DNA of 20,708 nt from a virus. How positions within the stretch are numbered: position 1 is the first letter of the stretch; each line of letters begins with the position of its first letter. The stretch spans positions 1 through 20,708 of the IMG/VR virus record IMGVR_UViG_3300046001_007659. The stretch is one strand, 5' to 3'. Below are positions 1 through 20,708 of the stretch, one piece after another. Position numbers and translations under genes: made by a program. The notes below the pieces were generated by a model, which worked only from the letters and a program-made list of their open reading frames with translations, had not been told where the DNA came from and did no database searches.

Positions 1-661
1 TATTTTTAACTGTTGAACCAAATCTAATACTATTACCCCATCTACCTTCATATATAACATCACCCTCAAAAGATAATAAAGGATGAATATTAGAACGCTC
101 TTTAAAAGTATTTCCTAATTTTATACCAGTATAATTATCTGTTACTCTTCTATAAACATCTTTTCCACTACCTGTTATAAAACTACCTGTTACATAATCA
201 TTTTTTTGATTTTCAGCTAAATTAAATGGAGTATCAGGATAAGCATTATGATGAGGATGATTCCATAATGCTATTGTATTAAGATAATAATTAGTTTTAG
301 CATCAGTATTTTTACCTATTTCAGATGAAGGTAAGGTAAGTATATAAACTAATTCATTAATTAATGGATAGTTTTTTATATTACTAAATAAAGGACGAGC
401 AATTGGAAATTTAGATAAGTCTGTAGTAGTATTAGGTAATTCAATATTATCATCATATATAATAGTTCCAATACTATTATCTTCTCCAAGTTTATCATAT
501 CCTTCAGCTTTAGAAGTAGAATCTAATATAATACCTTTAACTCTAGCAGCTTTAATAATTCCAGACTGGATTTGTTGATTAAAATCAGCTAATTGGTTAT
601 TATAAGCAGTGGAGTTATTTACAAAATTTATAGCGCTTTGTCCATCTCTAAGTACAGCCAT
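1..661 (-). CDS. Phage virion structural protein, probably tail/baseplate (partial, C-terminus off the left edge)
   Basis: Open reading frame on the minus strand that starts at 661 and is still open at base 1, so about 220 N-terminal residues are visible. It begins MAVLRDGQSAINFVNNS and contains a run NYPLINELVYILTLPSSEIG, then LNTIALWNHPHHNAYP, then NIHPLLSFEGDVIYEGRWGN and IRFGST near the edge. I recognise these blocks from a structural protein conserved in T4-like marine and uncultured phages; a baseplate or tail role is inferred from that and not proven. The start codon overlaps the upstream stop by one base (TAATG), indicating translational coupling with the 113-aa gene. The gene is missing from a Met-to-stop list only because its stop lies outside the window. 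Confidence 0.7.
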   Translation of the reverse strand, partial: MAVLRDGQSAINFVNNSTAYNNQLADFNQQIQSGIIKAARVKGIILDSTSKAEGYDKLGEDNSIGTIIYDDNIELPNTTTDLSKFPIARPLFSNIKNYPLINELVYILTLPSSEIGKNTDAKTNYYLNTIALWNHPHHNAYPDTPFNLAENQKNDYVTGSFITGSGKDVYRRVTDNYTGIKLGNTFKERSNIHPLLSFEGDVIYEGRWGNSIRFGSTVKN

Positions 662-1002
662 TATTCTGATTTATTATCTAGTTTTTCAATTTCTGACATT
701 AGTTGGGCTTTATCAGCTTCAGATAAACCAAAACCATCTTCTGTATTAGAAGTATTGTTTAAAGCTCGTTGGATGATAGTTGCTACTTTTACTAGTTGTT
801 CGTCATTTTTAACATCTATTTCTAGATATTCTTTAATAAGAGGTACTATTAAGGTAGCATCACCTATGTCACTAACCAGAGGTTTGAGTTCAGAAATCAA
901 TGAAGATATTTGTCTTGATTTCTTTTTTTGGTTGTCATAAATTTCTTCTAATAAGTTAGAAAATGTTTTTTTACCAAATATTACTTTATCAAATTCACTC
1001 AT
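661..1002 (-). CDS. Conserved phage protein of unknown function, 113 aa
   Basis: A soluble, mostly helical, acidic protein without signal peptide or membrane segment. It opens MSEFDKVIFGKKTFSNLLEE and has a helical core ending VKNDEQLVKVATIIQRAL. The pattern resembles small proteins that sit beside the structural protein to its left in related T4-like phages, but I know no function. Its stop overlaps the start of that structural gene, so the two are probably made together, which suggests a morphogenesis role such as an assembly factor (inference). An ATATTTAT box lies 20 nt upstream of the start. Its C-terminal part contains DGFGL, a motif that also ends the 66-aa protein at 2820-3020. Confidence 0.75.
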   Translation of the reverse strand: MSEFDKVIFGKKTFSNLLEEIYDNQKKKSRQISSLISELKPLVSDIGDATLIVPLIKEYLEIDVKNDEQLVKVATIIQRALNNTSNTEDGFGLSEADKAQLMSEIEKLDNKSE

Positions 1003-1037
1003 ATTTATGTTAATTGTTTATGATAAATATAAAAAAA

Positions 1038-1739
1038 TTAAAATTTTACATAACCATATTCTAAATAAAAAGAATAGTTACTCTTAAAAATATCATATAA
1101 TGTATTAGCTATTTTAGTTATTTTAGGTGTTTTTGCGTCTATAATTTCACGTATATAAATGTATAATGCTTTTTTATTAAAAATAGTTATATGTTCACGC
1201 TTACGGAATAATTCAAGTATAGCATCTGCTATTTTAGCATCTATTTCTTTAGGAAATAATTTAAAGATATTAGCAGTACAATAATTTACATATTCATTTA
1301 AGAAAAAATTTAACTTATCATGTGTACTAGTATCTGAATCTATTAAATATGAGTGTCCTTCATCATCATTTAAATCATCAATAGGTACTTTATCAACTCG
1401 CTTTTTATAATTTTTAGCGTTTGATATTATAAGATAACGTTTAACAATAGTACCGAAGTATGAATATGCTTTTGCTCCCCTAGATAAATCAAATAGATGT
1501 ATTTTAGATAACAAAAACGTAATCACTTCATGTTGTAAGTCTTCAATATTATCTACTTCTGTATAATAAAATTTAAAAGTATGAATAATGTTTTCTGTTA
1601 ATTTAAGAAATGCTGGATGGATTCTATCATAATAAATCTTACTTTTATCTGAGAATGATGTAGAATTATTATATTCTACAATAGCTGCTTCTGTATCAGC
1701 AGTAAAATACTGTACAGACTTTTTTTTAGCTCTTGCCAT
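1038..1739 (-). CDS. Late-transcription sigma factor, T4 gp55-like
   Basis: 233 aa. The core matches sigma region 2 as found in phage late sigma factors: NIEDLQHEVITFLLSKI at about 64-80, then FDLSRGAKAYSYFGTIVKRY at 83-102, followed by the basic stretch NAKNYKKR. Such a factor binds host core RNA polymerase and directs it to late promoters that have only a -10-like element, together with the sliding clamp in T4. The N-terminus is lysine-rich (MARAKKKS). It lies one base downstream of the 92-aa membrane-anchored gene, in a chain that starts with the HD-domain gene, so it is probably co-transcribed with them. No region 4 is evident, as expected for a gp55-type factor. An alternative is another diverged phage sigma, which would not change the role. 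Confidence 0.78.
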   Translation of the reverse strand: MARAKKKSVQYFTADTEAAIVEYNNSTSFSDKSKIYYDRIHPAFLKLTENIIHTFKFYYTEVDNIEDLQHEVITFLLSKIHLFDLSRGAKAYSYFGTIVKRYLIISNAKNYKKRVDKVPIDDLNDDEGHSYLIDSDTSTHDKLNFFLNEYVNYCTANIFKLFPKEIDAKIADAILELFRKREHITIFNKKALYIYIREIIDAKTPKITKIANTLYDIFKSNYSFYLEYGYVKF

Positions 1740-1740
1740 G

Positions 1741-2019
1741 TTAAAAGTTACGTAATTTATATTGATCTAGAATATCTTGAATTAATTGAATTTTCTTGAA
1801 AAACCAACCTATTTCATCATCACTTTCAAATGAACCTCTTGAATCAATTTCTTTTAATTTTTTAGCAGATTGTTCAATAACATCACTTACTTGAGTCATG
1901 TATTGTTTATATGAAAACAAAATGTCTTCTGCTTTTTCATTTTTAGTAAGTAGATTGAAAGTCGTGTATCCTAAGACCACGACTAAAATACTCAATACTG
2001 TTATAATAATTTCTATCAT
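1741..2019 (-). CDS. Small membrane-anchored coiled-coil protein, 92 aa
   Basis: Begins with one hydrophobic segment (MIEIIITVLSILVVVLGYTT, residues 1-20) followed by a charged, helical cytoplasmic or periplasmic part with heptad-like spacing. Residues 59-76 read IDSRGSFESDDEIGWFFK, a block I have seen in small proteins of T4-like phages next to gp55-type sigma genes; no function is known to me. It has no lipobox and no cleavage site, so it is expected to remain as an N-terminal anchor. Its start overlaps the end of the HD-domain gene by 4 bp (ATGA) and the sigma gene begins one base after its stop, a tightly coupled trio. Confidence 0.75.
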   Translation of the reverse strand: MIEIIITVLSILVVVLGYTTFNLLTKNEKAEDILFSYKQYMTQVSDVIEQSAKKLKEIDSRGSFESDDEIGWFFKKIQLIQDILDQYKLRNF

Positions 2020-2798
2020 AAATTGTCTAACATGTTTTTTAGACTATCACTCTTAAAACTAGATAATGCTTTAGCTTTAGTTGGAGTTTTAGTCTCACGT
2101 TTATTAGACGATAATGTACTATTTTTTTCTGGTGATGACAAGTTATCTTTAAACTTAGGCATGTACTCTTTCTCCCATTCAATTCTAGCAGCTAATAAAT
2201 CAGCTTGATGAACAATGTATATTAACGATGTTCTAGGTTTTGTTTCTGGAGCCCAGTTAATTAAGTATGGCTTGTTAGCTTCATCATATAAACCATCATG
2301 TAATTTAATAGTTAAAAATTCATTTTTAGTGTAAGATACACCATGTGAATTTAATAAATATAAACCACGATCTGGAACAGACATAAATTCAAGTCTATCA
2401 TTAAACTTATAATCTTCACCTAATTTATCTTTACGCCATTGGTCAGTCTGAGGAATATAAGATTCATTTTCTGTATCTCCCATTTTTCCTAAATCATGAT
2501 TCATAGCTGAAAATACTAATTCTTCAATTGTATAATTTTCTTCTACTTCAAAATCAGACCATACTTCATTAATTCTAAGAGATGCTCTGATAACACGATT
2601 AACATGTTCTACATAACCTCCTGGAAATGCATTATGATATTCTTTCTTATGAGACGCGGGCATTAACATGACACGTTCTGCATATTTATTATAGAACTCT
2701 TTTAATTTAGTAGCTCTAGGTTCTGAAATATATTGGTCAATATAGCCAATAAATTCAATCCAGTTATCCTGGATTTGTTCTGCTGATAATTTATTCAT
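2016..2798 (-). CDS. HD-domain metal-dependent phosphohydrolase, 260 aa
   Basis: Shows the ordered metal-ligand signature of the HD superfamily: His55 in KKEYHNAFPGGYVEHV with His65, the doublet His101-Asp102 in NHDLGKMG, His152 and His167 in the middle, and Asp200 in VHQADLLAARIEWE. The AFPGGYVEHV plus NHDLGK arrangement is closest to the HD domain of the YhaM-type 3'-5' exoribonuclease, but the OB-fold of YhaM is absent, so the substrate (nucleotide, oligonucleotide or RNA 3' end) cannot be named. The C-terminal 50 residues are lysine/serine-rich and probably disordered. The start is preceded by AAATAAAAGTT, the leader seen at many genes here. It is the first gene of the coupled HD / membrane / sigma chain. 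Confidence 0.8.
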   Translation of the reverse strand: MNKLSAEQIQDNWIEFIGYIDQYISEPRATKLKEFYNKYAERVMLMPASHKKEYHNAFPGGYVEHVNRVIRASLRINEVWSDFEVEENYTIEELVFSAMNHDLGKMGDTENESYIPQTDQWRKDKLGEDYKFNDRLEFMSVPDRGLYLLNSHGVSYTKNEFLTIKLHDGLYDEANKPYLINWAPETKPRTSLIYIVHQADLLAARIEWEKEYMPKFKDNLSSPEKNSTLSSNKRETKTPTKAKALSSFKSDSLKNMLDNL

Positions 2799-2819
2799 AA
2801 CTTTTATTTGGTTTTTTAT

Positions 2820-3020
2820 TTATTGTAATCCGAATCCTTCATCTGCTGATAATGGTTCAGATTGAATAAGTGATTGTACTTCTGCAACTGTCTCTTCTAA
2901 TTCAGCAATAGTTTTAAGATACTCTTCAATTGGTTGAGCTCTGTTTACTATAAATTTTAATGCTTTTAATTTGCCTTCGATATTTTCTATCTTGCGTGTT
3001 GTTAATTCTCTGTATCTCAT
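2820..3020 (-). CDS. Small coiled-coil protein, 66 aa
   Basis: Predominantly alpha-helical, with leucine/isoleucine heptads from about residue 10 to 55 (IENIEGKLKALKFIV, then YLKTIAELEETVAEVQSLI), so a coiled-coil dimer is likely. It ends SADEGFGLQ, echoing DGFGL near the end of the 113-aa protein. No catalytic or targeting motif is visible. It is the first gene of the leftmost transcription unit. An ATATTTAT box at 3036-3043 lies 15 nt upstream of its start without a TTTG element at the expected distance, which would fit a late promoter. Function unknown. Confidence 0.65.
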   Translation of the reverse strand: MRYRELTTRKIENIEGKLKALKFIVNRAQPIEEYLKTIAELEETVAEVQSLIQSEPLSADEGFGLQ

Positions 3021-3035
3021 AATATATGTTTATCT

Positions 3036-3043
3036 ATAAATAT
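3036..3043 (-). promoter_or_regulatory. Candidate late promoter -10 box
   Basis: ATATTTAT on the minus strand, 15 nt before the 66-aa gene. The same octamer sits 20 nt before the 113-aa gene (1023-1030) and 14 nt before the endolysin gene (12161-12168). None of the three has TTTG 20 bp upstream. They could be -10-only promoters for the gp55-like factor, but the sequence is AT-rich and three sites are few. Confidence 0.3.
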
Positions 3044-3187
3044 ATGTATATAATGTTCTATTACCCGTTATATCCATTGTTCTTTTATCCGTTTATCCAT
3101 CGTTCCATTTTCTCATTCTCTATCTAGTAATTCTAATACCTAATAACCGTATTAATAATATAGCATTAAAATCCGCTAAGGCCTAAC

Positions 3188-3643
3188 TTAGGTTACATTT
3201 TCTTCAATTACTTTTTTAATTGGTAAAAGAAACGCACACTTTTCATAAGCTTCAGTTTCCTCAAAATAGGATATAGCCATTCTAACTGATGTTAAAACAT
3301 TAATATTTGAATGATTGATTAGTACTTGTAAATCAAGTTCACGTTTTATATTCAAATTACGTATAAATTCATACGCTTTAGTGTATATAATGTACTCACC
3401 TGCGTTCCTAATATCATTTACGTCTAAATCAGGGAAAGTCGTTTTAAACGCCGTTAAGAGGGTTTTAGAAACAGCATTATCCATTATTAATTTATGGAAC
3501 ATACCTATCCATACTACAGGATGATTTTTAAATTCATCAAAAAATTTAATTCTAGCTTTTAGATCATCTTGATTTAGAGCATTAATACCTAAATCATCAC
3601 GACTTGATGAATCAAATAATCCAAATATTTTATCTATATCCAT
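3188..3643 (-). CDS. Hypothetical phage protein, 151 aa
   Basis: Unrecognised. I place the start at 3643 (MDIDKIFGLFDSSS) and not at the upstream Met, because the longer version would read through the T-tract of the terminator hairpin at 3656-3683 and adds a hydrophobic stretch that is just its translation. The protein is soluble and helical, opening with an acidic segment and ending ISYFEETEAYEKCAFLLP followed by IKKVIEENVT, a style of C-terminal helix common in small T4-like phage proteins. It follows the lipoprotein gene but is separated from it by the terminator. About 165 nt of non-coding sequence with no clear signal other than the ATATTTAT box separates it from the 66-aa gene. Confidence 0.65.
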   Translation of the reverse strand: MDIDKIFGLFDSSSRDDLGINALNQDDLKARIKFFDEFKNHPVVWIGMFHKLIMDNAVSKTLLTAFKTTFPDLDVNDIRNAGEYIIYTKAYEFIRNLNIKRELDLQVLINHSNINVLTSVRMAISYFEETEAYEKCAFLLPIKKVIEENVT

Positions 3644-3655
3644 GATATGAAAGGT

Positions 3656-3683
3656 AAAGAAAAACCCCAACATAACGTTGGGG
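3656..3683 (-). terminator. Rho-independent terminator after the lipoprotein gene
   Basis: On the minus strand a perfect 7-bp stem CCCCAAC / GTTGGGG (3677-3683 with 3665-3671) with a 5-nt loop is followed by TTTTTCTTT. It lies 10 nt after the stop of the 50-aa lipoprotein gene and 12 nt before the next start, so that gene would need read-through or a promoter inside the hairpin region. Confidence 0.85.
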
Positions 3684-3693
3684 AATCTTTAAT

Positions 3694-3846
3694 TTAGTTT
3701 ACCGAGTTTAATACTGCAGTATCAACATGAAGTGTATCTAATGTGGTACTTGTTGAATCAGTTAGAGATACTGATGATGTAGGTGTTGAATTATTAGAAC
3801 AAGCTGATAATGCTGCTAAAATAATGATTGCGATTGTTTTTTTCAT
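3694..3846 (-). CDS. Small lipoprotein, 50 aa
   Basis: Short gene with a textbook lipoprotein signal: MKKTIAIIILAALSAC, basic n-region, hydrophobic core and lipobox LSAC with the acylated cysteine at residue 16. The mature part (about 35 residues) is almost entirely Ser, Thr, Asp and Asn, so it is a flexible, unstructured surface tail. It would be exported by the host and anchored to a membrane. In phages such small lipoproteins can act as spanin subunits or in superinfection exclusion; the mature part here carries no domain that would decide between these. It is followed directly by a strong terminator. The start at 3844-3846 has an AT-rich leader without Shine-Dalgarno sequence. Confidence 0.8.
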   Translation of the reverse strand: MKKTIAIIILAALSACSNNSTPTSSVSLTDSTSTTLDTLHVDTAVLNSVN

Positions 3847-3886
3847 TTTTGTTTTGTTAATTGACTATAATATAATATAAGTATTT

Positions 3887-4990
3887 TTAAACTCCAAATT
3901 TAATGTCTTCAATTTTAAATCCACCAATTTGCTTATTAAATTCTACATTTAAGTTATTAATAATAAATACTTTTACTGCTTCACCTTCAATACCTTTATT
4001 AAAGTTTTTTCTTAAACCACCAGCAAATACTTTCCATTCAACATTCCAAAATATTTTTTTAGTTTTAAGGACATTTAATACGGTTTTAAAGTTTCTATTA
4101 GTTTGAGAATAAGTCGTTAACTCTGTTAATTTACGATTTTGTACAAATTCGTTTAATAGTAAAGCTATTTTTAATATAGTGTAATCATTTATAACTAAAT
4201 TAGATATCATTTCTACTCCTAACTTAACATTAGATGGATCCTGACTAAAAATCATATCTCTTAAAGTAGATTCATAATCATCATCTAATTCAATTCCTTC
4301 TTGATTTAAGGATTCAAATAATGTTTCATCAAATACTATCTTTATTGTAGGATTATTATTTAAAAATATTATTAGTTCTGCAAAAGTTATTAATTTATTG
4401 TTTCTATATAAATCTATAACACAACCTTTCACATCATATGAATTATTAGTAAATTTATTTCCCCATTTTTTAGAAGTAAGTAAATTTGATTTATCATGTG
4501 AAAAATAATAAAATTGATTTTTATCAAATGCGCTTAGTAATGGATTTACATTATGATTTTGCCAATTTATACTATTACTTATTTCTTTTGCTAAATTTTC
4601 ATTTATAAAAGTATAATCTTTTACTTTAAAAACATTGCTTACTTCATCAAATATTTTTCTACTTATAATAATACAAGTACTTTGTTCAATCCTAGAAGTT
4701 CTTTTTATTTTATTTTCAATAATGTATTCTTTTAATTTAAATCTAGGAACATCACTTAAACATCCTGTATATATAATATCTTTAGATGTTATTTTATTTG
4801 TAGAATGTTTAATTTTTTCAATAATATTATTGTAAATATTAATTTGTTCTTCATTTATAAATTTCTCATTTCTTCCACTCCATGTACTTACACTCCATTG
4901 TTCATTACTACCTCCCCAAGATGAACCACCATAAAAAGATACAGGATGGACATTATATTGTAATAATTCTATATTTTGATTTGTTTTCAT
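3887..4990 (-). CDS. Unknown 367-aa partner of the AAA+/VWA pair
   Basis: No family recognised. The N-terminus is rich in Gly, Ser and Trp (SFYGGSSWGGSNEQWSVSTW, residues 18-37). The middle is Asn/Ile/Lys-rich with many helices. Residues around 250-265 read DPSNVKLGVEMISNLVI, suggesting a helical-repeat type segment. There is no signal peptide, membrane segment or catalytic motif that I can see. It starts 2 nt after the stop of the AAA+ ATPase gene, so it is translationally coupled to it and likely part of the same complex, for example as an adaptor or substrate (inference from position). It is slightly more AT-biased than the ATPase, which is compatible with separate origin but not proof. 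Confidence 0.8.
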   Translation of the reverse strand: MKTNQNIELLQYNVHPVSFYGGSSWGGSNEQWSVSTWSGRNEKFINEEQINIYNNIIEKIKHSTNKITSKDIIYTGCLSDVPRFKLKEYIIENKIKRTSRIEQSTCIIISRKIFDEVSNVFKVKDYTFINENLAKEISNSINWQNHNVNPLLSAFDKNQFYYFSHDKSNLLTSKKWGNKFTNNSYDVKGCVIDLYRNNKLITFAELIIFLNNNPTIKIVFDETLFESLNQEGIELDDDYESTLRDMIFSQDPSNVKLGVEMISNLVINDYTILKIALLLNEFVQNRKLTELTTYSQTNRNFKTVLNVLKTKKIFWNVEWKVFAGGLRKNFNKGIEGEAVKVFIINNLNVEFNKQIGGFKIEDIKFGV

Positions 4991-4992
4991 AA

Positions 4993-6186
4993 TTATTTTG
5001 TTATAAATTTTACTAAATCTTTGTTTAACATTAATAAATTAAATTTACTTGGATTTGCATTATAAATAGATTTTATCATTTGATAACATATATCAGTTGT
5101 AAAAATACCTTCTGTAACCATTTTACCTAATCTATCAATAATAGTTTTTTCAACTTTATTAGTTTTAGCAAACACATCTAAATAGTTAGAAACCCTAGTA
5201 CCTAATGTTGAGGCAATATCTGCTCTATAATTTTTATCTTTACCAACTAAAGACTTTAATGTGTTTAAAACATATTTTTCATCTTGTGAGAATATATGTT
5301 CTGGTGAGATAATTCTATCTAGTTTATTATTAATAAACATTGTAAATAAACTTGCAAATTCACTACCAACACTACCTTCTCCAATCATTTGAATTAATGG
5401 TAATTGTTCTTCAAATGATTTAATAGATGAAATTGAATTAAAAAACATTACTACACTACGAGCGTTTACATCTTTAGTAACTAATTCTGGATGCATCAAT
5501 AAAAAATTAATACATCTACCATCCATTTGAGACTCTTCAGCCCACTTACCCCAACATTTAAGATCAAATTTTAAATTAGCAGATATAAATCGCGTTTTTT
5601 GAGCGTTATCAATACTATTAACTAAATAATCTCCATTATCTGGATTTGAAGTTAATATAATATGCCAATCTTTAGGCAACTTCCAACTAATATATTGTTG
5701 GCGATCTATTAATTCCATTACAGCTTGAATAAATCTAACATCAGCTCTATTCCAATCATCTAATAATAAAATACCACCTTTTTTCTTATTACTAATCCAT
5801 TCAGGTGGGCAATAACTCATTCTGTTCTTACCAGTTGATTTATAACCTAATTTTAAATACTCATCAAATGCATGTTCATCTACCCATATTTTGTCTTCTT
5901 TCATTTCTACTTCAAACTGACGGATTGGAAAACCTACTAAGTCACCAATTTCTTCAATTTGAGCTAAATTTAATTTAACAAAATCTAATCCATTTTCTTC
6001 AGCTAATTGAATAATTGCTGATGTTTTACCAATTCCTGAATCACCTACTACTTCAGTTGATACAGGTGGTTTACCATTTTCTTGTAAGAAACGATTGTTC
6101 ACTACAATGTGATTTAAAAAATCTTTTAATTCGTTAACATTTAATGAAAGCGATTCTGTTTTACTACTTGTTTTACTTTTAGCCAT
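4993..6186 (-). CDS. MoxR-type AAA+ ATPase, 397 aa
   Basis: ATPase of the MoxR/dynein-like AAA+ branch. Walker A is GDSGIGKT at 48-55, Walker B is GGILLLDDWNRAD at about 137-149, sensor 1 is ILTSNPDNGDY at 177-187 and a candidate arginine finger is Arg199 in QKTRF. MoxR ATPases work as chaperone-like remodelling machines with a VWA-domain partner, and that partner is encoded immediately upstream at 6267-7526. It has its own copy of the early promoter, 46 nt before the start, in addition to any read-through from the VWA gene. The role in the phage is unknown; assembly of a metal-dependent complex or interference with a host system are both possible. Confidence 0.88.
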   Translation of the reverse strand: MAKSKTSSKTESLSLNVNELKDFLNHIVVNNRFLQENGKPPVSTEVVGDSGIGKTSAIIQLAEENGLDFVKLNLAQIEEIGDLVGFPIRQFEVEMKEDKIWVDEHAFDEYLKLGYKSTGKNRMSYCPPEWISNKKKGGILLLDDWNRADVRFIQAVMELIDRQQYISWKLPKDWHIILTSNPDNGDYLVNSIDNAQKTRFISANLKFDLKCWGKWAEESQMDGRCINFLLMHPELVTKDVNARSVVMFFNSISSIKSFEEQLPLIQMIGEGSVGSEFASLFTMFINNKLDRIISPEHIFSQDEKYVLNTLKSLVGKDKNYRADIASTLGTRVSNYLDVFAKTNKVEKTIIDRLGKMVTEGIFTTDICYQMIKSIYNANPSKFNLLMLNKDLVKFITK

Positions 6187-6232
6187 AACCTTTATTTATT
6201 TTATTTTTATTTATTTTACTTATTTAACATAC

Positions 6233-6265
6233 TAAATATAACATCATTGTTTGGGGAAGCCAAAC
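6233..6265 (-). promoter_or_regulatory. Early-type promoter for the AAA+ ATPase gene
   Basis: On the minus strand GTTTG, 20 bp, TATATTTA. The spacer creates a perfect dyad GTTTGG-CTTCC-CCAAAC including the upstream element. Confidence 0.8.
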
Positions 6266-6266
6266 A

Positions 6267-7526
6267 CTACCTTATTATTTGTACTTTTTGTCCTGGAAAA
6301 TCCGGTTTCATATCACCATCAGTAGTTATAACCCATAATATAGGTCTTACTGGTTTAGTTTCTGGTACTGGACATTCTCCATCAGTTAAGTAAATCATAT
6401 TTTGGTATTTACCTTTATTTTGATTTAAATACTTAATTACTGGCTCAAATGCTGTTCCACCTCTACCTTGAACATGTATTTTATCTTCTGTTTTACCTTT
6501 ATATTGGTAAACTCTTTGTACATCAGCATCACATTCAATCACATCTACTTCAGTACCTGTTTTATAGATATGTTGTATTTCATTAAAGAAATCAGCTAAA
6601 TCTTTATCTGAAACAGAACCTGATGTATCAATAGCTACTAAAGTGTTTTTACGTTGTTTAATTTTAAGTGCCGGATTGCCCGCAAAACGTCGATTTAACT
6701 TACGTCTAGTCTTCTTAGTATATATTTTGGTAGCCATACCATTAAAGCGTCTTAAATACGCCTTCCAATCAATTACTGGTTCTTCTATTTCATATAAACT
6801 ATTAATATATTGACCAAGTTCTCCTGGAATTATACCTCTATTTTTCTTCACTTGTTCAGCTACATCTTTTAATTGATGGTCAATTTGTTTACCAATTAAT
6901 TTCTTATCAGCTTCACTCATTTCATCAAATTCTTTCCACATTTCATGTGTACATGGAACTGTCATTTTTGATCCATCTCCTAAAGTAACAGTTATTGAAT
7001 TACCATCTCCCGAACCATCACCACTCATTCCACCCTCTAAAGCTCCTAACATAGACGCTATATCACCAAAGGGATTTTCATCAACTTCTTTTTTTAAGAG
7101 ATCATAATATACTCTAGTACCTGCTTTTAATGGTAATTTTAATTCTTTAAATGGTTTTTTATTTATTTCTAAACCATCCCATGTTTTACCTTTCCATGTA
7201 CTTTCAATATATTGATTAATCTCAATATCAGCAGCTATATTTAATAATTGTTTATTTTCAAACTCACTCATAGAAGTTAAATGATGAAATGCTATATGTA
7301 ACAATTCATGTTTCAAAATAGCTACTTTAGTGTTCTCATCTTGTTTTTCCCAAAAATTAGGATTAACCATTAATGATACATTTATGTTTTCTTTACAAAC
7401 ACAAGCAGTTTGAATACTACTATTTAGTTTTTTGTTTAGACCAATTAGGAATAAACCATAAAATGGCTCTTTAAACATTAATGTTTTAGCACATTTTGCA
7501 ATTTCTGAGTGAATATTATCTATCAT
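6267..7526 (-). CDS. Metallopeptidase-like plus VWA-domain protein, 419 aa
   Basis: Two-domain protein. The N-terminal half has the zinc-binding signature KHELLHIAFHH (HExxH at 73-77) followed by NIAADIEIN at 96-104, typical of the putative metallopeptidase domain (DUF2201-like) that precedes VWA domains. A Gly-rich linker lies at about 161-177. The C-terminal half is a von Willebrand A domain with the MIDAS motif DTSGS at 300-304, the conserved Thr in GGTAF near 358 and TDGE at 381-384. Such proteins pair with MoxR AAA+ ATPases, and one is encoded next in the same direction. It likely acts in the cytoplasm as a regulated metal-binding scaffold or protease; whether it cleaves anything is untested. 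The promoter lies 23 nt upstream and the leader ends AAATAAAAGTT. Confidence 0.87.
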   Translation of the reverse strand: MIDNIHSEIAKCAKTLMFKEPFYGLFLIGLNKKLNSSIQTACVCKENINVSLMVNPNFWEKQDENTKVAILKHELLHIAFHHLTSMSEFENKQLLNIAADIEINQYIESTWKGKTWDGLEINKKPFKELKLPLKAGTRVYYDLLKKEVDENPFGDIASMLGALEGGMSGDGSGDGNSITVTLGDGSKMTVPCTHEMWKEFDEMSEADKKLIGKQIDHQLKDVAEQVKKNRGIIPGELGQYINSLYEIEEPVIDWKAYLRRFNGMATKIYTKKTRRKLNRRFAGNPALKIKQRKNTLVAIDTSGSVSDKDLADFFNEIQHIYKTGTEVDVIECDADVQRVYQYKGKTEDKIHVQGRGGTAFEPVIKYLNQNKGKYQNMIYLTDGECPVPETKPVRPILWVITTDGDMKPDFPGQKVQIIR

Positions 7527-7549
7527 AACTTTTATTTATTTTTACTTAG

Positions 7550-7582
7550 TAAATATAACATAATAATTTGGAGAGGCCAAAC
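7550..7582 (-). promoter_or_regulatory. Early-type promoter for the VWA gene
   Basis: GTTTG, 20 bp, TATATTTA on the minus strand. The near-dyad GTTTGG / CCAAAT spans the upstream element and the spacer. Confidence 0.8.
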
Positions 7583-7588
7583 ATAGTA

Positions 7589-7891
7589 TTATAAACTTTC
7601 AGATAAACGTAACTTAGCGGGGATAGGAGTAGTTAAATACTGAAGTCCTATTTGTGTTGGGTTTTTTACAATATTATTAGTCATATAGTAGAACAGTGAA
7701 CCATTATGTTCTTTACAAATAGGATTGTTTTCACTATCCCATTCAACTACTCTTCGTTTACCATTCCATGAACGGAATTCTTTGGAGATTACTCTATGCC
7801 AACGTTGTGGAGATTCTAGATATATTTCTAGACTTTTTGATTCTGGAAAATCATTAATTAACTTTACTGTGAGTCCTTTCTTTTCAGCCAT
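7589..7891 (-). CDS. Hypothetical protein, 100 aa, possibly from a leaderless mRNA
   Basis: Unrecognised soluble protein. I place the start at 7891 (MAEKKGLTVKLINDFPES) because the longer frame runs through the promoter at 7895-7927 and into the opposite end of the preceding gene. The start codon is only 3 nt from the TATATTTA box, while about 22-25 nt is usual in this window, so transcription would start at or inside the gene; a leaderless or alternative start is possible. The sequence has a basic Trp-containing segment (SPQRWHRVISKEFRSWNGKR), suggestive of nucleic-acid contact, and a C-terminal hydrophobic part. It lies downstream of the M-I-K-L operon but has its own early-type promoter, so it is probably regulated differently. 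Confidence 0.65.
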   Translation of the reverse strand: MAEKKGLTVKLINDFPESKSLEIYLESPQRWHRVISKEFRSWNGKRRVVEWDSENNPICKEHNGSLFYYMTNNIVKNPTQIGLQYLTTPIPAKLRLSESL

Positions 7892-7894
7892 ACT

Positions 7895-7927
7895 TAAATA
7901 TAACATTGGCTCCCTGAGGAGCCAAAC
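7895..7927 (-). promoter_or_regulatory. Early-type promoter with a GGCTCC/GGAGCC dyad
   Basis: GTTTG, 20 bp, TATATTTA on the minus strand, 3 nt before the ATG of the 100-aa gene. The spacer contains a perfect 6-bp inverted repeat GGCTCC-(4)-GGAGCC (7908-7923). It overlaps the 3' end of the preceding 247-aa coding sequence, which stops at 7935. Confidence 0.75.
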
Positions 7928-7934
7928 TATATTT

Positions 7935-8678
7935 TTACCAAGCACGACAAGACCAATATCTTGCTTTAGTACGTGGTCCTGGATTATCACAATTCATACG
8001 CGCTCTAAAAGCTTTACGTCTTTTTGGGTTATTCTTTTTAATAACCATTCTTTTACCTTTAGCTGATGTGCCACCAAATCCAAAGTTAACTTTAACTACT
8101 TTACCTTTAGGATTTTTAACATACACTTTAAATTTCTTAACATCACCTTGCATTGGTTTGCCTAATTGAACTTTACGTCCTTGATACTCAGCTTCATTTA
8201 TTTGATTTTCATTTAATCGAGAAGAATATTCTTTCATAAACTCAATAAATTCTTTTATATCTTGTTTACTTTCCACATCATATTCATCTGCTTCAGTTAA
8301 TATATTTTTGTAGAATTCATCATTTAACCATTCACTTCCATTCTGTTTTATAGATCGTTGAAAATAAGGTAATTGTTCTAAACTTGAAACTCCATTTGGA
8401 GCCTCAGCATCATAAAATTTATTATTAAGTTTAACCCAAGAATGTCCATTAGAATCATTTGGTAAGTCATAAGACCATTGATGTTGTCCACCAAATTTCT
8501 TTACAAATAAACTGGCCCACATATCACAATAGCCATCATTAATTTCCTTAGGAGTCAATGAAGTATAATCTTCACGATATTCATTGTTAATTTTATCTAT
8601 TAATTCAGAGTTAAATTCTGAATCAATATTAACTATACTTTTATCTACTTCTAATAATATATCTATTAACTGTATCAT
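7935..8678 (-). CDS. Candidate internal-head protein: capsid-targeting N-terminus, papain-like domain, basic phage domain (247 aa)
   Basis: Three parts. Residues 1-10, MIQLIDILLE, match the operon's shared N-terminus and end in a T4 prohead-protease type site (L-L-E). Residues 45-105 look like a small papain/transglutaminase-like domain: Cys51 in NDGYCDMWASLF, His79 in NGHSWVKLNN, Asp90 in KFYDAEAPNG. A linker with two further (L/I)-x-E sites (LNE 155-157, INE near 160-162) leads to a basic domain, starting GRKVQLGKPMQGDVKKFKVY and ending NPGPRTKARYWSCRAW, which I recognise as a module that occurs alone in other T4-like phages directly after a short targeting peptide. The protein may be packaged and cut in two. 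Last gene of the six-gene cassette, 3 nt after the previous stop. Confidence 0.8.
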   Translation of the reverse strand: MIQLIDILLEVDKSIVNIDSEFNSELIDKINNEYREDYTSLTPKEINDGYCDMWASLFVKKFGGQHQWSYDLPNDSNGHSWVKLNNKFYDAEAPNGVSSLEQLPYFQRSIKQNGSEWLNDEFYKNILTEADEYDVESKQDIKEFIEFMKEYSSRLNENQINEAEYQGRKVQLGKPMQGDVKKFKVYVKNPKGKVVKVNFGFGGTSAKGKRMVIKKNNPKRRKAFRARMNCDNPGPRTKARYWSCRAW

Positions 8679-8681
8679 ACT

Positions 8682-9215
8682 TTATTTTTTGAATTTTACT
8701 TTTGCTTTTTTAGTATTAGGTACAAATTGTTTATTTGATGCTGCTTTTTTTCTTGATGTTGCAGCACGCTCAGCTTTAGTTAAACTATTTGCTTTAGCAC
8801 GAGGTAAACAACGAGTTGTTTTCTTACCTTTTTTCATTGTACCACACTCACCTGTTATATTACCTGCTGTATCAATACGAACCCAATCTTCTTTTTTAAA
8901 CCAATCACGAAGTGATTCACTTAATTCATGTTCTTGAAGTGATGTGTATGTATCACTATTATCATGTCCACATTTATGACAAATAAAAGGATCTTTACCA
9001 CCATCTTCTAAACTCCAACTCCATCCACAATTAGTACATATTATATCTTCATCATTTCCTTCCATTAATCCTTTACATACTTTAACAGCACGCCCAGAAA
9101 GATAAGCAGATGGTTTTTCACCTGCTGCTCTACGACGATCATAATAAGCTCTACCTTTTTTACAAAGTTTCTTTTCAGCTAATAGATCTAATAATATTTC
9201 AGTTAATTTAAACAT
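8682..9215 (-). CDS. Candidate internal-head protein: targeting N-terminus, zinc ribbon, lysine-rich tail (177 aa)
   Basis: Start chosen at 9215 (MFKLTEILLDLLAE) and not 24 nt upstream, since the longer form overlaps the preceding gene and hides the shared N-terminus. The (L)-x-E site is L-A-E at 12-14. Residues 17-49 form a basic module, AYYDRRRAAGEKPSAYLSGR, that I recognise from other phage proteins. Residues 60-82 form a zinc ribbon with Cys60, Cys63, Cys79 and Cys82 (CTNCGW then CHKCGH). Then comes LSE at 98-100 and a second recognisable phage module, SLRDWFKKEDWVRIDTAGNI, CLPRAKANSLTKAERAA, ending in a Lys-rich tail. DNA binding in the capsid is plausible. Several modules joined by potential protease sites make it polyprotein-like. 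Confidence 0.8.
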   Translation of the reverse strand: MFKLTEILLDLLAEKKLCKKGRAYYDRRRAAGEKPSAYLSGRAVKVCKGLMEGNDEDIICTNCGWSWSLEDGGKDPFICHKCGHDNSDTYTSLQEHELSESLRDWFKKEDWVRIDTAGNITGECGTMKKGKKTTRCLPRAKANSLTKAERAATSRKKAASNKQFVPNTKKAKVKFKK

Positions 9216-9220
9216 ATTAT

Positions 9221-9463
9221 TTATTTTATAGGTTCCCACCAGTTAGTACAATACTCATCAGCTGCGTAAGGAATTTTATCAGTTCCAGCCCAATCTATAT
9301 AATAAGTACTTAAACAAATCTGTTTTTCTTTATTCCACCATTTACAATTAGCACAACAAGAACCACCTTTAGGTACTTTTAAACCTGCTTTATGAGTGGG
9401 AGGTAAAATCATTTCACCTGGGCCACCATAATCTTCTGTTAATATATTTTGTAATTTTATCAT
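9221..9463 (-). CDS. Candidate internal-head protein with a HiPIP-like cysteine cluster (80 aa)
   Basis: Starts MIKLQNILTEDYGGPGE, with L-T-E at 8-10 as candidate prohead-protease site. The rest is a compact Cys-rich domain: GGSCCANCKWWNKEKQIC, then IPYAADEYCTNWWEP. The spacing CxxC ... C ... C with aromatic residues and the C-terminal YCTNWW resembles the small high-potential iron-sulfur-like proteins encoded by T4-like and other environmental phages; a bound metal or Fe-S cluster is likely but the identity is unproven. The start overlaps the stop of the 261-aa gene by 4 bp. If the cleavage is real, the mature product would be a 70-residue metalloprotein delivered in the head. Confidence 0.82.
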   Translation of the reverse strand: MIKLQNILTEDYGGPGEMILPPTHKAGLKVPKGGSCCANCKWWNKEKQICLSTYYIDWAGTDKIPYAADEYCTNWWEPIK

Positions 9464-10245
9464 ATAAGTTTCTTTTGAAGTTTTTTTATAGCGATTTGTA
9501 AACTTTTAACATAATCTTGTTTTTGTTTGATATTTCTATCTTTCCAACTAGGAACTATAGAATTGTAACGATCAGTTTTTTCTCTATTATAAAGTGCTTC
9601 ATCATAATCGTAATTTTTATCTGCTCCTCTTTCGATCATTTCTTCCCAAGAAGGCCATACATAATAATCTGGTTTTGATGTTACTGATTTTAGAATTTCT
9701 TCATCACTCATTTCAGAGTTTGCTTCAATTTCTTTATTTGTTTTATCTATTCTTGTTTGAAAACTTTCAATTTCTTGATTTATTTTTTCTATTTTAGATA
9801 ATTGTTTAATCTTATCTTTATAAACATTAGTAATATCTGAATTACCTGTTTTTCCTAATCTAGTCTTAGTAATATAACGATAATGTAATTCTTGAATACT
9901 ATGACCTCCAGCTAATATAGCTTCTGTTTCAAATGGATATACAGTTCCATCTCTTTCAATTTCAGCATTTATTTGAATACTTCCTTTACGAGATCTTCTT
10001 GCATTCACTGAAATAAGTTTATCAGTTGGTTTAGTATATGATTCAATTGCTTTAACCATATCTATAATAAGTCTCCATCTAAATATTTCTCTTTCATATT
10101 CAGTAACAGGTTTTTGGAACTTCTTAATATACCATTCTTCTATTTCAGCTACCATATCTTCTATAGTAGGTTTTAATTCATCTAATATAGTATCAACTAT
10201 ATTTTTATTAAGCACTTCTTTTAAAAGTATTTTAAGTTTAATCAT
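9460..10245 (-). CDS. Candidate internal-head protein, coiled-coil, 261 aa
   Basis: N-terminus MIKLKILLKEVLNKNI, with L-K-E at 8-10, as in its neighbours. No enzymatic motif. The middle has an Arg/Lys segment (NARRSRKGSIQINAEIERDG) and the block AGGHSIQELHYRYITKT. Residues about 145-180 (IKQLSKIEKINQEIESFQTR) and the C-terminus (QIAIKKLQKKLI) are strong coiled-coil candidates. It is a highly charged, helical, rod-like protein, reasonable for a packaged or scaffold-associated protein but unassigned. Overlaps both neighbours by 4 bp. Confidence 0.75.
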   Translation of the reverse strand: MIKLKILLKEVLNKNIVDTILDELKPTIEDMVAEIEEWYIKKFQKPVTEYEREIFRWRLIIDMVKAIESYTKPTDKLISVNARRSRKGSIQINAEIERDGTVYPFETEAILAGGHSIQELHYRYITKTRLGKTGNSDITNVYKDKIKQLSKIEKINQEIESFQTRIDKTNKEIEANSEMSDEEILKSVTSKPDYYVWPSWEEMIERGADKNYDYDEALYNREKTDRYNSIVPSWKDRNIKQKQDYVKSLQIAIKKLQKKLI

Positions 10246-10658
10246 TTCATTTCAATTTTACCTATTGTCTCGGGATTAATGTATTTTGGAAGAAATTGTT
10301 TATATATTCTACTACGCTTTTCGTTTGTTCCTTTAATTATAATTTTATCTATTTCTTCATCATATTGATAATAGAAATCATTAATTATATCAGCCAGTGT
10401 TTGAAGAATATTTCTAGCATCTCCTTCTCCTGTCATTTGAAATGTATCTATTTTATTAAAATTTCCTGTATCTATTCCAAATGATACTTCAAATTCTCTA
10501 GCTTTTTCTTTTGAGCTGAATACAACTTTATATTTGTTTTTTTCAGTTTTGAAAGTATATTCTACATCAATTAAACTATTATCTTCGTCATCATATGTTG
10601 TATCATATTCTGAAAATGAGTAAGAAATTTCTTTTAATATGTCTAATAATTTTATCAT
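10242..10658 (-). CDS. Candidate internal-head protein, 138 aa
   Basis: N-terminus MIKLLDILKEISYSF, with L-K-E at 8-10. The remainder is an alpha/beta protein: beta-strand rich TFKTEKNKYKVVFSSKEKAR, then MTGEGDARNILQTLADIIND, then DKIIIKGTNEKRSRIYKQFL. This order (beta sheet with a pattern of EVSFGI, a helix with ILQTLADII, then IxxIxGTxEK...RxxIYxxF) resembles a family of small proteins found in many T4-like phages; I know no function. It starts one base after the stop of the 226-aa gene and overlaps the next gene by 4 bp. Confidence 0.78.
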   Translation of the reverse strand: MIKLLDILKEISYSFSEYDTTYDDEDNSLIDVEYTFKTEKNKYKVVFSSKEKAREFEVSFGIDTGNFNKIDTFQMTGEGDARNILQTLADIINDFYYQYDEEIDKIIIKGTNEKRSRIYKQFLPKYINPETIGKIEMK

Positions 10659-10659
10659 A

Positions 10660-11340
10660 TTATATTTTTACATTTAATTTCATTTCCTCAGCATACCATT
10701 TTAAAAATGGTGCTAATTCACTATAAGTATTAACTTCAAGTAAATCTGCTTTCTTTCCTGGTCTTGGTGCGTGGAATTGCTTATTTGCTTTTATTCTTGA
10801 TGATACTACCCAACCATATAAATTTCCAAAGTGTTTAAGATCTAATAAGTAATATTGATCACAATCTACTAACACTTCTCCTACAGGTTGTGTTGGCCAA
10901 GTATTTACATATGAATCTATTATTGGTTGAACAGATTCATTCTTTTTTATTGTTTGGCTTAAATTAGCATAAATATCACTTACTTTAGGGCTCCAAACTG
11001 TTTTATATGATGGTACTGGAATCATTATAAATTCAGGTCCAAAAAATCCTTTTTTAGAGTCTTTATAAGAAGCATATACTATATGATCCATCCCAAACTT
11101 ATTAGTTAGTTCTGTAAAAGCATCTTTAATTTTAGGTTCCTGATTTAAAGCTACTCCAATCTTTCCTTTAGTCCATTCTTCAGTATCTACAAGAATTAAT
11201 CCATAATTGTTTTCAACATTAAATCCTCTTATAAGAAATTCTTTATTACCTAATGATTTACATATATTAGCAGCCTTATCAAAATCATCATTTGTAATTT
11301 TATTAAGTGCTTCTTTTAGTATGCTTATTAATTTTATCAT
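10660..11340 (-). CDS. Candidate internal-head protein, 226 aa
   Basis: N-terminus MIKLISILKEALNKITND, with L-K-E at 8-10. First gene of the six-gene M-I-K-L cassette; 4 nt after the 63-aa gene stop. Beyond the N-terminus it looks globular and mixed alpha/beta, with Lys- and aromatic-rich blocks such as FGPEFIMIPVPSYKTVWSPK and VLVDCDQYYLLDLKHFGNLY. No known fold or catalytic signature recognised. The C-terminus ends LKWYAEEMKLNVKI. Possible roles include head-packaged effector or DNA-condensing protein; this is inference from the shared N-terminus only. Confidence 0.75.
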   Translation of the reverse strand: MIKLISILKEALNKITNDDFDKAANICKSLGNKEFLIRGFNVENNYGLILVDTEEWTKGKIGVALNQEPKIKDAFTELTNKFGMDHIVYASYKDSKKGFFGPEFIMIPVPSYKTVWSPKVSDIYANLSQTIKKNESVQPIIDSYVNTWPTQPVGEVLVDCDQYYLLDLKHFGNLYGWVVSSRIKANKQFHAPRPGKKADLLEVNTYSELAPFLKWYAEEMKLNVKI

Positions 11341-11344
11341 ATTT

Positions 11345-11536
11345 TTATTTTGATATTTGATGGTTTTTTAAGAACTCCTTTAAAGGTAAATTCATTTTAG
11401 CCGCCAAAAATTTAGCTGCTACTAGTCTAGATACAGCTTCAACTGTACCTATAATTTCACCAGTGTATGGTTCTTTATGACATAATGTATATTTTCTAGT
11501 AACACAAAAATCAAAATTTTTTATGATGTTCATCAT
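11345..11536 (-). CDS. Small basic phage protein, 63 aa
   Basis: Starts MMNIIKNFDFCVTRKYTLCH; the second Met (11533) is an equally good start. The C-terminal half, VSRLVAAKFLAAKMNLPLKE then FLKNHQISK, is an amphipathic basic helix followed by a short tail, a pattern seen in small phage proteins of unknown role. It lies between the endolysin gene (7 nt) and the first M-I-K-L gene (4 nt), so it is co-transcribed with both. It does not carry the M-I-K-L N-terminus. Confidence 0.65.
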   Translation of the reverse strand: MMNIIKNFDFCVTRKYTLCHKEPYTGEIIGTVEAVSRLVAAKFLAAKMNLPLKEFLKNHQISK

Positions 11537-11543
11537 ATTATAA

Positions 11544-12146
11544 TTACGCTACTAATAACGCATGAAATTCTTTAAAATGTTTAATACGATCAGGTAAACC
11601 AATAGTACCACCGTTAACTCGTTTAGTTATAGCGGTTACATCAGCATCTGTAGCGCCTTTATCAGCTAATGCATTTAAGCCGTTTTTAGAGAAAAACCAA
11701 GCAGCAGACAATAAAGGATATTTAGTTGCTACTAATTCCGGTGTTTCAAGTAAATTTTCAGTTACTGACTTATCAAATTCAGTGTAATTAGCTTTACCAG
11801 TTAATTGAATATAACCACGACCACGGAATTTATATCCTTCACCTGATGTTTCAGGACCATTACCCATACGAGATGCATAAACTAAATTAGCAATTTTCTC
11901 AGGTTTACGTTCATATAAAGCAGCTTTCTCATCTGTAGGAAAGTACTTACCAAATATACCACGTAAGCCTTTAGCTCCATAGTTTAAATTTTCATTAACT
12001 GCTTTAAAGCCTCCACTTTCATGACCACATTGGGCTAAAAAATGAGCTAAACGTAAAGGAGTGTTGATGTTGAACTTTGCCATAACATCAGGAATTTGAG
12101 CTATAACAGCGTCAGGGATGTGTGTTTTTAATTTATCTAAATTCAT
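11544..12146 (-). CDS. GH19 chitinase-like endolysin, 200 aa
   Basis: Glycoside hydrolase family 19 domain covering the whole protein. Key parts: LAHFLAQCGHESGGFKAVNE at about 33-52 with catalytic Glu43 in HES, ENLNYGAKGLRGIFGKYFP at 52-70, YASRMGNG at 90-97 and GEGYKFRGRGYIQLTGKANY at 102-121. In phages this family cleaves the glycan strand of peptidoglycan. There is no signal peptide or membrane anchor, so release needs a holin or another route, and none is obvious nearby. It is the first gene of the unit that continues into the 63-aa gene and the M-I-K-L cassette. The leader has an ATATTTAT box at 12161-12168 but no TTTG element. Co-expression with candidate virion proteins means a virion-associated role is also possible. 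Confidence 0.92.
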   Translation of the reverse strand: MNLDKLKTHIPDAVIAQIPDVMAKFNINTPLRLAHFLAQCGHESGGFKAVNENLNYGAKGLRGIFGKYFPTDEKAALYERKPEKIANLVYASRMGNGPETSGEGYKFRGRGYIQLTGKANYTEFDKSVTENLLETPELVATKYPLLSAAWFFSKNGLNALADKGATDADVTAITKRVNGGTIGLPDRIKHFKEFHALLVA

Positions 12147-12160
12147 AAATTGATTTTGTT

Positions 12161-12168
12161 ATAAATAT
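12161..12168 (-). promoter_or_regulatory. Candidate late promoter -10 box before the endolysin
   Basis: ATATTTAT on the minus strand, 14 nt before the start, with no TTTG at the early-promoter distance. Further upstream the non-coding stretch 12169-12284 holds two TATATTTG sequences (12233-12240, 12266-12273) and a small stem ATGTAG/CTACAT (12194-12199 with 12206-12211). Confidence 0.3.
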
Positions 12169-12284
12169 TAGAAAAACAGGAAAAATTCATTTAATGTAGC
12201 TACTCCTACATACATCCCTTAATACAGATATACAAATATATTTAAATAAGTGTATTTAATTATTACAAATATACTCCCCTAGTA

Positions 12285-12506
12285 TTAAGAGAGACTGCGA
12301 TTTACTTTAGGGACTATCTCGATATGGGGCAGTATCTTGATCAAACTATGTAGGTGTTTAACTGCCTGTTTCTCCGTTGAAAACCCATTGATTTCATTTA
12401 GGTGTGTTACAGAATCCGGACCATAGAACACAGAGTATTCTTTGTTACTAAACTTCATTACAGAAGCATACATTTTGTCATTTTCAAATTCTACTATTAC
12501 TTCCAT
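12285..12506 (-). CDS. Hypothetical protein, 73 aa
   Basis: Small alpha/beta protein beginning with two likely strands (MEVIVEFENDKMYASVMKF, then YSVFYGPDSV) followed by a helix EKQAVKHLHSLIKILPHIEI. No family recognised. It overlaps the end of the 88-aa gene by 10 bp and is the last gene of a three-gene unit whose only promoter copy lies at 13444-13476. Confidence 0.65.
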   Translation of the reverse strand: MEVIVEFENDKMYASVMKFSNKEYSVFYGPDSVTHLNEINGFSTEKQAVKHLHSLIKILPHIEIVPKVNRSLS

Positions 12507-12763
12507 GATTCTAATTGTTTTCTAATTTTTTCTAATTCAATATTGTTAAGAGCAATAGCTGTCATCACACCTGATATTTCTGAGAATGGATAATCCTTAT
12601 ATAGGATTTCACACTCAGTTAAAGATGATACTGAATGTGTTATTAGTCTAGTTAGGATTTTTAGTGCTTGTGCCTCAGTTAACTTGGTTACAGGAGAGGC
12701 TTCTTTTTTAGTTTTGTCTTTAATACTAGACCATTTTACTTCTGTTTTTATTATATCGCTCAT
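12497..12763 (-). CDS. Hypothetical protein, 88 aa
   Basis: Lysine-rich N-terminal part (KTEVKWSSIKDKTKKEASPV) followed by helices, including LTEAQALKILTRLITHSVSS. No motif or signal. Overlaps the upstream 219-aa gene by 4 bp and the downstream 73-aa gene by 10 bp, so all three are coupled. Confidence 0.65.
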   Translation of the reverse strand: MSDIIKTEVKWSSIKDKTKKEASPVTKLTEAQALKILTRLITHSVSSLTECEILYKDYPFSEISGVMTAIALNNIELEKIRKQLESWK

Positions 12764-13419
12764 CTTGTTTTTATTTTTAAAAATTGTTCAAACCAATCTT
12801 TTGCTCTCAATGTACAACCACCCATAACATCATCTGCATATGCATCCATAATTTCATACATTCTTTCTCCTTGCCATTTAGACATTTCAACCATAGCATT
12901 GATAACATTACCCTTTAAATAAGTTTCTAACCCACTAGGATGTAGTTTTACTCCTTCTTTAGATAGTATTTTATTAGCTACTTCTTCAAGTGTTTCTTCT
13001 TTAGGTTCTAATGGTTTAAAATCTTCTATAGTTCCTCCATTTTTAAAGTGTCGAACAAAATGTGCTTTACCTTCAATAGATGTTTTTAACCCTTCTTTTA
13101 TTTTTGAATAGTCTCTTTTAGGTTCTTGTTGTGGAATGATTATTTTATATTTTTCAAAGATCCAATTACATTCAATTTCTGTTTCTAAGCCTTCTAAACC
13201 TGCTTCTACTACTTCATATTTCTTATATCCGGCTTTAAATGCTTCATACATTAATTGTAATACTTCTTCCTTACTAAATGTTACTTCATCTGGAATAAAA
13301 GTCATTGGTGTTTTTCTCATTTGTAACAATGCTTCTTTAACTGCTTCTTCTTTTAATTGTGAATTTGTTCTTTTAGACAACCATTTAAATTTGTCTTGTA
13401 ATTCTTTTATTTTGTTCAT
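12760..13419 (-). CDS. Hypothetical phage protein, 219 aa
   Basis: Start set at 13419 (MNKIKELQDKFKWLSKRT), 24 nt from the TATATTTA box; the longer frame starts inside that box and would precede transcription. Predominantly helical and charged. Residues about 75-95 are rich in Tyr, Ala and Glu (LQLMYEAFKAGYKKYEVVEA) and the C-terminal part has WQGERMYEIMDAYADDVMGG and AKDWFEQF, an ending I have seen in other phage hypothetical proteins. No catalytic motif. It heads a three-gene unit with the 88- and 73-aa genes and has the AAATAAAAGTT leader. Confidence 0.7.
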   Translation of the reverse strand: MNKIKELQDKFKWLSKRTNSQLKEEAVKEALLQMRKTPMTFIPDEVTFSKEEVLQLMYEAFKAGYKKYEVVEAGLEGLETEIECNWIFEKYKIIIPQQEPKRDYSKIKEGLKTSIEGKAHFVRHFKNGGTIEDFKPLEPKEETLEEVANKILSKEGVKLHPSGLETYLKGNVINAMVEMSKWQGERMYEIMDAYADDVMGGCTLRAKDWFEQFLKIKTR

Positions 13420-13443
13420 AACTTTTATTTTCTTATTTATATC

Positions 13444-13476
13444 TAAATATAACATTTTCATCTTGGGGAGCCAAAT
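13444..13476 (-). promoter_or_regulatory. Early-type promoter for the 219-aa gene unit
   Basis: ATTTG, 20 bp, TATATTTA on the minus strand, 24 nt before the chosen start. Confidence 0.75.
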
Positions 13477-13833
13477 ATATTATATACTTATATATCCGTT
13501 CGATGTGAAAAATTTTTGTATCTCATAGATTTTAGATCTGCGGGGTGTTTATGTAAAGGGATATTTTAGGATTTGGGGTGGTTATATTAGAGATGTTATA
13601 TAGGTATATACAATCGGCGCGGTAAGGGTGTTGTTGCTCTGTAAATACATACAAGCTTACCGTACACACCACGTACGCATATATGGATAACAACGCGCGT
13701 TATAGATCAGTATTATTTACATACCACGTACGTACGCCGTACACACCAATAGAGTAGAGATAGAGGATGCAGGCAGAGATATTACTCCCGTGCCTGCACC
13801 TCATATATATAAAAAATAAAAAATAATTCTAGT
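13477..13833. other. Gene-free segment with repeats and dyads (possible control region or origin)
   Basis: About 357 bases without a supported gene, less AT-rich than its surroundings. It contains CGTACACACC twice (13661-13670, 13738-13747) and ACCACGTACG twice (13668-13677, 13723-13732), a GGTAAG/CTTACC pair (13621-13626, 13656-13661), and a strong stem TGCAGGCA / TGCCTGCA (13768-13775, 13791-13798) with an inner GAG/CTC extension. A T-tract is not present after the stem on either strand, so it is not a standard terminator. Origin, recombination site or regulatory RNA are all possible; nothing in the sequence decides. Confidence 0.5.
13768..13798. repeat. 8-bp perfect inverted repeat
   Basis: TGCAGGCA and TGCCTGCA separated by 15 bases, with an additional internal GAG/CTC pairing and a 3-nt bulge. 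Located 36 bases beyond the stop of the 88-aa gene at 13834. Confidence 0.75.
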
Positions 13834-14100
13834 TTATTGCATCACGTCCGATGCCATTAATATCTTAATGAATTCATTAATTTTGTCTGTGTCACGTTGA
13901 ACTTCCTCGTTCGCCCAATTAACACAACAAGCGTCATGTCCTGACCTACTATAACTAATCATATCATCCATTTTCATGGTTTCTGGTTTTGATAACGTAA
14001 CGTAGTGACCCATGTCATCATCACTCATGTCATAACCTAATGCTTCAGCAAATGTATACACTGATTTGTTAATGTACTTTCTTTTTTCTGTCTTATTCAT
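13834..14100 (-). CDS. Hypothetical early protein, 88 aa
   Basis: Start set at 14100 (MNKTEKRKYINKSVYTFAEA), exactly 22 nt from the promoter box like several neighbours; the Met 18 nt upstream lies only 4 nt from the box. The N-terminus is basic and the middle acidic (GYDMSDDDMGHYVTL); SGHDACCVNWANEEV contains adjacent cysteines. Function unknown. Monocistronic with its own promoter. Confidence 0.65.
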   Translation of the reverse strand: MNKTEKRKYINKSVYTFAEALGYDMSDDDMGHYVTLSKPETMKMDDMISYSRSGHDACCVNWANEEVQRDTDKINEFIKILMASDVMQ

Positions 14101-14122
14101 ATTATTTATTTTTATCATGACG

Positions 14123-14155
14123 TAAATATAACATCCGAGTGTGGGTAAGCCAAAC
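14123..14155 (-). promoter_or_regulatory. Early-type promoter for the 88-aa gene
   Basis: GTTTG, 20 bp, TATATTTA on the minus strand, 22 nt before the chosen start. Confidence 0.8.
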
Positions 14156-14161
14156 CAATGG

Positions 14162-14425
14162 TTAGTGTTCTACTATTAGTATTTGTCCCTGTAATATCCC
14201 ATAACTGGATTTCTCAGTGAATACATAAGTGGTAGGTGCCGTTGTGTCTTGTTTTGTTAACACCCATAGGCTCGGTGATTCATTACCCTTCCATGTTACA
14301 TTCACTAAACGTGTTCCAGTAGCTAAATCGATGGTTTCAGTTCCACCCCAGTTACGGGCTCGTTGATTCGGTGTACAGCTGGCTAATAGTGCTACTGCTG
14401 ATATTGATATTATTAGTTTCTTCAT
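14162..14425 (-). CDS. Phage lipoprotein, 87 aa
   Basis: Signal sequence MKKLIISISAVALLASC with lipobox LASC (Cys17). The mature part starts TPNQRARNWGGTETIDLATG and continues LVNVTWKGNESPSLWVLTKQ, YVFTEKSSYGILQGQI. I recognise this order (N-x-x-A-R-x-W-G-G-T-x-T-I-x-L, then V-N-V-T-W, then F-x-E-K-S-x-x-G) as a lipoprotein family common in T4-like and other phages; its role is not established, with receptor blocking or superinfection exclusion the usual guesses. It begins 5 nt after the stop of the 78-aa gene and shares its promoter. A downstream promoter for the next gene lies immediately before its stop. Confidence 0.85.
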   Translation of the reverse strand: MKKLIISISAVALLASCTPNQRARNWGGTETIDLATGTRLVNVTWKGNESPSLWVLTKQDTTAPTTYVFTEKSSYGILQGQILIVEH

Positions 14426-14430
14426 GTTAT

Positions 14431-14667
14431 TTATGCTATTGATATAATTACTTTTACTGTTGTTATTGAACGGTTAGTTAATTTAATTGACTGCCTATTA
14501 CCCGCCTCAATATTACGTTGCGGTATAAGTCTAATAAACTCGGGAGTAATTGATTTAACCTCACCTATTACGTTGTATCTACCTTCAGAACCACTACCAG
14601 CGCCTCCGTTATAATACATTCCAAACTCGTAACTTTTTCCTACTTTGATTTTATTTAATGTTATCAT
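14431..14667 (-). CDS. Hypothetical early protein, 78 aa, beta-rich
   Basis: Begins MITLNKIKVGKSYEFGMYYN, followed by a Gly-rich turn GGAGSGSEGRYNVIGEVKSI and three further likely beta strands. The I-K-V-G-K-x-Y opening resembles small SH3-like or translation-protein-like barrels, so a small beta barrel is likely. No function known. The promoter box is 22 nt upstream, and the lipoprotein gene follows. Confidence 0.65.
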   Translation of the reverse strand: MITLNKIKVGKSYEFGMYYNGGAGSGSEGRYNVIGEVKSITPEFIRLIPQRNIEAGNRQSIKLTNRSITTVKVIISIA

Positions 14668-14689
14668 GTTCTTATTATTTATTATGATT

Positions 14690-14722
14690 TAAATATAACA
14701 TCTGAATTCAGATGAGCCAATC
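14690..14722 (-). promoter_or_regulatory. Early-type promoter with a 16-bp palindrome
   Basis: ATTGG-type upstream element, 20 bp, TATATTTA on the minus strand. The spacer carries the perfect palindrome CATCTGAATTCAGATG, identical to that in the promoter at 16514-16546. Confidence 0.75.
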
Positions 14723-14729
14723 AAATGGT

Positions 14730-14939
14730 TTAATTAGCTAATACAATACGACTTGTTGGTATACTAATGTCAAAAAACGATTCCCAACCCTGTTGAACGT
14801 CATCAAAACATGCTAACGTAACGTCATCGTTTTCTTTATAGAACCCGGTGAATACTAAATTCGGATAACCATCTTGGTTGAATTGAGTGAATACTGTATA
14901 TTCTTTACCTTTAACTAATAATTCTAATCCTTGTATCAT
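14730..14939 (-). CDS. Hypothetical early protein, 69 aa
   Basis: Start set at 14939 (MIQGLELLVKGKEYTVFTQF), 22 nt from the promoter box. The longer frame reads through the promoter itself. Beta-rich small protein with PNLVFTGFYKENDDVTLACF and a C-terminal hydrophobic strand (ISIPTSRIVLAN). The G-K-x-Y-T-V opening resembles the 78-aa neighbour, suggesting related small barrels (weak inference). Function unknown. Confidence 0.65.
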   Translation of the reverse strand: MIQGLELLVKGKEYTVFTQFNQDGYPNLVFTGFYKENDDVTLACFDDVQQGWESFFDISIPTSRIVLAN

Positions 14940-14961
14940 ATTTCTTATTTTTATTATGATA

Positions 14962-14994
14962 TAAATATAACATCCGTGGATGGCTAAGCCAATC
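14962..14994 (-). promoter_or_regulatory. Early-type promoter for the 69-aa gene
   Basis: GATTGG upstream element, 20 bp, TATATTTA on the minus strand. Spacer holds CATCC-GT-GGATG and TGGC-TAA-GCCA dyads. Confidence 0.7.
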
Positions 14995-14998
14995 AAAA

Positions 14999-15151
14999 TT
15001 ATGGAAGCAAATCAATTGCGTTTTGACCAATTCCCTTACCGTTAAATGTGATTTCATAATCTGGGTCCATCCCTGAAATTACAATGTGAGCAATCAAATC
15101 ACCAATACTTTTAAATTCAACTCCGTAATACTTACAATCTAATGAATACAT
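14999..15151 (-). CDS. Hypothetical early protein, 50 aa (short, easily missed)
   Basis: Reads MYSLDCKYYGVEFKSIGDLI then AHIVISGMDPDYEITFNGKG and ends GQNAIDLLP. Start chosen at 15151, 22 nt from the TATATTTA box, the same distance as at its neighbours. An in-frame ATG at 15169 would add MIKDKD but lies only 4 nt from the box. An alpha/beta mini-protein with a long central helix. It has its own complete promoter, which is the main reason for believing it. Function unknown. Confidence 0.7.
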   Translation of the reverse strand: MYSLDCKYYGVEFKSIGDLIAHIVISGMDPDYEITFNGKGIGQNAIDLLP

Positions 15152-15173
15152 ATCTTTATCTTTTATCATAACG

Positions 15174-15206
15174 TAAATATAACATCAGCGGATGGCTAAG
15201 CCAAGC
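15174..15206 (-). promoter_or_regulatory. Early-type promoter for the 50-aa gene
   Basis: GCTTGG upstream element, 20 bp, TATATTTA on the minus strand. Abuts the stop of the RadA-like gene. Confidence 0.7.
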
Positions 15207-15207
15207 A

Positions 15208-16083
15208 CTATGCTTGACGAACCATCTCCGGATTTGTGATTTCAAACTCAGCGTATCCATCATCCTCGTCTTCTTCACGTTCAGATATAGCACCGTAACT
15301 TATATTATTAGAACCTAAATCAAAACTCATCTTATAATTTACTCCTCCATTTCTATTCTTAGTAAATTCCATATAAGTTCCTCCTCCGTCTTTATCACTC
15401 TCACGTCTCATTTCTAACATTGCGTCTGTTAAATGTTTTAACTTATTAGAACCTACAAACACACCACCTTTTGTTACTTGTTGTATTAATAAAAATGTAG
15501 TATATTTATTTGCTTTGTTTTCACCTTTATTATTCTTAGTACAAATATCAACCATCCAATTCTCAGCCATCTTTCTATCCCAGTTGTTATCATCTCTAAC
15601 ACCATCAATAATTTCTGCAACCGAATCTATTAATATTAAATCCCAACCTTTATCTAATACTTGTTCTACTACATCTTTAGTATTGTATTCTAAATAGTCT
15701 GAAATAAATAATGTTTGTATGTTACCAAATTGTGGAAAACGTTGTGTATATTTATACATTTGTTTTTTACCCATTTCACCTGAAATAAATAAACATTTTC
15801 TACCTTTATTATTAACACCTGATAATACATCTAACAATATAGTTGTTTTACCTACTCCTGGGTCACCACAAGCCATTATATTAGTTGCACATGGTATTCC
15901 ACCTTCATGAGATATAAATTTATCCATATTACCTAACCCTGATGTCATTTGCTCCATCATTCTCGGATCCATATCGATGTCCTTTAATTTAATAACCTCA
16001 TCAAAGTTAATTACAGATGGTACATAAGTGATGTTTTGTACTTTTTTCGGGCGACCTTTACCTCTTTTTTCAATTTTATTCAT
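15208..16083 (-). CDS. RadA/RecA-superfamily ATPase, 291 aa, with an AT-hook-like N-terminus
   Basis: RecA-fold ATPase closest to RadA/Sms. Walker A is GDPGVGKT at 73-80, then LFISGEMGKKQMYKY at about 98-112 (RadA has the equivalent SGEES region), Walker B LILIDS at 149-154, LLIQQVTKGGVFVGSNKLKH near 198-217 and KNRNGG at 242-247, matching the RadA-specific KNRFG motif with Phe replaced by Asn. RadA acts as a branch-migration motor on recombination intermediates. The N-terminal zinc finger and C-terminal Lon-like domain of cellular RadA are absent; instead residues 6-14 read KRGKGRPKK, an AT-hook-like minor-groove motif. The C-terminus is acidic. A role in phage recombination and replication is likely; DnaB-like or KaiC-like motors are the alternatives. 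Confidence 0.83.
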   Translation of the reverse strand: MNKIEKRGKGRPKKVQNITYVPSVINFDEVIKLKDIDMDPRMMEQMTSGLGNMDKFISHEGGIPCATNIMACGDPGVGKTTILLDVLSGVNNKGRKCLFISGEMGKKQMYKYTQRFPQFGNIQTLFISDYLEYNTKDVVEQVLDKGWDLILIDSVAEIIDGVRDDNNWDRKMAENWMVDICTKNNKGENKANKYTTFLLIQQVTKGGVFVGSNKLKHLTDAMLEMRRESDKDGGGTYMEFTKNRNGGVNYKMSFDLGSNNISYGAISEREEDEDDGYAEFEITNPEMVRQA

Positions 16084-16112
16084 AACCTTTATTTTTTATT
16101 TTTTATTATAAT

Positions 16113-16145
16113 TAAATATAACATTGGGGTTTGGATGAGCCAAAC
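16113..16145 (-). promoter_or_regulatory. Early-type promoter for the RadA-like gene
   Basis: GTTTG, 20 bp, TATATTTA on the minus strand, with the perfect dyad GTTTGG-CTCAT-CCAAAC covering the upstream element. Confidence 0.8.
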
Positions 16146-16152
16146 AAGTAGT

Positions 16153-16259
16153 AATCAGGACAGGAATCGAACCTGTATAGTTACCTCCATTATTCACGTC
16201 CGTTTGGGAGGATTACTGAGCTCGTGATACTACTATTGACAACCATTTGTCACCTAACT
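16153..16259 (-). ncRNA. tRNA-like element (degenerate tRNA or other structured RNA)
   Basis: The minus strand contains a perfect tRNA T-arm, ACAGG-TTCGATT-CCTGT (16160-16176). It is followed directly by CCTGATT (16153-16159), which pairs with AGTTAGG at 16253-16259 as a 7-bp acceptor stem with two G-U pairs, and a D-arm-like GACAAATGGTTGTC follows that 5' strand. The central part is about 60 nt, far too long for an anticodon arm and variable loop, and holds a CCTCC/GGAGG stem with an 18-nt loop (16184-16211). No 7-nt anticodon loop could be placed. So it may be a decayed tRNA, an interrupted tRNA or a mimic. It lies in the 3' untranslated part of the 71-aa gene's transcript. Confidence 0.35.
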
Positions 16260-16265
16260 ATTTTA

Positions 16266-16481
16266 TTACTTACTATTTCTAATTCTTATTACTAATGAAT
16301 TATTATAATTACGTTCAAACTCAACTTCTGAATTAACTCTTGGTTTAGGTAAATGAACTACTTTTAATTGTTCGGCTAATGTTAATGGTTTAGCTTCTGA
16401 AACATTTGAATTTCTAATTTCGCGACTGAACATATCTAATATTCTATCTTGTGCTGCTCTTAAATCTCTTGATTTTGCCAT
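16266..16481 (-). CDS. Hypothetical early protein, 71 aa
   Basis: Basic, helical N-terminal half (MAKSRDLRAAQDRILDMFSR) then a Pro-containing linker, VVHLPKPRVNSEVEFERNY, and a short beta-like C-terminus LVIRIRNSK. No known motif. It is the only gene here with a canonical Shine-Dalgarno (AAGGAG about 9 nt before the ATG), whereas its neighbours have A-rich leaders, so it may be translated differently. Followed directly by the tRNA-like element. Confidence 0.7.
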   Translation of the reverse strand: MAKSRDLRAAQDRILDMFSREIRNSNVSEAKPLTLAEQLKVVHLPKPRVNSEVEFERNYNNSLVIRIRNSK

Positions 16482-16513
16482 AATTTTTATCTCCTTTTAT
16501 TTTTTATTATAAT

Positions 16514-16546
16514 TAAATATAACATCTGAATTCAGATGAGCCAAAC
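16514..16546 (-). promoter_or_regulatory. Early-type promoter with a 16-bp palindrome
   Basis: GTTTG, 20 bp, TATATTTA on the minus strand. The spacer contains the same perfect palindrome CATCTGAATTCAGATG as the promoter at 14690-14722. Confidence 0.8.
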
Positions 16547-16555
16547 CAATTATTA

Positions 16556-16711
16556 CTATTCATCATCTGAATAATCAAATGCTCTTAAAAAATCAATCAA
16601 AGTTAAGTTTGGGTTAGTTACAGCTGTATCTAACATATTTGATACTAATAGTTCTTGATCTGCTTCAACCAATCTATTATAAATTACATCATCATTTTCT
16701 AATTCTACCAT
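16556..16711 (-). CDS. Hypothetical early protein, 51 aa (short, easily missed)
   Basis: MVELENDDVIYNRLVEADQE then LLVSNMLDTAVTNPNLTLID and FLRAFDYSDDE. Acidic and helical, ending in an Asp/Glu tail. The start at 16711 is 23 nt from its own TATATTTA box, matching its neighbours, which is the main support. No function known. Confidence 0.7.
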   Translation of the reverse strand: MVELENDDVIYNRLVEADQELLVSNMLDTAVTNPNLTLIDFLRAFDYSDDE

Positions 16712-16734
16712 ATATCTTTATTTTTTATTATAAT

Positions 16735-16767
16735 TAAATATAACATCAGTGATTGGGTGAGCCAAAC
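16735..16767 (-). promoter_or_regulatory. Early-type promoter for the 51-aa gene
   Basis: GTTTG, 20 bp, TATATTTA on the minus strand. Spacer contains ATCA-G-TGAT. Confidence 0.8.
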
Positions 16768-16791
16768 CAATTGATTCACCCAATTTTTATC

Positions 16792-17178
16792 TTACATATC
16801 AGCATTTACTCTTTCTAATATAATTGTATCTATTTTATTATCTAAATGAAACATCTCAGCATCTTTAATTTGTTCTTCTAATTCAACATGATCCATTAAT
16901 ACTTCTTCAACTATATCTGTAATTAAATCTAAATCTATATTAACATTAGTTAATTCAATAGTATTATTATAACTTAATTCAAATTCAGCAGAATCAAGAT
17001 CTAATAATTTTCTCTCATCTATATTCATTATTAAAGTACTAATTTGTTTTTTAATTTCTAAAGCCAAATCTTCGTTTAACCCACCTTCAATTTTATTAAT
17101 TAACTTAATAACATCTTCTTTACTAAATACCGAACTTACACATTCTTGTACTTGTTTAATTACTTCTAATTTTTTCAT
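16792..17178 (-). CDS. Hypothetical early protein, 128 aa, acidic and helical
   Basis: Starts MKKLEVIKQVQECVSSVFSK. Very rich in Ile, Leu, Asp and Glu with repeated helical segments, such as IDLDLITDIVEEVLMDHVEL near the C-terminus. No Cys cluster, signal or catalytic motif. Could be a protein-binding modulator of a host machine, as many small early phage proteins are, but that is only context. Promoter box 32 nt upstream and the AAATAAAAGTT leader. Confidence 0.7.
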   Translation of the reverse strand: MKKLEVIKQVQECVSSVFSKEDVIKLINKIEGGLNEDLALEIKKQISTLIMNIDERKLLDLDSAEFELSYNNTIELTNVNIDLDLITDIVEEVLMDHVELEEQIKDAEMFHLDNKIDTIILERVNADM

Positions 17179-17210
17179 AACTTTTATTTCTTTTTATTTC
17201 TTATTATACT

Positions 17211-17243
17211 TAAATATAACATCTGTGTTTGGTTTTTCCAAAC
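17211..17243 (-). promoter_or_regulatory. Early-type promoter with a perfect GTTTGG/CCAAAC dyad
   Basis: GTTTG, 20 bp, TATATTTA on the minus strand. Dyad GTTTGG-AAAAA-CCAAAC around the upstream element. Confidence 0.8.
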
Positions 17244-17249
17244 CAATTA

Positions 17250-17657
17250 TTAAATAATATTTTTATATTTTTCAAATAATACATCAATTATATCACTAAT
17301 ATTACCTTCAATATTACTAACAATAATTTCATTTCTAATATTATTTTTCAAATTCCAATTTAATAAATCACATTCATTAATTTTAACAAATTCTTCTCTA
17401 TCATTATATCTTCCAATACCACTCATATTATATAATACCCAATTTCCACTATTATTACCAAATTGTTTTTTAAAGTCTTCTCTTACTTTATAAAACTCAT
17501 CAATTAATCTATTAATCTCATTACCTTTTTCTTTCATTAATAAATTTATTTCATCAAATTTACCAATCCAAATCATTTTACTTCTCTTCTCATCATTCAA
17601 CTTCTTCCAAATAACCTCTACTAAGGCATCAATTTCATAATTTCTTAATTTTTTCAT
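17250..17657 (-). CDS. Hypothetical early protein, 135 aa
   Basis: Begins MKKLRNYEIDALVEVIWKKL; basic, then a helical LLMKEKGNEINRLIDEFYKV region, a turn-rich GNNSGNWVLYNMSGIGRYND and a C-terminal Ile-rich helix NISDIIDVLFEKYKNII. No homology recognised. It has its own promoter (28 nt upstream) and the AAATAAAAGTT leader. Confidence 0.7.
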   Translation of the reverse strand: MKKLRNYEIDALVEVIWKKLNDEKRSKMIWIGKFDEINLLMKEKGNEINRLIDEFYKVREDFKKQFGNNSGNWVLYNMSGIGRYNDREEFVKINECDLLNWNLKNNIRNEIIVSNIEGNISDIIDVLFEKYKNII

Positions 17658-17685
17658 AACTTTTATTTTTATTTTTTTATTTATT

Positions 17686-17718
17686 TAAATATAACATAAC
17701 TATTTTATAAGGCCAAAC
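17686..17718 (-). promoter_or_regulatory. Early-type promoter for the 135-aa gene
   Basis: GTTTG, 20 bp, TATATTTA on the minus strand; no clear dyad in the spacer. Confidence 0.75.
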
Positions 17719-17719
17719 A

Positions 17720-17926
17720 CTACTTATCACATTTAATAACTAAAGTTTCTCTATTTCCCCACATATACTTTTTAACATCAACCCCCATCTCCTTTATCTC
17801 TTCAATCTTATCCTCCAAACCCATTATCTTAATTCTCCTATAACTTTTATAACTATCATTATAAAAATTAAAATCTCTACCAAACTTTTCCCTTAATAAA
17901 GGTCTTAATACATTCCAATTTTCCAT
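17720..17926 (-). CDS. Hypothetical early protein, 68 aa
   Basis: Start set at 17926 (MENWNVLRPLLREKFGRDFN), 25 nt from the promoter box; the frame upstream (MIKDKNN) begins 4 nt from the box. Basic N-terminal half with Tyr-rich NDSYKSYRRIKIMGL, then a helix LEDKIEEIKEMGVDVKKYMW and a short beta end. Function unknown. Confidence 0.65.
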   Translation of the reverse strand: MENWNVLRPLLREKFGRDFNFYNDSYKSYRRIKIMGLEDKIEEIKEMGVDVKKYMWGNRETLVIKCDK

Positions 17927-17951
17927 ATTATTTTTATCTTTTATCATAATT

Positions 17952-17984
17952 TAAATATAACATCCCAATTCAACATAGCCAAAC
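17952..17984 (-). promoter_or_regulatory. Early-type promoter for the 68-aa gene
   Basis: GTTTG, 20 bp, TATATTTA on the minus strand. Confidence 0.75.
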
Positions 17985-17987
17985 CAA

Positions 17988-18203
17988 TTATTCAAAACTA
18001 AAATTAATAATTAAACATTTATCTCCACGTTTAATAATTCCTTCAAACTCTTCATCAATTTCCTTTACCTTTTTAACAAAAATATCTTTGTCTCTTAAAG
18101 GTAAATTATACTCCCAATCAGTATCATCAATATGTTTTATTACAACTTGCAAGTCTTTATTTTCTACTTGTTCTAACTTACTAATTAATTCTTTTACATT
18201 CAT
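17988..18203 (-). CDS. Small early protein, 71 aa, of the NVKELI-type family
   Basis: Opens MNVKELISKLEQVENKDLQV followed by VIKHIDDTDWEYNLPLRDKD and a last strand KCLIINFSFE. The order V-K-E-L-I-x-x-L then D-x-x-V-V-I resembles small proteins widespread in phages and mobile elements whose function is not established. Promoter box is 22 nt upstream, overlapping the end of the next gene. Confidence 0.7.
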   Translation of the reverse strand: MNVKELISKLEQVENKDLQVVIKHIDDTDWEYNLPLRDKDIFVKKVKEIDEEFEGIIKRGDKCLIINFSFE

Positions 18204-18225
18204 ATTTTTTTATTTTTTATTTAAC

Positions 18226-18258
18226 TAAATATAACATAACTATCTTAGATTTCCAAAT
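18226..18258 (-). promoter_or_regulatory. Early-type promoter embedded in the 3' end of the 67-aa gene
   Basis: ATTTG, 20 bp, TATATTTA on the minus strand. The upstream element and part of the spacer lie inside the coding end of the 67-aa gene (stop at 18245). Confidence 0.7.
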
Positions 18259-18448
18259 CAGTTCTTTCATTTAATTCATCATAAACTATTGATAAAGGCA
18301 TAGTTCTGATTAATTGTCTTAACATTTGCTCTTCCATATCAATAGCTCTTAAAATGTATTGAGTTGTTTCACCATCTATTTCAATTTCATTACATAATTG
18401 AATAATAAGTGATAATTTATCTTCTTTAATCCATAAATCTTTTTTCAT
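18245..18448 (-). CDS. Hypothetical early protein, 67 aa
   Basis: MKKDLWIKEDKLSLIIQLCN, then a helical part with TTQYILRAIDMEEQMLRQLI and an acidic end NERTDLEI. Fully helical, with no signal or motif. Its last codons double as the upstream element of the next promoter. Own promoter 23 nt upstream. Confidence 0.68.
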   Translation of the reverse strand: MKKDLWIKEDKLSLIIQLCNEIEIDGETTQYILRAIDMEEQMLRQLIRTMPLSIVYDELNERTDLEI

Positions 18449-18471
18449 ATCTTTATTTTTTTATTATGATT

Positions 18472-18504
18472 TAAATATAACATAATTAATTCTGAAAGCC
18501 AAAC
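18472..18504 (-). promoter_or_regulatory. Early-type promoter overlapping the end of the 87-aa gene
   Basis: GTTTG, 20 bp, TATATTTA on the minus strand. GTTTGGC is also the coding sequence for the last Phe-Gly of the 87-aa protein. Confidence 0.75.
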
Positions 18505-18749
18505 GGATTTCCTATATAGTATCTAAAATACTTTCTAGTTTCTCCTTTACTTTTAATTTGTATTCTAACTCTATTAATTTTACGTGAATACCAAGCTCTT
18601 CTTAAAATATCAGCATACTTTTTATTTGATTCTTCACCTAAACTTCTATCATAACCCCAAACACCTATTTGTATTTCTTTTTCAGTTTTACAATTATTAT
18701 TTGTTAAATAATTAACTATTTCTTGTTGGTTATTTCTTTTTACTTTCAT
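18486..18749 (-). CDS. Small basic early protein, 87 aa, HTH-like
   Basis: Starts MKVKRNNQQEIVNYLTNNNC. A helix-turn-helix-like order (QQEIVNYL, CKTEKEIQIGVWG, ADILRRAWYSRKINRV) followed by a beta hairpin RIQIKSKGETRKYFRYYI suggests a small winged-helix DNA-binding protein; this is a structural guess. Basic overall. Ends IGNPFGFQN, where the DNA doubles as a promoter element. Own promoter 22 nt upstream. Confidence 0.7.
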   Translation of the reverse strand: MKVKRNNQQEIVNYLTNNNCKTEKEIQIGVWGYDRSLGEESNKKYADILRRAWYSRKINRVRIQIKSKGETRKYFRYYIGNPFGFQN

Positions 18750-18771
18750 ATTTTTTATCTTTATTTATACC

Positions 18772-18804
18772 TAAATATAACATCCATGATTTGTTTTCCC
18801 AAAC
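18772..18804 (-). promoter_or_regulatory. Early-type promoter for the 87-aa gene
   Basis: GTTTG, 20 bp, TATATTTA on the minus strand. Confidence 0.78.
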
Positions 18805-18813
18805 ACTTTCTGG

Positions 18814-18838
18814 AATAAAAAATGGGGCAGAAGCCCCA
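18814..18838 (-). terminator. Rho-independent terminator after the 114-aa gene
   Basis: On the minus strand a perfect 6-bp stem TGGGGC / GCCCCA with a 4-nt loop (18823-18838) is followed by a T-rich run TTTTTTATT. It begins 9 nt after the stop of the 114-aa gene, just before the next promoter. Confidence 0.85.
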
Positions 18839-18846
18839 AATTCTTT

Positions 18847-19191
18847 TTAACCATGTTCCATATCTACATCATCAATTTCAATAAATCTACAATCAAATAC
18901 TTTGTAACCAAAAATATCAATCATATCAAATTCTCCATTTATAATTGCATTACCACCCTCACCACAAAACTCATTATATCTATTACAATAATCAAGTTTT
19001 TCTTTTAACCAATTTTCAGCATACTTTTTATATTGATCTACTGTAATTAGTAACAAACAATTATCTTCACAATCTTCCTCCATCTCTTCACTATAAAACC
19101 AACCATTTACAACAATACCTTGTTCAACTACTCCCCCAATTTTACTCTCTAATGTAAAATAACACTGACCTTCTTTTTTAATTTTATTCAT
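18847..19191 (-). CDS. Hypothetical early protein, 114 aa, acidic, cysteine-containing
   Basis: MNKIKKEGQCYFTLESKIGG, then MEEDCEDNCLLLITVDQYKK, LDYCNRYNEFCGEGGNAIIN and a C-terminal FDCRFIEIDDVDMEHG. Six Cys residues are spread through an acidic protein; the arrangement does not match a zinc finger I know. Promoter 22 nt upstream and a strong terminator follow, so this is a closed single-gene unit. Confidence 0.7.
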   Translation of the reverse strand: MNKIKKEGQCYFTLESKIGGVVEQGIVVNGWFYSEEMEEDCEDNCLLLITVDQYKKYAENWLKEKLDYCNRYNEFCGEGGNAIINGEFDMIDIFGYKVFDCRFIEIDDVDMEHG

Positions 19192-19213
19192 ATTTTTTAT
19201 CTTTATTTATACC

Positions 19214-19246
19214 TAAATATAACATCTAATTTTTGATTTTCAAAAC
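19214..19246 (-). promoter_or_regulatory. Early-type promoter with a TTTTGA/TCAAAA dyad
   Basis: GTTTTG upstream element and TATATTTA on the minus strand; the spacer forms TTTTGA-AAA-TCAAAA, different in sequence from the other sites but similarly symmetric. Confidence 0.72.
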
Positions 19247-19257
19247 ACTTCTTCACA

Positions 19258-19491
19258 CTACATCATATTCTCAACCCAAATCTCATTTTCATCTTCTACA
19301 TAATAAACACAAATATCATTGTAATCAAATCTGTAATTTTCTTTTAAATAATCAACTACTTCATCTTCAAACTCATCAGCACTCATTTCAATTACTTCTG
19401 AGTCATCTAAATTACTAAATTCACTGTAATTTTCATCTACATAATTTTTCAACTTCGTAATTACGTCTTCGTTATTTTTATTTTTTATCAT
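19258..19491 (-). CDS. Highly acidic early protein, 77 aa
   Basis: About 23 Asp/Glu against about six Lys/Arg in 77 residues, with runs such as EMSADEFEDEVVDYLKENYR and VEDENEIWVENMM. Strongly negative small early proteins can mimic DNA and bind host nucleases or DNA-binding proteins; that is only an option here. The only in-frame ATG (19491) is 4 nt from the promoter box, where related genes have a second ATG about 22 nt away; here no such codon exists, so the true start may be a non-ATG codon or the mRNA may be leaderless. Confidence 0.7.
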   Translation of the reverse strand: MIKNKNNEDVITKLKNYVDENYSEFSNLDDSEVIEMSADEFEDEVVDYLKENYRFDYNDICVYYVEDENEIWVENMM

Positions 19492-19495
19492 AATG

Positions 19496-19528
19496 TAAAT
19501 ATAACATCAATGATTTGGTGAGCCAAGC
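19496..19528 (-). promoter_or_regulatory. Early-type promoter for the acidic protein gene
   Basis: GCTTG upstream element, 20 bp, TATATTTA on the minus strand. Spacer contains ATCA-A-TGAT. Confidence 0.75.
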
Positions 19529-19536
19529 ACAAAGGT

Positions 19537-19565
19537 GACCTGCAATTACTTGCTGGTCTTTTTTT
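19537..19565 (+). terminator. Possible plus-strand terminator hairpin
   Basis: GACCTGC / GCTGGTC (one T-T mismatch, loop 8 nt) followed by seven T on the plus strand. No plus-strand gene leads into it, so it may end an antisense transcript or be a chance hairpin. Confidence 0.35.
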
Positions 19566-19790
19566 AAAACATTAAATTTCTGATAATTATTTTAGGAATT
19601 ACCACCCACTCGTTAAAAACTAAACACACCTGTTTAGGTTTGTTTATATTTGTTTTGCTTATGTTATAATATTTTGCCTGCCTGAGCTGTGCTACTTTAT
19701 TGGGTAATTCTGAAACTACCAAGTCGAACTAACATGTGCGATGATAAATATATGGAGGGAGGGCTTTTACACCCTCTCTCTACATCCTCT
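19566..19790. other. Gene-free segment with a possible plus-strand RNA
   Basis: No credible gene on either strand. It contains a plus-strand TATAAT in an AT-rich context (about 19662-19670) and a 9-bp stem GAGGGAGGG / CCCTCTCTC with one G-U pair and an 8-nt loop (19755-19780), intact only if read on the plus strand. The right end contains the first copies of the TTACRTCCYCT repeat. Confidence 0.4.
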
Positions 19791-19958
19791 TTACATACTC
19801 TTTGCTTCCTCTATTGCTTTTTTAGTTGAGCCTTTAGGGCGACCACGTTTAATTTCAATTCCAGCACTTACCTTTAATTGTTTTGCTGCTACTCTGTCTT
19901 GTCTTTTTGATCCAGCCACAATTGGGCGACCACGTTTTGTTGATTTTTCGATTGTCAT
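19791..19958 (-). CDS. Small AT-hook protein, 55 aa
   Basis: MTIEKSTKRGRPIVAGSKRQ then a helical linker and IEIKRGRPKGSTKKAIEEAK. Two R-G-R-P cores flanked by Lys/Arg are the AT-hook motif, which binds the minor groove of AT-rich DNA; the phage genome is very AT-rich, so genome organisation or transcription control is plausible. The start is set at 19958 (36 nt from the promoter box, leader ending AATAAAGGTT); the longer frame would translate the promoter. The N-terminal KRGKGRPKK of the RadA-like protein is a similar hook. Other explanation: a basic host-chromatin interfering protein. Confidence 0.75.
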   Translation of the reverse strand: MTIEKSTKRGRPIVAGSKRQDRVAAKQLKVSAGIEIKRGRPKGSTKKAIEEAKSM

Positions 19959-19994
19959 AACCTTTATTTTATTAATTTTACTTATTTTACATCG

Positions 19995-20027
19995 TAAATA
20001 TAACATCTATGTTTGGCTTAGCCAAGC
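19995..20027 (-). promoter_or_regulatory. Early-type promoter for the AT-hook gene
   Basis: GCTTG upstream element, 20 bp, TATATTTA on the minus strand, with TTGGC-TTA-GCCAA symmetry. Confidence 0.75.
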
Positions 20028-20348
20028 CTTTTACATCCCCTATTTACATCCTCTTTTTTTACACCCTCTTTTACATCCCCTATTTACATCCTCTTGTACG
20101 TACGTTTGTATATACTTTGTCGATAACTTAGGTTTGGCTGTGTGCCGTTTTTTTACGTCCCCTTTCACCTTGACATAACCCATACATCCTCTACTTGTCA
20201 CCTACTATTACATCCTCTATTTAGAATCAGCAATTTAAACCACCCGTCATATAGGACTAATAACACTTACGTCCTCTATTACATCCTCTATTATAACGCT
20301 TATTTCACAGTGGATTTACGTCTCCTATTACGTCTTCTTCTACGTAGC
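20028..20348. repeat. Iterated TTACRTCCYCT repeats
   Basis: Non-coding stretch with about 12 copies of TTAC(A/G)TCC(C/T)CT or close variants on the plus strand (starts near 20031, 20044, 20059, 20071, 20084, 20153, 20182, 20208, 20267, 20279, 20316, 20328, 20340); three more lie at 19767, 19780 and 19791. Within clusters the spacing is 11 to 15 bases, often 12 or 13. A 40-bp unit is repeated in tandem at 20029-20068 and 20069-20095. A GTACGTACGT sequence lies between clusters (20096-20106) and recurs in the gene-free segment at 13477-13833. Candidates are binding iterons (origin, control or partition) or decoy sites. Confidence 0.75.
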
Positions 20349-20627
20349 CTATTGTTCTACTACTCCGTCATTCCAAAATCCTAATATCACTACTCCATTA
20401 GATCTATCATCATCATAAGCAAACATAATATCATAACATGTCTTATATGTGTTATTTTTTCTATCTATACCACTTATTAACTCGATATTTTTCCAATCTG
20501 TTGGTTTACAATCTATTGGCATCCAATTATCATTACCTAATACACCCGCTGAGTATTTATGGAATTGGATTGGTGTTGGTTTTTTGGTTGTTGGTGTTGT
20601 ATCACCTATTATTGTACATTTTGTCAT
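20349..20627 (-). CDS. Hypothetical protein, 92 aa
   Basis: Begins MTKCTIIGDTTPTTKKPTPI. Thr/Pro-rich N-terminus, then an alpha/beta part with PIDCKPTDWKNIELISGIDR and a final strand GVVILGFWNDGVVEQ. No family recognised. TATAAATA, the T4 late -10 sequence, lies at 20650-20657, 22 nt upstream, without TTTG at the early-promoter distance. Codon use is like the other genes here; a short product with no motif keeps confidence moderate. Confidence 0.6.
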   Translation of the reverse strand: MTKCTIIGDTTPTTKKPTPIQFHKYSAGVLGNDNWMPIDCKPTDWKNIELISGIDRKNNTYKTCYDIMFAYDDDRSNGVVILGFWNDGVVEQ

Positions 20628-20649
20628 TCTGGATTATTTAGCTTCTTTT

Positions 20650-20657
20650 TATTTATA
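20650..20657 (-). promoter_or_regulatory. TATAAATA, possible late promoter
   Basis: Exact match to the T4 late -10 sequence on the minus strand, 22 nt before the 92-aa gene and with no upstream TTTG. AT-richness makes chance occurrence likely. Confidence 0.3.
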
Positions 20658-20708
20658 AGGATTATTAATTGGTTTTGTTTGAAGGTTCTCATAGTCATTA
20701 TGAAACTC

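Follow-up and report, generated by a model that had tools for sequence, protein, structure and literature searches.

A virus in IMG/VR (record IMGVR_UViG_3300046001_007659, of which positions 1 to 20,708 are the stretch analyzed here, called the window) encodes between positions 7935 and 11340 of its minus strand six back-to-back genes whose unrelated products begin with a common decapeptide. We consider it very probable that the six decapeptides are T4-type capsid targeting sequences of cargo proteins that are packaged into the head, trimmed and injected; a protease in this phage, packaging, cleavage, injection and an effect on the host are inferred. The system would be a novel form of T4-type capsid targeting; what was observed is the tag with its register, the conservation of the sites and, in related phages, the protease. 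Since unrelated neighboring genes carry a T4-like head-loading tag, they most likely form a kit of virion proteins delivered with the DNA.

Six Consecutive Genes with a Common Start

The ORF check of the window bore out the initial annotation, which had claimed six consecutive genes sharing an N-terminal peptide on otherwise unrelated proteins: starts and spacing are as claimed (gaps of 1–5 nt plus two 4-nt overlaps) and there is no paralogy among the bodies (best non-self BLASTP E = 0.15). The consensus start is M-(I/F)-(K/Q)-L-x-x-(I/L)-L-x-(E/D). Positions 4, 7 and 8 are hydrophobic in 6/6 proteins and position 10 is E in 5/6; the sixth, p2, has D at position 10 and E at 14, which makes the earlier description of an (L)-x-E ending at residue 10, in one case at 14, correct. 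The pattern M..[LFIMV]..[LIVFM][LIVFM].E fits five of the six. The peptide is conserved, the DNA is not: Ile is encoded by ATA or ATT, Leu by TTA, CTT or CTA, and the upstream sequences mismatch. No DNA near-identical to the window was found in isolated phages.

Of the six genes, all on the minus strand, p6 (10660..11340; tag MIKLISILKE at 11311–11340) encodes a 226-aa protein of no family, for which a single relative was found (L221, starting with MIKLKPLLEK). The 138-aa protein p5 (10242..10658; tag MIKLLDILKE at 10629–10658) is a DUF6934 protein, the match to PF22028 (E = 2.4e-9) running from residue 32 on, i.e., past the tag; its homologues are of two forms, stand-alone and tagged or embedded in polyproteins. 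The gene product gp231 of Flavobacterium phage immuto (host Flavobacterium sp. LMO8), with the start MIKLIDLLTE, looks p5-like by eye. For p4 (9460..10245; 261 aa; tag MIKLKILLKE at 10216–10245) no family scored above cut-off; its relatives L222–L224 begin with MIKLRSLLKE, MIKLKTLLKE and MIKLINILKE.

The 80-aa protein p3 (9221..9463; tag MIKLQNILTE at 9434–9463) contains five cysteines and the motif KGGSCCANC. At E 0.01 the phage collection contained no match to it; homologues were found at 35 distinct loci. In the homologues L003–L030 the leader varies in sequence and length, the final E being kept directly before a (Y/F)GG body, and the distant homologues L036 and L037 are without leader. 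A HiPIP-like iron-sulfur protein was considered for p3 and rejected (best PDB sequence E = 0.93, AlphaFold mean pLDDT 66.7, no match with Foldseek and VIA), which leaves the Fe-S-like cargo proposed initially without support. The gene for p2 (8682..9215) starts with the ATG at 9215, within a GTG-started ORF that extends to 9239, and its product has a 14-residue tag (MFKLTEILLDLLAE, at 9174–9215), a zinc ribbon and a DUF5872-like tail; the zinc ribbon, already guessed from the sequence, is plausible, yet both parts remain below the Pfam cut-off. The zinc-ribbon part was found again in the polyproteins L208, L209, L212, L217 and L219. In p1 (7935..8678; tag MIQLIDILLE at 8649–8678) a papain-like module, so named on the basis of a C/H/D motif only, precedes a basic C-terminal module; the papain-like module recurs within the polyprotein L206.

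Just upstream of the run, with one 63-aa ORF in between, lies the gene for a GH19-like endolysin (11544..12146, minus strand; phrog_181, E = 1.1e-70; PF00182, E = 1.7e-7), preceded by the late-promoter-like sequence TAATATTTAT (12161..12170, minus strand), a candidate promoter of the run. In four relatives TATTTAT was present at 12/29 tagged genes vs 150/853 other ORFs (p = 0.003); in the promoter count for immuto the few minus-strand CDS were scored on the wrong side. The low end of the window resembles, by eye, genes adjoining the baseplate genes of immuto.

Relation to Capsid Targeting in T4

The classical example of protein injection along with phage DNA is provided by the internal proteins of T4. 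Like the window proteins, IPI–III, Alt and gp24 are unrelated proteins with a common start of about 10 residues, hydrophobic at 4, 7 and 8 and with E10; gp21 cuts their N-terminal propeptides, and an S77 protease of this type is also found in relatives of the window phage. The T4 genes ipII and ipIII lie beside the lysozyme gene e, as the tagged genes of the window lie beside an endolysin gene. Unlike in T4 (MKTYQEFIAE), the tag here is M-I-K-L-x-x-I-L-x-E, stands on six proteins in a row and on other cargos, is accompanied by further tag types and by modules that are fused in polyproteins of relatives, and its processing is inferred.

The available part of the T4 study reports that in IPIII mutants positions 4 and 7 matter for targeting and 8 and 10 for processing, which D at position 10 blocks (PMC9026906). 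Because of this last finding, D10 of p2 counts against our interpretation. The same excerpt gives a cut in Alt after about 7 residues rather than at E10; the register therefore does not fix the position of the cut. With Y/W allowed at position 4, 5/278 annotated CDS starts of T4 fit the pattern, namely ipII, ipIII, alt, gp24 and 61.1; all of these except 61.1 are head proteins known to be packaged or processed (PMC9026906, as far as available). If Y at 4 is disallowed (the narrow pattern), 3/278 fit (61.1, alt and gp24) and ipII and ipIII are missed, so that packaged or processed proteins make up 4/5 or 2/3 of the matches, respectively. Y at position 4 was added with prior knowledge of the T4 tag; two matches at unannotated starts were dropped, and all 278 annotated starts were then rechecked.

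The giant phages phiKZ and SPN3US are alike in that a diverged protease of the gp21 type processes head proteins at x-x-E, cutting behind the E, and that diverged proteins carry identical N-termini; the window tags differ from their propeptides, which, according to the portion of PMC5694885 at hand, are mostly long (several >100 residues) with A-x-E or S/A/G-x-E sites.

The Prohead Protease

An S77 gene is absent from the window, a 20.7-kb fragment without head genes, and from its nearest relatives G001 and G002, which are also fragments. Among 17 larger records with related genes, 8 encode an S77 gp21-type protease and none was found in the other 9. These misses are weak evidence because the family search matched none of 14 control genomes. 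GEL(D/N)HP and SSRG, which we take to be the catalytic regions of the enzyme, are invariant across T4 gp21 and five relatives. In gp23 of three relatives LIVE, LVTE or LVME is found near residue 60, and in T4 gp23 FLTE at 65. The gp23 sites agree with the tags at P3 and P1; at P2 they have V, T or M, not N/K.

Frequency of the Tag

The pattern follows 5/61 candidate starts of the window vs 0/95 of its internal Met. In the window and four related genomes together it follows 7/3012 internal Met, and at that rate P(≥5 of 61) is 3.6e-7. The four genomes, which contain S77, have 27/1406 tagged starts vs 7/2917 internal Met. In three genomes without S77 only 4/943 starts are tagged (p = 0.001 against the 27/1406), a contrast that is weak because it is confounded by G+C (47–59% vs 28–31%); internal Met were therefore preferred as control. 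Looser (broad) patterns separated starts poorly from internal Met and were left out of the counts. In immuto 4/236 CDS fit (CDS cut at stretch ends excluded), two of them (MSVVDKIVIE and MAKFTYFIRE) probably by chance.

The 193 proteins with a match to the pattern form 60 clusters by sequence. P2 is N/K in 120/193 of these tags vs 54/170 internal PhiPhi.E (p = 6e-9); the set contains chance matches and many loci whose protease status is unknown.

Virion Proteomes of Cyanophages

In purified virions of the T4-like cyanophage S-CREM2 non-structural proteins were detected by mass spectrometry (PMC10665884, in excerpt). We found the pattern in 5/52 detected virion proteins vs 0/166 others (p = 6.6e-4; one 81-nt CDS, gp62, of the 219 left out), and the narrow pattern gave the same result. 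As in the window, it stands at the starts of the proteins, here (MKDFDSFLEE, MKRFDAFLTE and MKNFSSFLTE) of non-structural ones such as a SAM hydrolase, an APH/ChoK-like kinase and a cytidylyltransferase; whereas these proteins were detected in virions, the presence of the window proteins in virions is an inference. Nucleotidyltransferase-like modules also open, by eye, some polyproteins of the window's relatives. The portion of PMC10665884 available to us does not mention a targeting sequence.

As a replicate, S-SZBM1 gave no support: in its shallower proteome of only 30 detected proteins the pattern is present in 0/30 vs 3/188 undetected ones. Pooled with S-CREM2, p is 0.007. The detected cytidylyltransferase of S-SZBM1 begins with MRFRQFIIEA, a near miss. 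Its ORF191 (MKSFKSFLSE) and ORF192 (MKTFKQYITE) have tag-like starts and were undetected, ORF192 being outside the pattern, and its recombinase (MSFLNDVVKE) fits by chance. The main text of the Baltic flavophage paper (PMC7077304) mentions neither immuto nor mass spectrometry.

That the peptides target proteins to the capsid, as first proposed from the letters alone, is supported by the correspondence with IPIII residues 4, 7, 8 and 10, by S77 in relatives and by the matches in T4 and S-CREM2, without support from S-SZBM1.

Modules, Polyproteins and Internal Sites

In other phages, polyproteins of up to 1378 aa contain some of the modules that the window encodes as single tagged genes. For the 907-aa gp088 of immuto, fragments ending at (L/I/V)xE are predicted. 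(L/I/V)xE is present at 57/79 module boundaries vs 20.8 expected and missing at 22/79; a looser test, of which this is the stricter and less redundant version, gave 165/183 vs 72 expected. The p5 module has a boundary site in 15/15 polyprotein cases (L204, a near-copy of L205, excluded). The C-terminal basic module of p1 (7938..8192, minus strand; phrog_7595-like, E = 9.2e-10) follows the predicted site QINE|AEYQG, and in 57/57 distinct homologues [ILMV]xE directly precedes it; I, L, M or V at P3 was not required by the search, and L139, L175 and L181 were left out of the alignment. A second tag, RMQKLAGI, forms the C-terminus of a scaffold protein and, followed by E, the N-terminus of a cargo, in the register of M-I-K-L-x-x-I-L-x-E; in immuto gp083 the predicted cut lies directly behind RMQKLAGIITE. 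New here are the modules in two forms with (L/I/V)xE at their boundaries, the site before the C-terminal module of p1 and the RMQKLAGI tag.

The polyproteins of the relatives are reminiscent of polyvalent proteins, in which many disparate effector domains on one polypeptide are predicted to be co-delivered with DNA; according to the accessible part of PMC5512222, processing by their own protease domains has been proposed, whereas here prohead-protease-type sites lie between the modules. Multiple disparate domains per polypeptide are found in the relatives, not in the window, whose cargos are single, p1 having two modules.

The mechanism that we propose would begin with the docking of each protein, through tag residues 4 and 7, in the core of the prohead. 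Once the shell has formed, a gp21-type S77 protease would cut behind E10 (in p2 behind E14, in p1 also behind E162), and the mature proteins would remain in the head, packed with the DNA, and be ejected into the host on infection. With modules strung together by (L/I/V)xE, a phage could load numerous enzymes into its head as a single chain, and since RMQKLAGI ends the scaffold and begins a cargo in the same register, cargo would dock where the scaffold tail docks. The broader proposal, that in this group of T4-like phages sites of the prohead-protease type serve generally as the code by which a packaged, modular arsenal is cut, with polyproteins diced by gp21 in the prohead and a targeting tag that imitates the scaffold tail, has in our judgment an even chance of being right.

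Alternative Explanations

The peptide could be a docking tag that is never processed, or one for docking elsewhere (tail, portal or membrane). No cleavage has been observed, processing being inferred from sites only, and the likeness of the low end of the window to genes near the immuto baseplate genes is a further point in favor. We hold this explanation to be improbable: E10 and the hydrophobic residue at 8, which matter for processing in T4, are kept, and [LIV]xE recurs between fused modules, where an N-terminal tag is not required. It is still less probable that the tag is used with a non-S77 protease, from the host or, in the way suggested for polyvalent proteins, from the cargo, even though a papain-like C/H/D module is present in p1 and HExxH segments were seen by eye in several polyproteins: S77 with conserved GEL(D/N)HP and SSRG is present in relatives, and tag and gp23 sites are alike at P3 and P1.

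Bacteroidota are without Shine-Dalgarno sites (PMC6847099, in part), and start-proximal sequence could therefore matter. That the common start reflects a constraint on the first 30 nt, be it on translation initiation or on regulation, rather than a protein signal is nevertheless very improbable, as synonymous codons vary, upstream sequences differ, other genes of the window lack this start, and p3 homologues have leaders of differing sequence and length that keep the final E. Least credible of all is paralogy by recent duplication with a common N-terminus, or an accident of A+T-rich coding, which favors I, K and L (G+C of the window 28%), in view of the unrelated bodies, the probability calculated from internal Met and the number of sequence clusters.

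Significance

If the tag works here as proposed, sequence would directly reveal what is carried in the virions of a large group of phages, most of them uncultured. A zeta-toxin-like kinase would then be a candidate injected effector; nucleotidyltransferase-, HAD-, metalloprotease- and ADP-ribosyltransferase-like modules would be further candidates, by eye only. Modules that occur both as tagged gene and as polyprotein segment set the module boundaries for expression, and the likeness to the scaffold tail is a concrete hypothesis for the binding partner of the capsid targeting sequence. The T4 proteins Ip1–3 block GmrSD restriction enzymes, a different one in each case (PMC12373910, as far as available). 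If true, our interpretation would help to explain the recurrent cytidylyltransferases and kinases in virion proteomes of cyanophages, as given in the available part of PMC10665884.

The six-gene run and its tag

The initial annotation had drawn attention to a common type of decapeptide at the starts of six consecutive genes. These genes, p1 to p6 (minus strand, 7935-11340; p1 at 7935-8678, p6 at 10660-11340), do share it, and lie between an endolysin gene (11544-12146), from which they are separated by one 63-aa ORF, and a metallopeptidase/VWA gene (6267-7526) at the opposite border. The run looks like one transcription unit, since its genes are spaced by 1-5 nt or overlap by 4 nt. The bodies of the six proteins are mutually unrelated, as had been claimed (best non-self BLASTP E 0.15), and since Ile and Leu at the conserved positions are encoded by varying codons, it is the peptide that is conserved. 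Position 4 is always L, position 7 is I or L, position 8 is always L and position 10 is E in five tags; the single tag with D10, that of p2, carries an additional E at position 14. The pattern M..[LFIMV]..[LIVFM][LIVFM].E fits 5 of the 61 candidate starts in the window, compared with 7 of 3012 internal methionines in the window and four related genomes (P = 3.6e-7). We consider it very probable that the best explanation of the six decapeptides is capsid targeting of the T4 type.

The window is an entire virus record, 20,708 bases long, and, judged by its gene content, is a piece of a larger phage. At 6267-7526 the name attached to phrog_1314, HNH endonuclease, looks wrong, as Pfam gives a DUF2201 metallopeptidase plus VWA (PF13203, PF09967); the name recurs across phage records. 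An ATPase gene (4993-6186, phrog_1297) adjoins. In a different frame, an ORF at 7589-7990 overlaps p1 at its 3' end; its likeness by eye to L002:9398-9700, a homologous locus, makes it probable that the real gene starts downstream of p1, at an ATG within the ORF. Two short ORFs are lipoprotein-like (3694-3846 and 14162-14425; MKKTIAIIILAALSACSNN, MKKLIISISAVALLASCTPN).

In four relatives 12 of 29 tagged genes have TATTTAT in the 50 nt upstream, versus 150 of 853 other ORFs (p = 0.003); in the isolated Flavobacterium phage immuto 23 of 80 CDS of the presumed late region have it in the 60 nt upstream, versus 11 of 156 others. The window has a late-like element, TAATATTTAT, at 12161-12170, upstream of the endolysin gene and ahead of the six-gene run, for which there are no transcript data. 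At 13834-19491, minus strand, a repeated GATGTTATATTTA, sometimes behind TTGGCTTA, precedes many small genes and is probably an early promoter family separate from TAATATTTAT.

Relatives, protease and tag frequency

With two window proteins as queries, 37 loci were found in uncultured virus contigs; for 8 of these loci the contig measures 100-436 kb. Of 17 records searched, a subset of those with related loci, 8 have S77, the family of gp21-type prohead proteases (the records of L003, L007, L009, L010, L014, L015, L016 and L026). It was not found in the records of L031, L032, L034, L035 and L036; L033 and L037 lay outside this search. In record G003 the S77 gene is a head maturation protease (phrog_207), the major head protein (phrog_138) is one gene away, and the gene between them occupies the place of a scaffold. 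GEL(D/N)HP and SSRG are common to T4 gp21 and five relatives.

For the head protein the nearest isolate is immuto (63.6% identity, 72% of the query covered); a Flavobacterium-like host for the window phage is an inference. Its gp231 starts with MIKLIDLLTE and resembles p5 by eye, and gp093 (MISIYNILKE), gp083 (..RMQKLAGIITE) and others have tag-like starts. The strict pattern fits 4 of 236 immuto CDS, two probably by chance. Further tag-like starts in immuto (L100-L103) are MKK(S/F)xLxxLIKEE-like, and gp092, gp077 and gp076 have F(D/N)L(K/R)xFL(V/T)ENKLTxN(S/A)...

Among four relatives with S77, 27 of 1406 candidate starts fit the pattern (4/382, 7/387, 11/387 and 5/250) versus 7 of 2917 internal methionines. 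In three records lacking S77 the count was 4 of 943 starts, a contrast confounded by their far higher G+C. The related loci examined contain 193 distinct pattern-positive proteins, which form 60 clusters; 100 of them begin with MIKL. The pattern does not constrain P2, the second residue before the predicted cut; N or K stands there in 120 of the 193 tags versus 54 of 170 internal PhiPhi.E motifs (p = 6e-9).

The leader of p3 (80 aa) varies freely among the homologues L003-L030 (MIKLQNILTE, MKLKDLLVTE, MKLKPLLE, MKQFNITNYLIQQQLKE), and despite this change E immediately precedes the conserved body, (N/D/E/S)(Y/F)GG or YGG. Of seven distant homologues, L036 and L037 have no leader and begin at the body; the others lie within longer frames or have a different leader. 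One of them, L035:10001-10210 on a 436-kb contig of a giant phage, stands behind MSLAKRVAARYLHIL.., possibly another class of targeting sequence. In L066 and L067 (record G007) several tags have MR(V/I)N right after E (LNE/MRVNEP, LKE/MRVNPP; slash, predicted cut), and a junction in L015 also reads SE/MRVNKP; on sequence evidence alone this may be a lineage-specific prime-side motif.

Cargo identity and polyproteins

Only p5 (DUF6934) among p1-p6 exceeds a Pfam cut-off. Of the cargo identities proposed initially, the papain-like one is represented by a C/H/D motif in p1, and the zinc ribbon of p2 remained sub-threshold. A zeta-toxin-like kinase (PF06414) is among the products of tagged genes in relatives.

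Homologues of p5 come in two forms: some stand alone and carry MIKLxx(I/L)L(K/N)E, others are segments of long ORFs (436-1378 aa). Within these ORFs the module has several different upstream neighbours, and [LIV]xE stands at its start in 15 of 15 tested (chance 0.19-0.36 each). The papain-like part of p1 and the zinc ribbon of p2, like p5, recur as polyprotein modules. For tagged modules within ORFs of at least 400 aa a site was found at 57 of 79 boundaries versus 20.8 expected, leaving 22 without one; P2 is N or K at 34 of 58 boundaries versus 149 of 383 other [LIV]xE of the same proteins (p = 0.006). An internal site also lies within p1, ahead of a basic C-terminal module. In 57 distinct homologues of this module, taken from the best 80 of 590 relatives plus others, E stands right before (A/G/S/V)E(Y/F)xG in 56, where P3 is in every case I, L, M or V (17, 16, 12 and 11); the 57th reads LLE/AKYQGR. 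Owing to relatedness, these polyprotein, boundary and p1-module counts are less independent than they appear.

By eye, polyprotein segments are nucleotidyltransferase-like (GGFKPPTKGH), HAD-like, or carry HExxH or YHxT. At E 0.01 Pfam gave only DUF6934 above cut-off, in three polyproteins; PHROGs matches were to polynucleotide-kinase and cytidyltransferase families.

Comparison with T4 and published virion proteomes

In T4 IPIII, amber-suppressor work assigned targeting chiefly to residues 4 and 7 and processing to residues 8 and 10, and D10 blocked processing (PMC9026906); the window tags share this register. When Y/W was allowed at position 4, the pattern fitted ipII, ipIII, alt, gp24 and 61.1 among 278 annotated T4 starts; without Y/W only alt, gp24 and 61.1 remained. 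As Y was added with knowledge of the T4 tag, the matches to ipII and ipIII do not count as independent; ipI, whose start differs, was missed. Two weaknesses, the G+C confounding of the S77-less control and the use of the widened pattern in the T4 test, slightly lower confidence in the capsid-targeting reading. Just as ipII and ipIII adjoin the lysozyme gene in T4, the six-gene run adjoins an endolysin gene. The uncharacterised T4 gene 61.1 (NC_000866 18966-19130) starts with MKTFKEFIKE and, by this start, would be a candidate unrecognised internal protein.

For cyanophage S-CREM2 the pattern was fixed before the test and 218 of 219 CDS were tested. Going by Table 3 of PMC10665884, it occurs in 5 of 52 detected virion proteins versus 0 of 166 others (Fisher p = 6.6e-4), unchanged with the narrow pattern; the five are a SAM hydrolase, a kinase, a cytidylyltransferase and two hypothetical proteins. 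A Cas9-like virion protein in the same list has RFASFMAE/A at residues 18-26. For S-SZBM1 (Table 1 of PMC9146016), the pattern fits none of the 30 detected proteins and 3 of the 188 undetected ones. Pooled, 5 of 82 detected versus 3 of 354 undetected proteins fit (p = 0.007). The support is real but comes from one phage alone, and 'undetected' differs from 'absent'.

Our literature search found no paper with the tag letters. Judged by title only, papers using 'capsid targeting sequence' concern T4, the giant phage SPN3US, P1, P22, T4-based vectors, viral counter-defence and head assembly. For T-even phages, leader-based recognition of ip genes is already established (PMC12373910). The literature searched, whose coverage mostly excluded subscription journals, yielded neither this type of tag nor the run of six genes, modules in two forms, or the likeness to the scaffold tail described below.

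Likeness to the scaffold tail

The putative scaffold was assigned by gene place, without any family match. In six S77 records (G003-G008) and immuto, the protein in this place ends in R(M/W)QKLA(G/N)I plus 0-2 residues, I or K; the C-termini of G009 and G015 were not covered. (R/K)(M/W/F)QKLAG(I/L) occurs 10 times N-terminally, in cargo and always with E a few residues later, 5 times C-terminally and once internally. It is absent from the controls, stretches of three S77-less records, T4 and two cyanophages, and is thus a trait of the lineage, not of S77 phages generally. MQKLAGIITE and MIKLxxILxE have positions 1, 3, 4, 7 and 10 in common and are hydrophobic at 8. Our inference, drawn from these sequences only, is that the cargo may imitate a docking segment of the scaffold. 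By analogy with T4 (PMC12373910), the predicted cargo proteins would be delivered into the host and may serve counter-defence.

Follow-up and report, generated by a model that had tools for sequence, protein, structure and literature searches.

The locus at positions 7935 to 9215 of a 20,708-base fragment of a virus record, here called the window, raises the question of whether a phage gene for head cargo yields one packaged protein or several. The known head cargo of T4 consists of single proteins that carry a removable label. At this locus, a reading of the sequence alone had proposed that single genes may encode two packaged products, released in the capsid by (L/I)-x-E cleavage. Comparison with relatives supports this well through conservation of the borders, the boundaries of stand-alone homologues, and co-occurrence with an S77 protease. 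From this evidence, all of it drawn from sequence, we consider it very probable that a T4-like phage makes both proteins as polyproteins of capsid cargo, which a gp21-type (S77) protease cuts at module borders.

All window features given here lie on the minus strand. The genes for the 247-aa protein (7935..8678) and the 177-aa protein (8682..9215) are the last two of a cassette of six consecutive genes (7935..11340), each of which starts with a capsid-targeting-like peptide of the MIKLxxILxE type; such a start was absent from all other coding sequences in the list of 36 examined. The four further cassette genes (9221-11340), also with capsid-targeting-like starts, encode proteins of 80, 261, 138, and 226 aa; the 80-aa protein is Cys-rich and is kept in 14 fetched loci, and the 261-aa protein shows 81% identity in L354. 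Near the cassette, on its upstream side, is a gene for a GH19-type endolysin (11544-12146; phrog_181, 1.1e-70). The window also encodes an AAA ATPase beside a VWA/metallopeptidase DUF2201 protein (4993-7526; 1.4e-19), resembling a MoxR-VWA pair, and a relative of metal-dependent phosphohydrolases (2016-2798; phrog_28876, 1.1e-8).

The 247-aa protein is ordered as the targeting peptide MIQLIDILLE (aa 1-10; 8649..8678), a papain-like domain (P), an acidic helix (D), and a basic module (A), and the 177-aa protein as the targeting peptide MFKLTEILLDLLAE (aa 1-14; 9174..9215), module C, a zinc ribbon (Z), and module B. Judged by their residues, both peptides fit the T4-type CTS, with a length of 10 to 19 residues, hydrophobic residues at positions 4 and 7, and an L/I-x-E end. 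The [LI]xE triplets of the 247-aa protein are LLE8-10 (in the targeting peptide), LTE127-129, IKE141-143, LNE155-157, and INE160-162; those of the 177-aa protein are LTE4-6 and LAE12-14 (in the targeting peptide), LME50-52, LQE93-95, and LSE98-100. The translations thus place LNE, INE, and LSE exactly where the earlier reading had put them. Total triplet counts only slightly exceed those of shuffled sequence (4 versus 1.7 expected, P = 0.07; 3 versus 0.9, P = 0.05). Two triplets within a border window are rarer by chance (P = 0.003 and 0.0014, for windows picked after the fact). Counting triplets is insufficient for a claim of polyproteins, and it is their conservation in the sequences of relatives that decides.

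Module A (aa 163-247; 7938..8192; net charge, +22) follows the predicted processing site INE (aa 160-162; 8193..8201), which directly precedes AEYQGR; a phrog_7595 match covers aa 159-247. Genes for this module are present in at least several hundred virus contigs. Among the matches listed, 298 open reading frames (ORFs) have a readable module A start, and in 205 of these an [LIVM]xE triplet stands directly before the module (199 exactly, 6 shifted by one residue), while 80 are stand-alone and start at the module and 13 are other. Across 123 distinct contexts from T4-like relatives, position −1 is Glu in all 123, which is by construction because the contexts were selected for the triplet, yet only 13 ORFs outside the stand-alone group are without it. 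Position −3 is I in 60, L in 42, V in 15, and M in 6 contexts, position −2 is free, and position +1 is A in 113 and S in 7; V or M at −3 departs from the T4 rule of L/I-x-E. The sequence upstream of the module varies widely in residues and domains and ranges from 45 to 702 residues in length. A few remote relatives of module A have no recognizable site at the expected place. In one fusion, from Methylophilales phage Melnitz-3 (L087:1336-3288), a cytidylyltransferase-like domain with the targeting-like start MKKFSEIIE is joined to module A via MME/SEYQGK (a slash marks the predicted cut), which from its sequence is possibly a packaged nucleotide enzyme.

Domain P (aa 11-129; 8292..8648) is predicted with high pLDDT over aa 21-120, and its Cys51, His79, and Asp90 are conserved in three aligned sequences. 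It had no Pfam peptidase match. A fold search of the PDB with the 247-aa model gave no match at an E value of ≤0.001, so the papain fold of P is unconfirmed by that search; a search of BFVD matched chiefly uncharacterized phage proteins, and a sequence search against solved structures returned nothing convincing. Relatives of P are encoded at five loci only, and their similarity to the 247-aa protein stops at KNI (aa 126). After KNI the window continues with LTE/ADEYDVE, L354 with QSSTTEITE/DLRDW, which begins module B, and L355 with unrelated sequence. Since the homology ends at KNI and is followed by LTE here and by ITE in L354, the junction of P is LTE127-129 (8292..8300), a predicted processing site before ADEYDVE with pLDDT of <50 at aa 129-136. 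The sequence-only reading, which had LNE and INE exactly between the papain-like domain and the basic module, was right about the triplets but not about the end of the domain, where it missed LTE127-129. Nor do P and module A share a direct border, as the acidic helical segment D (aa 130-157; 8208..8291; net charge, −5) intervenes.

Segment D precedes module A in about 100 ORFs. It ends in the predicted processing site LNE (aa 155-157; 8208..8216), with pLDDT of <50 at aa 157-159, and 23 of 25 long D-A linkers have such a second site ahead of module A. Some 30 short relatives that stand alone consist of a targeting peptide, an acidic segment, and [ILVM]NE/AEYQGR, one example being MISLKNLLNE/EIHTEEYTVENYHDIKEFCEFMKEYKSDMNE/AEYQGR. 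Because these short relatives already have both D and the site, INE appears to be an older site of the basic-module unit rather than a product of fusion.

In the 177-aa protein, module B (aa 101-177; 8685..8915; net charge, +17; phrog_23735, 1.9e-13) follows the predicted processing site LSE (aa 98-100; 8916..8924), which precedes SLRDWF, with pLDDT of <50 at aa 91-106. We refer to this module only as DUF5872-like, as the protein scores 19.5 bits against a gathering score of 27.5 bits for DUF5872 (PF19197), which a relative, L056, barely reaches. When upstream sequences were reduced to <40% identity, 22 of 24 contexts had [LIVM]xE at exactly −3 to −1 of module B, compared with a background of 2.4% per position in the same proteins. 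One exception, INE/EGLRAWF in Synechococcus phage S-SRM01, is off by one residue, and the other, from a phage of the kind that has no site, probably reflects a wrongly assigned start. In stand-alone forms of module B, a targeting peptide ends directly at the same bond, as in MDDNRLQELVSE/SLRDWF, MTHERLQELISE/SLRDWF, and MIKLLDILNE/SLRDWF. The earlier statement that in other phages the basic module follows a targeting peptide directly is therefore exact for module B, whereas with module A a spacer of 15 to 33 aa usually separates the targeting peptide from the site.

Upstream of module B are basic module C (aa 15-52; 9060..9173; net charge, +9), which ends at LME50-52, and zinc-ribbon module Z (aa 53-95; 8931..9059), which has four Cys, weak zinc-ribbon matches, and its end at LQE93-95. 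A triplet follows CKG in 22 of 34 distinct module C ends and is absent where C is the end of the protein; module Z lies close behind a targeting peptide in L056. From sequence, LME50-52 and LQE93-95 are probable further processing sites, which the sequence-only reading had missed. Stand-alone copies of module C in L335, L340, L343, and L344 end in a lysine run after CKGQMSG, while fused copies mostly continue with LME or LKE.

If the triplets are processing sites, genes for the separate modules could be expected to begin at the same points, and this check, set with the original proposal, was borne out for both modules. In non-T4-like phages the modules are stand-alone and start within about 1 residue of the predicted cut (MAKYQGR compared with INE/AEYQGR). 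Stand-alone module A relatives start with M-A-x-Y-x-G-[KR], including MAKYQGR in Pelagibacter phage Aegir and MATYKGK in Roseobacter phage CRP-902, and module B of Phage C75C1 starts with MGELKKWRDQNW. With roseophage CRP-902 as the query, all 80 of 80 module A ORFs were stand-alone, began at the predicted cut, and were without the site, and a fused module A was never found within this roseophage-like set; nearly all module A relatives from other queries had the site. We also looked in relatives for loss of the motifs at module borders and found them conserved there.

The presence of sites coincides with that of the gp21-type protease family S77 (PF03420). Among complete genomes, S77 was detected in all 4 that have the site and in none of the 3 that lack it, and among long contigs in 9 of 14 and 16 of 25 with the site (25 of 39 together) and 0 of 18 without it. 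Pooled, these are 29 of 43 site-bearing and 0 of 21 site-less records (Fisher P = 6.5e-8), although the contigs are fragmentary and related by descent and the samples were chosen by queries, so that the Fisher and binomial figures overstate independence and serve as a guide only. Many long relatives encode S77, including the 88-kb contig of L270 (the closest P0002 homologue), and in relatives gp23, a substrate of this protease, retains an [LIV]xE triplet at its N-terminal border. No S77 gene was found in the 20.7-kb window fragment, and so we infer the protease from these relatives.

Predicted structures and the residues around the sites are consistent with cleavage at the borders. In the AlphaFold2 (AF2) model of the 247-aa protein (mean pLDDT, 78), three better-predicted parts are set apart by stretches of low confidence at aa 129-136 and 157-159; the model of the 177-aa protein is weak (mean pLDDT, 64), with pLDDT of <50 at aa 52-54 and 91-106 and low values at both ends. 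Alignments were shallow (36 and 22 sequences, respectively), with rows from annotated phage records excluded. In these models the low-confidence breaks coincide with the predicted cut sites. In the targeting peptide of T4 IPIII, residues 4 and 7 serve targeting and residues 8 and 10 serve processing, which Asp at position 10 blocks (PMC9026906). Hydrophobic residues occupy the equivalents of positions 4 and 7 in 61% and 58% of 119 N-terminal peptides but in 37% and 9% of 103 internal sites, while positions 8 and 10 are kept in both sets owing to how the sites were chosen; on this basis, the internal sites look to be for processing only. We also considered whether MKEYSSRLNE (aa 148-157) repeats a T4 targeting peptide in full inside the chain. 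Its spacing fits, but Met148 is not conserved and internal sites in relatives are without hydrophobic residues at positions 4 and 7, and this candidate was dropped.

The modules recur in many combinations. In the fetched loci, the six modules (A, B, C, Z, D, and P) form 20 arrangements, including C-B, C-Z-B, C-B-D-A, Z-B-D-A, and P-B-Z; the C-B-D-A order of L003 brings relatives of the two window genes together within a single ORF. Domain P is joined at the same residue of KNI to D-A via LTE in the window and to module B via ITE in L354, and where other domains have been inserted between C and B, they too finish in [LIVM]xE/SLRDW. We judge it somewhat better than an even chance that marine and freshwater T4-like phages make combinatorial cargo polyproteins, in which small modules (basic, zinc-ribbon, and enzyme) are rearranged like beads, each delimited by a head protease site. 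One peptide would then import several products at fixed stoichiometry, and new fusions would work immediately, their modules being set free by the maturation protease.

Two further observations concern insertions and larger chains. ParB-like segments (GGNTRLMVARAKG, DGNHRLGAF, and GGRTRLYASL) lie between cargo modules in L272, L274, L280, L318, and L330. In Synechococcus phage S-SRM01, a 609-aa protein (L088:2653-4482) has DUF5661, a DUF5872-like module, and DUF6321, its domains split by [LI]xE triplets (INE/EGLRAWF and LQE/VTDKPGKG), and its gene adjoins that for the terminase small subunit; from its sequence, it may be a larger example of such a polyprotein.

Several other explanations could account for triplets at these borders. 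That a common three-residue motif occurs by chance in ordinary linkers is suggested by motif counts within both proteins that barely exceed those of shuffled sequence; exact positional matches in 22 of 24 and 84 of 99 relatives, against a background of 2 to 4%, refute this as the sole explanation and make it scarcely credible. Separate products could instead arise from internal translation starts rather than proteolysis, as Met148 of the 247-aa protein is 15 codons before module A and Met is common nearby in relatives. We regard this as highly improbable given that the window has no start codon at INE/A or LSE/S, that Met148 is replaced in several relatives (FLKAY and FIREY), and that internal starts explain neither the −3/−1 pattern nor the link to S77.

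The triplets might also be uncut, either as relics of fused targeting peptides or as part of the folded N terminus of the module. Stand-alone module B genes have a targeting peptide exactly at this place, so that a triplet could remain from a fusion in which the stop codon was lost, and AEYQGR is part of a conserved domain. Against this, upstream residues have fully diverged and are unlike targeting peptides, whereas −3 and −1 have been retained and −2 varies freely; homologues in phages without detected S77 retain the module but not the Glu; and replacement of Glu by Asp, which blocks processing in T4 (PMC9026906), is almost never seen. We consider such relics quite improbable. Less easily dismissed, but still unlikely, is that the internal site serves solely to mature the basic module. 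All that precedes INE or LSE would then be a long propeptide, degraded or expelled, leaving one packaged product per gene. Most T4 propeptides and core fragments do exit the head (PMC9026906), and in 126-aa relatives only a targeting peptide and an acidic segment of about 33 aa, which could shield the basic module, precede the site. However, the upstream parts are often folded and conserved, as with P, C, Z, the ParB-like insertions, and the cytidylyltransferase-like domain of Melnitz-3, and both P and C are found after a targeting peptide in differently arranged proteins as well.

Under the polyprotein reading, one N-terminal targeting peptide would bring the whole chain into the prohead core, where the Glu-specific gp21-type (S77) prohead protease would cleave behind the (L/I)-x-E of the targeting peptide and behind the one at each module border. 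The predicted products are the papain-like domain (aa 11-129), the acidic segment (aa 130-157/162), and module A (aa 163-247) from the 247-aa chain, and module C (aa 15-52), the zinc ribbon (aa 53-95), and module B (aa 101-177) from the 177-aa chain. The small acidic segment would probably be discarded or left as a peptide, and the basic modules would bind packaged DNA and, with the enzyme-like domain, probably stay with it and enter the host. Import, cleavage, packaging, retention of both products, and product function are what we infer by analogy from knowledge of T4. If the polyprotein reading is true, one gene delivers several proteins and annotation of one ORF as one product is misleading for such phages, whose protease sites would delimit unknown injected proteins. 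It would also account simply for the free fusion and shuffling of modules in phages with the protease and for their occurrence as single genes in phages in which none was detected.

Targeting peptides, the protease, and its motif are already known from T4, as are multidomain injected proteins (PMC5512222). In a literature search, with most subscription journals outside it, we found no description of T4-like cargo chains with head protease sites at module borders. The window proteins resemble the gp21-processed T4 proteins IPI to IPIII and Alt (PMC9026906) in their N-terminal peptide of about 10 residues, which is hydrophobic at the targeting positions and closes with an L/I-x-E processing site, their basic cargo, and their clustered genes, and relatives encode the S77 protease and gp23. 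The T4 proteins, however, each give a single product with only an N-terminal propeptide (Alt also has a C-terminal one), whereas several modules with a site at each border are present here. Like the T4 core proteins gp22, gp67, and gp68 (PMC9026906, PMC7411985), in which gp21 makes several internal L/I-x-E cuts in one chain in the prohead, the window proteins have multiple sites; those of the core proteins break up scaffold or core for removal, but here they separate independently occurring modules. The inner head proteins of phiKZ, 201phi2-1, and SPN3US (PMC5694885, PMC9026906) are alike in their Glu-specific gp21-like protease, packaged cargo, and redundant propeptide sites and differ in having a single long propeptide and motifs of the form S/A-x-E or A-x-E, with release of multiple modules unreported in the parts of these sources consulted. 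Polyvalent proteins of phages and conjugative elements, including DarA and DdrB of P1, are also multidomain and predicted to be packaged and injected, and the polyprotein analogy has been drawn for them (PMC5512222). Polyvalent proteins are characterized by several conflict-related domains of distinct biochemistry in a packaged chain. The window proteins have several modules per chain, and release by an embedded peptidase was not seen in them. For polyvalent proteins, release is proposed to occur via embedded peptidase domains, whereas here the head maturation protease would act in trans, at short conserved sites, to free small basic modules.
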